NCBI GenBank assembly: GCA_025210295.1 | Contig: JAOASC010000016.1 | Location: forward strand, 310,001-374,000 | Direction: 5' to 3' | DNA: 64,000 bases | Origin: Flavobacteriales bacterium | GTDB lineage: Bacteria; Bacteroidota; Bacteroidia; Flavobacteriales_D; Parvicellaceae | In this document: in pieces, positions 1 through 64,000 of the stretch | Numbering within the stretch: position 1 is the first letter of the stretch | How the letters are laid out: the number at the start of each line of letters is the position of its first letter | Notes under the pieces: model-generated | The model's database searches: none | What the model saw: only the letters and a program-made list of their open reading frames with translations | What the model was told of the DNA's origin: nothing | Translations under genes and position numbers: made by a program

Positions 1-783
1 ATAAAAGAAGTTGAAGTCATCAAATCTTATGGATACGATCATGTTTTGATTGTTACTGGAGAAGCGAATAAAACTGTTGGTGTAGACTATTTTAAAAATG
101 CAATACGTCTTATTAAACCCTATTTTTCGAATATCGCAATTGAGGTTCAGCCCTTACAACAAAACGAATACGAAGAATTAATTGAAGAAGGAATTAATAC
201 AGTATTGGTTTACCAAGAAACTTATCATAAAGAAAATTATAAAATACATCACCCAAAAGGTAGAAAATCAAATTACGAATACCGCTTAGAAACTCAAGAT
301 AGATTAGGGAGAGCTGAAATCCATAAAATGGGCCTTGGAGTATTAATTGGATTAGAAGATTGGAGAACTGACAGTTTTTATTGTGCTGCTCATTTAGATT
401 ATTTAGAGAAAACTTATTGGAAATCTAAGTATACGATCTCTTTCCCTAGACTTAGACCTTGCGCTGGAGGTGTTGAATTAAAGTCAGTGATGACAGACAA
501 GCAGCTCGTACAATTGATCTGTGCCTATCGTATCTTTAATCAAGAAGTAGAACTTTCAATGTCGACAAGAGAATCTCAGAAGTTTAGAGAGCATTGTGTA
601 AAATTTGGAATTACATCGATTAGCGCTGATGCCAAAACTGATCCTGGTGGTTATGCTAACCCTAAAGTAAATTTAGAACAATTCGAAATCAATGATAAGC
701 GCCCTACAAGTGAATTTGTAAAAGCTATTGAAGCACAGGGCTATGAGCCTGTTTTTAAAAATTGGGATAAAAGCTTACAGTAG
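1..783 (+). CDS. thiH: 2-iminoacetate synthase ThiH, 5'-truncated by window
   Basis: The open frame runs from base 1 with no start in the window, so about 260 residues of a normally ~370-residue protein are visible and the N-terminal radical-SAM CxxxCxxC cluster lies outside. ThiH cleaves tyrosine to dehydroglycine (2-iminoacetate) for the thiazole half of thiamine. The visible part carries family hallmarks: the VTGEA stretch, YQETYH, KGRKSNYEYR, the GLGVLIGLEDWR segment and SFPRLRP, ending near ISADAKTDPGGY. The apparent start at base 46 is an internal TTG codon, not a real start, because the reading frame and homology-like sequence continue upstream. Upstream thi genes are probably to the left. 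No clear terminator follows. Identification is by motif recognition and is firm. Confidence 0.93.
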   Translation: MKEVEVIKSYGYDHVLIVTGEANKTVGVDYFKNAIRLIKPYFSNIAIEVQPLQQNEYEELIEEGINTVLVYQETYHKENYKIHHPKGRKSNYEYRLETQDRLGRAEIHKMGLGVLIGLEDWRTDSFYCAAHLDYLEKTYWKSKYTISFPRLRPCAGGVELKSVMTDKQLVQLICAYRIFNQEVELSMSTRESQKFREHCVKFGITSISADAKTDPGGYANPKVNLEQFEINDKRPTSEFVKAIEAQGYEPVFKNWDKSLQ

Positions 784-918
784 TTATACAGAATTGTTCT
801 TATAGCCATTGAAAAAGCTAAGATCACTTTTTTATCGATTATTTCAACTTTAAGTAAATTCCATACCTTCAGATTCCGTATATTTCTTTATCTTAGCGGT
901 CTTTATTAATAAAAAATT

Positions 919-2265
919 ATGTTTGAAAATTTATCCGATAAGTTTGACAGGGCCTTTAAAGTATTAAAAGGACATGGTCAAATCACAGAAATAAATGTTG
1001 CAGAAACCTTAAAAGAAGTCAGAAGAGCTTTATTAGATGCCGATGTAAACTTTAAGACTGCTAAGGAATTTACAAACAGGGTTAAAGAGAAAGCATTAGG
1101 ACAAAATGTTCTTACATCAATATCTCCAGGTCAGTTAATGATTAAAATCACCCATTCAGAGTTGAAAGACTTAATGGGAGGTACTTCTACTGAAATTAAT
1201 GCTAAAGGAAATCCTGGTATTATCTTAATGTCTGGATTACAGGGATCTGGTAAAACCACTTTTTCAGGAAAATTAGCAAATTTCCTTAAAACAAAGCAAA
1301 ATTTAAAACCACTATTAGTTGCTTGTGATGTTTATCGTCCTGCTGCAATCGATCAGTTACATGTAGTGGGTGATCAAATTGGCGTTGAAGTCTTTTCTGA
1401 TAGAGAAAATAAAAAACCTGAAAGTATTGCTCAAAATGCGATCAACTATGCTAAAAGCAATGGTTTTAATGTTGTAATTGTGGATACTGCAGGTCGTTTG
1501 GCTGTAGATGAGCAAATGATGGACGAGATTGAATTGGTTAAAAACACCATCAATCCAACAGAAACATTATTTGTAGTAGATTCTATGACAGGGCAAGATG
1601 CTGTAAACACAGCTAAAGCATTTAACGAAAGAATCGATTTTAACGGAGTAGTCTTAACGAAATTAGATGGTGATACAAGAGGTGGTGCTGCAATTTCCAT
1701 TAAATCAGTGGTAGATAAACCAATTAAATTTATTGGTACTGGTGAAAAAATGGAAGCCATTGATGTTTTCCACCCTGAACGTATGGCTGACCGTATATTG
1801 GGAATGGGAGATGTTGTTTCTTTGGTAGAAAGAGCACAAGAGCAATTTGATGAGGAAGAGGCGAAAAGAATTCATAAAAAAATCCAGAAGAATCAATTTG
1901 ATTTTAATGATTTCTATAACCAGATTCAACAAATTAAGAAGATGGGGAATATGAAAGATTTAGTCGGAATGATTCCTGGTATGCGTAAAGCAATGAAAGA
2001 TGTAGAAGTTCAAGATGATGCTTTTAAACCTATTGAGGCAATAATCAACTCTATGACGCCCAAAGAAAAAAGTAACCCAAAAATCATTAACGTTAGTAGA
2101 AGACAAAGAATTGCAAAAGGAAGTGGTACATCAATTCAAGATGTTAATAAACTGATGAAGCAATTTGAAGATACTCGTAAAATGATGAAGTTGATGAGTA
2201 ATAAAAAGAATATGGCTACAATGATGAAGCAATTCAAGGGAATGGGCGGAAAAATGCCAATGTAA
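919..2265 (+). CDS. ffh: Signal recognition particle protein Ffh
   Basis: This is the SRP GTPase that binds signal sequences on ribosome-nascent chains and delivers them to FtsY at the membrane. At 448 residues it is full length. The N domain is at about 1-90, the G domain has the P-loop GSGKTT near 109-114, DTAGRL near 189 and TKLDGD near 246-251, and the methionine-rich M domain from about 300 ends in repeated MMK and GMGGKMPM stretches, which bind SRP RNA and signal peptides. The start ATG follows an A-rich leader. It stands alone between thiH and ilvE and is closed by a strong hairpin terminator. Its RNA partner is encoded at 19360-19455 in this same window. Confidence 0.98.
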   Translation: MFENLSDKFDRAFKVLKGHGQITEINVAETLKEVRRALLDADVNFKTAKEFTNRVKEKALGQNVLTSISPGQLMIKITHSELKDLMGGTSTEINAKGNPGIILMSGLQGSGKTTFSGKLANFLKTKQNLKPLLVACDVYRPAAIDQLHVVGDQIGVEVFSDRENKKPESIAQNAINYAKSNGFNVVIVDTAGRLAVDEQMMDEIELVKNTINPTETLFVVDSMTGQDAVNTAKAFNERIDFNGVVLTKLDGDTRGGAAISIKSVVDKPIKFIGTGEKMEAIDVFHPERMADRILGMGDVVSLVERAQEQFDEEEAKRIHKKIQKNQFDFNDFYNQIQQIKKMGNMKDLVGMIPGMRKAMKDVEVQDDAFKPIEAIINSMTPKEKSNPKIINVSRRQRIAKGSGTSIQDVNKLMKQFEDTRKMMKLMSNKKNMATMMKQFKGMGGKMPM

Positions 2266-2284
2266 ATCGAATTATTTTTTTTAC

Positions 2285-2318
2285 AAAAGCCTCTTGAGTC
2301 TTCAAGGGGCTTTTTTTT
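2285..2318 (+). terminator. Rho-independent terminator after ffh
   Basis: A 13-bp stem (one wobble pair) with arms at 2285-2297 and 2302-2314 and a 4-nt loop runs into eight consecutive T from 2311, 20 nt after the ffh stop codon. Confidence 0.9.
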
Positions 2319-2387
2319 GTTTTAAAGCTTTTATCAACAATAGCTGATTTTAACATAAAATAGCTTTTTAATGAGGTTATAAATTAG

Positions 2388-2395
2388 TATTTTCG
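2388..2395 (+). promoter_or_regulatory. Probable -7 box of ilvE promoter (TATTTTCG)
   Basis: TATTTTCG fits the Bacteroidetes TAnnTTTG element with one mismatch and ends 21 nt before the ilvE ATG. No convincing TTG -33 element is seen at the expected distance, so this is a moderate call. Confidence 0.45.
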
Positions 2396-2416
2396 CGTCA
2401 AATAAACTGAATATCA

Positions 2417-3484
2417 ATGGCAACTGACATTATGCAATTAGACATTACAAGAATTGAATCATCTAAAATCAATTCTGTAGATTGGGAGAACTTACCTTTC
2501 GGTAGAGTTTTTTCTGACCATATGCTCGTAATGGACTATGAAAATGGAGCTTGGCAAAAACCATCTATCCAACCTTTTGAAGACCTTTCTTTAACTCCTG
2601 CTACATCTGTTCTACATTATGGACAGACGATCTTTGAGGGAATGAAAGCTTATAGAAATGAAAATGATGAAGTCTTTTTATTCAGAGCAGATCAAAATGC
2701 TAAACGTTTTAATGCTTCTGCTGAAAGAATGTGTATGCCTACCGTTCCTGAAGACATTTTTATTGACTTTATTAAGACGCTTGTAGATATTGATCGAGAA
2801 TGGATTCCTGCAAAAGAGGGCTACTCAATGTACATCAGACCATTTATGATTGCTACAGATCCTTACGTAGGTATTCGTCCATCTGCTACTTATAAATTTA
2901 TGATTTTTACTTGTCCTGTAGGAGCATACTATACTGAGCCTGTAAAAGTCAAAATTGAAACAGAGTTCACAAGAGCTGCTCATGGAGGAACTGGAGCTGC
3001 AAAAGCTGGAGGAAATTATGCTGCATCTTTATATCCAGCAAAACTAGCTCAAGAACAAGGTTATCAACAATTGATATGGACTGATGCTAAAGAACATAAA
3101 TATATCGAAGAAGCTGGAACGATGAATGTTGTTTTCCAAATTGGAGACACTATTGTTACACCAAAATCTAGCGATACCATTTTAGATGGGATCACGAGAA
3201 AATCTGTTATGGACATTGCTCGTGATTGGGGATACCAAACAGAAGAACGTAAAGTTAGTGTTCAAGAAATTATTGACGCTGCTGAAAATGGTCAACTAAA
3301 AGATGTTTTTGGTGCTGGTACTGCTGCAACCATTGCTCCTATTAAAACCATTAATTTTGAGGGGAAAGATTACCATCTTCCTGAAACTTCCCAACGTGAA
3401 TTCTCCAACAAAGTATTGGAATACTTAAATCAATACAAACATGGAAAAGTTGATGATAAATTCAATTGGATATTAAAATTTTAA
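2417..3484 (+). CDS. ilvE: Branched-chain amino acid aminotransferase
   Basis: A PLP enzyme of fold type IV that moves amino groups between leucine/isoleucine/valine and 2-oxoglutarate. The 355-residue length and sequence fit the longer class (BCAT type II) found in Bacteroidetes and eukaryotes. Visible signatures are SVLHYGQTIFEGMKAY in the N-terminal third, IRPFMIATDP, GGNYAASLYPAK carrying the expected PLP lysine, EEAGTMNVVF and the phosphate-binding FGAGTAATIAP near the C-terminus. The ATG is 151 nt after the ffh stop and downstream of its own -7-like box; a hairpin follows the stop at once, so it is probably monocistronic. No other ilv gene is adjacent. Confidence 0.96.
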   Translation: MATDIMQLDITRIESSKINSVDWENLPFGRVFSDHMLVMDYENGAWQKPSIQPFEDLSLTPATSVLHYGQTIFEGMKAYRNENDEVFLFRADQNAKRFNASAERMCMPTVPEDIFIDFIKTLVDIDREWIPAKEGYSMYIRPFMIATDPYVGIRPSATYKFMIFTCPVGAYYTEPVKVKIETEFTRAAHGGTGAAKAGGNYAASLYPAKLAQEQGYQQLIWTDAKEHKYIEEAGTMNVVFQIGDTIVTPKSSDTILDGITRKSVMDIARDWGYQTEERKVSVQEIIDAAENGQLKDVFGAGTAATIAPIKTINFEGKDYHLPETSQREFSNKVLEYLNQYKHGKVDDKFNWILKF

Positions 3485-3492
3485 AACTAAAG

Positions 3493-3520
3493 AAAAACTG
3501 TTGAAAAGCAGTTTTTTTTT
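3493..3520 (+). terminator. Rho-independent terminator after ilvE
   Basis: An 8-bp stem (3493-3500 with 3509-3516) and an 8-nt loop lead into a T run reaching 3520, 9 nt after the ilvE stop. It sits on the TTG at 3501 that could be misread as the start of the next gene. Confidence 0.8.
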
Positions 3521-3551
3521 GCTCATTACCAACTTAAAAAACTTTCGTACT

Positions 3552-4724
3552 ATGAAAATTAGGCACATTTTGATTATTGTTACTGCTCTTTTCATCTTTA
3601 TTTTATTAGGAGCTATGTTCTTTATGGGACAGAATAGCGGAATGAACTACGCGATTGAAAATTACGATGAATTAATGGCTGAACGTAAAAAAGGAAAAAC
3701 AACTGCCAATGACTCAGTTGTGCCCAAATACGTAAATGTAATCAGGGTTAAAAACGAAATACACCCAGTAAAACTTACGGGATATGGAAAAGTTAATGCT
3801 GCCACATCGATCAATATATCAACGGAAGTACAAGGACAACTTAATGCCTCTATTTCCTTGAAAAAAGGTACTAAATTTAGAAAAGGACAAACACTTTTCA
3901 CCATCAAAAATACAGATGCTAAACTTGCCTTACAGAGCAAGAAAAGTGGTTTTTTGACACAGTTAACAACTATCTTACCTGATCTAAATATTGATTATCC
4001 GGAAAGTTATAATAATTGGAAAATATTCTTTGAAAAAATTAATGTTTTACAACCACTTCCTCCCCTACCAGACTTTAAATCATCTAAAGAGAAAAGCTTT
4101 ATTATTTCTCGTAACATTTTAAGCCAATACTATAGTATTAAAAGTGATGAAGAACGTTTAAAAAAATACATTATCACCGCCCCTTTTTCTGGAAGTATTA
4201 TTGAAAGTTTTTCTGATCAAGGAGCAACTGTTTCTCCTGGAATGGCCATCATCAAAATACTACGTGAGGGTAAACTCGAAATAGAAATCCCAGTATTGTC
4301 TAAAAACTTACCACTTGTAAAACTTGGACAAGAAGTACAACTAAAGAGTAATCAAAATAACTTAATCGTAGGTAAAGTGACTAGAATTGGAGATTATGTT
4401 AACGCTATGACACAAACATTTCCTGTTTTTGTAGCCATTCAGAATAGTGATAACGACCTATATAATGGGATGTACTTAGAGGCTAAAATCAATTGTAATT
4501 CGGAACAAGTTGCCACCCGAATACCTCGTACAGCTATTTTTGATGAAGACTATATTTTTCTTGTTGATCAAAAAGGGACACTCAAAAAACAAAAAGTCAC
4601 AATTAGTACATCACAAGACAAAACAGTTTTGGTTACCAACCTTAAAGATGGTACTGCAATAGTATCTGAAGCAATTGTAAATGCTAAGGAGGGAACTAAA
4701 GTTTCTATATTAAACCATCAATAA
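3552..4724 (+). CDS. RND efflux periplasmic adaptor (HlyD/MFP family)
   Basis: A 390-residue membrane-fusion protein that should link the inner-membrane RND pump encoded next to an outer-membrane channel. After a hydrophobic N-terminal segment (about residues 5-27) there is a lipoyl-like half (GYGKVNAATSINISTEVQG), a short helical hairpin region, the second lipoyl half (IITAPFSGSIIESFSDQGATVSPG) and a beta-barrel with a membrane-proximal end. I choose the ATG at 3552: the frame is open further up to a TTG at 3501, but that codon lies inside the ilvE terminator and would add 17 residues before the signal anchor. The pump gene begins 9 nt after the stop, so the two are one operon. No TolC-like gene is adjacent. 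Substrate unknown. Confidence 0.88.
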   Translation: MKIRHILIIVTALFIFILLGAMFFMGQNSGMNYAIENYDELMAERKKGKTTANDSVVPKYVNVIRVKNEIHPVKLTGYGKVNAATSINISTEVQGQLNASISLKKGTKFRKGQTLFTIKNTDAKLALQSKKSGFLTQLTTILPDLNIDYPESYNNWKIFFEKINVLQPLPPLPDFKSSKEKSFIISRNILSQYYSIKSDEERLKKYIITAPFSGSIIESFSDQGATVSPGMAIIKILREGKLEIEIPVLSKNLPLVKLGQEVQLKSNQNNLIVGKVTRIGDYVNAMTQTFPVFVAIQNSDNDLYNGMYLEAKINCNSEQVATRIPRTAIFDEDYIFLVDQKGTLKKQKVTISTSQDKTVLVTNLKDGTAIVSEAIVNAKEGTKVSILNHQ

Positions 4725-4733
4725 TTAGGGGCT

Positions 4734-7700
4734 ATGAGGCAATTTATATCATTTTTTGTAAAATATCCAATTTGGTCTAACGCTATTATTGTTATTACAG
4801 CAATGGCTGGGTTCTTAAGTCTTTTTACGATGAACCACTCTTTCTTTCCTGAGTTACAACCCAATATGATTTATATTACTGTAGCATATCCAGGTGCTTC
4901 TCCAGAAGAAATTGAAGAGGGAATCGCTACTAAGGTTGAAGAATCCCTAACAGGAATCGAGGGAATAAAAGAAACCAGTTCTGTCTCTTCTGAAAATTAT
5001 TGTAATGTCAATATTGAAGCTATTGAAGGAACAGACTTAAATATTTTACTCCAAGAAGTAAAAAATGCGGTTGATGGAATTATATCAATGCCCGAAGGAG
5101 CTGAACGACCAATTGTTGTTGCACAAAAATCACGAGGTATGGGAAGCATGGGAGGAATGGTTGGTTACTTGACTTTAAAAGGACCTAATGACATGTATCA
5201 ACTCAAAGACATGTCTGATAAAATTGAACGAGAATTTTTAGCCTCAAAGGATATTTCACAAGTGTCTGTCTTTGGTTATGCTCCTCAAATCATAGCCATT
5301 GATGTAAGAGCCGATGATTTGTTAAAATACAATCTGACTTTCGATGAAATAAGCCAAAAGGTAAAAACCAGTAATTTAGATATCTCTGGGGGTACGATCA
5401 AATCAAATGAAGAAGAATTATACATTCGTTCATTAAATAAGTCAACCAATGCCAATGAAATTGAACAGATCGTAATCAAAGCTACTGCTACAGGAGAATT
5501 GATTAAACTAAAAGATGTAGCAGATGTTAAATTTGAATTTTCTGATATAGCCCTTGAAAATTATGTCGATGGGCAAAGAAGTGTTTCATTTATCATCAAA
5601 AAATTACCCAGTGAAGATTTACACAGTATTTCTGTTTTTGTCAATGAATATATTGATGATTTTAACAAAAAGAATGATGGTTTTGAAATGCAATCCTTAT
5701 TTATGTTTTCGGAATTGTTGGACCAGCGAATAGACATGTTAACCAACAACCTTTTTATTGGGTTGATTCTAGTTTGTATTGTTCTGGGAATATTCTTGAG
5801 CTTAAGACTCTCTGTTTGGGTAGCCTTTGGAATTCCTTTTTCTTTCTTAGGAATGTTCTTTTTAGGATCACTCTATGGAATTACGATTAACATGATTTCA
5901 TTATTTGGGATGATCTTAGTTGTTGGGATATTAGTAGACGATGGGATTGTAATTGCCGAGAATATTTTTTCGCATTACGAAAGAGGTAAATCACCAATTC
6001 AAGCAGCAATTGATGGAACTATAGAAGTACTAAGTTCCGTATTCACGTCCATCTTGACAACTATTGTTGCTTTTGGTTTCTTGTTATTTGTTGGAGGGCA
6101 AATGGAAATGATGGAGGAAATGGCTTTTAGTGTTATTGCTTGTTTGGCTTTTTCTATGATAGAAGCCTTTTTAATTCTTCCTGCTCACCTTTCCAGTAAA
6201 AAGATACTAGCACCTACCAATATTAAGTGGTATAATAGAATTCGAAAAGGAATTGAAAACAATATAACAAAGCTGACGAACCTTTATGGAAAGCTTTCTT
6301 ATAAAATGATTAAGTCATATCGCTTATTAGTTTTTGGACCTGTTGTATTTATGGGGGGAATTGTTTTATTAATGCTATATGGCGTAATAAAAGGAGCATT
6401 CTTCCCTGCCATTCCATTTGACGATATTTCTATCGACATTGCTTTTAAACCGGGAGATCGTGAACAAAAAACGAGAAATTTTGTTTGGTATATCAATGAC
6501 CTGGTTAATGAATATAGTGATGAGCTAACCGAACAATATGGAGATACATTGATTAAATATGTTTCTGCTAACATTGGTCAGGCCCAACGTATCAGTGAAA
6601 CAGGAAATCATGCTGGTTCTTTACGTGTATCAGTTAAGGAAAACAACTTTATTTCAACAGCTACTATCGCTCAAAAGATTAAAGAAAGAATCCATGCTGA
6701 TAGTTTAAAAAAATTAGAAAAGTTTACTATTGGTGGTGACACTCCATTTGGAAAAGATATTTCGATATCACTTCAAAGTGTCAATGGAGAAGAATTGAAA
6801 AAAGCCATACAATGGGTTAAATCAGAAATTGAAGCAATGCCAGAGGTATTAGATTTAACGGATAACTCTGGAATAGGAAACCGAGAAATCAACTTAAAAT
6901 TAAAGCCTAAAGCATACCTACTGGGACTTAACGAAGCTTTAATTATAGGACAAGTTAGACAAGGCTTCTATGGTCAAGAAGTGCAACGTGTGATTATTGG
7001 TAGAGATGAAGTTAAAATCTGGACGCGCTTTCCAGAAAACGATCGAAACTCTATAGGAGATTTAGATAATCTTAGAATCAAAACGCAAACAGGACTTGAA
7101 GTTCCCTTATCAGAAGTTGCTAATTACAGTATTTCAAGAGGAAAAGTCGCTATTCGACATATTAATGGGAATAAAGAAGTGAGAATTATTGGAAGTTTAT
7201 ACAATGGTGAATTATCTTCTGAAATTAACCAAAGAATCCAAAAGAATTTGTTAGCCGTCTTAAGTGACAAGTTTCCTGATGTAACCTATTCTGTAAAAGG
7301 ACAAGCAGAAAAAGCACAAGAGTCAATTCAAAGCTTACTCGTCTCTTTTGGACTAGCGATATTACTTATCTTAATTATTTTATCTTTAAATTTCTCTTCT
7401 TTTTACCAAGCAAGAATTATTTTAATGGTCATCCCTGTAGGGATATTTAGTGCCTTGTTAGGCCACGGGATTAAAGGTATTCCTTTCTCTATTTTTAGTT
7501 TTTTAGGAGTGATTGGATTAGTTGGTATCTTAGTGAACGATGCTGTAGTTATGCTCGACCAATTTAATCGAAACTTAAAAGAAGGAATGGATATACATAC
7601 TGCGGCTGTTGAAGCTGGTAAAGCTCGATTTAGACCAATAATTTTAACCTCTATTACTACTGTAGCTGGCTTATTACCTTTAATCTATTTTGAAACAAGT

Positions 7701-7928
7701 TTTCAAGCTCAATTTTTAATTCCTATGGGAGTTTCTATTGCTTTTGGGGTCTTGTTTGGAACCATGGCCTTAATTTTCTTCTACCCTTCTATGATTTTAT
7801 ATTTTAACGATATGAGAAGGGCACGATATTGGTTGTGGAGAGGTGGAGAAAATCCTCCAACGAAAATGGAAGTTGAACCGATAACAAAAATTCAAAAGCG
7901 TTTAAACGAAATTCAAGACCTCAACTAA
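4734..7928 (+). CDS. RND-family efflux pump, inner-membrane permease (AcrB/HAE1-like)
   Basis: A 1064-residue proton-driven RND permease with the standard two-fold layout: TM1 at about 10-30, a large periplasmic loop, a six-helix bundle at roughly 335-490, a second TM7 near 530-550, a second periplasmic loop and a last bundle at about 865-1020. The TM4 proton-relay pair is visible as Asp402-Asp403 in GILVDDGIVIAENI, and the N-terminal PGASPEEIEEGIATKVEE is typical of the family. The start follows AGGGGC by a few bases and lies 9 nt after the adaptor. Sequence type suggests a multidrug or lipid-like substrate rather than metals, but this cannot be decided here. The outer-membrane partner is missing from this locus. 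Confidence 0.93.
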   Translation: MRQFISFFVKYPIWSNAIIVITAMAGFLSLFTMNHSFFPELQPNMIYITVAYPGASPEEIEEGIATKVEESLTGIEGIKETSSVSSENYCNVNIEAIEGTDLNILLQEVKNAVDGIISMPEGAERPIVVAQKSRGMGSMGGMVGYLTLKGPNDMYQLKDMSDKIEREFLASKDISQVSVFGYAPQIIAIDVRADDLLKYNLTFDEISQKVKTSNLDISGGTIKSNEEELYIRSLNKSTNANEIEQIVIKATATGELIKLKDVADVKFEFSDIALENYVDGQRSVSFIIKKLPSEDLHSISVFVNEYIDDFNKKNDGFEMQSLFMFSELLDQRIDMLTNNLFIGLILVCIVLGIFLSLRLSVWVAFGIPFSFLGMFFLGSLYGITINMISLFGMILVVGILVDDGIVIAENIFSHYERGKSPIQAAIDGTIEVLSSVFTSILTTIVAFGFLLFVGGQMEMMEEMAFSVIACLAFSMIEAFLILPAHLSSKKILAPTNIKWYNRIRKGIENNITKLTNLYGKLSYKMIKSYRLLVFGPVVFMGGIVLLMLYGVIKGAFFPAIPFDDISIDIAFKPGDREQKTRNFVWYINDLVNEYSDELTEQYGDTLIKYVSANIGQAQRISETGNHAGSLRVSVKENNFISTATIAQKIKERIHADSLKKLEKFTIGGDTPFGKDISISLQSVNGEELKKAIQWVKSEIEAMPEVLDLTDNSGIGNREINLKLKPKAYLLGLNEALIIGQVRQGFYGQEVQRVIIGRDEVKIWTRFPENDRNSIGDLDNLRIKTQTGLEVPLSEVANYSISRGKVAIRHINGNKEVRIIGSLYNGELSSEINQRIQKNLLAVLSDKFPDVTYSVKGQAEKAQESIQSLLVSFGLAILLILIILSLNFSSFYQARIILMVIPVGIFSALLGHGIKGIPFSIFSFLGVIGLVGILVNDAVVMLDQFNRNLKEGMDIHTAAVEAGKARFRPIILTSITTVAGLLPLIYFETSFQAQFLIPMGVSIAFGVLFGTMALIFFYPSMILYFNDMRRARYWLWRGGENPPTKMEVEPITKIQKRLNEIQDLN

Positions 7929-7951
7929 AAACAATCGTCTAGTATAACATT

Positions 7952-8632
7952 ATGATAAAACAAACTTTTATAGCGCTAATCCTGCTAATCTTCTCCTACT
8001 CTTCTATAACATGGGGACAAGAAGATACGTTAACTGCCAAACAAATAAGAGCCATGAGAGCCGAAATGGCCAAAGAGCAAATCAAAGAGTTAAAAAATGG
8101 TGTATTATTGGTTCAGTTAAAAACAAGACAAAAAACAATAGATGCTTACTTAAAGAAAGGACTTGAGAAAAAAGCAAATAAAGTTCAAGAATTACAACAA
8201 CAAGATAATCTAAACATTATTAAAGGTTTTCACCACTATTTTAATTTTTGTCCTGTTTATTTTTACACTTCAAAGGATTATAAAAATGTAAAAGCACAAA
8301 ACTTCTCTGCAGTTACTTTTTACGATAGTTTAATGAATCCTCAAAAAATAGCACATGACCTAAACAACACCAATTATTATATCTGTGAAATTTCAAAAAA
8401 TAATTATAGTAATTCCACATTGAACAACATCCCAAATTTTTCATCAAAACACGATAACAGCATTAAATTTGATGCCTTTATTATAAAAAATAAAGATTTC
8501 CAACAACTTTCCTCTCCTTTTCCTTATTATGCAAAAACCCATGTTGCTGTAAAAGTTAAAGATAAAAAACGATGGGAAGCCATACGAAAAATCAATTACA
8601 GGCTACACACATATTACAAAAGCGATAATTAA
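7952..8632 (+). CDS. Secreted protein of unknown function
   Basis: I do not recognise a characterised family. The 226-residue product begins with a clear signal peptide (hydrophobic ALILLIFSYSSI, cleavage likely after WGQ near residue 22), followed by a charged helical stretch (about 25-75) rich in Lys/Gln/Glu containing GVLLVQLKTRQKTIDAYLKKG, then a mixed region with many aromatic residues (FNFCPVYFY, KINYRLHTYY). It lies 23 nt after the RND pump and just before a terminator, so it is probably the last gene of the efflux operon. A periplasmic role is inferred only from the signal peptide and position. It is not a TolC homologue: too short and lacking the helical barrel pattern. Confidence 0.75.
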   Translation: MIKQTFIALILLIFSYSSITWGQEDTLTAKQIRAMRAEMAKEQIKELKNGVLLVQLKTRQKTIDAYLKKGLEKKANKVQELQQQDNLNIIKGFHHYFNFCPVYFYTSKDYKNVKAQNFSAVTFYDSLMNPQKIAHDLNNTNYYICEISKNNYSNSTLNNIPNFSSKHDNSIKFDAFIIKNKDFQQLSSPFPYYAKTHVAVKVKDKKRWEAIRKINYRLHTYYKSDN

Positions 8633-8660
8633 AAAACGAGATTAAATCTCGTTTTTTTTT
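8631..8660 (+). terminator. Rho-independent terminator ending efflux operon
   Basis: An A-rich 12-bp stem (8631-8642 with 8646-8657, core CGAGA/TCTCG) with a 3-nt loop runs into T to 8660. It overlaps the final bases of the preceding stop codon. Confidence 0.85.
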
Positions 8661-8674
8661 GCTTAAATAATTCT

Positions 8675-8682
8675 TATCTTTG
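8675..8682 (+). promoter_or_regulatory. -7 box TATCTTTG upstream of the CsgG-like operon
   Basis: An exact TAnnTTTG match ends 35 nt before the ATG at 8718. The T-run of the preceding terminator lies upstream, with a TTG only 13 nt away, shorter than the usual 17-20 nt, so the -33 element is uncertain. Confidence 0.5.
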
Positions 8683-8717
8683 ATTACCTATACCATATCG
8701 TATTTTAACCCTTTAGT

Positions 8718-10052
8718 ATGCAAGAAGACAACAACCAAGAAAAAGTTGAAAAACTTGAAGAGAAAGTCACCCACCTTAGTAAAATGTTAGTCAAATCTTT
8801 TGGTTATGCTGACCAAGATCCTGATACTTTTTTACAAAATGCTAGAAAAACTACTGAGGCTATTTGTAAATTCATCTATACCAAAGAGATCGGTGAATTA
8901 AAAAATAAAAAAATGATGCTTAATGATTTATCAAGAGCATTAACTCAGCAAAAAGTTATTCCCAATAAAATAGCAATTTTAATTGGTACCATTCAAACTT
9001 ATGGGAATTATGGAGCTCACGCTCAAGAAGATTTATCTGAAGCTACAAGAGAATGGATTGCTCCTTGTCAAACAGCATTAGCTAATTTAACCAATTGGTT
9101 TTTTTTAGAATACTTAAATGGAGATGTCCCACAAGAATTATTAACGCCTGTAAATGACTTTAAAGAAAATCAACCATCTTCTAAGGCCATACCTACCACC
9201 CCTTCTTCTAGTTCTGAATCAAAACAAAATAATTCTAAACTAATTGTATTTGGACTGATAGGTGTTGCCGCTATTATTGGAGCAATTTTCTTCTTCAATA
9301 ATGGTAATAAAGAAGTTGTTGTAGCGCAACAAAATACCACCGCTCAAAAGATAGATGAAGCGAAAGAAGTTTCTGAGAACATAGAAAAAACCTCAGAAGA
9401 AGTTATCGAAAAGGTGAATGAAGTGACCAAAGATGTCAACGCAAAAAGAATTGCTATTATTTACTTTGACAACAGTTCAGACGATAAAAAGTTAGATCAA
9501 TTGAAAAAAGGATTGGCTGATATGTTAATTTCAGATTTAAGTAAAGTGAGCATGTTAGATGTAGTTGAAAGAGCAAGACTAGAAGAAATCTTAAAAGAGC
9601 AGGAATTAAACAACAGTGCAAAGTTCGACCACAAAACTGCTACTAAAATAGGAAAACTATTAGGTGCAGAACATATTATGACTGGTAGCTTTTTTGAATT
9701 AATGGGTCGTTTACGAATAGATTCTCGATTAATTGATGTAGAAACAGGTAAAATCATTAAATCTGAAGGAGTAGATGGGCCTACTGGCACATTCTTTGAC
9801 CTAGAGAAGTCATTAGTCACTAAAATGGTCAGTGGTTTTGAAGTTGAACTAAAACCTGAAGAAAAAGAAGCAATGGAAGATAAAGCTGAAAAAATTTCTT
9901 ATCAATCAAGTCTTTTATTTTCAGAAAGTCTTGACCTTATTGATAAAGGAGACCATCATAAAGCAATTGAAAAACTAGAAAAAGTACTGGAAGAAAATCC
10001 AGATTTTTTACCAGCTAAAAAAGCGTTAAACCAAATTAAGGTGGCTATTTAA
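8718..10052 (+). CDS. DUF4145-like / transmembrane / CsgG-FlgO-like fusion protein with C-terminal TPR
   Basis: A 444-residue protein with an unusual layout. Residues about 20-145 are helical and resemble the DUF4145-type domain (FLQNARKTTEAICKFIY and TIQTYGNYGAHA). A Ser-rich linker leads to one membrane helix at about 174-193 and a Glu/Lys-rich helical spacer. From about 241 to 375 there is a CsgG/FlgO-like domain: KRIAIIYFDN, KKGLADMLISDLS, VVERARLEEIL, LGAEHIMTGSF, RIDSRLIDVETGKI. The tail (about 394-444) looks like a TPR pair. With no signal peptide, the N-domain is predicted cytoplasmic and the CsgG part periplasmic. It shares the CsgG domain with the next gene, 9 nt downstream. The function is unknown; a membrane sensor or assembly factor is inference. 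Confidence 0.8.
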   Translation: MQEDNNQEKVEKLEEKVTHLSKMLVKSFGYADQDPDTFLQNARKTTEAICKFIYTKEIGELKNKKMMLNDLSRALTQQKVIPNKIAILIGTIQTYGNYGAHAQEDLSEATREWIAPCQTALANLTNWFFLEYLNGDVPQELLTPVNDFKENQPSSKAIPTTPSSSSESKQNNSKLIVFGLIGVAAIIGAIFFFNNGNKEVVVAQQNTTAQKIDEAKEVSENIEKTSEEVIEKVNEVTKDVNAKRIAIIYFDNSSDDKKLDQLKKGLADMLISDLSKVSMLDVVERARLEEILKEQELNNSAKFDHKTATKIGKLLGAEHIMTGSFFELMGRLRIDSRLIDVETGKIIKSEGVDGPTGTFFDLEKSLVTKMVSGFEVELKPEEKEAMEDKAEKISYQSSLLFSESLDLIDKGDHHKAIEKLEKVLEENPDFLPAKKALNQIKVAI

Positions 10053-10061
10053 TACAACAAT

Positions 10062-12152
10062 ATGAATAAATTATTTGCTCTACTAATCTTTTTTACTGGC
10101 TTATTTTCAACAATTTATGGAAATAAGGTCATTGCCATTTCTTATTTTGATAATACAACAGCCAACAGTAAATACAATTCTCTATCTAAAGGAATTGCAG
10201 ATATGCTCATTACCGACTTATCTAAAGTAAGAGATATTGATATTGTAGAAAGGGAAAAATTAGAACAATTAATCAAAGAGATTAAGTTAGGACAATCTAA
10301 ATATTTTGATCAATCTACGGCACAAAAGCTAGGAAAAGGATTAGGGGCAGCTTCCATCCTAACTGGCGCTTTTTATGTCTTGGATGGGACTATTAGAATT
10401 GATGCCCGTTTAATTAATGTTGAAACAGGAAAAGTAATGGCTGCAGATGAAGTTACTGGTAAAACTTCAGATTTCTTTGGCTTACATAAACAACTGGTAA
10501 ACCTGTTAATTCAATCATTAAAAATTAAGTATAACCCCAAAACAGAGTCACTTGTTGATTATGATAATAAGATTGAGCTCAAAGCAGTAGTTAATTATTC
10601 TGATGCGATAAGCTATGAGGATAACGGTTTAAACGAAACAGCAAGCCAAGTTCTAGAAAGCACTTTGCAACAATACCCAGAGTTTTTATTTGCCAAAACT
10701 AAACTAGATAAAATACGAGCATTTATAGAAGAAAAAGTAAAAGAACGTGAACGATTATTACTACAAGAGGTAAATACTTTTTTATCCAATATAGATACTA
10801 ATTCTGAGTCTTTTACAAAAGACTTGATGAATAACTGGAATAATATGATTACCAATTATAATTATTCTACCATGATAGCTTTTAATAAAGAATTACGCAA
10901 ACATAAAATTCCTCAGAATAAGAAAGCATACGAAGGTTTAGCAACTACTCTAGGTGAATTTATGGGATACTATGACTGTTTATCCTTATACATGTTAAAA
11001 CAATATCAACAATTGATTGAACCTTCTAAATATTTTTTAGCTCAATATCCAACTAGCTTATACTTCAATAGTGTAAAGTTAAATTTAAATATGGCACTAA
11101 AAGATATTGAACAACGAGAAGAAGGTAAAAAAGATTTAAAAGCAAAACTTACACATAGAGAAATGGTAGATAACTTAGCATTTTTAAATAAGCTTGGTTA
11201 TTATGGAAACAAACGTTTTATTAGAGGAAAAACATATCAAAAATTCAAGAAAATATATATTCAAAAAATATTAAAAGCAGATAAATCAGCTTTTCTATTA
11301 TTTGATGAATACGATCGTTTTGATGATGTAACCGAATTTTTCGAGATTGCTGAAGAAAACTTAGATAAAGAGTTAATGATTAAAATTAAAGATTTAGCAA
11401 TCGAAATCTGTTCAGAAACTGATTATGAAGACGACGCCTATAGATTAGAAGAAAAAATTGGTCAATTTGAAAGTAATATAGAAAAACATCAAGAGAAAAA
11501 AGCAAAAGCACTTGAAGATTTAAATAGCGGAGAATTAGAACGTATCGCCAAAACTGTGAAGTGGTTTTGGTTAATGCGTGATAAAAAAGAAGAACAAATG
11601 ATTATTGATGGTAGTCTTAAATACCTTGAGATGAAAGATAATAGAGATGATTGGAAAATTTATGATACCAGAATGCAAGCCTATGAAAACATTGTTGAAG
11701 CATATGATTATCTAGGTGATTTTGAAGCAATGAAATCAATCGTAGAACGTTATCGAAATGACCAATATTTATTAAAACATAAAGATCGTGATTTTGACTC
11801 TCAAAATAGAGAATTTAAAGAGTATTTACGTAAAGGACCTAAAGAATATGCTAAATTCGAAAAAGATGTCTTAAACCATGATATCAGAAGTAATGTACTT
11901 ATTGGCAATGCTGATGTTTACAGAGACAACTACCAGTATATAGACGAAATCGCATGTAGAAAAGAAGCTATTGAAAAATATGAATTAGATGATCAAACTA
12001 GCGAATACCAATATTATTTCTTATTTAATGCCTATGGTAATGCTGGTTTATTTGAAAAAAGAGCCGAATGTGCAAAGGAATTTATTGATCTCTATCCCAA
12101 AAGTTCTTACGTAGAAGCTATTAAATCTATATTAACATTTTCTCCTAAATAG
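10062..12152 (+). CDS. Exported CsgG/FlgO-like protein with long helical C-terminal region
   Basis: A 696-residue protein with a signal peptide (1-20, ending STIYG). Residues 22-160 form a CsgG/FlgO-like domain closely similar to that of the preceding gene (KVIAISYFDN, KGIADMLITDLSK, IVEREKLEQLI, GAASILTGAFY, RIDARLINVETGK). The rest is highly charged helix, probably TPR-like and coiled-coil (around 185-235 and 450-490), continuing to the end. No lipobox cysteine is seen, so unlike CsgG itself it may not be a lipoprotein and need not form a curli channel. It sits 9 nt after one gene and 1 nt before a SpoIIE phosphatase, giving a coupled three-gene unit. Its function is unknown. Confidence 0.8.
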   Translation: MNKLFALLIFFTGLFSTIYGNKVIAISYFDNTTANSKYNSLSKGIADMLITDLSKVRDIDIVEREKLEQLIKEIKLGQSKYFDQSTAQKLGKGLGAASILTGAFYVLDGTIRIDARLINVETGKVMAADEVTGKTSDFFGLHKQLVNLLIQSLKIKYNPKTESLVDYDNKIELKAVVNYSDAISYEDNGLNETASQVLESTLQQYPEFLFAKTKLDKIRAFIEEKVKERERLLLQEVNTFLSNIDTNSESFTKDLMNNWNNMITNYNYSTMIAFNKELRKHKIPQNKKAYEGLATTLGEFMGYYDCLSLYMLKQYQQLIEPSKYFLAQYPTSLYFNSVKLNLNMALKDIEQREEGKKDLKAKLTHREMVDNLAFLNKLGYYGNKRFIRGKTYQKFKKIYIQKILKADKSAFLLFDEYDRFDDVTEFFEIAEENLDKELMIKIKDLAIEICSETDYEDDAYRLEEKIGQFESNIEKHQEKKAKALEDLNSGELERIAKTVKWFWLMRDKKEEQMIIDGSLKYLEMKDNRDDWKIYDTRMQAYENIVEAYDYLGDFEAMKSIVERYRNDQYLLKHKDRDFDSQNREFKEYLRKGPKEYAKFEKDVLNHDIRSNVLIGNADVYRDNYQYIDEIACRKEAIEKYELDDQTSEYQYYFLFNAYGNAGLFEKRAECAKEFIDLYPKSSYVEAIKSILTFSPK

Positions 12153-12153
12153 C

Positions 12154-14043
12154 ATGAATCAACAAGAGATAGAGCATAACATTATTAAAATTTGGGACGA
12201 AAGGTTCGTTAAAACGTCTGAAGCTTTTGAATTAGCAAAAGAATGTCTAAACTATGCTAAATCAACTAACGATAAAAAAGGGGTAGCTTATAGCCTTTTA
12301 TACACTAATCTTTTTTCATTTTGGTTAATCAAAGATGCTGAAGTCCTCTCTCCTATTCTTGAAGCTGTAAAACTACTCAATGAGATCAATGAAGCTATTG
12401 GCTTAACAAGAGCATATAATATTCTAGCTAGTATTTACGATAATTACGGTGATTATAATGCTGCTATTAAGTATTCACAATTAGCTATAAAAACAGCTAA
12501 AGCAAACGATTACAAGGAAGAAGAAGGGGATGCTTGTACTACACTGGGACAAATCTATAGCAGAATAGAAGATTATAACGGAGCTATAGAAATGTTGGAA
12601 AAGGGGTTGAAATTTAGAGAAGAAGCTGATGCTCAATTTGCTGTATCTTCATCATTAAATCTTATTGCACGTACCTATACCCTCAGTCAAAACTATGAGA
12701 ACGCAATAGTGTATTACAATAAAAGTTTAGCACTAAGGGAAGCTATTGGTGATCAAAATGGGTTGCCATGGACCTTTTTAGGTTTTGCAAGTATGTACCA
12801 ACAAATGGGTGAATTAGAACAAGCCTCTGCTTATTACAATCGTGCACTTTCAAATAAAAATGAAAACAAACGCTTAGAACTGCTCTGCTTAATTGGTTTG
12901 GGGAAGATTGCCTCTACCAATGAACAACTAGAAAAAGGATTAGACTATTTAAATGATGCGCTAAAAACGGCCAAAGAACTTAAGATGAAATCTTTGATTT
13001 ATGATATTCATTTATCATTGGCTAAAATCTACGAAAAGAAAAAAAATACACCACTAGAATTAGAGCACTTTAAAGCTTTTTATCAGATCAAAGAAGAGGT
13101 TATTAATGCTGAAATGACTAACAAGTTGAAAAAGCAACAAATTGCCTTTTCAGTAGAAAGAAGTCAAAAAGAAGCTGAAATTTACCAGTTAAAAAATGTT
13201 GAGCTCAAAAAAGCATACCATATTGTTAATGAAAAAAACAGAGAAATTACAGATAGTATCAACTATGCTAAACGAATTCAAGATGCCCTCTTTCCCACTT
13301 TAGCAAACTTTTACAAATCGTTTCCAAAATCTTATCTAATCTACAAACCGAAAGATATTGTCGCCGGCGATTTTTATTGGATGGAAAAAGTTGAAAATAA
13401 AATGCTTTTTGCTGTTGCTGATTGTACAGGGCATGGAGTTCCAGGAGCAATGGTAAGTGTGATTTGTAATAATGCTTTAAACCGTGCTGTTAGAGAGTTT
13501 AAAATCACCCAACCCTCAGCTATTTTAGATAAAGTAACGGAACTGGTAAAGTATACCTTTGAGAAAAGCGAAGAAAAAGTTTTGGATGGAATGGACATCT
13601 CTCTTTGCTCATTCAACTTAGCCACAAGGGAACTAGAATTTGCTGGAGCAAATAATTCATTATATATCATCACCAAAAACAAAGAGAAGTTTATTGAATT
13701 TAAAGATAACCGTACCGTTAGCGATGCGCAAGCCAATTTAATTACTATTCCAGCTAATAAACAACCCATAGGAAATTTTGATTATCTGGAACCATTTACC
13801 AATCACCAATTACAATTAGAGAAAGGAGATTTCATTTGCTTATTTAGTGATGGTTATGCTGATCAATTTGGTGGAGAAAAAGGGAAAAAGTTCAAATATG
13901 CTCCGTTTAAGCGCTTATTACTTTCCTCATATCACCTGTCTTTTAATCAACAACAAGATTTAATAGCATCTACCTTTGATCAATGGAAAGGTGACCTAGA
14001 ACAAATTGATGACGTTTGTGTGATGGGGATTAATATTGAGTGA
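12154..14043 (+). CDS. TPR-repeat SpoIIE-type (PP2C-like) protein phosphatase
   Basis: A 629-residue protein with TPR repeats over about 20-330 (repeated NYGDYNAAIKYSQLAI-type helices), a coiled-coil linker (about 325-370) and a SpoIIE/PP2C-like phosphatase domain (about 375-629). Metal-site motifs are present: AGDFYW near 406, ADCTGHGVPGAMVS from about 422, GMDISLC, LFSDGYADQFGG and the final DDVCVMGI near 620, so the domain looks active. No signal peptide or TM segment is seen, so it should be cytoplasmic, whereas many Bacteroidetes relatives are membrane-anchored. Such enzymes dephosphorylate serine/threonine proteins, often anti-anti-sigma factors; the substrate here is unknown. It starts 1 nt after the CsgG-like gene. 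Confidence 0.9.
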   Translation: MNQQEIEHNIIKIWDERFVKTSEAFELAKECLNYAKSTNDKKGVAYSLLYTNLFSFWLIKDAEVLSPILEAVKLLNEINEAIGLTRAYNILASIYDNYGDYNAAIKYSQLAIKTAKANDYKEEEGDACTTLGQIYSRIEDYNGAIEMLEKGLKFREEADAQFAVSSSLNLIARTYTLSQNYENAIVYYNKSLALREAIGDQNGLPWTFLGFASMYQQMGELEQASAYYNRALSNKNENKRLELLCLIGLGKIASTNEQLEKGLDYLNDALKTAKELKMKSLIYDIHLSLAKIYEKKKNTPLELEHFKAFYQIKEEVINAEMTNKLKKQQIAFSVERSQKEAEIYQLKNVELKKAYHIVNEKNREITDSINYAKRIQDALFPTLANFYKSFPKSYLIYKPKDIVAGDFYWMEKVENKMLFAVADCTGHGVPGAMVSVICNNALNRAVREFKITQPSAILDKVTELVKYTFEKSEEKVLDGMDISLCSFNLATRELEFAGANNSLYIITKNKEKFIEFKDNRTVSDAQANLITIPANKQPIGNFDYLEPFTNHQLQLEKGDFICLFSDGYADQFGGEKGKKFKYAPFKRLLLSSYHLSFNQQQDLIASTFDQWKGDLEQIDDVCVMGINIE

Positions 14044-14582
14044 TGATAAATGTATTCAAATACTTAGGTATACTAATTCTCTCAGTTCTTATTTCTATAA
14101 CTGTACTCTATCAATATAAAAAATCGAATATCTATTCTGAATTGGAAACAGACGGTTATTTCGAATTGGTTAATCAACCTCAGAATATACCTCAAAACAT
14201 TATTAATACCTATAATGAAGTTTACCCAGAAACAGCTGAAAGTATCTTAATCCCAAGATATGATTGTCCTTGTAGGAATCTTATCTATTTCAAATATTGC
14301 AATAGAAATAGACTTGATTATTATATAGCAACTAGAATTATTAAAAATGAAATTGGTAGAAATCAATGTATTAAAATACACTTAAATAACTTTGATTTTT
14401 TATACAATTGCATTGGAATACAAAAAGCCTCTAAATTCTATTTTAATAGTGATTTGAATAAGCTTTCAAAAGAAAACATGACCAAGTTAATCTTAATGGT
14501 TAAAAACCCTACTTCATATAACCCAAAAAGAAATCCTGAAAAACTAAATCAAGCTTACAATAAATATATCAATGACCTTTAA
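14043..14582 (+). CDS. Membrane-anchored, degenerate GT51 transglycosylase-like protein
   Basis: A 179-residue protein with an N-terminal membrane helix (about 4-23). The C-terminal part, about 125-168, reads like the second half of a family-51 peptidoglycan glycosyltransferase: GIQKASKFYF, then LNKLSKENMTKLILMVKNP and TSYNPKRNPE. The catalytic-Glu motif (EDxxFxxHxG) and the STITQQ motif are not present, so it is unlikely to polymerise glycan. The ATG at 14043 overlaps the previous stop (TGATG); a GTG three bases earlier is the only alternative. It also overlaps the next gene by 11 bases. Many Cys residues (75, 77, 86, 109, 123) are odd. The GT51 relation is motif recognition, not proven. Confidence 0.6.
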   Translation: MINVFKYLGILILSVLISITVLYQYKKSNIYSELETDGYFELVNQPQNIPQNIINTYNEVYPETAESILIPRYDCPCRNLIYFKYCNRNRLDYYIATRIIKNEIGRNQCIKIHLNNFDFLYNCIGIQKASKFYFNSDLNKLSKENMTKLILMVKNPTSYNPKRNPEKLNQAYNKYINDL

Positions 14583-15069
14583 CACTGTTTTATATAACTT
14601 AAGAAGTGCCAAAAATGTTGGTATGATTGCCCGTTCTCACCTTGCTTTTGGTGGACATTTTCTTATTTTAATTGGCGATCAAAATAAATGGGATTTTAAA
14701 GGAGGGACAAGCTCATATACTCGAAAACTCATTGAACGAGAACAAGTACTATTCTTCGAAACTTTTGAACAGTTTTATACCTGGAATAAAGCACATGGTA
14801 ATGCCCAAAACATCGCCATTGAAATCAGTGAACAAGCCCAAACAACCAACAATTTCAAAGAATACGCGAATTCCAATTTAATACTAGGCAACGAACGAAC
14901 AGGTATCCCAGAAGCTATACTAAAACAATGTGATGGTATACTTACTATTCCACAAATTCATGCAATAGGAAGCCTAAATGTTGCAATTTCAGCTTCTATT
15001 GTTTTATATGAAGCGAGTAAGACACTAGCTCCTCAATCCAACATTAAAGGCTATAAATTTGTCCCATAA
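14572..15069 (+). CDS. TrmH/SpoU-family (SPOUT) RNA 2'-O-methyltransferase
   Basis: A 165-residue SPOUT methyltransferase. The N-terminal YNLRSAKNVGMIARSHLAFG holds the conserved Asn-Arg motif, ILGNERTGIP matches motif 2, and IPQIHAIGSLNVAISASIVLYEA is motif 3 of the trefoil knot that binds SAM. The length is that of the short TrmH-like proteins without an RNA-binding N-domain. Likely reaction: 2'-O-methylation of tRNA or rRNA; the target cannot be read from the sequence. It overlaps the preceding gene by 11 bases and is the last gene of the plus-strand operon, facing the GSCFA gene only 17 nt away. Confidence 0.88.
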   Translation: MTFNTVLYNLRSAKNVGMIARSHLAFGGHFLILIGDQNKWDFKGGTSSYTRKLIEREQVLFFETFEQFYTWNKAHGNAQNIAIEISEQAQTTNNFKEYANSNLILGNERTGIPEAILKQCDGILTIPQIHAIGSLNVAISASIVLYEASKTLAPQSNIKGYKFVP

Positions 15070-15086
15070 AACTTCAATTAGCCCAT

Positions 15087-16034
15087 CTAAAAAGAAAGAT
15101 AAGGGTGCGCTTGCTTTAACGCTTCTATTTTTTGTTTGGTTTTTTCTAGAAAATGTTGATGTTCTTTTGAATCAATATTAAAAGGGCGATGTGACAATGC
15201 TGCTTTTACTTTTCTAATACTTCTATTTAATTGCTGCGTTTCAGTATGATAATACACCTCAGAAAATCGTTCATAAATATAGTCTACAGCTTGTTGATTG
15301 GGATGTAATAAATCGGCTTTGTAAAAGCGATAATCTCTTAACTCATCTAATACTATTTCATATGATGGGAAATAGCTCACAAAATCAAAATTATTCACCA
15401 ATTCCATAATTGCCAAATGCAACACCGCTTTACTTTGGTTATTTTCAATTACACCATCTTTCCAATGCCTTACAGGACTAATGGTAAATACAATATTCAA
15501 GTTCGGATTGTATTCACGAATTTCATACAATAAACTACTGTAACATTTTACAAGCTCTTCTACAGTTAACAGACTTTTAGTAAACTGTTTCTGAGGTATT
15601 TTATGACAGTTTGCAACTACAGTTTGAGAAGCTAAATGAGTATATATCCAAGCAGAGCCAAAAGTTATAAACAGAAAACTTCCTTTAGCATAATAATCTT
15701 TATTGGCTTTTATTGTATCATTTATATTGGTTAAAATTTCCTCTTTTGTTAATGCATTAAATGCACTATGATGTTGCAAACTTAACCATTGCTCCCCTTG
15801 TTGCAGTAGGTCTTTAGCTGTAAATTCTTTTTGATCGATACAACCTTTAATAGCATTCGCTACTGATATTGGATTAAACAAAATCCCAAAAGGATTGATC
15901 GAGACATCAAATTGATCCTCCAACAGCTTATTTCCAATATTATTGGTAAAACAAGAACCAATCATCGCAATCTTTTGTCGATGATTGATACGCTTTGAAT
16001 GTTCCTTAATCTCTACTTTAGTACTAAACTTCAT
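15087..16034 (-). CDS. GSCFA domain protein
   Basis: A 315-residue protein of the GSCFA family, named for its motif, seen here as MIGSCFTNNIGNKL near the N-terminus, followed by NPFGILFNP. The family has an SGNH-hydrolase-like fold: FITFGSAWIY, FTISPVRHWKDG and the C-terminal DLLHPNQQAVDYIYERF, with the DxxH pair of an esterase triad. The substrate is unknown. I place the start at the ATG at 16034; the frame extends to a TTG at 16058 adding eight residues, but MKFSTKVEI is the usual family beginning. It lies 30 nt downstream of the secreted protein gene on the same strand and may be cotranscribed with it. Confidence 0.9.
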   Translation of the reverse strand: MKFSTKVEIKEHSKRINHRQKIAMIGSCFTNNIGNKLLEDQFDVSINPFGILFNPISVANAIKGCIDQKEFTAKDLLQQGEQWLSLQHHSAFNALTKEEILTNINDTIKANKDYYAKGSFLFITFGSAWIYTHLASQTVVANCHKIPQKQFTKSLLTVEELVKCYSSLLYEIREYNPNLNIVFTISPVRHWKDGVIENNQSKAVLHLAIMELVNNFDFVSYFPSYEIVLDELRDYRFYKADLLHPNQQAVDYIYERFSEVYYHTETQQLNRSIRKVKAALSHRPFNIDSKEHQHFLEKTKQKIEALKQAHPYLSF

Positions 16035-16064
16035 GGTAAGTTCTAGACAATTATTCAATTGCCA

Positions 16065-17246
16065 TTAATCATGGTGACGTTTACGCATACTATCGACAAC
16101 ACGTTGTAAACGTTGAGCAGCATTTTTATACTTATAGACTCCTAAACTAATTGTTTTTTGAATATAATAATCTGCTTGATTAAAATCTTTAGACCATAAA
16201 TAAGCATTGGCTAAGTTCATATATACAATAGCAGTTACTTTTTTATTAACTCTCGCCTTTTTATCTTGAATATAGCTTTCTTTCTCGGCTTCTTTCCAAA
16301 TACTAATTGCTTTAGCTAATTGAGCAGTTACGTATTTTTGAGATTCTTTAGGAACAGATAAATACCCTTGCTTAGCAATAGTATACGCTTGAATGAAATC
16401 TGAATAATCCATCCCTTTATGCTTTTTAACAGTATAGATATCTAATCCATAAGATTTAATTGGGTAACCTAAATGATCATTCAATCGTTGATTTGCTTCA
16501 GATAAATTACTATTGATTGCAGCTTGCTGAACAGTTGGCCACATGTTATTATAATGATCAATTTTCCAATATTCGTAATCGTATTCTGTATCAAACTTTC
16601 CTATCTTATAACTACGCATTCCCATTCCTCCTTTATGAGAAAACACCTCTTCACCATTAGGTAAAACTGCTTTGATCGTATATGGACTAGTATACCTTAA
16701 CGTATACTCAATAGAACGTGTAGTTCCAGTTGTTTTTTCTTTTTTCTCAAGCTTTACTTGCTCTAATCCTTCTGGCAAATATAATAACCTTATTCCTCCA
16801 TCACCTTTATTAAAGCCTTCCAATTGAATTCCATTTTCAATAATTGTTTGATTCAATTCAGCCAATAAAACAGGAAATTCAACATCTTCCTTAAATGGTT
16901 GTGGAGGATAGGCTTGTTTGATGGGTTGTGGTAATGTTGGGTTAGCAACTTTGCCTTTTTCCCAAGCAGACATTTCTAACAAATAACTTTTATCAATTTT
17001 TTGTTTCTGGATATACCAATCATTGTACGACTGCTCAAATTGATTCATCACATATTCATAACGCACCAAAGAGTCATCACTTTTTTGAGCGTATTTTTCC
17101 AAATCAACTTCGATAGTATATGGCATCCCTTTATCTATCACATATAAAGGCTTTTGCTCATACTTAAAAGCCACTTTCTGCTCATCAATATTTTGAGCAA
17201 AAACACTGTTTGCTCCAATAAATAATAATAGTACTAATCTTTTCAT
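16065..17246 (-). CDS. Secreted protein, unknown function, with C-terminal TPR-like helices
   Basis: A 393-residue protein with a clear signal peptide (MKRLVLLLFIGANSVFAQ). The mature part has an N-terminal region with a Pro-rich linker (TLPQPIKQAYPPQP), a beta-rich middle (TRSIEYTLRYTSPYTIKAVLPNGEEV) and a C-terminal helical part from about 320 with TPR-like character (AIVYMNLANAYLWSKDFNQADYYIQKTI). I do not recognise a named family. It is probably periplasmic or outer-membrane associated. It precedes the GSCFA gene by 30 nt and lies 90 nt downstream of msrA; no strong terminator is visible between them. Confidence 0.75.
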   Translation of the reverse strand: MKRLVLLLFIGANSVFAQNIDEQKVAFKYEQKPLYVIDKGMPYTIEVDLEKYAQKSDDSLVRYEYVMNQFEQSYNDWYIQKQKIDKSYLLEMSAWEKGKVANPTLPQPIKQAYPPQPFKEDVEFPVLLAELNQTIIENGIQLEGFNKGDGGIRLLYLPEGLEQVKLEKKEKTTGTTRSIEYTLRYTSPYTIKAVLPNGEEVFSHKGGMGMRSYKIGKFDTEYDYEYWKIDHYNNMWPTVQQAAINSNLSEANQRLNDHLGYPIKSYGLDIYTVKKHKGMDYSDFIQAYTIAKQGYLSVPKESQKYVTAQLAKAISIWKEAEKESYIQDKKARVNKKVTAIVYMNLANAYLWSKDFNQADYYIQKTISLGVYKYKNAAQRLQRVVDSMRKRHHD

Positions 17247-17336
17247 AACCTACACTTTTAAGTAATTATATATATTACTCCTAATAGGCAATTAATATAC
17301 CAAAAAGATTTAGAACCCAAAACAGGGATGAAATGT

Positions 17337-17945
17337 TTATTTTAATTTATCTCCAAAAGCCTTTTTAAATTTGTCTACTTTGGGTTGAATTACCATTCTG
17401 CAATATCCTTGATCTGGATTATTTTTAAAATAGTCATTATGGTAATTTTCAGCTGGATAAAAAATTCCTAATGCTGTTATCTCAGTTACAACTGGCTGAT
17501 CCCAAGCTTTTGAATCATTTAATGCTTTTTTATAACGTTCAACTTTTTCTTTTTGAGCATCAGAAGTATAATAAACAACCGAACGATACTGCGTCCCCAC
17601 ATCTGCTCCTTGCCTATTTAAGGTTGTTGGATCGTGTGTTTTCCAAAAAACTTCTAACAATTCGTCAAAAGTAATTACTGTTGGGTCAAAAACAATTTTA
17701 GCGACCTCAGCATGATTCGTTTTTCCTGAACAAACCTCTTTGTAAGTAGGATTTTTTGTTGTTCCACCTGTATAACCAGGCGTTACAGATTCTACTCCTT
17801 TTAATTGGTTGAATACAGCTTCAACACACCAAAAACAACCTGCTCCAAAAACTGCAACTTCTTGATTTTCCATTTCCTTGCGATTACTTTGTGATTGACA
17901 ACTTAACGTAGTTAATATTGTCCCTAATAAAACGATAAACTTCAT
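17337..17945 (-). CDS. msrA: Peptide-methionine (S)-S-oxide reductase MsrA, probable lipoprotein
   Basis: Reduces methionine-S-sulfoxide in proteins. The active-site motif GAGCFWC is at 34-40 with catalytic Cys37, followed by GYTGG, TGGTTKNPTY, the NHAEV segment and HDPT, all diagnostic. The 202-residue product has an N-terminal extension with a lipobox-like sequence (TLSC, Cys16), so it should be exported and lipid-anchored, repairing envelope proteins. No MsrB domain is fused. It stands between lhgO and a secreted protein on the minus strand, with 51 nt to lhgO. Confidence 0.95.
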   Translation of the reverse strand: MKFIVLLGTILTTLSCQSQSNRKEMENQEVAVFGAGCFWCVEAVFNQLKGVESVTPGYTGGTTKNPTYKEVCSGKTNHAEVAKIVFDPTVITFDELLEVFWKTHDPTTLNRQGADVGTQYRSVVYYTSDAQKEKVERYKKALNDSKAWDQPVVTEITALGIFYPAENYHNDYFKNNPDQGYCRMVIQPKVDKFKKAFGDKLK

Positions 17946-17996
17946 AAACTTTAAATTAAAAGTGTTTGCTTTATTAGTAGACTTTTTATGTTTTCC

Positions 17997-19217
17997 TTAC
18001 AGATTAAAATGCTTTTTAGCCATTTCTACAATTTCATCACCAATTGCCAACGAAGCTGTCGCTGCTGGAGACGGAGCATTTAAAACGTGAATACTATTTT
18101 TCCCGTATTCAATTCTAAAATCATCTCTAGTATCTCCATCTTCACTCAACAATAATGCTCTTACACCAGAACGTCCTGGTTTGATGTCTTCCATTGTTAA
18201 AGACGGAATTAAACCTTGTAAAGTTTGTAAAAACAACTTTTTAGAAAAAGCTCTTCGATATTCGTTAATACCAAAACTCATGTTTTTAAAGAATAACTTC
18301 CAAGTACCACCATAAGATAATGCACTAGCGGTATCTTTTAAACTAAAGTCAGTTTTACCATATCCTTCTCTTTTAAACGTAAACACTGCATTAGGACCAC
18401 ATTCAATTTCGCCATCAGTCATACGAGTAAAGTGAACTCCTAAAAATGGAAAGTCTGGATTGGGTACTGGATATATTAAGTTTTTAACTTTATGTTTTGC
18501 TTGTTCAGTTAATTCATAGTAATCTCCTCTAAAGCCAACAACCTTCTCCTTGATTGCTACACCATCTTTTTTAGCAAGACGGTCGGCTTGCAATCCACCA
18601 CAGAAAACTAATTTCTTTGCTGTAAAATCTCCTTTCGTTGTTTTTATTTCAGAATAATCTTCATGATGCACAAATCCTAACGCTTCTGTCCCTAAACTCA
18701 CTTTACTTTCAGACTGCGCACCTAAAGCTACTTCAGCCATTTTCTCTGTTGCTCCTCTATAATCAATAATACCAGTACATGGAACCCAAATCCCACCTAT
18801 GCTTTCTACATAAGGCTCTATTTCTTTCACTTGATCTCCTGAAATTTTCTCTATTCCTTCGGTATTATTAGCCAAACCATTTTGGAATATCTTATCCATA
18901 AATGGTAATTCACTTTCTTTTGTTGCTACTACCACCTTTCCACAAACATCATGTGCCACATTATGTTCTTTGGCGAAAGCCACTAACTCATGTCTACCTT
19001 TAACACAATTCTTAGCTTTCAATGAACCTGGTGTATAATACAACCCTGAGTGAATAACTCCTGAATTATTCCCCGTCTGATGATCTGCTAATTTAGTTTC
19101 CTTCTCAACTAATAAAATTTTCATTGTAGGGTATGCTTTCTGCATTTTATATAAAGTCGCAGCTCCTACAATTCCTCCTCCTATAATAGCAATATCGTAT
19201 TGTGGTGTATTTTCCAT
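17997..19217 (-). CDS. lhgO: L-2-hydroxyglutarate oxidase
   Basis: An FAD-dependent oxidase/dehydrogenase that converts L-2-hydroxyglutarate to 2-oxoglutarate, passing electrons to oxygen or quinone. The dinucleotide fold is at the N-terminus (DIAIIGGGIVGAA at about 8-20), followed by HQTGNNSGVIHSGLYYTPGS, the family signature, and C-terminal PGRSGVRALLL and NAPSPAATASLAIG. At 406 residues it is full length. A TATTTTTG box on the minus strand lies 27 nt upstream of the start. The gene is divergent from the SRP RNA and suf genes. Confidence 0.95.
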   Translation of the reverse strand: MENTPQYDIAIIGGGIVGAATLYKMQKAYPTMKILLVEKETKLADHQTGNNSGVIHSGLYYTPGSLKAKNCVKGRHELVAFAKEHNVAHDVCGKVVVATKESELPFMDKIFQNGLANNTEGIEKISGDQVKEIEPYVESIGGIWVPCTGIIDYRGATEKMAEVALGAQSESKVSLGTEALGFVHHEDYSEIKTTKGDFTAKKLVFCGGLQADRLAKKDGVAIKEKVVGFRGDYYELTEQAKHKVKNLIYPVPNPDFPFLGVHFTRMTDGEIECGPNAVFTFKREGYGKTDFSLKDTASALSYGGTWKLFFKNMSFGINEYRRAFSKKLFLQTLQGLIPSLTMEDIKPGRSGVRALLLSEDGDTRDDFRIEYGKNSIHVLNAPSPAATASLAIGDEIVEMAKKHFNL

Positions 19218-19243
19218 CCTTAAGTCATTTTATAATAATCCGA

Positions 19244-19251
19244 CAAAAATA
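19244..19251 (-). promoter_or_regulatory. -7 box (TATTTTTG on minus strand) for lhgO
   Basis: Exact TAnnTTTG on the minus strand, 27-34 nt upstream of the lhgO start. No TTG -33 element is seen at 17-21 nt, so only the -7 element is supported. Confidence 0.45.
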
Positions 19252-19322
19252 AGCATTATTAACCGACTAAATGGCTACAGTTCAACGATTTTTATGAAAA
19301 AACAAAAAAAATACATCTTTTT

Positions 19323-19354
19323 TATTGCTGATGATAAAAGTTTGATTAATTTTG
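19323..19354 (+). promoter_or_regulatory. Promoter of the SRP RNA gene
   Basis: TATTG at 19323-19327, a 19-nt spacer and an exact TAATTTTG box at 19347-19354 match the Bacteroidetes sigma-A promoter. The predicted RNA begins at 19360, six bases beyond the box, so RNA end and promoter support each other. Confidence 0.8.
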
Positions 19355-19359
19355 CCGTC

Positions 19360-19455
19360 GGGTAAGTCTTACACGACCAGCTCCTACTTAATCCCCCAGG
19401 ACAGGAATGTAGCAAGGGTCGGTGGTTGTAGCGGTGCGATGTAAGTAGCTTACCC
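19360..19455 (+). ncRNA. ffs: Signal recognition particle RNA, small bacterial type (4.5S)
   Basis: A ~96-nt RNA with terminal arms GGGTAAG (19360-19366) and CTTACCC (19449-19455), an inner helix CTTACA/TGTAAG, and the conserved domain IV: CCCCAGGACA, GGAA tetraloop at 19404-19407, TGTAGCAAGGG. The symmetric loop CAGG/AGCA is the Ffh M-domain contact. It has its own promoter and ends in a T run at 19456-19462. The short form, without an Alu domain, matches Gram-negative SRP RNA. The protein partner ffh is at 919-2265. Length and ends come from pairing, not from a covariance model. Confidence 0.93.
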
Positions 19456-19601
19456 TTTTTTTGTGCCCTAAATTTTCTTTTTGATATTTTTTTACCTCCT
19501 TTTTACATTGCATCCCCCAGTGTTATAATGGTTTTTATCCGTAAATATCAACGAGCCTCTTCCCTATTTTATAATTGTTGTTAAAATCTTTCTCAAATTC
19601 A

Positions 19602-19632
19602 TTGCCTATATACCACAAAAAGGGTATTTTTG
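19602..19632 (+). promoter_or_regulatory. Promoter of the suf operon
   Basis: TTG at 19602-19604, a 20-nt spacer and an exact TATTTTTG at 19625-19632. The start ATG follows 32 nt after the box. From 19463 to 19601 I see no other feature. Confidence 0.7.
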
Positions 19633-19664
19633 TACTTTATTTATATTAAATCTAAATAAAAATT

Positions 19665-19988
19665 ATGATTGAAGTAACCGAAAGTGCTAAAAATCAAGCA
19701 CTTCATTTAATGAAACAAGATAATAAAGATGGATACTTTATTCGTGTTGGAGTAAAAGGAGGCGGATGCTCTGGGTTAATGTACGACTTAGACTTTGATA
19801 ATGAGATAAAGGAAACAGATAAAGAATTCGAAAGTAATGGTATAAAAGTAGTTGTTGATAAAAAAAGCTTTTTATACCTAGTAGGCACTACATTGGACTT
19901 TTCAGGAGGCTTAAACGGAAAAGGATTCGTTTTTGTCAACCCTAATGCTGAGAGAACATGTGGTTGCGGTGAAAGCTTTTCGCTTTAA
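19665..19988 (+). CDS. sufA: HesB/IscA/SufA-type iron-sulfur carrier
   Basis: A 107-residue A-type carrier that takes Fe-S clusters from the SufBCD scaffold to target enzymes. The three ligand cysteines are present in the standard pattern: Cys35 in GGGCSG, and Cys99 and Cys101 in TCGCGESF at the C-terminus. It is the first gene of the suf cluster, 24 nt before sufB. I use sufA because of the neighbourhood; by sequence alone it could be called erpA- or iscA-like. Confidence 0.9.
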   Translation: MIEVTESAKNQALHLMKQDNKDGYFIRVGVKGGGCSGLMYDLDFDNEIKETDKEFESNGIKVVVDKKSFLYLVGTTLDFSGGLNGKGFVFVNPNAERTCGCGESFSL

Positions 19989-20012
19989 CTTTAATTTATA
20001 GAAATATTGTAA

Positions 20013-21458
20013 ATGGCATATACTGAAGAAAGTTTAAAAGAAGAATTGGAAAACCAAGAATATGAATTTGGTTTTACAATTGATATTGAAGCTGACAAAG
20101 CCCCAAATGGATTAAATGAAGATATTATTCGTTTTATCTCAGCAAAGAAAGATGAACCAGAATGGTTATTAGAATATCGTCTAAATGCGTTTAAAATTTG
20201 GTCACAAATGGAAGAGCCTGATTGGGCACACGTAAGTTACGAAAAGCCTAAATTTCAGGAAATTTGTTATTATGCAGCACCAAAACCGAAAAAGGAGCTA
20301 GAAAGTCTAGACGAAGTTGATCCTGAAATTCTAAAAACAATGGAAAGACTTGGAATTTCTATTGAAGAACAAAAAAGACTAACGGGTGTAGCTGTTGATT
20401 TTGTATTAGATTCGGTATCTGTTGCTACTTCTTTTAAAGAGAAATTAGGGGAACTAGGCATCATATTTTGTTCATTTAGTGATGCTGTAAAAAATCATCC
20501 TGAATTGGTCAAAAAATATTTGGGAACAGTTGTTCCAACAACAGATAACTTTTATGCAGCATTAAACTCAGCTGTTTTCTCTGACGGTTCATTCTGCTAT
20601 ATTCCTAAAGGAGTGAGATGCCCAATGGAACTGTCTACCTATTTTAGAATTAACGAAGCAGGTACAGGTCAATTTGAACGAACATTATTAATTGCAGATC
20701 AAGGAAGCTATGTGAGTTACTTAGAAGGTTGTACTGCTCCACAAAGAGATGAAAATCAATTACACGCCGCTGTAGTTGAGCTCATCGCTTTAGACGATGC
20801 TGAAATTAAATACTCTACTGTACAAAACTGGTACCCTGGTGATAAAGAAGGAAAAGGTGGAGTTTACAATTTTGTTACTAAACGTGGACTTTGCGAAAGA
20901 AATGCCAAAGTATCTTGGACACAAGTAGAAACAGGTTCTGCCGTAACCTGGAAGTACCCTTCATGTATTTTAAAAGGCGATCATTCAGTTGGAGAATTTT
21001 ATTCGGTTGCAGTCACTAACAACTATCAACAGGCTGATACAGGGACTAAAATGATTCACATTGGAAAGAATACCAAAAGTACTATTATCTCTAAAGGTAT
21101 TTCGGCTGGTAACAGTCATAACTCTTACAGAGGATTAGTTAAAATTGGGAAAGGAGCAACTAATGCTCGTAACTTCTCTCAATGTGACTCTTTGCTAATG
21201 ACAGATACATCAGGAGCCCATACTTATCCATATATTGAATGCGAGAACGCTACTGCTCAATTAGAGCATGAAGCTACGACGAGTAAGATTGGAGAAGATC
21301 AATTATTCTATTGTAAACAAAGAGGAATTAGCGAAGAAAAAGCCATTAGTTTAATTGTAAATGGTTATGCAAAAGAGGTCTTGAATAAACTACCGATGGA
21401 ATTTGCAGTAGAAGCACAAAAATTATTAGAAATCAGTTTAGAAAATTCGGTTGGATAA
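20013..21458 (+). CDS. sufB: Fe-S cluster assembly scaffold SufB
   Basis: A 481-residue component of the SufBC2D complex, which builds Fe-S clusters on a beta-helix core. Recognisable stretches are [33 protein letters not shown]-like [30 protein letters not shown], the [20 protein letters not shown] region, and the C-terminal ARGISEE-like [22 protein letters not shown]. The length is the family norm. It lies between the A-type carrier (24 nt) and sufC (15 nt), clearly one operon. Confidence 0.97.
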
Positions 21459-21473
21459 ACCATATATATTATC

Positions 21474-22220
21474 ATGAGTAATACAATTATTAAAATAAAA
21501 GATTTAGCTGCATCAATAGATGGAAAAGAAATCTTAAAAGGAGTGAACTTAGAAGTAAAAGCTGGAGAAGTACACGCAATAATGGGGCCTAATGGTGCTG
21601 GAAAAAGTACCCTTTCAGCAGTTTTAGCAGGAAGAGATGAATACGAAATCACTGGAGGTTCTGTAGAATTTCTTGGAAAAGATTTATTAGAATTCGATCC
21701 AGAAGAAAGAGCTTGGTTAGGTTTATTTTTAGCTTTTCAATACCCTGTTGAAATAGCTGGTGTAAGTAATATGAACTTCTTAAAAACAGCGCTACAAGAG
21801 CGAAGTAAATACTTAGGAGAAGAACCAATGTCTGCTAAAGACTTTTTGAAAAAAGTAAAAGAAAAAGCTGCTTTGGTAGAGTTAGATGATAAATTGAAAA
21901 ACCGATCTGTAAACGAAGGCTTTTCAGGTGGAGAGAAAAAGCGTAATGAAATCTTCCAAATGGCAATGCTTGAACCTAAATTAGCTATTTTAGATGAAAC
22001 AGATTCAGGATTAGATATTGATGCTTTAAGAATTGTTTCGAGTGGTGTTAACACCCTTAAAAACAGTGAAAATGCTACTGTTGTCATTACACATTATCAA
22101 CGTTTATTAGATTATATCGTACCAGATTATGTACACGTATTAGCTGACGGTAAAATCGTAAAGACTGGCGACAAAAATTTAGCTATAGAATTGGAGGAAA
22201 AAGGATACGATTGGATTTAA
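21474..22220 (+). CDS. sufC: Suf ATPase SufC
   Basis: A 248-residue ABC-type ATPase that drives conformational change in SufB-SufD. The Walker A GPNGAGKST is at about 38-46, the Q-loop lies near FQYP, the signature motif SGGEKKRNE begins at about 152 and Walker B is LAILDETDSGLD, followed by VITHYQRLL. It lies 15 nt after sufB and 50 nt before sufD. Confidence 0.97.
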   Translation: MSNTIIKIKDLAASIDGKEILKGVNLEVKAGEVHAIMGPNGAGKSTLSAVLAGRDEYEITGGSVEFLGKDLLEFDPEERAWLGLFLAFQYPVEIAGVSNMNFLKTALQERSKYLGEEPMSAKDFLKKVKEKAALVELDDKLKNRSVNEGFSGGEKKRNEIFQMAMLEPKLAILDETDSGLDIDALRIVSSGVNTLKNSENATVVITHYQRLLDYIVPDYVHVLADGKIVKTGDKNLAIELEEKGYDWI

Positions 22221-22270
22221 TTGTTAGTATACAATAGCATTCAATTTATTAATCAAAGAATAGATTATAT

Positions 22271-23491
22271 ATGACAATGACAATAGCACACCCCATCCTC
22301 GAAAACCTAAAACAATCAGATATTAATCCAGAGCTAACAAATCATGCACTGAATATTATCGAGAAAAGTAGTTTTCCTACTCGTAAGACTGAGGATTGGA
22401 AATATACCAGAATAAATAAAATTCTTAAACAAGAATATATTCAAAAAGAAGTGTCGAATAACTTCGATACATCCGAATACATTGACAAACGTTTAGATGC
22501 AATCAACGTATTTGTTGTTAACGGACACTACTCTACTTCACTTTCTGAGACCAATACCATTGATGGTTTGTTTATTGAAAAGATAGGTAAAAACAACATC
22601 AACTACAATACCATTACCAATATTGAAGATAATATCTTTAGTGCCATAAATACGGCTTATACAAGTGATGGGCTTAGTATCTCTGTTCAAAAAAACACTA
22701 AGATTAAACAACCTATACATATCATCAATATTCTCACTGAAGATCATGTTTTTGCCAATCCAAGAACTTTAATTGTAGTTGAACAATCGAGTGAGTTGGA
22801 GATTATCCAAACATTTATAGCTCCAAAAGCTGTAAACACATTCACCAATGCTTTAACAGAAATATTTGTTAAAGAAAATGCAAAATGTACGTTTACTAAA
22901 ATAGAAAATGAGGGAACTAAAAGTGCTTTAATCTCAACTGAAGACGTTAAGCAACTAAACGATAGTACATTCCAAATCAATACCATTACCAAAAGACAAG
23001 ATTTTGTTCGAAATGGATTAAATATTGCTGTGGATGGGCAAAACTGTTCAACTTATTTGAACGGAGCTTATGCGCCTATTAATGGAGAGCATGTAGACAA
23101 CCATACTCGTGTTGATCACTTACAACCCAACTGTATGAGTAGTGAGATATACAAAGGGGTATTAAACGATAAATCAACAGGTGTTTTTAACGGAAAAGTG
23201 ATTGTACATGTTGACGCTCAAAAAATTGAAGCTTATCAAAAAAACAATAATGTTTTAATTTCTGATCATGCTACTATGAATGCTAAACCAGAACTTGAAA
23301 TATTTGCCGATGATGTTAAATGTAGTCATGGTACTACTACTGGTCAATTTGATGAGGAAGCTATTTTTTACCTACAAGCAAGAGGTATTAGTAAAACCAC
23401 TGCAAAAGAGATGCTTATAGAAGCATTTATGGATGAAGTTTTTGATGAAATAGACAACGAAATGATAAGAGATTTTGTTAAGACAAACTAA
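22271..23491 (+). CDS. sufD: Fe-S cluster assembly protein SufD
   Basis: A 406-residue partner of SufB in the SufBC2D scaffold, related to SufB but lacking its cluster-building Cys set. Visible signatures: FPTRKTEDWKYTRINKIL near the N-terminus, GEHVDNHTRVDHLQPNCMSSEIYKG-type beta-helix sequence in the middle, and the conserved ELEIFADDVKCSHG with ARGIS close to the C-terminus. A second ATG two codons downstream is equally possible. sufS and sufE, which often follow in Bacteroidetes, are not here. Confidence 0.96.
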   Translation: MTMTIAHPILENLKQSDINPELTNHALNIIEKSSFPTRKTEDWKYTRINKILKQEYIQKEVSNNFDTSEYIDKRLDAINVFVVNGHYSTSLSETNTIDGLFIEKIGKNNINYNTITNIEDNIFSAINTAYTSDGLSISVQKNTKIKQPIHIINILTEDHVFANPRTLIVVEQSSELEIIQTFIAPKAVNTFTNALTEIFVKENAKCTFTKIENEGTKSALISTEDVKQLNDSTFQINTITKRQDFVRNGLNIAVDGQNCSTYLNGAYAPINGEHVDNHTRVDHLQPNCMSSEIYKGVLNDKSTGVFNGKVIVHVDAQKIEAYQKNNNVLISDHATMNAKPELEIFADDVKCSHGTTTGQFDEEAIFYLQARGISKTTAKEMLIEAFMDEVFDEIDNEMIRDFVKTN

Positions 23492-23545
23492 AAGTATAGC
23501 TTTGGTATTATATTTGATAATTTGAACAAATTAAAACTAAAAACT

Positions 23546-23983
23546 ATGAAAAAACTTATTTTATTCGGCTTACTTTTAGCAGGCTTTTCAACTTTCGCTC
23601 AAGAGTACAAAATTATTACTGTTGTTGAATCTATTATCCCTGCGGGATTAGGACGTTCAAGAATGATTGAAGTTACAGAGCAAAAAGATCATAATGCACT
23701 AACAACTGAGAGAGTTGACGGAAAAAAGAGTAAAGAAAAAGTAAAACGAGCTGACGCAAAAGTTGGTAATTTAAAAGAAACAAAATTATTAAACTTTTAT
23801 AGCGCTACTGGTTTACAATTCTACAACATTGCTTCAAATGATGCTGTTGTGATGTCTAAAATCAACGAACTAGCTGCACAAGGTTGGGAATTAAAGTTTG
23901 TTAACTCTGGGGTTGAATCTGATGCTGGAGATACAGATGGAAAAGGAATCTTTGTAACAAGATATATTTTCTTTAAGCCTTAA
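23546..23983 (+). CDS. Small secreted protein, DUF4177-like C-terminus
   Basis: A 145-residue protein with a signal peptide (MKKLILFGLLLAGFSTFAQ). The C-terminal INELAAQGWELKFV, followed by an acidic loop and FVTRYIFFKP, resembles the DUF4177-like small beta-alpha fold; this is a weak, motif-level resemblance. I place the start at the ATG at 23546, which begins the signal peptide; a TTG eight codons upstream at 23522 would add a charged leader. It follows sufD by 54 nt, with a TATATTTG box at 23509-23516 between them, so it may have its own promoter. A long palindromic terminator follows. Confidence 0.75.
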   Translation: MKKLILFGLLLAGFSTFAQEYKIITVVESIIPAGLGRSRMIEVTEQKDHNALTTERVDGKKSKEKVKRADAKVGNLKETKLLNFYSATGLQFYNIASNDAVVMSKINELAAQGWELKFVNSGVESDAGDTDGKGIFVTRYIFFKP

Positions 23984-24003
23984 TTCAAAAAATGATAACT
24001 AAT

Positions 24004-24041
24004 AAAAAAGACCAATATCGATCGATATTGGTCTTTTTTAT
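24004..24041 (+). terminator. Palindromic Rho-independent terminator
   Basis: A perfect 36-bp palindrome at 24004-24039 with A6 on one side and T6 on the other (core GACCAATATCGATCG), 20 nt after the stop. By symmetry it can work in both directions, though the next gene is also on the plus strand. Confidence 0.9.
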
Positions 24042-24077
24042 TATACTTGTTTAAGCATTTTAATACAGTATCCATAA

Positions 24078-24962
24078 ATGATTATTGATAATAATAACTA
24101 TCAAGAAAAGTTATACTCTGAATCAGGAAAGTCTAATTTAATTCTACAATTGATAACTTATACAATCCTTTCCTTTATTGTTGGTTACGTAAGCTATGTT
24201 TATACCATAATTACAATAAAAATCCCCATTATTTATATTAATTTTTTACTCATTATTGGTTATGCAATTCTTATTGGTGTACTAATTCGAGTTGCTTTTA
24301 GATTTTCTCATAATAGAAATAAAAAGGAGCGTTATATTGTATCTATTTTAGTTTCCACGATAGGTTTTATTTCACAATGGTTAACTTATTTTGTTTTTCT
24401 TATAACAGATGGGACTCCAAGTCTACTTGATGTAATCACTCACAGTATCACTATATTTGAAAACAATCTGTTTTACACCATTTTAAAAGAGCTATATACT
24501 ATTGGTTCATGGGCAATTTTTGGCATTGATGTTAATGGCTATATTTTATTATTAATATGGCTTATTGAACTAACGATAATTATATTGGTTCCTATTCTAA
24601 TTATAAAACAATATCTTGCTAAACCATATTCTGAACAATTAAATAAATGGTATACTAAATATATATTAGCAGATGATTTTGAATCAATTGCAGCTCCTGT
24701 AAGTCTTTTACAAAGTTTAGATTTGAACCCAATTAATACATTAGAAGAATTAAATAAAGGAACAGGACAAAGGCACACTAAAATTTATATTTATTACCTT
24801 GAAAGAGAAGATATACAATACATAAGTTTTGAAAGAATAAGTATTATTAATAATACTAAGAAGTCTTATAATTTGATAAATGGCTTTCAAATTAATAATG
24901 AACAAGCTAAATATATATTGAGTCAATACCATTACCAAAAAGAAATTTTAGATATCTTTTAA
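24078..24962 (+). CDS. Multi-pass membrane protein of unknown function
   Basis: A 294-residue protein with four or five predicted membrane helices in its first two thirds (about 22-46, 52-75, 90-112, 125-150 and 160-182), then a soluble C-terminal domain of about 110 residues with AAPVSLLQSLDLNPINTLEELNKG and many Tyr/Ile. No family is recognised. Its codon use is very AT-rich (many Ile ATA/ATT and Asn AAT), more than neighbouring genes, and it stands alone between the 23546 gene terminator and the E1 promoter. It could be a recently acquired or fast-evolving gene. There is no signal for a transporter or enzyme. Confidence 0.65.
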   Translation: MIIDNNNYQEKLYSESGKSNLILQLITYTILSFIVGYVSYVYTIITIKIPIIYINFLLIIGYAILIGVLIRVAFRFSHNRNKKERYIVSILVSTIGFISQWLTYFVFLITDGTPSLLDVITHSITIFENNLFYTILKELYTIGSWAIFGIDVNGYILLLIWLIELTIIILVPILIIKQYLAKPYSEQLNKWYTKYILADDFESIAAPVSLLQSLDLNPINTLEELNKGTGQRHTKIYIYYLEREDIQYISFERISIINNTKKSYNLINGFQINNEQAKYILSQYHYQKEILDIF

Positions 24963-25064
24963 CTAGATATTGAATTCATAAACTTATATAAATTAACGCT
25001 ATTAATTAGAAATATTTATTTATCTAAATCCTATTAAATTTCATAATTCTACAGTAGAAATTCA

Positions 25065-25095
25065 TTGCTAAATAACTTAGTTTTTCTTATATTCG
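25065..25095 (+). promoter_or_regulatory. Promoter of the fused E1 dehydrogenase gene
   Basis: TTG at 25065-25067, a 20-nt spacer and TATATTCG at 25088-25095, 26 nt before the ATG at 25122. This TTG is a -33 element, not a start codon. Confidence 0.65.
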
Positions 25096-25121
25096 CGGAA
25101 AAGCAACACACACAGATTAAA

Positions 25122-27548
25122 ATGAGTAATAAAGCAGAGAAAATAGAATTTGAAGCGTTTAAAAAAGAAGTGATCGAAGATTATACACTAGCTTGTATTA
25201 GTAGGGAAATGTCTCTTTTAGGAAGAAAAGAGGTACTAACTGGGAAAGCTAAGTTTGGTATTTTTGGAGATGGTAAAGAAGTTGCTCAATTAGCCATGGC
25301 TAAGCAATTTCAAAATGGAGACTTTAGATCAGGTTATTATAGAGATCAAACCTTTATGATGGCTATTGATGCCTTAACTATTCAACAGTACTTTGCTGGT
25401 TTATATGCACATACCAATATTGAATTAGAACCTATTTCTGGTGGTCGTCAAATGGGAGGACATTTCGCTACACGTAGTTTAGACGAAAATGGAAACTGGA
25501 AAAACTTAATGGCTCAAAAGAATTCTAGTGCAGACATCTCTCCCACTGCTGGTCAAATGCCACGTTTACTTGGCTTAGCATTAGCTTCTAAAGTATACCG
25601 TAACAATCCTTTGCTAGAAGACTTTACCAATTTCTCTAACAAAGGGAATGAAGTCGCTTTTGGAACAATTGGAGATGCCAGTACATCTGAAGGGCTGTTT
25701 TGGGAAACCATTAATGCTGCTGGTGTATTAGAAGTCCCTATGGCTATGTCTGTTTGGGACGATGGTTGGGGAATCTCTGTTGCTCGAAAATATCAAACAA
25801 CTAAAGACAGTATCTCTGATGTATTGGCTGGGTTTAAAAAGACAAAGACATCCAATGGTTATAACATCTATAAAGTAAAAGGTTGGGACTACCCTAACTT
25901 AGTTAAGACTTATACTGAAGCTATTGCTAAGTGTAGAAAAGACCACACCCCTACTCTAATTCATGTTGTTGAAGTAACACAACCTCAAGGTCATTCGACT
26001 TCTGGCTCTCATGAAAGGTATAAAACCAAAGAACAATTGGAATGGGCTAAAGAATTTGACTGTATTGAGCAAATGAAAAAATGGATCCTCAGCAAGGATA
26101 ATTTTGCTGGACAACCAATTGCTACAGCTGAGGAATTAGATGAAATTAGAGCTAAAGCTAAAAAGGATGTAAGAACTGAACAAAAGAAAGCTTGGGCTAA
26201 CTTTTTAGCTGAATTAAAAACTGAAAAAGATACTGCTGTTACTTTATTAACAAACTTAGCTAACGAAAGTAAGCAAGGCGTATTTATTGGAAAACTTAAG
26301 GATGAGTTATCTAAAGCTATGGATCCTATTCGTAAAGAAATTCTAGGAACAGTTAAAAAAGCTTTACGACTAACTAGAGGGGAAAGTATTAATGCAAAAA
26401 CAGCTTTAATCAATTGGGTAAAACAAATTCAAAACGAGGCACACGATAAATACAGTTCGTATTTATATTCGGAGTCTGAGTTAAGTCCTTTAAACGCTGA
26501 AGAGGTTGCTCCTAGCTACTCAGAGAATCCAGAGAAAGTAGATGGAAGAGTTATTCTAAGAGAGAACTTTAGAGGCTTATTTGATAAATATCCTGAGTTA
26601 TTAACTTTTGGTGAAGATACTGGAAAAATTGGAGGAGTAAACCAATCCATGGAGGGCATTCAAGAGCAATTTGGTGAATTGAGGGTTTCTGATACTGGTA
26701 TTCGTGAAGCAACTATTTTAGGTCAAGGAATTGGTATGGCTATGAGAGGTTTAAAACCTATCGCTGAGATACAATACTTAGATTATATTTTGTATTGTTT
26801 ACAAATCATGAGCGATGATTTAGCTACTGTACAATGGCGAACAAAGGGAGGACAGAAATCTCCATTAATTATTAGAACTAGAGGACATCGTTTAGAGGGT
26901 GTATGGCATGCAGGTTCACCAATGGCTGGAATTATTAACTTAGTCAAAGGAATTCATGTTTGTGTACCTAGAAACATGACCAAAGCAGCTGGTTTTTACA
27001 ATACCTTATTAGAAGGTGACGACCCTGCTTTAGTTGTTGAATGTTTGAATGGCTATAGAACAAAAGAGTTAATGCCAGAAAACTTGACACAATTTAAAAC
27101 ACCTCTTGGTATTCCTGAAGTAGTTCAAGAAGGTACCGACATTACAGTTGTAAGTTATGGTTCGACATTCAACCTTTGTGAAATTGCTGCTAAACAATTA
27201 CAAGAAGTTGGTATTTCTGTTGAATTAATTGATGTTCAAACTCTTATTCCTTTTGATACTGAACATGCTATTGTAGAATCCCTTAAGAAAACCAATAAAA
27301 TTTTATTTGTAGATGAAGATTTTGAGGGGGGAACTACTGCTTATATGATGCAACAGGTGTTACAAAACCAAGGAGGTTATTATCACTTAGATGCACAACC
27401 TAAAACATTAGCTGCAAAACCACATCGACCAGCCTATGGAACTGATGGGGATTATTTCTCTAAACCAAGTGTTGATGATATTTTTGATGCTGTTTATGAG
27501 ATCATGCAGGAAGATAACCCTTCAGTTTTTCAACCTATTTATTCTTAA
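25122..27548 (+). CDS. 2-oxoacid dehydrogenase E1, alpha-beta fusion (branched-chain or pyruvate type)
   Basis: An 808-residue thiamine-diphosphate enzyme in which E1-alpha (about 1-400) and E1-beta (about 460-808) are joined by a charged helical linker. The alpha part has GGRQMGGHF, the ThDP motif starting FGTIGDASTSEGLFWE and HSTSGSHERY; the beta part has FGEDTG, EATILGQGIGMAMRGLKPIAEIQYLDY and FVDEDFEGGTTAYM. It oxidatively decarboxylates a 2-oxoacid and passes the acyl group to a lipoyl E2, which is not encoded nearby. Fused E1 is common in Bacteroidetes; substrate (branched-chain versus pyruvate) cannot be settled, branched-chain being more likely from general similarity. I start at the ATG at 25122 because the earlier TTG is part of the promoter. 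Confidence 0.9.
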   Translation: MSNKAEKIEFEAFKKEVIEDYTLACISREMSLLGRKEVLTGKAKFGIFGDGKEVAQLAMAKQFQNGDFRSGYYRDQTFMMAIDALTIQQYFAGLYAHTNIELEPISGGRQMGGHFATRSLDENGNWKNLMAQKNSSADISPTAGQMPRLLGLALASKVYRNNPLLEDFTNFSNKGNEVAFGTIGDASTSEGLFWETINAAGVLEVPMAMSVWDDGWGISVARKYQTTKDSISDVLAGFKKTKTSNGYNIYKVKGWDYPNLVKTYTEAIAKCRKDHTPTLIHVVEVTQPQGHSTSGSHERYKTKEQLEWAKEFDCIEQMKKWILSKDNFAGQPIATAEELDEIRAKAKKDVRTEQKKAWANFLAELKTEKDTAVTLLTNLANESKQGVFIGKLKDELSKAMDPIRKEILGTVKKALRLTRGESINAKTALINWVKQIQNEAHDKYSSYLYSESELSPLNAEEVAPSYSENPEKVDGRVILRENFRGLFDKYPELLTFGEDTGKIGGVNQSMEGIQEQFGELRVSDTGIREATILGQGIGMAMRGLKPIAEIQYLDYILYCLQIMSDDLATVQWRTKGGQKSPLIIRTRGHRLEGVWHAGSPMAGIINLVKGIHVCVPRNMTKAAGFYNTLLEGDDPALVVECLNGYRTKELMPENLTQFKTPLGIPEVVQEGTDITVVSYGSTFNLCEIAAKQLQEVGISVELIDVQTLIPFDTEHAIVESLKKTNKILFVDEDFEGGTTAYMMQQVLQNQGGYYHLDAQPKTLAAKPHRPAYGTDGDYFSKPSVDDIFDAVYEIMQEDNPSVFQPIYS

Positions 27549-27568
27549 TAGCATTCAATGAATGCATC

Positions 27569-27602
27569 AAAAAACAGCTTAGAATTCTAAGCTGTTTTTT
27601 TT
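27569..27602 (+). terminator. Rho-independent terminator after the E1 gene
   Basis: A perfect 32-bp palindrome (27569-27600, core CAGCTTAGAATTCTAAGCTG) bounded by A6 and T8, 21 nt after the stop. Confidence 0.9.
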
Positions 27603-27648
27603 GTTACACACTAGTCAATTACTAAATTAGCATAGCTAACCCCTTGCT

Positions 27649-29712
27649 ATGCATCCCCAATTTCAGCTCCTTTATTTAAGAAGAGTCCCTTTTTTAAAGA
27701 TCCTAATTCCTTTACTATTAGGAATAATACTTTCTAAACACTTTCCTTATTCATTAAGCGTTTTTTTAACCATAGTCTTTTTATTTTTGGGAGGAATTCT
27801 ATTTTTTGCAAAAACCTTTCAACAGTCTTATACCACCAATCATTTCTTTGGCCTATTCATTAGCTTATTTTTATTATTTTTTGGTAGCAGCTATACTCAT
27901 TTTAGAACAGAAATTAATTTTCCAAATTATTTCCAACACCTTCAAACTGACTCTATACTTGAGGGATACATCAGTGAAGCAATAATCGAAAAAAAGAAGT
28001 GTTTTGAAACAGTTATCAGTCTTAAAAAAGTTTACCAAAACCACTCAAAAACCATTACCAATGGAAAGATCAAATGTCTTTTTCCTAAACAACTATCCCA
28101 TTCCCTACAAATAGGTGATGTCATTTTATTCAAAGCTCAGCTCAATGAAATAAATCCACCAGCCTTTCCCGAACAATTTAATTACAAAAAATACCTGGAA
28201 GCGAAAGGAATTTTTCATTCAACGTATCTTACCAAGAATCAATTTATCAAAATTAGCCATATTAATACTCCTTATATTCTCGCTCAAAAGGCTAGAGTTA
28301 ACCTTATTAAACTATTCAGAAAATCCTATCTAAACAAAGACGGATTAGCTATTGTATCCGCCTTGTTCTTAGGTGAAAAAAAATTACTCAATACAACAAT
28401 TAAAGATCATTTTACGACCATTGGGGCAATGCATGTTTTAGCAGTATCTGGGTTACATGTTGGAATCCTCTTGTTTATTATCAATGGTTGTTTAAACTTC
28501 TTTTTTAGAAAAAATAAAAGCACTAAACTTAAATTACTCCTCTCCATCTTACTCATCTGGGGATTTGCTTTTATAACTGGTCTAAGCGTGAGCGTAATGA
28601 GAGCAAGTATCATGTTTTCCTTAATTGCAATTGGGAGGCTCTTATTAGAAAACAAAAACATTTACAATATCATCTTAGCTTCAGCTTTTGTATTACTAAT
28701 TATCAACCCTAATTTTATAACAGATATTGGCTTTCAACTCAGTTATCTAGCTGTTTTAGGTATCATCTACTTCTATCCAAAAATTTTCAACCTTTTCTTT
28801 ATCAAGAATAAAATCATCAATTATATATGGAGCATTACAGCAGTTTCTATTGCTGCACAAATAGCTACTATTCCAATTAGTATTTTTTATTTTCATCAAA
28901 TCTCTATCCTCTCTATTCTCTCAAATATCTTCGTTACATGTTTTGCTATTTTAATCATAACAATTGGCGTTTTAATGTTGAGCACTATTTATATCGATTT
29001 TATATTTTTATTCTTATCTAAATGCTTAAATACTCTAATTGAAGTCTTACTACAAATAGTAAAAAAATTGGCGTTAACTCCCTATGGTAAATTAGAGGGA
29101 CTAACTCTTTCAACCTTAGAATTAGGACTCTATTTTGTTGGAGTCTTTTGCTTTATTATACTATTAGAGACCAAACGATTAAAGTACCTAAATTACACTT
29201 TAATGATCCTCCTATGTTTTACAATCAGTAAGCACTATAACTACAACCAAAGAAAACAATTACAAAAAATTACATTTTTAAACACTAACAATCAAATTGC
29301 TTTTAATATTACAACCCCAAACAATAATATTCTTTGTCATTCGATTTCTGACAAAGAAGTGATGTACTATTTATCGAAATCATTGCAAAATTTTTGGTTG
29401 AAAAACACGTCTAAAAAAGCTACTACAAAAATACTTTCTAAGAACAATGAGCTAGTAATACTTAACAAGCTTAAAATACTCATTCTTAACCACCAACTCA
29501 ATACTTCAATTGAAGAATGGTGTGATTTTGTCATCATTAATAATCCCAAATTAAATTTAGAAAAAATCAATCAACTCGTTAGGACAAATACGATTGTGTT
29601 TAGTAACAAGATCTCTCCTCAACATTTCCTTTATTTTAAAAATAAAATTCAGTTTTTAGAAGTTAACCTATATACCTCCCTAAATAATCCATGTTTTAAA
29701 ATCAACCTTTAA
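27649..29712 (+). CDS. comEC: ComEC/Rec2-family DNA uptake channel protein
   Basis: A 687-residue polytopic membrane protein. An N-terminal hydrophobic part and OB-like region (DUF4131, about 30-200) are followed by the Competence domain with ALFLGEKKLL and the hallmark MHVLAVSGLHVGIL (about 260-274), GFAFITGLSVSVMRASIMF and FQLSYLAVLGIIYFYPKIF. ComEC carries single-stranded DNA across the inner membrane during transformation. The C-terminal ~190 residues would be the place of the metallo-beta-lactamase nuclease domain in Bacillus ComEC, but no HxHxDH motif is seen, so this appears to be a form without an active nuclease. No other com gene is adjacent. Confidence 0.92.
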   Translation: MHPQFQLLYLRRVPFLKILIPLLLGIILSKHFPYSLSVFLTIVFLFLGGILFFAKTFQQSYTTNHFFGLFISLFLLFFGSSYTHFRTEINFPNYFQHLQTDSILEGYISEAIIEKKKCFETVISLKKVYQNHSKTITNGKIKCLFPKQLSHSLQIGDVILFKAQLNEINPPAFPEQFNYKKYLEAKGIFHSTYLTKNQFIKISHINTPYILAQKARVNLIKLFRKSYLNKDGLAIVSALFLGEKKLLNTTIKDHFTTIGAMHVLAVSGLHVGILLFIINGCLNFFFRKNKSTKLKLLLSILLIWGFAFITGLSVSVMRASIMFSLIAIGRLLLENKNIYNIILASAFVLLIINPNFITDIGFQLSYLAVLGIIYFYPKIFNLFFIKNKIINYIWSITAVSIAAQIATIPISIFYFHQISILSILSNIFVTCFAILIITIGVLMLSTIYIDFIFLFLSKCLNTLIEVLLQIVKKLALTPYGKLEGLTLSTLELGLYFVGVFCFIILLETKRLKYLNYTLMILLCFTISKHYNYNQRKQLQKITFLNTNNQIAFNITTPNNNILCHSISDKEVMYYLSKSLQNFWLKNTSKKATTKILSKNNELVILNKLKILILNHQLNTSIEEWCDFVIINNPKLNLEKINQLVRTNTIVFSNKISPQHFLYFKNKIQFLEVNLYTSLNNPCFKINL

Positions 29713-29783
29713 ATATAAGCTAATAACGATGGGTTAAAAATAGTTAAAATGACAGTTTGACAGTAAATGTTTTTTGGTATCAG

Positions 29784-29814
29784 TTTTGACAATAGAGAAA
29801 GTAGTTTAACTTTA
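29784..29814 (+). promoter_or_regulatory. Promoter of trxA
   Basis: TTTTG at 29784-29788, 18-nt spacer, TAACTTTA at 29807-29814 (one mismatch to TAnnTTTG), 24 nt before the trxA ATG. Confidence 0.6.
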
Positions 29815-29838
29815 CATAAAAATTTAATAAATAATAAA

Positions 29839-30153
29839 ATGGCATTAGAATTTACAGAATCAAACTTTGATGAATTAACAAACACAGATAAACCTGTATT
29901 AGTTGACTTTTGGGCTGAATGGTGTGGACCATGTAGATTAGTAGGACCTCACGTTGAGGCATTAGCTACTGAATATGAGGGAAAAGCAGTTGTTGGAAAA
30001 GTAAACGTTGACCAATATGGAACTTTAGCAGCTAAATTTGGAGTAAGAAATATCCCTACTTTGATTGTCTTAAAAAACGGAGAAGTGGTAGAGAAAGTAG
30101 TTGGAGCTGTTCCTAAAGCTACTTTAGCAGCTAAATTAGACGCTAATCTATAA
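29839..30153 (+). CDS. trxA: Thioredoxin
   Basis: A 104-residue cytoplasmic disulfide reductase with the active site WCGPC (Trp28 to Cys32), preceded by VDFWAE, and the cis-proline loop RNIPTL. The length is that of classical TrxA. The frame stays open up to a TTG at 29767, but the ATG at 29839 gives the standard start (MALEFTESNF) and lies just downstream of a promoter that overlaps the extension. It is alone, convergent with the aminotransferase, and shares a bidirectional terminator with it. Confidence 0.95.
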   Translation: MALEFTESNFDELTNTDKPVLVDFWAEWCGPCRLVGPHVEALATEYEGKAVVGKVNVDQYGTLAAKFGVRNIPTLIVLKNGEVVEKVVGAVPKATLAAKLDANL

Positions 30154-30190
30154 ACGAAACGAACTTAAGTCTATTTTGACATTAAGCATA

Positions 30191-30228
30191 AAAAAACCGA
30201 ATAGTTTAACAACTATTCGGTTTTTTTT
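30191..30228. terminator. Bidirectional terminator between trxA and the aminotransferase
   Basis: A 16-bp perfect stem (30191-30206 with 30211-30226, core CCGAATAGTT) with a TAAC loop and A/T tracts on both sides. It lies between two convergent genes and can serve both. Confidence 0.92.
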
Positions 30229-30246
30229 ATGGTACTCATAATCCAA

Positions 30247-31446
30247 TTATACAATTCCAGGATAAACTTTCAACGCTTCTTCTAAGCATTTAACTGCTTT
30301 GGTTAAAGCTTCTTTATTTAAAACATAAGCAATTCTTACTTCTTGTTGTCCCAGACCTTTTGTGGCATAAAAACCTGTAGCTGGTGCCAACATTACAGTT
30401 TCTCCGTCATAATCAAACTCTTCCAACAACCATTGACAAAACTTATCTGCATTATCAATAGGTAATTTTGCAATAGCATAAAACGCTCCTTTTGGTTTAG
30501 GGCAAATAACCCCTTCAATTTTATTTAAACCATCAATTAAAATATCACGACGTTCTACATACTCCTCAATTACAGTATCAAAATAACTCTGTGGGGTTTC
30601 CAAAGCAGCTTCTCCAGCTATTTGACCAAAAGTTGGAGGACTTAACCTTGCTTGACCAAACTTTAAAGCAGCAGCCATAAATTCAGCATTTTTACTAATC
30701 AATGCTCCTACTCTAGCTCCACACATACTATAACGTTTAGAAACAGAATCTACAAGAATTACATTGTTTTCTATTCCCTCTAAATTTAGCGCTGAATATG
30801 GAGTTGCACCATCATAGCAAAATTCTCTGTACACCTCATCAGCAAATAAAAACAAATCGTATTTCTTAACTAAATCTCTCAAGGTCTCTAATTCTTCTTG
30901 ACTGTATAAGTACCCTGTTGGATTTCCAGGATTACAGATTAAAATTCCTTTTGTCTTAGGAGTAATTAACTTTTCAAAATCTTCAATTGGAGGTAATGAA
31001 AAACCATTTTCAATCTTTGCTGTTACAGGAACTACATTGACATTGGCAGTAACACCAAAGCCATTATAGTTTGCATAAAATGGTTCAGGAATAATTAATT
31101 CATCCCCTTCATTAAAACAAGTTTGAAAGGCAAAAACTAAAGCTTCCGACCCTCCAGTAGTAATCATAATTTCATTTTCAGGATTTAAATCAATATTAAA
31201 TCCTTTGTAATATTTTGCTAAACCTTCGCGGTATGATTGAAAACCAGCAGAATGACTATATTCAACAACTTTTAGATCAAGGTTATGCATTTTATCTAAA
31301 ACGACCTGAGGTGTTTCAATATCTGGTTGACCAATATTTAAGTGGTAAACTTTTTTTCCTGACTTTTTGGCTTGTTCTGCATACGGCACCAACTTACGTA
31401 TTGGTGATGCAGGCATTTGTGTAGCTTTATGAGATAAACTCGGCAT
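30247..31446 (-). CDS. PLP-dependent aminotransferase, class I/II (AspC/AlaT-like)
   Basis: A 399-residue fold-type-I aminotransferase. Motifs: LNIGQPDIETP near the N-terminus, TTGGSEALVFAF for the phosphate loop, ICNPGNPTGYLYS, FADEVYREFCY with the PLP ring Asp and Tyr, the Schiff-base Lys237 in DSVSKRYSMCGARVG, and near the C-terminus a GEKTVMLAP-like GETVMLAPATGFY followed by VRIAYVL. It probably uses aspartate, tyrosine or alanine with 2-oxoglutarate, but the exact substrate is not readable. It is convergent with trxA and divergent from the S74 module. Confidence 0.92.
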   Translation of the reverse strand: MPSLSHKATQMPASPIRKLVPYAEQAKKSGKKVYHLNIGQPDIETPQVVLDKMHNLDLKVVEYSHSAGFQSYREGLAKYYKGFNIDLNPENEIMITTGGSEALVFAFQTCFNEGDELIIPEPFYANYNGFGVTANVNVVPVTAKIENGFSLPPIEDFEKLITPKTKGILICNPGNPTGYLYSQEELETLRDLVKKYDLFLFADEVYREFCYDGATPYSALNLEGIENNVILVDSVSKRYSMCGARVGALISKNAEFMAAALKFGQARLSPPTFGQIAGEAALETPQSYFDTVIEEYVERRDILIDGLNKIEGVICPKPKGAFYAIAKLPIDNADKFCQWLLEEFDYDGETVMLAPATGFYATKGLGQQEVRIAYVLNKEALTKAVKCLEEALKVYPGIV

Positions 31447-31590
31447 AGTAATTTTATATTTTATATCTGTTTGGTATTAGGGTTACAAAATAACAAAAGT
31501 TATTAAATTCTAATGACTCCTATCTAAATAAATAAAGTGCTTTGTTGATAAATCACCCATATGGACGAGGCCTGTAAAAATCATTTACAA

Positions 31591-31598
31591 TATATTTG
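31591..31598 (+). promoter_or_regulatory. -7 box (TATATTTG) before the S74 / T9SS module
   Basis: Exact TAnnTTTG ending 20 nt before the ATG at 31619. No TTG is seen at 17-21 nt upstream, so the -33 element is weak or absent; activator-dependent transcription is possible. The rest of 31447-31618 holds nothing I can name. Confidence 0.5.
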
Positions 31599-31618
31599 AC
31601 GAAATAAATCTTAGCTTT

Positions 31619-34600
31619 ATGAAACATATTAGCATATTTATAATATTTTTTTTGATTAGTTATTTAGCTAGTGCTCAAGTCCCTAATCAAATTAGCGGCA
31701 TCAATTATCAAGGTATTGCAAGAGAAGCTGATGGGACACCTATAGCAGACAATACAATCGATGTTGCAATTTCAATACTGGATAATGGAGGTAATACTAT
31801 TTTTAGTGAAACACATAGTGGTGTATTAACCAATCAGTTTGGCCTATTTACTTTAATTATCGGAACTGTAAATACATTAGACGCCAACCTATGGAATCAA
31901 GCTATTAAAATTAAAACAGAAGCAGATTTTGGTTCTGGAATGGTTGAAATTGGTACAGTTGTTTTAGCTGCTGTTCCTTATGCCTTTAAAGCAAAATATG
32001 AAGGACAAAAAATTGAATATTCAAGCAGTAACAACAGACTATATATCACCAACGGAAATGGAACATATCTTGATTCTGTAACGATTGCCTCAGGAGGGAG
32101 TTCACTTCCTGCTGGTGGAACAAATGGACAAGTACTATCAACAGATGGTAATGGGAATTACGCTTGGATAACTGATAACGACAGTGATCCCGCTAACGAG
32201 ATTCAAAATTTAGAATTAGATGGTGACTCAACCATCATTCTTAAAGAAGGAAATGGAAATATCAACAGTACCATTCATCTCCCTAATGATAACCAAAGAC
32301 TTAATCTATCAGGAACCATCATCTCTATTGAAAATGGAAATAATATTGACTTAGGTTCAATTATTCCAGCAGGAGGTACTGATGACCAAAATTTAGACTC
32401 AGCTGTTCTAAGTGGAACAAGCTTATCCATACATATAGAAGGAGGAAATGCCGCTTCTGTAGATTTATCGAGTTTACAAGATGGCACAGGAACAGATAAT
32501 CAAGATTTGGAACTTACTGGTAATAACCTAACATTAACCAACGATGGTACATCGGTAGATTTAAGTGGGTATTTAGACAATACTGATGCGCAAACGCTAT
32601 CTTTATCAGGAAATACATTAACAATTAGTAATGGAAATAACGTAACTTTAACTGATAATGTAAATGATGCTGATGCTAACCCTACCAATGAAATTCAAAC
32701 ACTTACCCTCTCTGGAAATACTCTAGAAATATCTGGAGGAAATACGGTAACGCTACCTTCAGGTTCTGATAATCAAGATTTAGAGCTTTCTGGAAATAAC
32801 CTGACATTAACCAACGACGTTACCCCTGTAGATTTAAGTGGTTATTTAGACAATACTGATGCACAGACCTTATCTTTATCAGGAAACACATTAACAATCA
32901 GTAACGGAAATAATGTAACCTTGACTGATAACGTAAATGATGCTGATGCTGATCCCAATAATGAAATTGAGTTACCAACTGGAGGTACAAATGGACAACT
33001 ATTATCTACAGATGGAAGTGGTAATTATTCTTGGATTAGTGACAATATAGGTAGTGACGACCAAGCCATTAGTGGAAGTGGACTTTCTGGAACGACATTA
33101 ACCATTGGAATTGAAGGAGGATCAAATGAAACTGTTGACTTATCTTCATTGGCTGAAGCTGATGACGACTGGTTTTTGGGAGGTTCTACTACCGCAAAAC
33201 CTACTTCTATTAATGACGATATATGGAAACGAGGTAATGTAGGTATTTTTGGAGCTGTTGGAAGTAATACTATTAGCCATATGCTTACAATTGGACAGAC
33301 ATCAAGTACAACAACACCAATGGTCGCTATAAAAAATGGTCATGCAACAGGAGATGCCAGCATGCTATTTGATGGAGGAACAACTGATTATTCAATAGGT
33401 TCTGATGCTGGGAATGGTAGCTTTACCATCGCTCAAAATTCCTCAGGGTTAGGTACTAACGACCGTTTAGTTATTCAAAACAATTCAGGTTATGTTGGTA
33501 TTGGTACTTCTTCACCAGGAGCGAAGTTAGACATCAAAACGAATAGCGCTACAACTGATGCTTTGTATATTGGTCAATCAACTACTTTACCACAACTTGT
33601 TGTTAAAGCAGGTGGAAATGTGGGGATTGGAACAACTTCTCCTAGTTCAAAATTAGCAATTGAAAATAGTGCAAATGCGCATATTGACTTAACCAGTACA
33701 TCTGGTAATGCTAAAATAAACTTACAATCTAGCTCAGGAAACTCCTCTATTAACTTCTATGAAAGTGGTACTTCGCAAGCAGAAATTGGTTGGAATAGCG
33801 CCTCTAACTATCTCTATTTAAATGATGGAACAGCCAACAGCCTAACTTCCAGATCAGGGAGAGTTGGGGTTGGAACCAACTTTCCTTCAGAAAAACTTCA
33901 TATTGTAAACAATAATGAAAATATCTCTTTAAAAGTTGAAAATTCGTATGCTTCAGGCAATATATACGGTATTCAAAACAGAATTACTAGTTCAACTACT
34001 AATAATAATGCAACGTATGCTACTTGGAATGGTGTTAATAATGTAAATAATTCAAACACGCTTGCTACTTCTACTTTTGCCAATTACTCTTTTACCAATA
34101 ATGGAGGTACTGGAACTAGTTATGGTTATTATTACAGAGATTATTCTGGTACAAATACTAGCTATGGAATATATACACAAGGAGAGGATAGAAATTACCT
34201 AAGTGGACGTATTGGTTTAGGTGTAACTAGTCCTTCTTACCAATTGCACCTAAGTTCTAATAGTGCTGCAAAACCTACTTCTAGTGCTTGGACAGTAACT
34301 TCAGACAAACGTTTAAAAGAAAATATTCTTCCATATAAATCTGGCATTGATGATATTATGAAAATAAATCCCGTTTGGTATACCTATAATGGTAAAGCAG
34401 GACTCCCTAGAGAAACAGGGATAGGTGTAATAGCTCAAGATTTACAAAAAATTGCTCCTTACATGGTTAATGAATGGACCTACCAAAACAAAGAAACATA
34501 CCTTGGCGTTGATAATGGGGCAATGACTTATATGCTTATTAATGCAACTAAGCAACAACAGGAAGTCATCTTAAGTATGGAAGAACAATTAAAAGTTCAA

Positions 34601-34651
34601 CAAAAACAAATAAATGCTTTAATTAAAGAAATTGAAAACTTAAAGAAGTAA
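31619..34651 (+). CDS. Large secreted protein with C-terminal S74 intramolecular chaperone (tail-fibre-like)
   Basis: A 1010-residue protein with a signal peptide (1-20, ending ASAQ). The N-terminal domain (about 25-125) resembles the start of Bacteroidetes tail-fibre-like proteins (ISGINYQGIAREADGTPI). A long repetitive beta region (about 150-550) has repeated LSGNTLTISNGNNVTLTDN units, followed by GVIGT/VGIGTSSP-type repeats, common in trimeric beta-helical fibres. The end carries an S74 domain: TSDKRLKENI with Ser895 and Lys900 in the S-x4-K spacing of the self-cleaving dyad, GVIAQDLQKIAP, and a final coiled coil. It lacks a T9SS C-terminal sorting domain of its own. It lies 2 nt upstream of a gene that is almost only such a domain. 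An oligomeric surface fibre is likely. Confidence 0.85.
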   Translation: MKHISIFIIFFLISYLASAQVPNQISGINYQGIAREADGTPIADNTIDVAISILDNGGNTIFSETHSGVLTNQFGLFTLIIGTVNTLDANLWNQAIKIKTEADFGSGMVEIGTVVLAAVPYAFKAKYEGQKIEYSSSNNRLYITNGNGTYLDSVTIASGGSSLPAGGTNGQVLSTDGNGNYAWITDNDSDPANEIQNLELDGDSTIILKEGNGNINSTIHLPNDNQRLNLSGTIISIENGNNIDLGSIIPAGGTDDQNLDSAVLSGTSLSIHIEGGNAASVDLSSLQDGTGTDNQDLELTGNNLTLTNDGTSVDLSGYLDNTDAQTLSLSGNTLTISNGNNVTLTDNVNDADANPTNEIQTLTLSGNTLEISGGNTVTLPSGSDNQDLELSGNNLTLTNDVTPVDLSGYLDNTDAQTLSLSGNTLTISNGNNVTLTDNVNDADADPNNEIELPTGGTNGQLLSTDGSGNYSWISDNIGSDDQAISGSGLSGTTLTIGIEGGSNETVDLSSLAEADDDWFLGGSTTAKPTSINDDIWKRGNVGIFGAVGSNTISHMLTIGQTSSTTTPMVAIKNGHATGDASMLFDGGTTDYSIGSDAGNGSFTIAQNSSGLGTNDRLVIQNNSGYVGIGTSSPGAKLDIKTNSATTDALYIGQSTTLPQLVVKAGGNVGIGTTSPSSKLAIENSANAHIDLTSTSGNAKINLQSSSGNSSINFYESGTSQAEIGWNSASNYLYLNDGTANSLTSRSGRVGVGTNFPSEKLHIVNNNENISLKVENSYASGNIYGIQNRITSSTTNNNATYATWNGVNNVNNSNTLATSTFANYSFTNNGGTGTSYGYYYRDYSGTNTSYGIYTQGEDRNYLSGRIGLGVTSPSYQLHLSSNSAAKPTSSAWTVTSDKRLKENILPYKSGIDDIMKINPVWYTYNGKAGLPRETGIGVIAQDLQKIAPYMVNEWTYQNKETYLGVDNGAMTYMLINATKQQQEVILSMEEQLKVQQKQINALIKEIENLKK
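32495..32968 (+). repeat. Two in-frame direct repeats of 201 bp
   Basis: Copies at 32495-32695 and 32768-32968, each coding 67 residues that begin DNQDLEL and end NEI; the protein copies differ at five positions. They are internal to the S74 fibre gene and could change its shaft length by recombination. Confidence 0.85.
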
Positions 34652-34653
34652 AA

Positions 34654-35124
34654 ATGAAATTATTATTCATTCTATTCATACCTTTTTCTTGCTTCTCCCA
34701 ACAAGTTTTGAGCTCTGGGGGAAATGCACCTTCTCCAACCAACATTAGTGAGCAAACGATTTCGTTTACTATTGGAGAGCCTTTGATTACTACAGGTGGA
34801 GATGATGAATTAATCACTGAAGGATTTCAACAACCCCATATAAAAGGAAAAGTATATGTAGCTGGAGTTAATGCTTTTTCTCCCAACAATGACGGGAATA
34901 ATGATACTTGGCTTTATAAAAAACCGTCTGAACAATATCAAATAGAAATTTTTTCACGTTGGGGAAACATAGTATGGAACAATACAGAAGACCTTTCTAA
35001 TAGTGAATGGGATGGAACTGATAGCAATGGAAATGTATTGCCTGATGGCACTTATTTTTACACAATCAAAGTGAATGGCAAAGCACTTGAAAATGGCTCT
35101 GGATATATAGAAATCACACGATAA
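34654..35124 (+). CDS. Small secreted protein consisting mainly of a T9SS type-B sorting domain
   Basis: A 156-residue protein. A signal peptide (about 1-15, ending CFSQ) is followed by a short module, SSGGNAPSPTNISEQTISFT then IGEP and TEGFQQPH, which occurs in front of sorting domains in many Bacteroidetes proteins. From about residue 70 it is a type-B (CHU_C / gliding-motility-associated) C-terminal domain: NAFSPNNDGNNDTW, IEIFSRWGNIVW, WDGTDSNGNVLPDGTYFYTI. There is no room for a separate cargo domain. It starts 2 nt after the S74 gene and ends 6 nt before a PorP/SprF-like gene, so the four genes are translationally close. It may act as a secretion adaptor or anchor; this is inference. 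Confidence 0.88.
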   Translation: MKLLFILFIPFSCFSQQVLSSGGNAPSPTNISEQTISFTIGEPLITTGGDDELITEGFQQPHIKGKVYVAGVNAFSPNNDGNNDTWLYKKPSEQYQIEIFSRWGNIVWNNTEDLSNSEWDGTDSNGNVLPDGTYFYTIKVNGKALENGSGYIEITR

Positions 35125-35130
35125 AATTAG

Positions 35131-36051
35131 ATGGTAAAAACGTTTAAATATAGCCTTACATTTCTTCTTGTTTGTATTCTTTTTTTTAGGAATATAGCAC
35201 AACAGGATTTTGTGCATACACAATATATGTTTAACCTCTTTAGCATAAATCCTGCTTATGCAGGGAGTAAAAACACCATGGATATTAATTTATCTCATAG
35301 AAGTCAGTGGATAGGTTTAGACGGAGCACCACAAACTCAATTTTTATCCATCCACTCCCCTATTTTACAAAATAAAGTAGGACTAGGACTTCAAATTAGT
35401 AACGATGCAATTGGCCCAAGAAAAGTCTTAGGAGTTAATACTGCTTATGCTTATCATATTGATCTCAACAAAGGTAAACTAGGATTTGGGTTGAGAGCTG
35501 GAGCATATAATTTTACTTATGATTGGAGTCAACTTAATTATGAATCTGGCTATGATGGTGTAATTGGCATGAAAAACCCTAATACACTTGCTGTTAATTT
35601 TGATTTTGGGGTTTATTATAAAAACAGAGTCAACTATGCTGGTTTAGAAATAGCTCATTTAAATCAAGCTAAAATTTACACTTCAGATTCGTTAACAAGC
35701 GAAGCGCACTTATACCCACACCTAGCCTTATTTTATGGACATGCTTTCGAAATCAACGACAATATGGTTCTTAAATCTTCGATCTTGGCTCGTGCTGTTC
35801 AAAATAACAGTTATATCGATGTCAACCTGAGTATGCTTTTTAATGATTTTCTATGGTTTGGCGCTTCATACAAAAGTGTAGGAATCGTTGGAGCGATTAC
35901 AAAATTCAACATTTCTAAACGATTCAATGCTGGATATTCTTTAGATTATCCAATTTCTAATACTTTTTTAAAAAGGACTTCCCACGAGCTATTTTTAACG
36001 TACAACATCTCTATGTATAAAGAGTTAGGAGTCTCTCCTCGTTATTTTTAA
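35131..36051 (+). CDS. PorP/SprF-family outer-membrane protein
   Basis: A 306-residue outer-membrane beta-barrel of the PorP/SprF family, with signal peptide (about 1-23) and the family opening QQDFVHTQYMFNLFSINPAYAGSKN. Alternating amphipathic strands continue to an aromatic C-terminus (SPRYF). In Flavobacterium johnsoniae SprF-like proteins are needed for secretion or attachment of type-B T9SS cargo such as SprB and are encoded next to it; the small type-B gene just upstream fits that rule. It is followed 2 nt later by the PorE-like gene. Confidence 0.92.
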   Translation: MVKTFKYSLTFLLVCILFFRNIAQQDFVHTQYMFNLFSINPAYAGSKNTMDINLSHRSQWIGLDGAPQTQFLSIHSPILQNKVGLGLQISNDAIGPRKVLGVNTAYAYHIDLNKGKLGFGLRAGAYNFTYDWSQLNYESGYDGVIGMKNPNTLAVNFDFGVYYKNRVNYAGLEIAHLNQAKIYTSDSLTSEAHLYPHLALFYGHAFEINDNMVLKSSILARAVQNNSYIDVNLSMLFNDFLWFGASYKSVGIVGAITKFNISKRFNAGYSLDYPISNTFLKRTSHELFLTYNISMYKELGVSPRYF

Positions 36052-36053
36052 TT

Positions 36054-38315
36054 GTGAAAAAGTTATTATTATTCATATTACTCGGAGTTAACTTTCTTTT
36101 GTTTGGACAAGAACAAAAAGGAGATGAATACTTTCAATTACATGATTATAACGCAGCGATCAAAGCCTACCTAAAAGCACTTAAGAAAAATGAAAATGGG
36201 ACCCTACACCAAAAAGTAGGAAAGGCTTATTTATTTGCGAAAGATTATAACAATGCTGATAAACACTACAACCTATCTTTAACATTTGATGATCAAGATG
36301 ATTCGACTTTATTTCAGTATGCAAAAGCTTTATTAATCTTAAATCATAAAAAAGAAGCAAGAAAATACTTTGACGTTTATTCAACAAAATACCCTAAAGA
36401 TCATTTAGCAAAACAGTATTTAAAACTTTACGACTCTTTGTTAGTTGATACGCAAAGAAAACCAGACTTTTCTATTCAAACTTTAGAAGGTGGAATTAAT
36501 ACTGAACTTTCAGAATACGGAGCTAAACCCCATAAAAATGGATTATTATACCTTTCAGAAAAATCACCAGATTTAGTGAATGACCAACACAATACGCTTG
36601 TAAACTCAAATTATTTTGGGATTTATTACAGTGAAAATTCAGGAGTAGGAAACTTTTACAATAATAAATTAAACTCTCCATGGAATAATGGTTCTGTAGT
36701 CTTATCTCCAGATGGTTCAAAACTGTATTTCACAAAAACATTCCGCAATAGAAAAACAGAAGTCATGCAACTTTTTTATTGTAACATTGAGGGAGATAAA
36801 TTATCTAAACCAATTCCTTTTGAGTACAACAACAAAGAATACTCTATACTTCATCCAGCTTTTAGTGAAGATGGAAAAACACTTTACTTCAGTTCTAATA
36901 AAAAAGGAGGTAAAGGAGGCTGGGATATTTATTATTCTAAAAAAGATCGAAAATACGGTTGGTTGGCTCCTAAACCCATAAATGGAAATATTAATACAGC
37001 CGGCAATGAAGTTTTTCCGCATGCATATAAGGGCAATCTTTACTTTTCCTCTGATGGACATTTTGGATATGGAGGTTTAGATCTTTTTAAAGCTAGAGCC
37101 AATGAATATTATAAAAACATTTACAATTTAGGAGCTCCCATTAACTCACCTAAGGATGATTTTTCAATTTTTTACACCTCTCAACTTAACGGCTACTTTT
37201 CAAGTGATCGACCATCAGGAAAGGGGAAAGATGACATTTATCAATTTACCGAAATAGAGCATCCAATAATAACAGATACTGCAACTTCTATTTCTGGAGT
37301 ATTTCAATTCAAAAAGATTGGACTAGCTCAAAAGGAATTAATCTTATATGATGAAAATGGTATTGAGGTTGAAAGAATTATTACGGATAAAGATGGGAAC
37401 TTTGTTTTTAATCAATTAAAGCCTGGAGTAAATTATACCATTTTACCAGCTGAAGAAATTGAAGATGCAGATTTATTTCTAACCAATTCGAAAGGTGAAA
37501 AAATTATCTTAGCCCAAAGCGATGGGAAACAATTTATCTTTAAAACAATAAAATCAGATTACGCCGAAGCCTTACTCCCTATTGAAGAGGAAGATCCCAG
37601 TTTTTTAATTATACCTATCAAAGGTTTTGTTTATAAAACGATCAAAGGAGATTTTAATGAACGAATCGAAATCAAGGTCTATGATGAAAGTGGTACTTTG
37701 ATTGGAAGAACATACACTAATAAAGATGGAACTTTTGTCTTTAATACCCTAACTCCTCAAAATAATTACTTCTTGGAAATAGCAGAAGAGGAAGAACTCC
37801 ATATCATTATCAAGTCAAAAAATGATACTGATGAACAAGCAGAGAGACAAGAAAACGGTCAATTTCTTTTCAAGAGAATCAAGAATAATGATGACGCTAT
37901 TTTATTAGTAAATGAAAACAATGATTTAATTCGAATTTTCCAAAATGAGCGCTTCTCCGTTAATAATATATTATACGAAACCAATAGTGCAGAATTAAAT
38001 ATTGATGCCATTACTGAACTTAACAAATTATACATCATGTATAAGAAAAACATTCATTTAACCTTTACAATAGAATCCCATACAGACAGTAAAGGCAGTG
38101 ATAAATACAATTTAAAGCTATCAGAAAAAAGAGCAAAAAAAGTAGTAGAATACCTTGAAAACAAGGGTATTCCCAAAACACACTTAATTGCTAAAGGCCT
38201 AGGAGAAACCAAATTACTAAACAAATGTGGTAATAACGATAGTTGTTCGGATGAAGAACATGCCATCAATAGACGAACTGAAATTAAATTAAAAGGTAAA
38301 AAAACAGAGTTTTAA
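36054..38315 (+). CDS. PorE-like outer-membrane-associated protein (TPR, propeller, CRD, OmpA)
   Basis: A 753-residue protein with signal peptide, TPR helices (about 20-130), a PD40/WD40-like propeller (about 135-400: DGSKLYFTKTFRNR, DGKTLYFSSNKKGGKGGWDIYY, GNLYFSSDGHFGYGGLDLF), two carboxypeptidase-regulatory-like domains (about 415-460 and 525-570) and an OmpA C-terminal domain (about 640-753) with the peptidoglycan-binding Asp and Arg in HTDSKGSD and INRRTEIKL. This order matches PorE of the T9SS, which tethers the machine to peptidoglycan, with one extra CRD. It starts with GTG, 2 nt after the SprF-like gene; no ATG lies near. Other non-T9SS OmpA proteins share this layout, so the PorE role is inference from context. 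Confidence 0.88.
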   Translation: MKKLLLFILLGVNFLLFGQEQKGDEYFQLHDYNAAIKAYLKALKKNENGTLHQKVGKAYLFAKDYNNADKHYNLSLTFDDQDDSTLFQYAKALLILNHKKEARKYFDVYSTKYPKDHLAKQYLKLYDSLLVDTQRKPDFSIQTLEGGINTELSEYGAKPHKNGLLYLSEKSPDLVNDQHNTLVNSNYFGIYYSENSGVGNFYNNKLNSPWNNGSVVLSPDGSKLYFTKTFRNRKTEVMQLFYCNIEGDKLSKPIPFEYNNKEYSILHPAFSEDGKTLYFSSNKKGGKGGWDIYYSKKDRKYGWLAPKPINGNINTAGNEVFPHAYKGNLYFSSDGHFGYGGLDLFKARANEYYKNIYNLGAPINSPKDDFSIFYTSQLNGYFSSDRPSGKGKDDIYQFTEIEHPIITDTATSISGVFQFKKIGLAQKELILYDENGIEVERIITDKDGNFVFNQLKPGVNYTILPAEEIEDADLFLTNSKGEKIILAQSDGKQFIFKTIKSDYAEALLPIEEEDPSFLIIPIKGFVYKTIKGDFNERIEIKVYDESGTLIGRTYTNKDGTFVFNTLTPQNNYFLEIAEEEELHIIIKSKNDTDEQAERQENGQFLFKRIKNNDDAILLVNENNDLIRIFQNERFSVNNILYETNSAELNIDAITELNKLYIMYKKNIHLTFTIESHTDSKGSDKYNLKLSEKRAKKVVEYLENKGIPKTHLIAKGLGETKLLNKCGNNDSCSDEEHAINRRTEIKLKGKKTEF

Positions 38316-38388
38316 TCAAAATACTTATTTTCAATAATTTATCTTAAAATAAGTCTCATTAATAGACAACCTTTTCTTAAATTCAACG

Positions 38389-38409
38389 TCAATAATTTGC
38401 AATTATTGA
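38389..38409. promoter_or_regulatory. Perfect inverted repeat before the 1295-residue surface protein
   Basis: Arms TCAATAATT (38389-38397) and AATTATTGA (38401-38409) around TGC. It ends 7 nt before the TTG start codon at 38417, so it may be a regulator site or an RNA hairpin that covers the ribosome-binding region. It has no T run and is not an obvious terminator. Confidence 0.4.
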
Positions 38410-38416
38410 TACGATT

Positions 38417-41400
38417 TTGAGATTTGTTTTTGTCCATATTGTTATATTCTTTTTTTCTTTCGCTAGTTATTGGGGACAAGAAAAGCATGCTGCTATTCAA
38501 TTTAGAGAAAACAAAGGACAGTATGAATCTTTTATACGATATTACTTATCGATTAATGAAGGGGAGATATACCTAGAAGACAATCAAATTACTTATCATT
38601 TATTCAGTAGAGACTTGATCGCTGATATTCACCACCACAAAAAGCCCAAAGACACTCCTATCAATGGACATGCTTATCGTGTTTCTTTTGAAAATGCTAA
38701 TACATCTTCTCTTTTTTATGGAGAAGGTCAATCTTCTAATTACAGCAACTATTTTATTGGGAACAATTCTAAAAAGTGGGCCAGTCAAGTTTATGATTAC
38801 GAAACTGTTTATTACAAAAACATCTATGAGGGTATCGATTTAAAATTTTATGGCTTTTATGGACAAGTCAAGTACGATTTCATTGTTGAACCTGGAGCAA
38901 ATCCAGAAAACATCATTTTAAAATACGATGGTATTGACCAAATGAAAATTAAGAATGGACACTTATTCTTAGAGTCCAACTATGGAACTTTAGTAGAACA
39001 AAGTCCTTATGCCTACCAAATCATTGACGGAAAAGAAGTTAAAATAGATTGCCAATATGTTTTAAAAGGGAATAAAGTTTCTTTTCAATTGAATGAAGCC
39101 TACAATCCAAACATTGAGTTAATCATTGACCCTGTTTTATCATTTGCTACCTATACAGGATCCACTGCTAGTAATTTTGGCTGTACTGCTACTTATGATG
39201 ATGATGGAAATATGTATGTTGGCGGAACTGTTTTTGGCTTTGGTTATCCCACCACTATTGGAGGTTTTCAAACTACCTATAACGGCGGTTCTATTGATAT
39301 GGGAATTACTAAATTTTCTTCTAACGGTTCCAACCTTATCTACTCTACCTATATTGGTGGGAGTGATAACGAAATCCCCCATAGTTTGGTCGTTAATAGT
39401 TTAAATCATCTTTGTATTATGGGAACATCAGGATCAATAGATTACCCAACCACTAATGGAGTTTATGATGATACTTTTAATGCTGGACCTTCTCTTAGTT
39501 TAGGTACTGGATATGGTTTTCAATACCTAAACGGTTGTGATATTGTTATTTCAAAACTAAATTTAAATGGGTCTACTCTTTTGGGGTCCACTTTTGTAGG
39601 AGGAACGGGAAATGATGGTATCAATCGAGATTCAGAATTACATTATAATTATGGAGATGCTTTTAGGGGAGAAATCATTGTTGATGCAAACGATAATATT
39701 TATGTAGCATCCACAACATCATCAACTGATTTTCCAACAAATTCTCCTACACAAGCATCATACGGAGGAGGTGGTTTAGATGGCTGTGTTTTTAAACTCA
39801 ATAACACCCTATCGACATTGTTATGGGGAACCTACGTTGGAGGAAGTAATTACGATTGTGCCTATTCAATACAATTAGATGCTATTGGTGATATTTTTGT
39901 AACTGGCGGAACAAAAAGCACAGATTTTACCACAACTAGTGGAGCTTTACATGAATCCTACATAGGAGGAAGTGCAGATGGTTTTATCACTCATTATACT
40001 GCTAATGGGAGTGCTATAGCAGCCTCAACCTATATCGGAACTTCTGGATATGATCAATGTTTTTTTGTACAAGCTGATATTGATGATGATATTTTTGTTG
40101 TTGGGCAAACAGATGGCACATACCCCATTACTCCAGGAACATATAACAACCCTAACAGCGGACAATTTATACAAAAACTTCCTAATGATTTAAGCAGTTC
40201 TTTAGTCTCTACAACTATTGGAACTGGTTCGGGAGAAGTGGATATTGCTATCAGTGCTTTTTTGGTTAGTGACTGTAATCAAATTTATATTTCTGGATGG
40301 GGAGGCGCCACCAATAGATTCACAACAATGGGAGCGCTAGCAACTTCTAGTACAACTTCTGGATTACCTACCACCTCTCCTACTTTCCAAAACACTACAG
40401 ATGGAGACGACTTCTATTTAGCTGTATTGAATGAAAATGCACAAGACTTACTATACGCAACTTTTTTTGGAGGAACTTTAAGTCACGAACATGTTGATGG
40501 AGGGACAAGTCGTTTTGATAAAAGAGGAAAAGTATATCAAGCTGTTTGTGCTGGATGTGGAGGCTTTGATGACTTTCCAACGAACCCTAGTGCTTGGTCT
40601 ACAACCAACAATAGTACTAATTGTAATCTGGGAGCTTTTAAATTTGATTTGGCCAATATCACTCCTACCATAAGTATTCCTCTTCCTTACGTATGCTTAC
40701 CAAGCTCCTATACTTTTAGCAATAATTCATCTGGAGGGAATTCCTATTATTGGGATTTTGGTGATGGTAATAGCTCTACTGATTTTGAACCTGTCCATAA
40801 TTACTCCGATACAGGAAATTATCAAGTGCAGTTAATTGTAATGGACACCAGTGGATGTTTAGCTCCCGACACTGCTTACTTAAGTATAGATGTTTTTATG
40901 CTTAATAATGCAATTATTACGCAAACAGACACTATTTGTCCAGGAGACAGTGCTCAACTAAATGCTAGTGGTGGAGTAAGCTACCAGTGGAGTCCCAACA
41001 CCTACATCTCCAACCCTACTATTGCTAATCCATACGTATATCCTCCAACTACCACAACTTATCAAGTTGTTACTACAGATAGTTGTGGAGCTGATACTGC
41101 TCAAATCATTATTGAGGTATACAATGAAGTCATCACAACAATGCCAGATTCAACAATATGTATTGGAAATTCAGTCCAGCTAACGGCTTCAGGAGGCACG
41201 GACTACAACTGGCTCCCTACACCAGACATGGTTAACCCAAGTACTCAAACACCAACAGTCACACCAACAACTACGACGACCTATTTTGTTGATGTAACTA
41301 CAGCTAATGGTTGTCAATTACTCGACTCCGTTACTATAAATGTAATCACTACAATTCCTATCCCGGACCTCCCCAACGATACTTTAATTTGCTACGGTGA

Positions 41401-42304
41401 CACCATTAATATTTCTGCAAGTGGAGGTTCTTCAATACTATGGAACCCAGCCAATATTGTGGGCGACCCTATCAGTTATAACACTACCGCATTTCCTACA
41501 GACACCACCATGCTTGTTGCCGATTTTATCAACGCTTGTGGAGTTGTCAGAGATTCTTTCTTAATTGAAGTTACAGACATCTTTCCAACTATTGTAAACG
41601 ATACCATTATATGCCCAAATGATACAGCGATATTATGGGCTGATAACGCTGACTTTTACGAATGGTCTCCAGCTAGTTCTTTGACACATCCTGATAGTAA
41701 TTACACCTTAGCAATCCCTCAAGGAGAAACAGTATATCAAGTAATTTGTTCTAATACAGCAGGCTGCTCTAAAACACTCACAACGACTGTAGAACTCTTC
41801 CCTACTCCTTACGTCTATGCAGGAGCTGATTTAAACGTGTTTTATGGTGTACCTACAACTTTAAATGGAACAACTACAATGAATACACTATACTGGGAAA
41901 GTCCCGATAGTCTTAGCTGTATCCATTGTTTAACCCCTCAGTTTATTCCAAGTTCAACTTCTGAACACATTTTATTTGTTGAAGATGAAAATGGATGCAT
42001 TAACTCTGATACTGTTACGACTTATGTAAATAGTACATTATATATTCCTAATTCATTTTCCCCAAATGGAGATGGACACAATGACTTTTTTATTACTCTT
42101 GGTGAAGAAATTACAGCCTTTAACATAAAAGTTTTTGATCGTTGGGGATTATTAATTTTTGAATCTGATGATTTAGATCACTATTGGGACGGAAAATACA
42201 AAGGAAAATTAGTGCAACAAGACGCCTATATTTGGAAAGTTAAATATAGTGATCACACCAACAGTGGAACTGAAATCATTGGTCATGTAAATGTTATAAA
42301 ATAA
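38417..42304 (+). CDS. Large T9SS type-B surface protein (DUF7948, SBBP-like repeats, PKD)
   Basis: A 1295-residue exported protein. After the signal peptide (VFVHIVIFFFSFASYWGQ) the N-terminal ~210 residues look like the DUF7948-type domain (FRENKGQYESFIRYYL, YEGIDLKFYGFYGQVKYDFIV). Residues about 245-720 hold SBBP-like propeller repeats (FSTYIGGSDNE- and WGTYVGGSNYDCA-like). A PKD domain follows at about 765-840 (YYWDFGDGNSSTDFEP), then several Ig/PKD-like units with SVTASGG-type motifs (ALNASGGVSYQWSP, LTASGGTDYNWLP), and a type-B sorting domain from about 1205 (NSFSPNGDGHNDFF, KVFDRWGLLIFES, YWDGKYKG). The start is a TTG, chosen because it begins the signal peptide and no ATG is near. It lies 101 nt after the PorE-like gene and is probable cargo of that system. 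Confidence 0.85.
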   Translation: MRFVFVHIVIFFFSFASYWGQEKHAAIQFRENKGQYESFIRYYLSINEGEIYLEDNQITYHLFSRDLIADIHHHKKPKDTPINGHAYRVSFENANTSSLFYGEGQSSNYSNYFIGNNSKKWASQVYDYETVYYKNIYEGIDLKFYGFYGQVKYDFIVEPGANPENIILKYDGIDQMKIKNGHLFLESNYGTLVEQSPYAYQIIDGKEVKIDCQYVLKGNKVSFQLNEAYNPNIELIIDPVLSFATYTGSTASNFGCTATYDDDGNMYVGGTVFGFGYPTTIGGFQTTYNGGSIDMGITKFSSNGSNLIYSTYIGGSDNEIPHSLVVNSLNHLCIMGTSGSIDYPTTNGVYDDTFNAGPSLSLGTGYGFQYLNGCDIVISKLNLNGSTLLGSTFVGGTGNDGINRDSELHYNYGDAFRGEIIVDANDNIYVASTTSSTDFPTNSPTQASYGGGGLDGCVFKLNNTLSTLLWGTYVGGSNYDCAYSIQLDAIGDIFVTGGTKSTDFTTTSGALHESYIGGSADGFITHYTANGSAIAASTYIGTSGYDQCFFVQADIDDDIFVVGQTDGTYPITPGTYNNPNSGQFIQKLPNDLSSSLVSTTIGTGSGEVDIAISAFLVSDCNQIYISGWGGATNRFTTMGALATSSTTSGLPTTSPTFQNTTDGDDFYLAVLNENAQDLLYATFFGGTLSHEHVDGGTSRFDKRGKVYQAVCAGCGGFDDFPTNPSAWSTTNNSTNCNLGAFKFDLANITPTISIPLPYVCLPSSYTFSNNSSGGNSYYWDFGDGNSSTDFEPVHNYSDTGNYQVQLIVMDTSGCLAPDTAYLSIDVFMLNNAIITQTDTICPGDSAQLNASGGVSYQWSPNTYISNPTIANPYVYPPTTTTYQVVTTDSCGADTAQIIIEVYNEVITTMPDSTICIGNSVQLTASGGTDYNWLPTPDMVNPSTQTPTVTPTTTTTYFVDVTTANGCQLLDSVTINVITTIPIPDLPNDTLICYGDTINISASGGSSILWNPANIVGDPISYNTTAFPTDTTMLVADFINACGVVRDSFLIEVTDIFPTIVNDTIICPNDTAILWADNADFYEWSPASSLTHPDSNYTLAIPQGETVYQVICSNTAGCSKTLTTTVELFPTPYVYAGADLNVFYGVPTTLNGTTTMNTLYWESPDSLSCIHCLTPQFIPSSTSEHILFVEDENGCINSDTVTTYVNSTLYIPNSFSPNGDGHNDFFITLGEEITAFNIKVFDRWGLLIFESDDLDHYWDGKYKGKLVQQDAYIWKVKYSDHTNSGTEIIGHVNVIK

Positions 42305-42333
42305 AGATCTCAATTTATTTTTACAATTTACGC

Positions 42334-42363
42334 TTTTGAATTGAACGACTAATTTTATCTTTA
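42334..42363 (+). promoter_or_regulatory. Promoter upstream of the dimethylformamidase-like gene
   Basis: TTTTG at 42334-42338, 17-nt spacer and TATCTTTA at 42356-42363. Transcription would begin near 42369, almost on the ATG at 42371, which argues for the later ATG at 42407. Confidence 0.55.
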
Positions 42364-42406
42364 TATCCAAATGAAAACAATCTTTTTACTAAATCAGCTA
42401 GGTATA

Positions 42407-43753
42407 ATGTTTATTACAAGATCCACTTTTTTGTTTCTCCCCTTAATACTAGTAGTCTTCGTTACTTCTTCTTGCGCTAACTCCGAAAAGGAAAAGAACA
42501 CAGAAGTTAAGATGAAGAATCTTATTACGAACGGATATACCAATAAGACATCCTATTCTTCTAAAGATTCTATCACTATCTTTTTAAATACACTTCAAAC
42601 CGTAAAGGACTATGAATTAGAAATCCTTACTATAAATGGAGAAAAAGTTCATACTGTTTACACTTCTATTTTTCCTCAAGAAATCGACTCTAACAAACTC
42701 TATGAAAAAGGATTTGGATACAAAGAAAATATAAAAATAGCTGTCCCGAATTTGAAAAGCGGAATCTATCTAATAGAAGGTAAAATTCCATTTATTATCA
42801 AACCCAATCAACAATATGACGTAATTGTTTTATATTCCTCAAATACTGAAAATGCCTACTGTAATCAAGGAGGAAAAAGCACTTATGCATACAACTCCTC
42901 TGATAGAATACCAGCAACAACTGTATCCTTTGAGCGTCCAATTAGTCTTCCTAAACACTCCTCAGAATTTTTAAGGTGGTTAGAAAAAGATAGCGGTTAT
43001 GACATTGGCTATATTTGTGATCAAGACCTGGATGATTATCATAACATCGCTAATGCAGAATTACTAATTATACCAGGACATTCTGAATATTGGACAAAAA
43101 AAGCTAGACAAAATTTTGATCGTTTTGTAGCACAAGGAAAAAATGCTCTAATATTGAGTGGTAATTCCATGTGGTGGCAGGTTCGCTATAATCAATCAGG
43201 GAATCAAATGATTTGTCACAGAGTAAAAGAAGAGGACTCTATTGAAAACGCTAGTTTACAAACGATCCTTTGGAATGATTCCTCTTTAAATTATCCAATT
43301 CTTGAATCTATTGGACTCGACTTCGACTATGGAGGTTATGGGAAAAAAGGAAGAAGTTGGGGAGGATATAAAATAGTCTCTAATGCCTCTCCTATTTTTA
43401 AAGGCGTAGATCTTTCTGTAAACGATACGTTACACCTACCAACCGATGAGTATGATGGGGCTAATTTAATTTTCTCTGATGATTCTTTAAGTGTGTCACT
43501 GAACAATCGTTATAATTTCTACCAATATGAACTCATTGGATATGACCTCGCAAAACGAAAGGAACACTCAAATGGCGCATGGATTATGATGCAAAAAAAG
43601 CCATCTTCTGGTATTATCATCAATACTGGCTCAACCAATTGGTGTAAATCAGAAGGTATGCTTGAAAAGGACGCTGATAAAATCAAACAATTGACCTTAA
43701 ACATGATGGATTTGTTATTAAATAATCCGTCTTCTATTTTCCAAAAGAACTAA
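42407..43753 (+). CDS. Putative lipoprotein with N,N-dimethylformamidase beta-subunit-like domain
   Basis: A 448-residue exported protein with an N-terminal hydrophobic stretch (FLFLPLILVVFVTSSC) ending in a likely lipidated Cys. The body resembles the large-subunit-like domain of N,N-dimethylformamidase found in many uncharacterised proteins: VSFERPIS, WLEKDSGYDIGYICDQDLD, LLIIPGHSEYWTKKARQNFDRFVAQGKNA and LILSGNSMWWQVRY, with a glutamine-amidotransferase-like open fold. The catalytic function in this subgroup is unknown. The frame also allows the ATG at 42371, adding twelve residues; the promoter position and the signal-peptide form favour 42407. No related gene is adjacent. Confidence 0.72.
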   Translation: MFITRSTFLFLPLILVVFVTSSCANSEKEKNTEVKMKNLITNGYTNKTSYSSKDSITIFLNTLQTVKDYELEILTINGEKVHTVYTSIFPQEIDSNKLYEKGFGYKENIKIAVPNLKSGIYLIEGKIPFIIKPNQQYDVIVLYSSNTENAYCNQGGKSTYAYNSSDRIPATTVSFERPISLPKHSSEFLRWLEKDSGYDIGYICDQDLDDYHNIANAELLIIPGHSEYWTKKARQNFDRFVAQGKNALILSGNSMWWQVRYNQSGNQMICHRVKEEDSIENASLQTILWNDSSLNYPILESIGLDFDYGGYGKKGRSWGGYKIVSNASPIFKGVDLSVNDTLHLPTDEYDGANLIFSDDSLSVSLNNRYNFYQYELIGYDLAKRKEHSNGAWIMMQKKPSSGIIINTGSTNWCKSEGMLEKDADKIKQLTLNMMDLLLNNPSSIFQKN

Positions 43754-43860
43754 GCCAACTTATAAAGAACGGCTTAAGTTATATTTCCACGGGTAAAACT
43801 CACCACAATAAACCTATTGGGGTTATTAACGGATCAAGCTAACCCTACAATTTAACAACA

Positions 43861-43892
43861 AAAAAGCCCTTAGCATGATACTAAGGACTTTC
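43861..43892 (-). terminator. Terminator of the DUF4476 gene
   Basis: Read on the minus strand: arms with AAAG, CCTTAG and CTAAGG, CTTT (one mismatch), loop TATCATG, then TTTTTTGTTG. It lies about 60 nt beyond the stop of the minus-strand DUF4476 gene. The region 43754-43860 holds nothing else I can name. Confidence 0.65.
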
Positions 43893-43949
43893 TTTGATTT
43901 ATTAACTATATGACTTCTTATTTAATAAGTTAGATATTGTTTAAACTAT

Positions 43950-44975
43950 TTACAATGCATTTAAAAATGCTTGTTTGTTATTAGAAAAAGTAAATGTTTC
44001 TCCTGCCATCCAGTAATTACCTTTATCAGAAATATATGGTATTGCTGCTTTTGCTGTTTCCAATCGATTATTATCGAATGTAAACGCTCTTAATAATTGA
44101 GTCATCTGCTGCGATGAAATCCTACCATTTTTTATTGCAGTTAAGACCACTTGTTTTCTATTGTTATCAAAACTCTCTTTCCTAACCGCATTTTGTAGTA
44201 CCTGAAAAGCCTGATGATTCATACCATAGCTGTTGTTTGGTCTTGGGTAGTTAGGTCTAGGCGAGCAAGTACCATTTCCACCATTATTATAAGCTCCGTT
44301 TCTATTGATATGTCTTAGGAAGTTTCTTTTGTTAGAATCAAACACAAATGTCTCCCCTACTATAAAGTAGTTTTCTATATCAACAACCGAATTTGTTATT
44401 TGCTTTGCTGCATTTAAACGATGTGAATCGAATGAAAACTTTTGTAATAGATGCTTCGCTTGGTTAGAAGTGATTCCATGTCTTTGAGCTCTTTGAACCA
44501 ACATTCTCGCTTTACGGCTATCAGTTGAATGTCTAAAATCATTTCTCAATTGATTAAACACGTAACGACTCATACCATAATTATAGTGATTCCCATTGGG
44601 CATGTTCCCATAATTTGAATTATCGTATTGGTTATTATAATCATTTGGATAAGGTGTATAAAAACTACCATTGTTACTTGTTGAAATCGTTAAATTCCCA
44701 TTAGTTATTGTACCAAACAATTCTTGACCATCTTCTATATCAATAAAACCATTGTACAAAGAAGAAGAAGTATAATTATTTTTCTGAATTACAGATAAGG
44801 TATGCCTACCTGGAAATAAATCAAGAAAACGTATTGTTGAAGAAGTCTGATATTGTTCACCATCTAAATAAACAGTATAAGAATTCCCTCCATTCAAAGC
44901 TAAGTTCAACGTAGAACTTGCCATAGCAACTCCTGATAACAGTGCTAATCCGATTAAAGTAGTAATTGTTTTCAT
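43950..44975 (-). CDS. Secreted protein with two DUF4476 domains
   Basis: A 341-residue protein with a signal peptide (ending AMASS). An N-terminal beta domain (about 20-100; YTVYLDGEQYQTSSTIRFLDLFPGRHTLSV) binds an unknown partner; it is followed by an Asn/Tyr-rich linker and two DUF4476 domains (about 130-225 and 255-341), each of short helical hairpins with SFDSHRLNAAKQI / TFDNNRLETAKAA and ending GETF.F.SNKR(Q).FL. The family is widespread in Bacteroidetes and without known function. It lies 70 nt downstream of the TWIDG/SGNH gene on the same strand. A cell-envelope role is inferred only from the signal peptide. Confidence 0.82.
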   Translation of the reverse strand: MKTITTLIGLALLSGVAMASSTLNLALNGGNSYTVYLDGEQYQTSSTIRFLDLFPGRHTLSVIQKNNYTSSSLYNGFIDIEDGQELFGTITNGNLTISTSNNGSFYTPYPNDYNNQYDNSNYGNMPNGNHYNYGMSRYVFNQLRNDFRHSTDSRKARMLVQRAQRHGITSNQAKHLLQKFSFDSHRLNAAKQITNSVVDIENYFIVGETFVFDSNKRNFLRHINRNGAYNNGGNGTCSPRPNYPRPNNSYGMNHQAFQVLQNAVRKESFDNNRKQVVLTAIKNGRISSQQMTQLLRAFTFDNNRLETAKAAIPYISDKGNYWMAGETFTFSNNKQAFLNAL

Positions 44976-45045
44976 ACGCTTAATTTTTATAGTTCCTGCG
45001 TGTAAAACAATTTACGTGCCAAAATTCGTTTATATATAAAACCGT

Positions 45046-46905
45046 CTATTTTTTTATCAATTTAACGAACTGTTCTTCATCATCAGAAATAAGTTTTACA
45101 AAGTACACCCCTTCAACCAATGAATCTGTTGCTATTTTAATCAGACCTCCTTGGCTATTCTTTTGATAAATCAATTTCCCAGTCACATCTACAATTGACA
45201 GTTCTACAGGGCTATTGACACTAATAAATAAAACTTCGTTAAATGGATTGGGATATATTTCATTAACCTGCTTAGGGGTATCCAACATACTTGATATTTG
45301 CTCTAGTTCAAAGCAATCTGATGTACTTGAACAATGCATATTAGAAACTGTTACCGCATATTCTCCAGAGTTATTTGCTGTATAACTTTGATTTGTAGCT
45401 CCTTGTATTAAAACATTTCCATTGGTACAATCCAACCATTGATAAGTTGCCCCAACTTCTCCTACTGTTAAAGTAGAACCTTGAGCAGTAATTGTACTAT
45501 TGATTTCATTTTGGACTGTTAGATTTATCGTGATCACAGAATCACACCCACTTACTGAAGTATAAGTATTGGTATAACTTCCAGTTGATGTATAATTATT
45601 TCCATCTGTAGCATAGGATGAACCATAACAGATTGTTGTATCAATGGTGTTTTGGTAGGTTTCACTAACCGTTAAATCTAAAGTAAGAACAGAGTCACAC
45701 CCTTGCTGATTTACAAGTATATAAGTTGCATTGTTGTTGGAAGAAGTATAAGTGTTCCCGTCGATCCAGGTAAAGGAGTCACAGGCTATTTGTGTGTCAA
45801 CTCCAGTCGTAAAATGGTTAATTGTTAAGTTAAGTGTAACTATTGAATCTCCTCCTAATTGGTTGATTAAGGTATGTGTAGCTGTATTGTTGGAAGACGT
45901 ATATACATTCCCATCGATCCAAGTATAACTATCGCAGGCCATTTGAATATCTGTTCCATAATTCGTATGGCTTTGAGTTTGGCAAAAAACTCTATTATTA
46001 CCAAAACTATCATTGAAATTCTGCAATTCATTCCAGATATAATTTGTCGCTGCTTGATAATTATTCGCCACAATAGGATCAATATATTGTACTGGCATAA
46101 AATTGTAAGAATTAGGTGTTGGTTCTTCATACATTGCCATGTAGGTTATCATTGCAGCTAAAAAATACAGCGTTGGTCTTCCGTGAGGAGCATCATCCTC
46201 ATAAAGTGTAGTTAACGGAATTTGATTAAAGGGAGCTTGATTTAAAAGGCCACTAATTATAGGTCCTACTGGAATCATTCTTATACACAAGTTGGGATTA
46301 GCATTCATTACAGAATCGTGATATTCTAAAAACCAATCGTGGAATCCACCATTTAAATAAGTATTATAATTTTGCCATTCTTGTTGTGTTGGTGGAAAAC
46401 CATTATTCAAATAAGGTCCCATATCTGGCCAGTTTTCATAGAGATAATAAGTCATTGAGTCTTCTTGTTGACTACACCAATTAAAAATATGATTGGTTGC
46501 TTCTATTGGAGATAGGGTATCATTATAATAATCTGCTGTTGGTGGTTGCCATTGCTCAAAATTAGATGGCGTCAGTAGTATATTAGTAAAGTTTGCAGCA
46601 GCAAAGCTCTCTAGGTCGGAATCCCATGCCCCTTGAACAGAATCAAAGCCCCACTGAGCTATTGGAGGTAAATTAACATGTTGTTGTAAAAAGCCGTACT
46701 GTCCACTAACAGCATAATTGTGATTGGCTTCATTTGCTAAAAAATGAAACCAATGTGGTACAGATGTCTCCTGACTAGGTGTTACGTTTACTTGATATTC
46801 ATGGTTAATCAAGCTATGACCAAATATAAAGGTCCTTACATTTTTTTGAGCTTGTACCCCCCAATAATTACTGATTAAAAGTAGTACTCCTATCAATCTA
46901 TTCAT
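45046..46905 (-). CDS. Secreted SGNH-hydrolase-like head on TWIDG repeats with T9SS type-A sorting domain
   Basis: A 619-residue protein with signal peptide (ending VQAQ). The N-terminal ~300 residues resemble SGNH/GDSL hydrolases of the DUF4886-like kind: FIFGHSL with nucleophile-like Ser31, YENWPDMGP, and DDAPHGRPT (about 237-243) with the Asp-x-x-His pair, then a TLYFLAAMITYMAMYE helix. Two TWIDG repeats (51 residues each; the first has GGDS instead of GCDS, losing a Cys) and a divergent third follow. Then comes an Ig-like module (ATYQWLDCTNGNVLIQGAT) and a type-A T9SS domain (EIYPNPFNEVLFISV, VDVTGKLIYQ, VEGVYFVKL). Esterase or carbohydrate-deacetylase activity is possible but unproven. 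Confidence 0.78.
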   Translation of the reverse strand: MNRLIGVLLLISNYWGVQAQKNVRTFIFGHSLINHEYQVNVTPSQETSVPHWFHFLANEANHNYAVSGQYGFLQQHVNLPPIAQWGFDSVQGAWDSDLESFAAANFTNILLTPSNFEQWQPPTADYYNDTLSPIEATNHIFNWCSQQEDSMTYYLYENWPDMGPYLNNGFPPTQQEWQNYNTYLNGGFHDWFLEYHDSVMNANPNLCIRMIPVGPIISGLLNQAPFNQIPLTTLYEDDAPHGRPTLYFLAAMITYMAMYEEPTPNSYNFMPVQYIDPIVANNYQAATNYIWNELQNFNDSFGNNRVFCQTQSHTNYGTDIQMACDSYTWIDGNVYTSSNNTATHTLINQLGGDSIVTLNLTINHFTTGVDTQIACDSFTWIDGNTYTSSNNNATYILVNQQGCDSVLTLDLTVSETYQNTIDTTICYGSSYATDGNNYTSTGSYTNTYTSVSGCDSVITINLTVQNEINSTITAQGSTLTVGEVGATYQWLDCTNGNVLIQGATNQSYTANNSGEYAVTVSNMHCSSTSDCFELEQISSMLDTPKQVNEIYPNPFNEVLFISVNSPVELSIVDVTGKLIYQKNSQGGLIKIATDSLVEGVYFVKLISDDEEQFVKLIKK

Positions 46906-46940
46906 CTTGTGATATTTATAGACATTACGAAATAAAAGTA

Positions 46941-48137
46941 CTATGGTTGCTTTATTTTCTTCGTTCTATTCAGCCACCTTGGTAGTACTATAGAGCCTAA
47001 AAACAGATAAGGATAATAACTAATTAAACGCCAAAGGATTGCAAAAATGATGGCCATACCAAAAGGAATAAATTCTCCTAGAAAAACAGTAAATGTATAT
47101 TCAGCGACACCACTTCCTCCAGGGGTTGGACTTACTAACATCAAAATCCACATCCCCAGCTCTCTTGCATACAATTTAAAATGATCTGTTATGCCAAGTG
47201 CTACAAAGCCTTGAATAATAAAGTTAATTACCATAAAACGTCCAGTCCATGCAATAGCTGTAGCTAAAAATGGTTTGATCCAATATCCCAATGACTTTCC
47301 TTTCAAACTTAGAGAAGCTAACTCAATTTCTTCTCCTGTTTTTACAGCTTTAGTTTTAAATCGATTTAAAACTGGTAAAGAAAAAACTATTCGTAAAAAA
47401 CGTTTAACTATCTGAGGGCGAATTAATAATCCCACAAACAGAAATATAAAAAAGAATAGAACAAAGCCATAAGCCAACCAGAATAGTCCCTCCACTCCCA
47501 ATTCCATTCCTAAAACGACCTTTCCTTCAATAGGCGGAAAAAACGTTGATTGTCCTATTAAAACATACATCAAAGGAATCATCAATAAAAAAAAGAGGTT
47601 ATCAAACATTGTTGTGATCATTACCAATGCAGTGGCTTTTCCTAAAGCTATTTTTTCTCTATTTAATATAAACATAGCCAATGCAGCTCCTCCAACAACT
47701 CCAGGAGTCAAAGAAGAAGCAAACTCCCAAACTGCTACTACATTAAACGACTGTCTCCAAGACAATTCTTTACCTGACAACATTCGAATACGATACATGT
47801 ACATGATATCTCTTAATAGCATCATGCTCCAAGCTAATAGCAACCACAATAATGTATAAAAAGACCAGTTAATCTTTTGCAGCACCTCTTTATAGGTAAT
47901 CAATTGATATTCACCACCTTTAAACTCAGTAAATTCATTAACATCTGTTGTTTGAACAATGCCATCACCATTAGCATCAACCCATTGATACATCCCTAAA
48001 CCAGCCTCTACCTTTTCGAAGCGAACTGCACTTAGGTTAAAGTATAACAACAAGCCTGATACCAATAAACCTAGTAATACAGGAAAGATAATTCGGGTAT
48101 TCTTAAATTGTTTTGTTATTTCTTGTTCTTCTCCCAA
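46941..48137 (-). CDS. Lysylphosphatidylglycerol synthase TM-domain / flippase-like (UPF0104) membrane protein
   Basis: A 398-residue polytopic protein with about eight membrane helices and the family motif SSLTPGVVGGAALAMFIL and C-terminal SPTPGGSGVAEYTFTVFLGEFI, as in the integral-membrane part of MprF and related UPF0104 proteins, which translocate or flip lipids. No aminoacyl-transferase domain is present. Between TM1 (about 15-33) and TM2 (about 90-108) lies a loop with DANGDGIVQTTD, an EF-hand-like calcium loop (Asp1, Asn3, Asp5, Gly6, Val8, Asp12). The start is TTG; the next in-frame Met is near residue 49, inside the loop, so TTG is chosen. It begins 3 nt after the 185-residue gene's stop, so they are coupled. 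Confidence 0.85.
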   Translation of the reverse strand: MGEEQEITKQFKNTRIIFPVLLGLLVSGLLLYFNLSAVRFEKVEAGLGMYQWVDANGDGIVQTTDVNEFTEFKGGEYQLITYKEVLQKINWSFYTLLWLLLAWSMMLLRDIMYMYRIRMLSGKELSWRQSFNVVAVWEFASSLTPGVVGGAALAMFILNREKIALGKATALVMITTMFDNLFFLLMIPLMYVLIGQSTFFPPIEGKVVLGMELGVEGLFWLAYGFVLFFFIFLFVGLLIRPQIVKRFLRIVFSLPVLNRFKTKAVKTGEEIELASLSLKGKSLGYWIKPFLATAIAWTGRFMVINFIIQGFVALGITDHFKLYARELGMWILMLVSPTPGGSGVAEYTFTVFLGEFIPFGMAIIFAILWRLISYYPYLFLGSIVLPRWLNRTKKIKQP

Positions 48138-48140
48138 ACC

Positions 48141-48698
48141 TTAATCCAATATATCTTCAATTAAAACTTTTTTACCATCAAGACTTACATAAATATTTTG
48201 CCAATTCTTGCCAGGTTTCAAAACTGCGCGGTAGGTAATCACCGAATCCCCAAGTTCAACTTCGTTGAGCCATTCTGGTTGTTCGGACAACATTTCCTCA
48301 TTAAATGGAATTGTATCTTTCTTAAAATGATAACGTCTTACTAACCTGTTTAATTCTTCATCACAAACATTACAGTACAGTAATATTGCAACATCCAATT
48401 TAGGTACTAACTGATCTTTAAATTTAATAACCTCAATACACTCATTCACTGGAGTTCCTAACAAGGCATTATATATTTCGATTCCAGAACGCTTTTTAAA
48501 AGATCCACTTAATTTATCATAAGACTTATCGGCAAATTGATATAAAGTCCAACACCCAAGAATGAAAGCGGTTAATATGGCTACAGTAGCCATCCAAAGA
48601 ATAGTTTTCTGCTTTTTTAACCTCCACCAAACCAACAATATACCACTTACAATAAGTAATGAAAATGCCACCAAAAACAATAAGGCTATTGCTTTCAT
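48141..48698 (-). CDS. Small two-helix membrane protein, unknown function
   Basis: A 185-residue protein with two N-terminal membrane helices (about 4-25 and 33-53) and a soluble part of about 130 residues with a KFKDQLVPKLDVAILLYCNVC segment and a Cys pair (CNVC), ending KNWQNIYVSLDGKKVLIEDILD. No family recognised. The tight spacing, 3 nt to mutB upstream and 3 nt to the flippase-like gene downstream, shows translational coupling rather than a common pathway. It may sit in the membrane with its C-terminal part outside. Confidence 0.65.
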   Translation of the reverse strand: MKAIALLFLVAFSLLIVSGILLVWWRLKKQKTILWMATVAILTAFILGCWTLYQFADKSYDKLSGSFKKRSGIEIYNALLGTPVNECIEVIKFKDQLVPKLDVAILLYCNVCDEELNRLVRRYHFKKDTIPFNEEMLSEQPEWLNEVELGDSVITYRAVLKPGKNWQNIYVSLDGKKVLIEDILD

Positions 48699-48701
48699 TT
48701 T

Positions 48702-50837
48702 TTACGCAGAATAAGCCTCTATCAACAACTTTAAAATATCTTGAGCCGCACTACTAATTTTAGTTCCAGGTCCAAAAACTGCTGCTACTCCTCTATCAAA
48801 TAGGTATTGATAATCTTGTTGTGGAATGACACCTCCAGCAATCACCATGATATCTTCTCTTCCTAACTTTTTCAATTCATCAATAACTTGAGGGACTAAG
48901 GTCTTATGTCCAGCAGCTAATGAAGAAACTCCTAAAATATGTACATCATTCTCTACTGCTTGTTTAGCAGCTTCTTCTGGTGTTTGAAACAATGGTCCTA
49001 TATCAACATCAAATCCTATATCAGCAAAAGAAGTAGCTACCACCTTAGCTCCTCTATCGTGACCATCTTGTCCCATTTTTGCTACCATAATACGTGGTCT
49101 TCTTCCTGCGACACGATCAAACTCTTCAGAAAGTTGTGTTGCTTTTTCAAAATCTTTATCTCCCATTGCTTCTGTTGAATATACTCCTGAAATAGAACGT
49201 ATTGTTGCTGTATAACGTTTAAACGAACTTTCCAAAGCATCTGATATTTCACCAAGAGAAGCACGTTCTCTTGCTGCATTAACTGCTAGTTCCAATAAGT
49301 TTCCTTCGCCTGTTTCAGCACACTTTTCTAGTGCTCTTAAAGCTTCTTGTACCTTCTCATTGTTTCGCTCAGCTCTCATTTTATTCAAACGTTCAATCTG
49401 AGCCTCTCTAACCTTAGTATTATCAACTTCCAAAATATCAAACTCTTCTACTTCATCAGTTTGATAAGCATTAACACCAACAATGATTTCTTTTCCAGCA
49501 TCAATTTTAGCCTGTTTTCTGGCAGCTGCTTCTTCAATTCTCATTTTTGGCAAACCAGTTTCGATAGCTTTTGCCATTCCTCCTAGCTCTTCTACCTCTT
49601 GAATTAAAGCCCATGCTTTATCTGCTATTTCTTGTGTTAATTTCTCTACATAATACGAACCTGCCCATGGATCTATCGCTTTGGTAATATCCGTTTCATT
49701 CTGAATGTACAACTGCGTATTACGTGCTATACGTGCAGAGAAATCAGTTGGCAACGCTATCGCCTCATCTAACGCATTGGTGTGCAATGACTGTGTTCCT
49801 CCTAAAGTTGCTGCCATTGCCTCTATACAAGTTCTTGCGACATTATTAAATGGATCCTGTTCAGTTAAACTCCAACCACTTGTTTGACAATGTGTTCGCA
49901 ATGCCATTGATTTTGGGTTCTTAGGATTAAATTGTTTCACCAATTTAGCCCATAATAATCGTCCTGCACGCATTTTAGCAATCTCCATAAAGTGATTCAT
50001 CCCAATTGCCCAGAAAAAGGATAAACGTGGCGCAAATGTATCAATATCCAATCCTGAAGCTATACCAGTACGAATATATTCAAGCCCATCAGCTAATGTA
50101 TACGCCAGCTCAATATCGGCAGTTGCCCCTGCTTCTTGCATGTGATAACCAGAAATACTAATAGAGTTAAACTTTGGCATATTTTGAGAAGTATACTCAA
50201 AGATATCTGCAATTATTTTCATTGAAGGTAAAGGAGGATAGATATAGGTATTTCTTACCATAAACTCCTTTAAAATATCATTCTGAATAGTTCCTGACAA
50301 CAACTTTTGATCTACTCCCTGTTCCTCTGCTGCAACAATATAGAAAGCCAAAATGGGCAATACAGCTCCATTCATGGTCATTGATACCGACATTTTATCC
50401 AACGGAATTTGGTCAAATAAGATTTTCATGTCTAAGACCGAATCAATTGCTACACCAGCTTTTCCTACATCTCCTACAACTCTAGGGTGATCAGAATCAT
50501 ACCCTCTATGTGTTGCTAAATCGAAAGCTACTGACAACCCTTTTTGTCCAGCTGCTAAATTTCTTCGATAGAACGCATTGGATTCTTCAGCAGTACTAAA
50601 ACCTGCATACTGTCGAATAGTCCATGGTCTAGAAACATACATCGTTGAATATGGACCTCTTAAATTAGGTGCTATTCCCCCAACAAATTTTAAATGCTCT
50701 AACTTATCAGTATCATTTTGATCGTAATAATTTTGAATTTCTATCTGTTCTGGAGCAGACCAATTTTTACTTTTTTGATCCCCATTTACTGGCTTCTCCT
50801 TTCTTTTTATATCAACTCCTTTAAAACTTTTTCTCAT
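48702..50837 (-). CDS. mutB: Methylmalonyl-CoA mutase, large (B12-binding) subunit
   Basis: A 711-residue adenosylcobalamin enzyme interconverting succinyl-CoA and methylmalonyl-CoA. The TIM-barrel part has [55 protein letters not shown] and [12 protein letters not shown]; the C-terminal B12 domain has the histidine motif [18 protein letters not shown], then [15 protein letters not shown] and VIAGGVIP. The length is normal. It forms a heterodimer with the MutA-like product encoded 25 nt upstream. In Bacteroidetes this pathway serves propionate metabolism or succinate/odd-chain acyl interconversion; mce (epimerase) and the B12 G-protein meaB are not here. Confidence 0.97.
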
Positions 50838-50862
50838 AACTCAATTCTAATTATCCAAATCA

Positions 50863-52251
50863 CTATTTAGATTCAAAAACACTTGATAACCTCTTTACAA
50901 CCAACTTTTTAAAAACCCCAACCTCAACATTATCTTCAACAGAAAAACATTCTATCTCTTCTTTCTCATTTCTAAATTTATTGACTCCAACCATCACCTT
51001 TTTCTCATCTAAAAGCATTTTTTCTTTCACTGTCTGCTCTTGTTCGATTATAGCCTGTAATTCCCCTTGAGATAATAACGACATGATTCCCCCTTTCTCT
51101 TCAAAGTACTGAAATTGCTTCCACGCATTTTGCTGTAGTTGTTCGGTCAATGATTCAATGTAGTAAGAACCTCCAGCTGGGTCTATAACTTGATTTAAAT
51201 AAGCCTCTTCTTGCATCAACAATTGAATGTTCTTAGCCAACCTTAACCCAAAATTTTCCGAATCTTTTTTCTCATTGTAATCAAAAGGTAACACAACCAA
51301 AGCGTCTACACCAGCTATTACCGCCGACATTGCCCCTGTTGTTGCTCTCAATAGATTATTGTATTTATCAGCTAAGGAATAATTAAAGTTTGAGGTCACA
51401 GCAGCAATTTTAATCTTAAAATCAGTCAAACTATTGTCGTACTCACTAACAATTGTTGCCCATAACGTTCTAAAAGCTCTTATTTTCGCTATTTCAAGAA
51501 AATATGATGTCCCTATAGCAAAATTAAATTCTATGGTCTCTAAGACCTCTTTTAGCGACTCTCCTGCATTTAATCGTTGCAATAAATACTCATGACCATG
51601 TGTTAGCGCACAAGCTATCTGAGTATCTACATTTGCTCCTGCGTTGGCATAAACACTTCCATCAACACCAAAGGTATTCATGTGAGGCATCTGTGCACTA
51701 AATGCCTTTAAATAATCAACAGCTTCTTCATCAAACTTCAAAGCACCAGTAGTAGCCAACTCATTGATAGGGTCAAAAATTAAACCTCCATTGATAGCCT
51801 GGAATGAATACCCAGATTTTTCGCAATAAGCAATCAGACCTTTTCCTATTTCTTCGCAATTTACCGAATGAACATGAAGGTACAACTTAATGATGTCTAA
51901 TTGTACATCTTTAAATACAGCTTCAAAATCAAGTGTTGTCTCCACAAAAATTTCTAATGCATTAACACCACCCCTTAACGCTTCTAAAAGCTGATGATTT
52001 AAGGTTAGAGGATCAGACTCTTTAAACTGTTGACGAATATCCCAAGCATTGTTAAGGCTTTTTGTTCCTCTTGTATAGGGGAATTCATTGGGGTTTGAAT
52101 GTACTATATCTGTTTCAAATATTACAGGATTTACTTTCCCTATTTCAGATTCCCAAATTACACTTTCAAAAGGCTTCCCCTTTAAATCTTGTATAATTTT
52201 ATCTTCCCATTCTTTTTGACTACTCTCCTTGAACTCATCAAATAGTTGCAT
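50863..52251 (-). CDS. mutA: Methylmalonyl-CoA mutase, small (non-catalytic) subunit, short form
   Basis: A 462-residue MutA-like protein. It has FPYTRGTKSLNNAWDIRQ, ALRGGVNALEIFVE, INGGLIFDPI, YANAGANVDTQIACALTHGHEYL, EIAKIRAFRTLWA and GGSYYIESLTEQLQQNAW. The large region that would be a B12-like domain in the ~620-residue proteins of Propionibacterium is missing; this shorter form is usual in Bacteroidetes. It should be a structural partner of MutB and carries no cobalamin motif. It is the first gene of the minus-strand set; a TATTTTTG box (52280-52287 on the minus strand) lies 28 nt upstream. Confidence 0.93.
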   Translation of the reverse strand: MQLFDEFKESSQKEWEDKIIQDLKGKPFESVIWESEIGKVNPVIFETDIVHSNPNEFPYTRGTKSLNNAWDIRQQFKESDPLTLNHQLLEALRGGVNALEIFVETTLDFEAVFKDVQLDIIKLYLHVHSVNCEEIGKGLIAYCEKSGYSFQAINGGLIFDPINELATTGALKFDEEAVDYLKAFSAQMPHMNTFGVDGSVYANAGANVDTQIACALTHGHEYLLQRLNAGESLKEVLETIEFNFAIGTSYFLEIAKIRAFRTLWATIVSEYDNSLTDFKIKIAAVTSNFNYSLADKYNNLLRATTGAMSAVIAGVDALVVLPFDYNEKKDSENFGLRLAKNIQLLMQEEAYLNQVIDPAGGSYYIESLTEQLQQNAWKQFQYFEEKGGIMSLLSQGELQAIIEQEQTVKEKMLLDEKKVMVGVNKFRNEKEEIECFSVEDNVEVGVFKKLVVKRLSSVFESK

Positions 52252-52279
52252 ACAATATCTGTTGTTAAAATTTAAAGTT

Positions 52280-52287
52280 CAAAAATA
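52280..52287 (-). promoter_or_regulatory. -7 box (TATTTTTG) for mutA
   Basis: Exact TAnnTTTG on the minus strand, 28 nt before the mutA start. No TTG is seen at 17-21 nt, so the -33 element is not supported. Confidence 0.45.
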
Positions 52288-52390
52288 CAAATTTTATCAT
52301 AAACAGCATCTACTTAAAAACCAGTTAGTTTATAAACAAAACCTTTGATAATTGTTGAATACTTATTTAGCTACAACTATATTATTAAAG

Positions 52391-52398
52391 TAAATTTG
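52391..52398 (+). promoter_or_regulatory. -7 box (TAAATTTG) for the 1126-residue TWIDG protein
   Basis: Exact TAnnTTTG only 13 nt before the ATG at 52412. Transcription would start near 52404-52405, leaving a leader of about 7-8 nt. TTTAG at 52366-52370 is a possible weak -33 element, 20 nt upstream. Confidence 0.4.
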
Positions 52399-52411
52399 CA
52401 AAAAAAATGAA

Positions 52412-55400
52412 ATGAAAAAATATATACTTTCTATCTATTTGTTGAGCAGTTTATTTTCAACATCACTTTACAGCCAAACTACAATAGCCAAACAAGGATT
52501 TGAAACATCAGGAGATACATGGACTCCTTTAACCTTATCAACTCCTGCTTGTACAAATGGAGCTGATATATGGGATTATAGAACTTTTTTAAATACCATT
52601 TCACCAAGTGAGGGTTCTTCTTTTTGGGGGATAGCTGACTTAAATGGAAATTGTGGTGGTTCAGGATTTGAAACAATTAGTCTTCCTAATGTAGATATTT
52701 CTGCTTATTCCTCGGTTACATTTTCGTTTGATTACAATGTATTTGAATTTGATAATGGAGATGATTTAAAATATGAATTATTTTATGACAATGTCAGTCA
52801 GGGAGAAGTGGTTGTAATAGACGGTTCTTCTAACCTATCTACAGGAGGATGGATAACTGAAACTGTAGCAATTAACAGCTCTGTTACAAACGTTAGCGTT
52901 GTATTATCAGCAAAGCAAAATGGTGGAGGTGACTATGGAGGTTTTGATAATGTTAAACTAGAGGGGATATCTTGTACTTCTCCTGACCTTCCTACAGTGA
53001 CTTATTCTCCTATTTCTACATGTAGTGATAGTACGATAACCTTAACGATAAATGGGAACCTAAATGATGCTACTGAATGGTATATTTACTCTGGAAGTTG
53101 TGGAGGTACGCTAGAGGGAGCTACTACTACTTCTACATTTCAATTAGCACCTAATAGCACGACCACATACTATGTGAGAGGCGAAGGTGGTTGTGTAACT
53201 CCTGGTAGCTGTGGTACTGTAACTGTGAATGTTACACCTACCGACAATGCTAGTTTCTACTATGCTAATTCACTTTATTGTCAAAATGCTACAGACCCAA
53301 CACCTACAATTTCAGGATTATCTGGCGGAATGTTTAGTGCTACTCCAAGTGGTCTATCATTAAACCCTAGCACTGGTGCTATCGATGTTTCAGCAAGTTC
53401 TCCAAACATCTATGCTATCACCTATACTACTAATGGTAGCTGCCCTAATAGCCATATTGAATACCTAACCATTTCTGGTCCAACAGTTGGTTATGATGTG
53501 ATTGCAACTTGTAATTCCTATACTTGGATTGATGGGGTAACCTATACATCTAGCAACTTTTCAGCCACTCACCTCCTTACCAATAGTTTAGGATGTGATT
53601 CGATTGCAACGTTAAACCTTACGATTTTTAATTCAGACAACGTTACCGATACTCAAGTCGCTTGTGATAGTTACACTTGGATTGACGGGATTACCTATAC
53701 TTCATCAAACAATACAGCTACACATACACTTACCAATCAAAATGGATGTGACTCGATTGTAACACTTAACTTAACAATTAACAATAGCACAACTGGAGTT
53801 GATACACATATTGCCTGTGGTTCATTTACTTGGATTGATGGAATAACTTATACTGCATCGAACACTACCGCTACGCATACACTTACTAATCAAAATGGAT
53901 GTGACTCAATTGTAACACTTAACTTAACAATTACGACGACTCTAACTGGAACCGACACCCAAACTGCTTGTGATAGCTACACTTGGATCGATGGGATAAC
54001 TTATACAGCTTCAAACAATACTGCGATGCACACATTGACCTCTGTTCAAGGATGTGATTCGATTGTAACACTAAACTTAACCATTTTAAATAGCTCTACA
54101 GGAATTGATACACAAGTGGCTTGTAACTCATATACCTGGATTGATGGAATGACTTATACCTCTTCCAACAATACAGCTACGCACACCTTAACCAATAGCG
54201 TTGGATGTGATTCTGTTGTTACTTTAAATTTAACGATCCACCCTAGCGACAACACCATCGATACACAAAGTGCATGTAATTCGTTTACTTGGATTGATGG
54301 GATTACTTATACCGCTTCGAACACTACCGCTACACACACACTAACCAATCAAAATGGATGTGACTCAATTGTGACACTAAATTTAACTATTCATCAACCT
54401 AACTCTGGTGTTGACATTCAAAGTGCTTGTAACTCTTACACCTGGATTGATGGGATTACTTATACAGCATCAAACAGTACGGCTACACATACCCTCACCA
54501 ATATTCATGGATGCGACTCAGTTGTTACCTTAAACTTAACCATTACAACTACGTTAACTGGAACCGATACACAAACTGCTTGTGGAAGCTATACTTGGAT
54601 TGACGGAAACACTTATACTTCTTCCAACAATACAGCAACACATACGCTAACCTCATCTCAAGGCTGTGATTCTATTGTAACACTAGACCTAACCATCTTT
54701 AATGCTGATAATGTTACCGATACTCAAGTTGCATGTGATAGTTATACTTGGATCGATGGGATAACTTATACTACAAATAATAATACCGCAACGCATACCT
54801 TAACCAATCAAAATGGGTGCGACAGTATTGTTACCTTGGACTTAACAATACTAAATACTACCTACGGTACTGATAATCAAACTGCTTGTAGCAGCTATAC
54901 TTGGATAGATGGAGTCACTTATACTACTTCCAATAACACTGCTACACATACATTAACCAATAGTGTTGGATGTGATTCTGTTGTTACCTTAAACTTAACG
55001 TTAGGGATGCCAAACACTGGAATTGATACACAATTTGCTTGTACAGATTTTACTTGGATTGACGGTATTACTTATACTTCTTCGAACAACACAGCTACTT
55101 TCACGTTAACTAATATGAGTGGGTGTGATAGCATTGTAACGCTAAACTTAACCATCAATTCGGCAACATCATCTACTGAGTCTATCACTATTTGTGGAGG
55201 TGAAACTTATATTATTGGAAATAGTGCCTACCATACATCTGGAACCTACACAACCACACTAACAACAATTGGAGGCTGTGACTCGGTTGTTACAACAAAC
55301 CTAACTGTTGGGCAAGAAATTGACACTTATGTAGAGCGTTTAAATGATGTATTTACAGTTAATTCAACTCCAGGAGCCACTTACCAATGGCTCGATTGTG

Positions 55401-55792
55401 AGAATAATTTTGCTCCAATAGCTGGAGCAACTAACACGACGTATACAGCTAATGAAACTGGTGTATATGCTGTTGCTATTACTCTTGGTAATTGTTCTGA
55501 TACCTCAATTTGCAATGAACTACCTTATATTGTAGACGTCCATAATCCAACCAACTCTACAATAAAAGTTTATCCTAATCCAGCAAAAGAGCATGTAACC
55601 ATTGAATTTGAAAAAAATGATCATGTTCATTTAATTACAATTACCGATTTATCGGGGAAAATAGTATTAAGCGAACCTGTTCTAAACCAAACCAATACCA
55701 TTCTACCTATTGAAGCACTCAACACAGGAGTTTACTTCATTAGAGTTCATGCTCAAAGTAAGTTGGATATCATACAACTCATTAAACAATAA
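52412..55792 (+). CDS. Secreted TWIDG-repeat protein, 11 repeats, T9SS type-A sorting domain
   Basis: A 1126-residue protein with signal peptide (ending LYSQ). The N-terminal head (about 22-190) looks like a jelly-roll or MAM-like domain (QGFETSGDTWTPL, FDYNVFEFDNGDDLKYELFY). Ig-like parts occupy about 195-350. Eleven tandem repeats of 51 residues (53489-55158) follow, each with ACxSYTWIDGxTYT and GCDSIVTLNLTI, two Cys per unit. A divergent twelfth unit, the EIDTYVERLN Ig-like module with YQWLDCENN, and a type-A sorting domain (VYPNPAKEHVTIEF, DLSGKIVLS, LNTGVYFIRV) end the protein. It is likely cell-surface anchored. A promoter box and a terminator (55814-55852) frame it. Confidence 0.85.
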   Translation: MKKYILSIYLLSSLFSTSLYSQTTIAKQGFETSGDTWTPLTLSTPACTNGADIWDYRTFLNTISPSEGSSFWGIADLNGNCGGSGFETISLPNVDISAYSSVTFSFDYNVFEFDNGDDLKYELFYDNVSQGEVVVIDGSSNLSTGGWITETVAINSSVTNVSVVLSAKQNGGGDYGGFDNVKLEGISCTSPDLPTVTYSPISTCSDSTITLTINGNLNDATEWYIYSGSCGGTLEGATTTSTFQLAPNSTTTYYVRGEGGCVTPGSCGTVTVNVTPTDNASFYYANSLYCQNATDPTPTISGLSGGMFSATPSGLSLNPSTGAIDVSASSPNIYAITYTTNGSCPNSHIEYLTISGPTVGYDVIATCNSYTWIDGVTYTSSNFSATHLLTNSLGCDSIATLNLTIFNSDNVTDTQVACDSYTWIDGITYTSSNNTATHTLTNQNGCDSIVTLNLTINNSTTGVDTHIACGSFTWIDGITYTASNTTATHTLTNQNGCDSIVTLNLTITTTLTGTDTQTACDSYTWIDGITYTASNNTAMHTLTSVQGCDSIVTLNLTILNSSTGIDTQVACNSYTWIDGMTYTSSNNTATHTLTNSVGCDSVVTLNLTIHPSDNTIDTQSACNSFTWIDGITYTASNTTATHTLTNQNGCDSIVTLNLTIHQPNSGVDIQSACNSYTWIDGITYTASNSTATHTLTNIHGCDSVVTLNLTITTTLTGTDTQTACGSYTWIDGNTYTSSNNTATHTLTSSQGCDSIVTLDLTIFNADNVTDTQVACDSYTWIDGITYTTNNNTATHTLTNQNGCDSIVTLDLTILNTTYGTDNQTACSSYTWIDGVTYTTSNNTATHTLTNSVGCDSVVTLNLTLGMPNTGIDTQFACTDFTWIDGITYTSSNNTATFTLTNMSGCDSIVTLNLTINSATSSTESITICGGETYIIGNSAYHTSGTYTTTLTTIGGCDSVVTTNLTVGQEIDTYVERLNDVFTVNSTPGATYQWLDCENNFAPIAGATNTTYTANETGVYAVAITLGNCSDTSICNELPYIVDVHNPTNSTIKVYPNPAKEHVTIEFEKNDHVHLITITDLSGKIVLSEPVLNQTNTILPIEALNTGVYFIRVHAQSKLDIIQLIKQ
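53489..55158 (+). repeat. Eleven 153-bp in-frame tandem repeats (51-residue TWIDG units)
   Basis: Unit boundaries are approximate. Each unit has the core TWIDG and GCDS, length 51 residues. Unit-to-unit linkers recur out of order: the linker TTTLTG joins units 3/4 and 7/8, while FNSDNV / FNADNV joins units 1/2 and 8/9, so shuffled copies are likely. Confidence 0.9.
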
Positions 55793-55813
55793 TTACATTA
55801 ACAGTTCATTATC

Positions 55814-55852
55814 AACGAGCTTAAGAAACCAATCTTAAGCTCGTTTTTTTTT
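55814..55852 (+). terminator. Rho-independent terminator after the 1126-residue TWIDG gene
   Basis: A 13-bp stem (AACGAGCTTAAGA, 55814-55826, with 55833-55845), loop of 6 nt and T run to 55852. Confidence 0.9.
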
Positions 55853-55934
55853 ATCTCCTATTTCATAAAATACAATATTCAACATTAAAACACATATATT
55901 AATCTAACACAAAAACAACTACATCATGTTTTTT

Positions 55935-55965
55935 TTGTATTTTATCTTAATATTTAATATTTTTA
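55935..55965 (+). promoter_or_regulatory. Promoter upstream of the 848-residue TWIDG protein
   Basis: TTG at 55935-55937 (in a T run), 20-nt spacer, TATTTTTA at 55958-55965 (one mismatch to TAnnTTTG), 32 nt before the ATG at 55998. Confidence 0.5.
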
Positions 55966-55997
55966 CAATTAATATTTAACCCCTATACCCCACTTTC

Positions 55998-58544
55998 ATG
56001 AAACACCCCAAAACACTACATTTTACGCTATTATTCTTTTTATGTTTATTGTTTAATCTGAACTTTTACAGCCAAACCTATTCTGCAACTGATAGCGTTA
56101 GCACCTTTATTTTTAGCGCTCCCTATACCAATAACGGAAAAGGGTTCAGTTTTTCTCCTGATACTACCATTTCAATTAGTCAACTTGGGAAGAGAGTTCC
56201 AAATGCTTTGGGTAATTACACTTGGACCATTTGGGACATAGACAATATGACGCTTCTTCATCAACAAGCTAGCCTAACTAATGTTGCTGATGTATATACT
56301 TATGAACCTATTAGCAGCCCTTTAATCTTATTAAAAGGAAAGCAATATGCGCTTGTTCTATACTGTGATGCTACAGTTGGTTCAATGTTTTATCTAAGTG
56401 CTTCTAGCCAGATAAATACACATTTAACTTATATCTCAGGACTAACCTGCAACAACTGTTCTCCAAGTTCCTATACACTTCAAAGTAACCCTGGCCTTCA
56501 CATGGGGTTTGCTGACTTTCACTTTTGCATTCCATCAACTGGAATAGATACACAAATTGCTTGTAATTCTTATACTTGGATTGATGGAAACACTTACAAT
56601 TCCTCTAATAATACAGCCACACATACAATATTAGGAGGGGCAGCAAATGGATGTGATTCTATTGTAACACTTAATTTAACAATTAACCATTCTACGTCAG
56701 GGGTCGACACACAAACAGCGTGTGATTCCTATACTTGGATCGACGGGAACACTTACACCTCTTCTAATAATTCAGCCACACATACCTTAACCAATAGCGT
56801 TGGGTGTGATTCGGTTGTTACGCTTAACTTAACAGTAAATTATGCTACGACTGGTACTGATACACAAATAGCCTGCGATTCTTATACTTGGATAGATGGG
56901 AACACTTATACTTCTTCTAACAATTCAGCTACACATACCTTAACCAATAGTGTCGGATGTGATTCGGTAGTTACACTTAACTTAACGATCAATAATACTA
57001 CAACTGGTATAGACACACAAATAGCTTGCGATTCTTATACTTGGATAGACGGGAATACTTATACCTCTTCGAATAACACAGCCACACACACCTTAACCAA
57101 TAGCTTTGGGTGTGATTCGGTAGTTACACTTAACCTAACGATCAATAATACTACAACTGGTATTGATACACAAATAGCCTGCGATAGTTATACTTGGATA
57201 GATGGGAACACTTATACCTCTTCGAATAATACAGCCACACATACCTTAACCAATAGTCTTGGATGTGATTCGGTTGTTACGCTTAACTTAACAGTGAATC
57301 ATGCTACGACTGGTACTGATACACAAACTGCATGTGATGTATTCACATGGATTGATGGAAACACTTATACTTCTTCCAATAATACGGCTACACATACCTT
57401 AACCAATAGCAGCGGGTGCGATTCGGTTGTTACACTTAACCTTACAATTAACCACTCTACTATTGGGCTTGACACACAAATAGCCTGCGATTCTTTCACA
57501 TGGATTGATGGAAACACCTATACCTCTTCCAATAATTTAGCTACCTATACTCTACCCAATAGTGTTGGGTGTGATTCTATTGTTACACTTAACCTTACAA
57601 TAAATCATTCTACGACAGGGATTGACACGCAGACTGCTTGCGATACTTACACATGGATAGATGGAAACACTTATACCTCTTCGAACAATACAGCCACACA
57701 TACCTTAACCAATAGTGTTGGGTGTGATTCTATCATTACTCTAAACCTTACACTAAACCATTCTACGACTGGAATAGACACACAAACGGCTTGCAACAGC
57801 TACACATGGATTGATGGGAATACTTATACCTCTTCGAACAATACAGCTACCCACACCTTAAGCAATAGTGTTGGATGTGATTCGGTAGTCACACTTAATT
57901 TGACAATTCTTACAGCTGTTTCTCACACTCAAACAATTAACACTTGCGCAGGTGAACCATTTACGGTAGGAACTGACACCTATTATACTTCAGGCACCTA
58001 TGTCGCTACTTTAACTTCTCAAGATGGCTGTGACTCCATTGTAACCACTAACTTAATAGTAGCCGAAGAAATTGACACCTATGTAGAGCGATTAAATGCT
58101 GATTTTTCTGTAAAACCTATCGCTAATGCATCCTATCAATGGTTGGATTGCGATAATGGTTACTCACCAATAGTAGGAGCTACCAGCCCTAACTTTACAG
58201 CAACTGAAATAGGATTTTATGCGGTTGCAATTGATGTGGACAATTGTAGAGATACTTCTATATGTAATCATTTACCCTATATTGTTTCCATAGCTCAAGA
58301 GCAACAAGAGCAACTAAAAGTATACCCTAACCCAACAAAAGACCTCATTACGATTGAACACCATAATAACAGCCTAGATGCTAAGCTAACGATAACAGAC
58401 CTTTCTGGAAGAATTTTACACCTCTCCCCTGCTTTAAATCAAGAAAAAATTACAATTTCAACAGCACATTTTAAGAACGGACTGTACTTGATTACTTTAG
58501 AATCATATAAGCATACAGAAACTCTTCAATTTATTAAACACTAA
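55998..58544 (+). CDS. Secreted TWIDG-repeat protein, 9 repeats, T9SS type-A sorting domain
   Basis: An 848-residue protein with signal peptide (ending FYSQ). The N-terminal head (about 26-180) resembles a DUF4082-like beta domain (SAPYTNNGKGFSFSPDTTISI, WTIWDIDNMTLL, GKQYALVLYCD), ending in a GFADFHFCI strand. Nine 51-residue TWIDG repeats (56544 to about 57924) follow; the first has three extra residues (ILGGAANGCDS). A divergent tenth unit, the EIDTYVERLN module with YQWLDCDNG and SICNHLPYI, and a type-A sorting domain (VYPNPTKDLITIEH, DLSGRILHL, KNGLYLITL) close it. The whole stalk and C-terminus are highly similar to the preceding gene, but the head is different. A promoter-like site lies in front. 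Confidence 0.85.
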   Translation: MKHPKTLHFTLLFFLCLLFNLNFYSQTYSATDSVSTFIFSAPYTNNGKGFSFSPDTTISISQLGKRVPNALGNYTWTIWDIDNMTLLHQQASLTNVADVYTYEPISSPLILLKGKQYALVLYCDATVGSMFYLSASSQINTHLTYISGLTCNNCSPSSYTLQSNPGLHMGFADFHFCIPSTGIDTQIACNSYTWIDGNTYNSSNNTATHTILGGAANGCDSIVTLNLTINHSTSGVDTQTACDSYTWIDGNTYTSSNNSATHTLTNSVGCDSVVTLNLTVNYATTGTDTQIACDSYTWIDGNTYTSSNNSATHTLTNSVGCDSVVTLNLTINNTTTGIDTQIACDSYTWIDGNTYTSSNNTATHTLTNSFGCDSVVTLNLTINNTTTGIDTQIACDSYTWIDGNTYTSSNNTATHTLTNSLGCDSVVTLNLTVNHATTGTDTQTACDVFTWIDGNTYTSSNNTATHTLTNSSGCDSVVTLNLTINHSTIGLDTQIACDSFTWIDGNTYTSSNNLATYTLPNSVGCDSIVTLNLTINHSTTGIDTQTACDTYTWIDGNTYTSSNNTATHTLTNSVGCDSIITLNLTLNHSTTGIDTQTACNSYTWIDGNTYTSSNNTATHTLSNSVGCDSVVTLNLTILTAVSHTQTINTCAGEPFTVGTDTYYTSGTYVATLTSQDGCDSIVTTNLIVAEEIDTYVERLNADFSVKPIANASYQWLDCDNGYSPIVGATSPNFTATEIGFYAVAIDVDNCRDTSICNHLPYIVSIAQEQQEQLKVYPNPTKDLITIEHHNNSLDAKLTITDLSGRILHLSPALNQEKITISTAHFKNGLYLITLESYKHTETLQFIKH
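56544..57924 (+). repeat. Nine 153-bp in-frame tandem repeats, with signs of recent exchange
   Basis: Units 3, 4 and 5 are nearly identical. The junctions 2/3 and 5/6 share the same codons over about 60 nt (GTTACGCTTAACTTAACAGT, then ATGCTACGACTGGTACTGAT), and the 3/4 and 4/5 junctions share another (ATCAATAATACTACAACTGG), indicating duplication of multi-unit blocks or gene conversion. Confidence 0.85.
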
Positions 58545-58562
58545 CATTAAGTACCTCAGTGC

Positions 58563-58598
58563 AATCCCCATCCATTGATTTATGGATGGGGATTTTTT
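58563..58598 (+). terminator. Rho-independent terminator after the 848-residue TWIDG gene
   Basis: A 13-bp stem (AATCCCCATCCAT, 58563-58575, with 58582-58594) with loop TGATTT, followed by T to 58598. The remaining bases to 58758 contain no recognisable feature apart from AT-rich sequence. Confidence 0.92.
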
Positions 58599-58758
58599 AT
58601 TCGTGTCTACACAAAACTATTGTATATCAAGATATTCCGCTTCAAAACCCCATCAAAAACACTGTTTATCCTGTTTTTTTAAGTTTTTATCAAAATATTT
58701 CTATAATTAATATTTATTTAGTAAATTTAATGTAAGAAAAAACATAAAACATATAGTC

Positions 58759-60777
58759 ATGATAAAGATTACCCCACTAATCCTTTGCATGCTGACTATT
58801 TTTTACAACGGATTTACACAAGTCCCAGTAGTTAGTGCATCCCAGAATTTAAGCCTTCCATGTGTAGGAGGAACTGATAACCGATCAGGAGTAGCTTACA
58901 ACCCTAATCAGCAATTATATTACAGTGTAATAGCTGGAAGTGTAGGATATCACATTGAAACATACGACCAAAACGGCGCTCCACTCAACTCATCCATACA
59001 AGGGTTCGATTATAGAGGCCTTTGGTGGAACCCAAATAACAACCAATTAGAAGGGAATGGGTATGGTACATTTGGAATTTGGTCACAAGATTTAGATCTC
59101 AATGCCCATCCTTACTCGACCGGGACAAACGAAATACATGGAGTTAGTGCCCCTAATCCTCAATGCGCAGGAGATTATGACTGGATTGATGATGAGATTA
59201 TTTATTATTACAATGGAGCCATATTTAGATACGATAGAGCTAATCATCATGCTTTAGGCAACCAACCAATAAGTAATTTACCAGTAGCAATATCAAACAT
59301 CAATAAAACTAACGTTGTTTACACTGGTGTACCTGGTATGGAAGCTGGTATTTATGATTACAACAACAAAGTATTATACTTTATTGATAAAAACACTGGC
59401 ATTTATCAAACCAGTTGTCAACTTTCACAAAATGCTCCTGGAGCTAACTTATTTCGACTTGCTTTTGCTAATAATCATCTTTGGTTATATGATATCGCAA
59501 CTTCTGAATGGAAAGGCTATGAAGTCATTTCAGATTGTGAATCTGATGTAAAGTTAACAGTTTCTGCTTGTGATTATTATGATTCTCCTTCAGGAAGATA
59601 TTCATACAGTTCATCTGGTTTATATATGGACACATTAACTAACAGTAATGGGTGTGACTCTATCATATCTATTGATTTAACTATCCTCAAACCTTCTTAT
59701 GGCGAAGATATTCAAGTGGCATGTGACTCATTAACATGGATTGATGGCTTAACTTATACTTCATCGAACAATACTGCTACGCATAAAATACAAAATGCTG
59801 CTGGATGCGATTCTATTGTTACCCTTAACCTTACGATCACTCACCCAACCTACTCTATTGATAAACACACTGTTTGTGATTCGTTAACATGGATAGATGG
59901 AATTACCTATACGCAAGCAAACAATACTGCTACTCATATCGTAACAAATGCTGCTGGATGTGATTCTATCATCACTTTAAACTTACAAGTCAATCATACG
60001 ACCTACAGCACAGATACTCACTATGCTTGTGACGATTTTACATGGATAGATGGAAACACCTACTTTGAATCAAACAATACTGCTACATATCGCCTAACCA
60101 ATCAACAAGGATGTGATTCTATCATCACTTTAGACCTAACGCTATACTCATCAGGATATCATGATCAAACTGCAACGATATGTTATGGAGAAGGTTTTGC
60201 CGTTGGCCATATTGTTCATTACGAAGCTGGAGAGTATTACGATATGCTCCAAACTGTTAATGGCTGTGATTCTGTAGTACGAACGGTTTTAACTGTTGAA
60301 GCTCCTATCGATACTTATGTAGAACGTCTTCACAATCAATTTAAAGTAAACCAAGCAGGAAATGCTAGTTACCAATGGATTAATTGCGATTTAAATCAAC
60401 CTATTACTGGAGCAACAAATCGCATTTTCTTAGCTCAAAAAGAGGGAGAGTATGCTGTTGAGGTTACTGTTAATGGCTGTCTAGAAACTTCTATCTGTAA
60501 TCGTTTACCTTATATGACAGGGATGGATGAAAATGTACTCGACGCTATTACTTTATACCCTAATCCTTTTAAAGATCAGATTCAGCTTGAATTTAATCAG
60601 TTATTAGAAAAAGTTACTGTTTCTCTAGTTGACATTACAGGAAAAACAATTACCAATGAAGAACATCATCATATCAACCACTTAAACATAACGACCAATA
60701 ATTTAAGTGTAGGTGTGTATTTTGTAAAAATTGATTATCAAGGAAATAGTAAAGCTTATAAGGTTATTAAAAATTAA
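58759..60777 (+). CDS. Secreted TWIDG-repeat protein with propeller-like head and T9SS type-A sorting domain
   Basis: A 672-residue protein with signal peptide (ending GFTQ). The head (about 25-260) looks like a propeller of repeated short strands: GVAYNPNQQLYYSVIAG, GLWWNPNNNQLEGNGYG, NKVLYFIDKNTGIYQ, NNHLWLYDIATSEWKGYE. A divergent unit, three clear TWIDG repeats (about 312-465) and a divergent last unit follow, then the IDTYVERLHNQFKV module (YQWINCDLNQ), and a type-A sorting domain (LYPNPFKDQIQLEF, VDITGKTIT, SVGVYFVKI). The repeats have fewer copies and are less alike than in the two preceding genes, suggesting an older or less recently exchanged paralogue. A terminator ends it. Confidence 0.83.
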   Translation: MIKITPLILCMLTIFYNGFTQVPVVSASQNLSLPCVGGTDNRSGVAYNPNQQLYYSVIAGSVGYHIETYDQNGAPLNSSIQGFDYRGLWWNPNNNQLEGNGYGTFGIWSQDLDLNAHPYSTGTNEIHGVSAPNPQCAGDYDWIDDEIIYYYNGAIFRYDRANHHALGNQPISNLPVAISNINKTNVVYTGVPGMEAGIYDYNNKVLYFIDKNTGIYQTSCQLSQNAPGANLFRLAFANNHLWLYDIATSEWKGYEVISDCESDVKLTVSACDYYDSPSGRYSYSSSGLYMDTLTNSNGCDSIISIDLTILKPSYGEDIQVACDSLTWIDGLTYTSSNNTATHKIQNAAGCDSIVTLNLTITHPTYSIDKHTVCDSLTWIDGITYTQANNTATHIVTNAAGCDSIITLNLQVNHTTYSTDTHYACDDFTWIDGNTYFESNNTATYRLTNQQGCDSIITLDLTLYSSGYHDQTATICYGEGFAVGHIVHYEAGEYYDMLQTVNGCDSVVRTVLTVEAPIDTYVERLHNQFKVNQAGNASYQWINCDLNQPITGATNRIFLAQKEGEYAVEVTVNGCLETSICNRLPYMTGMDENVLDAITLYPNPFKDQIQLEFNQLLEKVTVSLVDITGKTITNEEHHHINHLNITTNNLSVGVYFVKIDYQGNSKAYKVIKN

Positions 60778-60801
60778 GTTTTAGCGATAAATAAGCTATT
60801 G

Positions 60802-60837
60802 AAGACCATCTACTGTATTAGGTAGATGGTCTTTTTT
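60802..60837 (+). terminator. Rho-independent terminator after the 672-residue TWIDG gene
   Basis: Stem AAGACCATCTAC (60802-60813) with GTAGATGGTCTT (60822-60833), 8-nt loop, T to 60837. Without a T tract on the opposite side it should act on the plus strand only. Confidence 0.88.
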
Positions 60838-60843
60838 ATTAAA

Positions 60844-61572
60844 CTATAATCCTTTCTTACCTTTTCTCCAAAAGGGTTTTATAGTAAGATTCTTCTTACT
60901 AAGGTTATACTTTTCTTTTAACAACTTATTTAAGCTAATACAGACATCCCCATCACCTCCTATGTAAATCATAGTATATTCTAACTCTTGAGGAGGTATT
61001 AACGCTATTTTTTGCTCAATAAAGCCAAACATTTTGTCTTCTTTTTTTATAAAATCAAAAGGGTATTCCCCATCAATATCTGGAAAATAACTGTGTCTAT
61101 TAACGCCATATATCACACCTGTATATGACTTTGATTCAGGTAGCTTCCTCTTCATAAAATAAAGATGAGAAAGTGCACTAATATCACCTATAAAAAAATG
61201 ATGTTTATATTCATCTCCTCCAAGGACAAAACGGCCTGTAGGCTTTGTAAAAAAAATAGTATCTCCCTTACTTATTGTTGTAATCCATTTAGCCCCAGGT
61301 CCACTTCCCAGATTAGATATAGCCAAATCCAACTCCCCCTTTTCTCTGTCATGATTCCATATTGAATAACTTCGGTTTACTGAAGCTTCTAAAAGACCTC
61401 CAGCGATATGTGGCTGAACCAAAATATGTAAATGTTGTCCTATCTGATATGACATTTGCTTTAAAAACACCCCTTTTAATCTTAAATGATAGACATTTTC
61501 AGCTATTTTCCGCTTCTCTTCAACTACAGCATCATAAGTAAGCAAATCTCTAATAATACTATTTAACTTCAT
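60844..61572 (-). CDS. Siderophore-interacting-protein-type flavin reductase
   Basis: A 242-residue protein of the FAD-binding SIP/ViuB type. The FAD motif RSYS is at 67-70, preceded by GQHLHILVQP and followed by LDLAISNLGSGPGAKWI, typical for FAD_binding_9; the C-terminal NAD(P)-binding half ends in the family-typical FWRKGKKGL. Such enzymes reduce ferric siderophores or act as flavin reductases. It overlaps the methyltransferase gene by 4 bases (its ATG lies at that gene's stop), so it is the last gene of the minus-strand operon. No siderophore receptor is in the window, so the ferric substrate is not assured; a redox role for the SDR/methyltransferase pathway is an alternative. Confidence 0.8.
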   Translation of the reverse strand: MKLNSIIRDLLTYDAVVEEKRKIAENVYHLRLKGVFLKQMSYQIGQHLHILVQPHIAGGLLEASVNRSYSIWNHDREKGELDLAISNLGSGPGAKWITTISKGDTIFFTKPTGRFVLGGDEYKHHFFIGDISALSHLYFMKRKLPESKSYTGVIYGVNRHSYFPDIDGEYPFDFIKKEDKMFGFIEQKIALIPPQELEYTMIYIGGDGDVCISLNKLLKEKYNLSKKNLTIKPFWRKGKKGL

Positions 61573-62123
61573 TTTTTTTGAACTAAAATTGATTTACTGA
61601 AACGTATTTTAGGGGTTTCTACTTCAACAAACCCAGCATTCAATAAAGCTTGTTGTGTTTTTCTAAACGCTTTTTTTGACACGACTATATTAGGTTCAAA
61701 GACCAATAACAAACCATTTGTGTCTAGCTTATTGTATATCGTTTCAACCCAGTCCTCAAGATTGGACAATTCATGCATGACATAAGCTGCTAATGCAAAA
61801 TCAATTTTAGGTATAGACTCCATGGATTGAACACTTGTATTGACACATTTTATATTCTTTATTTTTAAGGAATTAAACTTATCTTTTAATATCTTAAACA
61901 TTTCCTCTTGGATATCCACAGCTACAACAACTCCTTGATCTCCAACAATTCTAGCTAATGGTATCGTAAAATAGCCAGGACCACACCCTAAGTCTAATAC
62001 GGTCATTCCCTCCTGTACATAAGGATTCAACAACTTGTATGGATCTTGAAGTATTCTTCTTATTTTACTATCTAATCCTCCAGATTTCTCTACCGGATAT
62101 GTATGTGTTTCTTGATTATTCAT
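61569..62123 (-). CDS. Class I SAM-dependent methyltransferase
   Basis: A 184-residue methyltransferase with motif I at about 43-50 (LDLGCGPGYF), motif II-like VVVAVDIQEEMF, and ALAAYVMHELSN near the motif IV position. It resembles UbiE/Methyltransf_11-type enzymes, but the substrate is not readable. It overlaps both neighbours (8 bases with the SDR gene, 4 with the reductase), so translational coupling is likely. The short C-terminus ends after a FVEVETPKIRFSKSILVQ strand pair. Confidence 0.85.
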   Translation of the reverse strand: MNNQETHTYPVEKSGGLDSKIRRILQDPYKLLNPYVQEGMTVLDLGCGPGYFTIPLARIVGDQGVVVAVDIQEEMFKILKDKFNSLKIKNIKCVNTSVQSMESIPKIDFALAAYVMHELSNLEDWVETIYNKLDTNGLLLVFEPNIVVSKKAFRKTQQALLNAGFVEVETPKIRFSKSILVQKK

Positions 62124-62859
62124 TTTCTAATGCATTTATTTTTTTAAACATATAATTAGGAGCTATTCTTGATAGAAATGCTAACAATCTGACCTTTCCT
62201 ACTTTTACCTCCCATTTACCTTTCCTTAATCCATCAAGCATTTCTGTTACAGCGTCACTAACACCTATTGCTATTTTAGGAGGTTTTCCATTATGCCATG
62301 GTGTTTTTACAGCAGGAAACAATACCTCTACAACTTTTATATTTTGGGGTACCTGTACTCTTAAGACCTGTGTGAAAGAATGCAATGCAGCTTTTGTTGC
62401 ATTATAATAAGGGTATAAAGCTCTTGGGGCATAGATTAAACCTGTGGTAATGTTTACGATGTGAGCTTTTTCATTACTCTTGATTATTGGACATAGTAGT
62501 TTTATGAGGTGAATTGGAGCGATCAGATTTGTTTTAACCTCCAAGTCTAATTTTTCTAAAGTATTTTCATCTTTAATAAAATCGTGAGCATGAACTACAG
62601 CTGCATTATTGATAAGAATATTTAATTCTGGATATTTCTCCTTAACAAAGCGATACAAATCCATACATCCCTCTACTCCTGAGATATCACACTGAATAAT
62701 TGCTAACTCGGGAATTTCTTGTTGGGCTTTCCTTAATTTCTCATCATTCCTCCCACAAATAATGACTTTGTTCTTCTTTTTGACTAATTCTCTACTCAAT
62801 TGGAGTCCTATTCCAGAACTTCCCCCCGTAATTAATACTGTATTATTGTATAAATCCAT
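62116..62859 (-). CDS. Short-chain dehydrogenase/reductase (SDR)
   Basis: A 247-residue classical SDR: cofactor motif TGGSSGIG at 11-18, NNAA at 84-87 and catalytic Tyr152-x3-Lys156 (YNATK). The position of the usual catalytic Ser, 13 residues before Tyr, is Thr139 (NITTG), a rare exchange that may still work. Arg37 in CGRND suggests NADP preference. The family fits DltE-like or fatty-acyl SDRs, but substrate is unknown. It lies 63 nt after the Crp/Fnr gene and overlaps the methyltransferase gene by 8 bases. Confidence 0.9.
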   Translation of the reverse strand: MDLYNNTVLITGGSSGIGLQLSRELVKKKNKVIICGRNDEKLRKAQQEIPELAIIQCDISGVEGCMDLYRFVKEKYPELNILINNAAVVHAHDFIKDENTLEKLDLEVKTNLIAPIHLIKLLCPIIKSNEKAHIVNITTGLIYAPRALYPYYNATKAALHSFTQVLRVQVPQNIKVVEVLFPAVKTPWHNGKPPKIAIGVSDAVTEMLDGLRKGKWEVKVGKVRLLAFLSRIAPNYMFKKINALENE

Positions 62860-62922
62860 TGATTACTTTTTTGATTTGCATCCAAAAGTACAGGAAGACT
62901 TATACGTGTACATTGACCTATG

Positions 62923-63483
62923 TTAAGTCCTAATTTTCTTTTTTATTCGACTTAACGACTCTGGATGTATCCCCAGATAAGAAGCGATTACAATTTGTTT
63001 AACTCTTTTTTCTAAATGTGGAAATTCTTTTAAAAAGTTTAAATACCTTGTCTCTGCATCCAGTAATAAAAATTCTCTCTCTCTTTTTTCTTTTATTCCA
63101 AAGCCCTTCTCAACCATTTTCAATATAAATTTTGTCCAAAAAATATCTGAATCAACCAATTTTTGCAATTTTGCGTATGGAATTTCAATAATTTCAGCAT
63201 CTTCTAAAGCTTCAATATAAAAGTGAGAATTTGTTTGGGTAATCATTGAGGAGTATGATGCTAAAAATAACCCCTCACTAATAATTCCTTTAGTATATTC
63301 CACTCCTGTATCTGTAATATACACATATCTAAACAGCCCTGAATTAATATAAGCAATACTTTTAGGTACAGCTCCTTCTCTTAAAAAATATTCTCCAATT
63401 TTTATTGATCTCTTTTTACCTATTGCTATTAATTCAACTGCTCTTTCTCGAGGCAAAATATTTTCTAAATCATTAACAATCAT
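62923..63483 (-). CDS. Crp/Fnr-family transcriptional regulator
   Basis: A 186-residue regulator with a cyclic-nucleotide-binding-type beta barrel (about 20-110; IKIGEYFLREGAVPKSIAYINSGLFRYVY) and a short helix-turn-helix at the C-terminus (KQIVIASYLGIHPESLSRIKKKI). It has no Fnr-type Cys cluster, so it is probably not an oxygen sensor, and the cNMP-contact Arg motif is not clear. Many Bacteroidetes carry such short Crp-like proteins next to the genes they control. It lies 12 nt after the SRPBCC gene and 63 nt before the SDR operon, and so may control them. Confidence 0.9.
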   Translation of the reverse strand: MIVNDLENILPRERAVELIAIGKKRSIKIGEYFLREGAVPKSIAYINSGLFRYVYITDTGVEYTKGIISEGLFLASYSSMITQTNSHFYIEALEDAEIIEIPYAKLQKLVDSDIFWTKFILKMVEKGFGIKEKREREFLLLDAETRYLNFLKEFPHLEKRVKQIVIASYLGIHPESLSRIKKKIRT

Positions 63484-63495
63484 ACTACCCCTCTT

Positions 63496-64000
63496 TTATG
63501 TCTTTATCATTTTTAGCATCTTTTTCCATCGTCTTCTTCTGTATTGATACAATAATAATACACCGCGAGCCATTATCGGCGTCAAAAAGCCACAATAAAC
63601 ATCTATTTCATCTTTATAACTAGTTTGTTGTTGACTCACAGCAGTTAACTCCATAGTATGATTCCATATTTTCGCACTCCTATTCCGTTCAACCGTTTGA
63701 ATCTGATATGCTGTAACATCTATTTTTTCAAAGGCTATTGAATGGACACCTCCTATTGGTATAAAATGAAACAACAATACTTTCGTTTGAACAATAGTAT
63801 GCACTTTCCATATTTTGGGGAATTTTCCCTTTAATGGACGAAACTTCATTACCCCGCGAGCAACATACTCCAATGTTTGACTCTGTAACAACTTCTCCCA
63901 AACATTTTTTATGGGGCTATCAATTATTGAACGAACAATAACTTTCTTTCCTTTAACCTTACGACCGTTATCGTTTAGTTCAATATTTTGAATAGAAGAC
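63496..64000 (-). CDS. SRPBCC (START-like) protein, 5'-truncated by the window
   Basis: The minus-strand frame is open to the end of the window, so the start is missing; at least 167 residues are visible (the TTG at 63891 is not a real start). The sequence VIVRSIIDSPIKNVWEKLLQ is the typical opening of a polyketide-cyclase/START-like fold (SRPBCC), followed by strands VLLFHFIPIGGVHSIAFEKID and YKDEIDVYCGFLTPIM. These domains bind hydrophobic ligands. It precedes the Crp/Fnr gene by 12 nt. Being at the boundary, further upstream genes of this set are not visible. Confidence 0.7.
   Translation of the reverse strand, partial: SSIQNIELNDNGRKVKGKKVIVRSIIDSPIKNVWEKLLQSQTLEYVARGVMKFRPLKGKFPKIWKVHTIVQTKVLLFHFIPIGGVHSIAFEKIDVTAYQIQTVERNRSAKIWNHTMELTAVSQQQTSYKDEIDVYCGFLTPIMARGVLLLYQYRRRRWKKMLKMIKT

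Follow-up and report, generated by a model that had tools for sequence, protein, structure and literature searches.

Gene organization of the locus

In the window (the whole 64,000-nt stretch of DNA that was analysed), four open reading frames (ORFs) encoding a fibre, a short protein, a SprF protein and a PorE-like protein are arranged in this order on the + strand, with gaps of 2, 6 and 2 nt between them. The ORF coordinates confirm the order and the gaps that a sequence-only reading of this DNA had reported. The genes and their features are listed below, where CTD denotes the T9SS C-terminal sorting domain.

31591..31598, + strand: TATATTTG, promoter-like element 20 bp 5′ of the fibre start codon (pattern match to TAnnTTTG)
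31619..34651, + strand: fibre, 1010 aa, with a signal peptide, a MATN base domain, repeats and a C-terminal S74 chaperone/protease domain; no T9SS CTD
31676..32005, + strand: MATN base domain, fibre residues 20–129 (profile search, E = 1.2e-11)
34301..34468, + strand: S74 domain, fibre residues 895–950, with Ser895/Lys900 (Pfam)
34654..35124, + strand: short protein (putative adaptor), 156 aa, with a signal peptide, an IGEP domain and a type B CTD
34699..34839, + strand: IGEP domain, adaptor residues 16–62, no Pfam family (profile search, E = 4.5e-14)
34867..35115, + strand: type B T9SS C-terminal sorting domain, adaptor residues 72–154 (Pfam CHU_C, NCBIfam TIGR04131)
35131..36051, + strand: PorP/SprF-family carrier, 306 aa (Pfam, NCBIfam)
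36054..38315, + strand: PorE-like TPR/PD40/OmpA protein, 753 aa, GTG start, probable link to peptidoglycan (Pfam, NCBIfam)

The element TATATTTG fits TAnnTTTG, the Bacteroidota −7 consensus; this is a match of pattern alone and not evidence of function. Promoter-like and terminator-like sites are no commoner across the region, or inside the unit, than in shuffled sequences, and TAnnTTTG stands before the fibre gene, so that the four genes look like one operon.

The third protein had been called PorP/SprF-like, and this assignment was verified: it scores 236.9 bits with the PorP/SprF family TIGR03519 (cut-off, 90.55) and is covered by Pfam PorP_SprF with 231.5 bits. The fourth protein contains the Pfam domains TPR, PD40 and OmpA and stays below the cut-offs of the NCBIfam PorE family NF052230 (269.7 versus 600 bits) and of the CHU_0125 family (349.6 versus 620 bits). 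It is thus PorE-like by its domains only, and its earlier label “PorE-like” was the right one.

The fibre protein

The S74 domain was detected by Pfam at residues 895–950 of the fibre with 46.4 bits (cut-off, 22), and Ser895 and Lys900 fit the S-D-x-x-x-K motif. By inference from self-cleaving S74 relatives (PMC10769870), self-cleavage would release residues 895–1010. The PHROGs tail fibre families match residues 613–1010.

The other end of the fibre starts with a region of about 110 residues with the pattern YQ.(V/I).R...VPYAL.AK, referred to as MATN hereafter, which is related to the N-domain of the Bdellovibrio “mosaic adhesive trimer” (MAT) fibres. The NCBIfam model Bdello_MAT_N (NF053851) matched 65 of 71 MATN fibres at E ≤ 0.01. 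The window fibre itself scores 32.6 bits against the cut-off of 60 and is therefore related to this family, not a filed member of it; it does carry the C-terminal SDxxxK motif, as Ser895/Lys900, which characterizes the S74 subgroup of NF053851. The MATN profile built without the window sequence found only the fibre among all the window ORFs (E = 1.2e-11), and a PDB sequence search with MATN gave no match.

In the layout of these fibres, the MATN base is conserved and the C-terminus is a variable tip. The modules found among the 71 MATN fibres are often of trimeric types, namely, collagen (26), S74 (13), YadA head (2) and C1q (1), and other tips include FISUMP, Lcl_C and more. The window fibre is probably a MAT-like homotrimer, in which MATN would form the base and the S74 end the tip.

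No T9SS CTD was found in the fibre by Pfam, by NCBIfam or by our own type A and type B CTD profiles, which were prepared from 29 + 29 further proteins encoded in this genome, and a hidden CTD was therefore ruled out. A CTD on the same polypeptide, by which a T9SS substrate is recognized, is absent not only from the window fibre but also from all of its 71 relatives (0/71), none of which matches any curated T9SS CTD model. The sequence-only reading had described the fibre as having a signal peptide and no T9SS C-terminal domain, and had named a hidden sorting domain as the observation that would speak against it: the curated and own profiles bear out the description, and no such domain came to light.

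The short protein

The short protein matches Pfam CHU_C at residues 72–154 with 71.9 bits (cut-off, 27) and the NCBIfam type B model TIGR04131 with 54.9 bits (cut-off, 35). It thus has what is expected of a type B substrate: a signal peptide, which was read by eye, and a C-terminal TIGR04131/CHU_C match above the cut-off. The cognate SprF/PorP gene is also adjacent (35131–36051, 236.9 bits). This protein had been regarded as almost only a type B sorting domain. The type B CTD was indeed found, but residues 16–62 constitute a separate conserved domain, which is referred to as IGEP.

The IGEP domain comprises about 45 residues between the signal peptide and the CTD, with the pattern G...(S/T)(I/L/V)GE...(L/I)TQGF.QP, or YSIGQ...GVQQP in a divergent branch. 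The short CTD proteins missed by the first IGEP profile in most cases carry the domain in its divergent SIGQ form. No Pfam family covers the IGEP region among 73 relatives, and the profile built without the window sequence found only the short protein among all the window ORFs (E = 4.5e-14). A PDB sequence search with IGEP gave only weak matches to L,D-transpeptidases (E = 0.04 or worse); these were taken as chance, and the relation was rejected.

The CTD was also examined at the structural level. The predicted model of a type A adaptor CTD matches two solved structures: 8glk_D, the CTD of NucA in its T9SS translocon-bound state (Z = 11.3), and 8qb1, the CTD of mirolase (Z = 11.2). On the basis of this model, the adaptor CTD is a real T9SS address with the fold of the solved T9SS CTDs.

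Pairing of the fibre and the short protein in the phylum

The IGEP and MATN profiles were run against 198 Bacteroidota genomes, in which IGEP occurs at 22 places and MATN at 73. At 21 of the 22 IGEP places, a MATN place lies on the same strand, no more than about 2 kb away; among these 21, one gene intervenes in two cases and the G164 case consists of fragments, and the sole exception of the 22 is G145:C8. An IGEP search of relatives gave short CTD proteins, nearly all of which lie beside MATN fibres.

In an independent search, public genomes were surveyed with MATN alone, which provided 79 named loci with 99 MATN fibres. None of the latter carries a CTD itself (0/99). When adjacency was defined as the presence of a CTD protein of ≤ 260 aa within 120 nt on the same strand, 62 of the 99 MATN fibres were found to adjoin a short CTD protein, as compared with 9 of 417 other genes of the same loci (Fisher P = 7e-44); after removal of near-duplicates, this was the case for 45 of 77 fibres. 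A CTD gene occurs in the same run of genes for 81 of the 99 fibres, while 18, some of them at contig ends, have none in their own run. Some of the fibres without a CTD neighbour of their own are the second or third fibre behind one adaptor (L140, L142, L146, L153 and L179). In the window's own genome, all of the five MATN fibres adjoin a short CTD protein (5/5).

The sequence-only reading had proposed a search for the same order in other Bacteroidetes genomes, and a lack of conserved co-occurrence was to count against it. The search showed the opposite: the pairing exists phylum-wide, far above background. The functional pairing of the MATN fibre with the short CTD protein is very strongly established by this genome comparison, and its recurrence across the phylum suggests that the fibre receives its export tag in trans, from an adaptor that would export or anchor it.

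The 2-nt gap between the fibre and short-protein genes is also what would be seen if a frameshift or an assembly error had split one CTD-bearing fibre gene. This is scarcely credible: the two proteins have separate signal peptides, the two-gene state occurs in dozens of loci, and no natural fusion of MATN with IGEP or with a CTD was found among all the ORFs fetched. Moreover, both gene orders occur, and the reverse one, with the adaptor first, is that of most of these loci.

Self-cleavage of the S74 domain had been said to fit the split. However, only 13 of the 71 MATN fibres carry S74, and fibres whose tips are collagen, FISUMP, Lcl_C or others are split as well. In this genome, S74 also occurs in proteins that lack MATN (L031, L034 and L035); these have no adjoining short CTD gene in the 2.4–3.2 kb examined. 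Since most paired fibres lack S74 and the MATN-less S74 proteins lack a short CTD neighbour, S74 was rejected as the cause and is, judging from this survey, incidental to the system.

CTD type and the carrier gene

With the curated models, 69 of the 73 adaptors match TIGR04183 (type A) and 8 match TIGR04131 (type B), some matching both. The module is therefore not specific to type B, as had been supposed, most pairs being of type A; the address on the adaptor is, by this comparison, interchangeable between the two types. A clear contrast is seen between them for the carrier gene: SprF lies directly downstream of 10 of 11 type B adaptors and of none of 80 type A adaptors (P = 1.7e-12). Such a contrast would follow if SprF recognizes the type B CTDs and PorV the type A ones. 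The complete order of fibre, type B adaptor, SprF and PorE-like protein recurs in L232, L233 and L235–L238, and the fibre, type B adaptor and SprF without a visible PorE gene in L072, L075 and L078; these loci come from other genera and families, and their tips are unrelated.

It could be supposed that the fibre is a mere neighbour and not cargo, the short protein being a T9SS substrate in its own right, such as the SprF cap that PG1035 has been proposed to be. Indeed, the complex of a type B protein, PorP and PorE in Porphyromonas gingivalis has no fibre named as a component (PMC9143113). We regard this explanation as quite improbable, because the pairing holds without SprF (the 80 type A adaptors), whichever of the two genes comes first and across a variety of fibre tips, and because IGEP hardly ever occurs apart from MATN fibres. 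The conserved pairing, the CTD-less fibres and the agreement of the CTD type with the carrier gene support the earlier proposal that the cargo and the address are on two polypeptides, and the adaptor role of the short protein is well established from the sequence comparisons.

A proposed mechanism: a split T9SS substrate

We consider it likely that the fibre and the adaptor together constitute a split T9SS substrate, in which the separate CTD-bearing adaptor would bring about both the export of the trimeric fibre and its attachment at the base. The fibre would have a Sec signal peptide and no T9SS address of its own; the IGEP domain of the adaptor would bind the fibre base (MATN), and the adaptor CTD would be the address read by SprA and the carrier. 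In the window, where the CTD is of type B, the complex would be taken up and retained by SprF, itself linked to peptidoglycan through the PorE-like protein; the fibre would then be static and point outwards with its tip. For the type A adaptors elsewhere, which have no SprF gene, PorV would serve. We infer IGEP–MATN binding, the trimeric state, co-export and anchoring.

The anchoring by SprF and the PorE-like protein is modelled on PG1035–PorP–PorE, in which PorP binds PorE as well as PG1035, a type B protein (PMC9143113), and on the static Fjoh_3952 operon (PMC12618676). SprF has been reported to be tied to the gliding track through a disulfide (PMC12635249). The 306-aa sequence of the window SprF contains no cysteine after the signal peptide, so that such a disulfide is not possible, and this absence points to a static fibre.

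The advantage of a CTD supplied in trans may lie in the build of the fibre: its C-terminus forms the distal tip, the wrong end for a CTD, and as a homotrimer it would carry three copies. In addition, a CTD on an S74 fibre would be cut off. A separate base-binding protein would avoid all three difficulties. Substrates exit the translocon CTD-first (PMC10994853). A more specific version, which we put forward tentatively and with slightly less than even confidence, is that one adaptor with a single CTD attaches to the fibre base in the periplasm and draws the whole folded trimer base-first through SprA, and that the CTD type sets whether SprF/PorE (static) or PorV is used.

Another explanation is that the fibre crosses the outer membrane by other means, and that the exported short protein, on SprF or PorV, is only a surface socket for the fibre base. 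Bdellovibrio is not known to have a T9SS. Nevertheless, the Bdellovibrio MAT fibres with a related N-domain reach the surface (PMC10769870), and a MATN fibre can thus use another route; the pairing data also fit such an anchor equally well. On the other hand, no other export gene exists in the conserved unit, and MATN fibres are found solely in SprA-bearing genomes: SprA is present in 46 of 46 MATN genomes and in 154 of the 198 genomes overall, a co-occurrence that is weak evidence, since it partly reflects phylogeny, the SprA-negative genomes being mostly of one family. Anchoring alone therefore seems to us an unlikely explanation, though less so than the mere-neighbour one, and export of the fibre on the adaptor is preferred over docking at the surface only as the more economical reading.

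The contact between the adaptor and the fibre was sought by two methods. Naturally adjacent in-frame pairs, with the adaptor stop read as Gly, were modelled as read-through chains by AlphaFold in two runs with 24 and then 109 alignment rows. The CTD and MATN were predicted confidently and IGEP poorly (pLDDT about 45–78, even with 109 rows), and no adaptor–fibre interface was readable in these models with their weakly predicted IGEP. In the mirror-tree comparison, the distance-matrix correlation with MATN is 0.73 for IGEP and 0.76 for the CTD; since IGEP is no higher than the CTD and is not separated from it, this comparison gives no indication of which part of the adaptor contacts MATN.

Relation to known systems

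The window shares the type B CTD, the adjacent cognate SprF gene and the PorE-like gene in the operon with SprB–SprF, Fjoh_3952–3951–3950 and PG1035–PorP–PorE. In F. johnsoniae, five type B/SprF/PorE-like operons are known, one of which was shown to be static (PMC12618676, PMC9143113). In these known type B operons, the CTD is on the cargo itself, whereas in the window it is on the 156-aa protein, and the module includes a gene for a large fibre that lacks a CTD. PG1035 was considered as a possible short CTD-only protein and was ruled out by its size (~50 kDa).

The Bdellovibrio MAT fibres (NF053851) resemble the window fibre in the signal peptide, the beta-rich N-domain, the swappable trimeric tips and the S74 SDxxxK motif (PMC10769870). 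The Bacteroidota fibres differ from them in being paired with a T9SS adaptor, and the window fibre is under the NF053851 cut-off. The type B cargo/SprF/PorE operons and the MAT fibres were thus known separately, and the T9SS address on a separate adaptor is what is new with respect to the literature searched: no description of a T9SS address split off or borne by an adaptor was found in it, subscription journals being mostly missing.

Characterised T9SS substrates bear their own C-terminal address, and some CTD-less proteins have been reported as T9SS-dependent. In Flavobacterium columnare, T9SS-dependent proteins without a recognisable CTD were described (Li 2017 and Thunes 2022, as cited in PMC9936825); the apparent dependence without a CTD is the same as that proposed for the fibre, and no mechanism was given. 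The adaptor would be one such mechanism, for fibres. If the proposal is true, adaptors acting in trans throughout the phylum would account for a large group of the CTD-less T9SS-dependent proteins, IGEP–MATN would be added as a recognition code, and the way in which a homotrimer with a C-terminal tip is exported and held by its base would become apparent. A class of surface fibres would also have been overlooked by CTD-based secretome predictions, and a small tag would be at hand to display trimers on Bacteroidota. In hitchhiker export by the Tat pathway, a signal-less subunit crosses on the signal of its partner. That process concerns another membrane and another machine, and the window fibre differs in retaining its own Sec signal.

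Variation in the pairing of adaptor and fibre

The sole clear exception to the pairing of IGEP, the adaptor domain between the signal peptide and the CTD, with MATN, the base domain of the fibre, is the locus L070 on G145:C8, a contig of another phylum genome: the IGEP domain there lies within a ~750-aa protein, and no MATN match was found on that contig. At L191, the following protein has an IGEP domain at its start and appears to be an enlarged adaptor.

L191:8941-14367, 1019-aa type A protein between two MATN fibres

In the operons of L140, L142, L146, L153 and L179, a single adaptor gene stands ahead of two to three MATN fibre genes, which suggests that several fibres may be served by one adaptor.

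T9SS genes around the module and in the genome

One gene immediately follows the module, and no SprF gene is found downstream of it.

Window 38417-42304, 1295-aa protein, DUF7948 / PKD, with its own type B CTD

Orphan type B substrates of F. johnsoniae have a shuttle in common; by analogy with this sharing, the module's SprF may be used by the 1295-aa protein as well.

The T9SS repertoire of the window's own genome (G000, 4.2 Mb) is very large: at least 150 type A, ~80 type B and 28 PorP/SprF matches were counted. It includes two further runs.

Window 52412-60777, a tandem array of three type A T9SS proteins, made of repeats resembling DTQIACDSYTWIDGNTYTSSNNTATHTLTN
L227 (G000:C46:165500-176000), 1623-10212, 432-aa type B protein, SprF, 905-aa S74 fibre and PorE-like 1186-aa protein

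The 905-aa fibre has no MATN domain, and L227 represents a second way to place an S74 fibre in a type B module.
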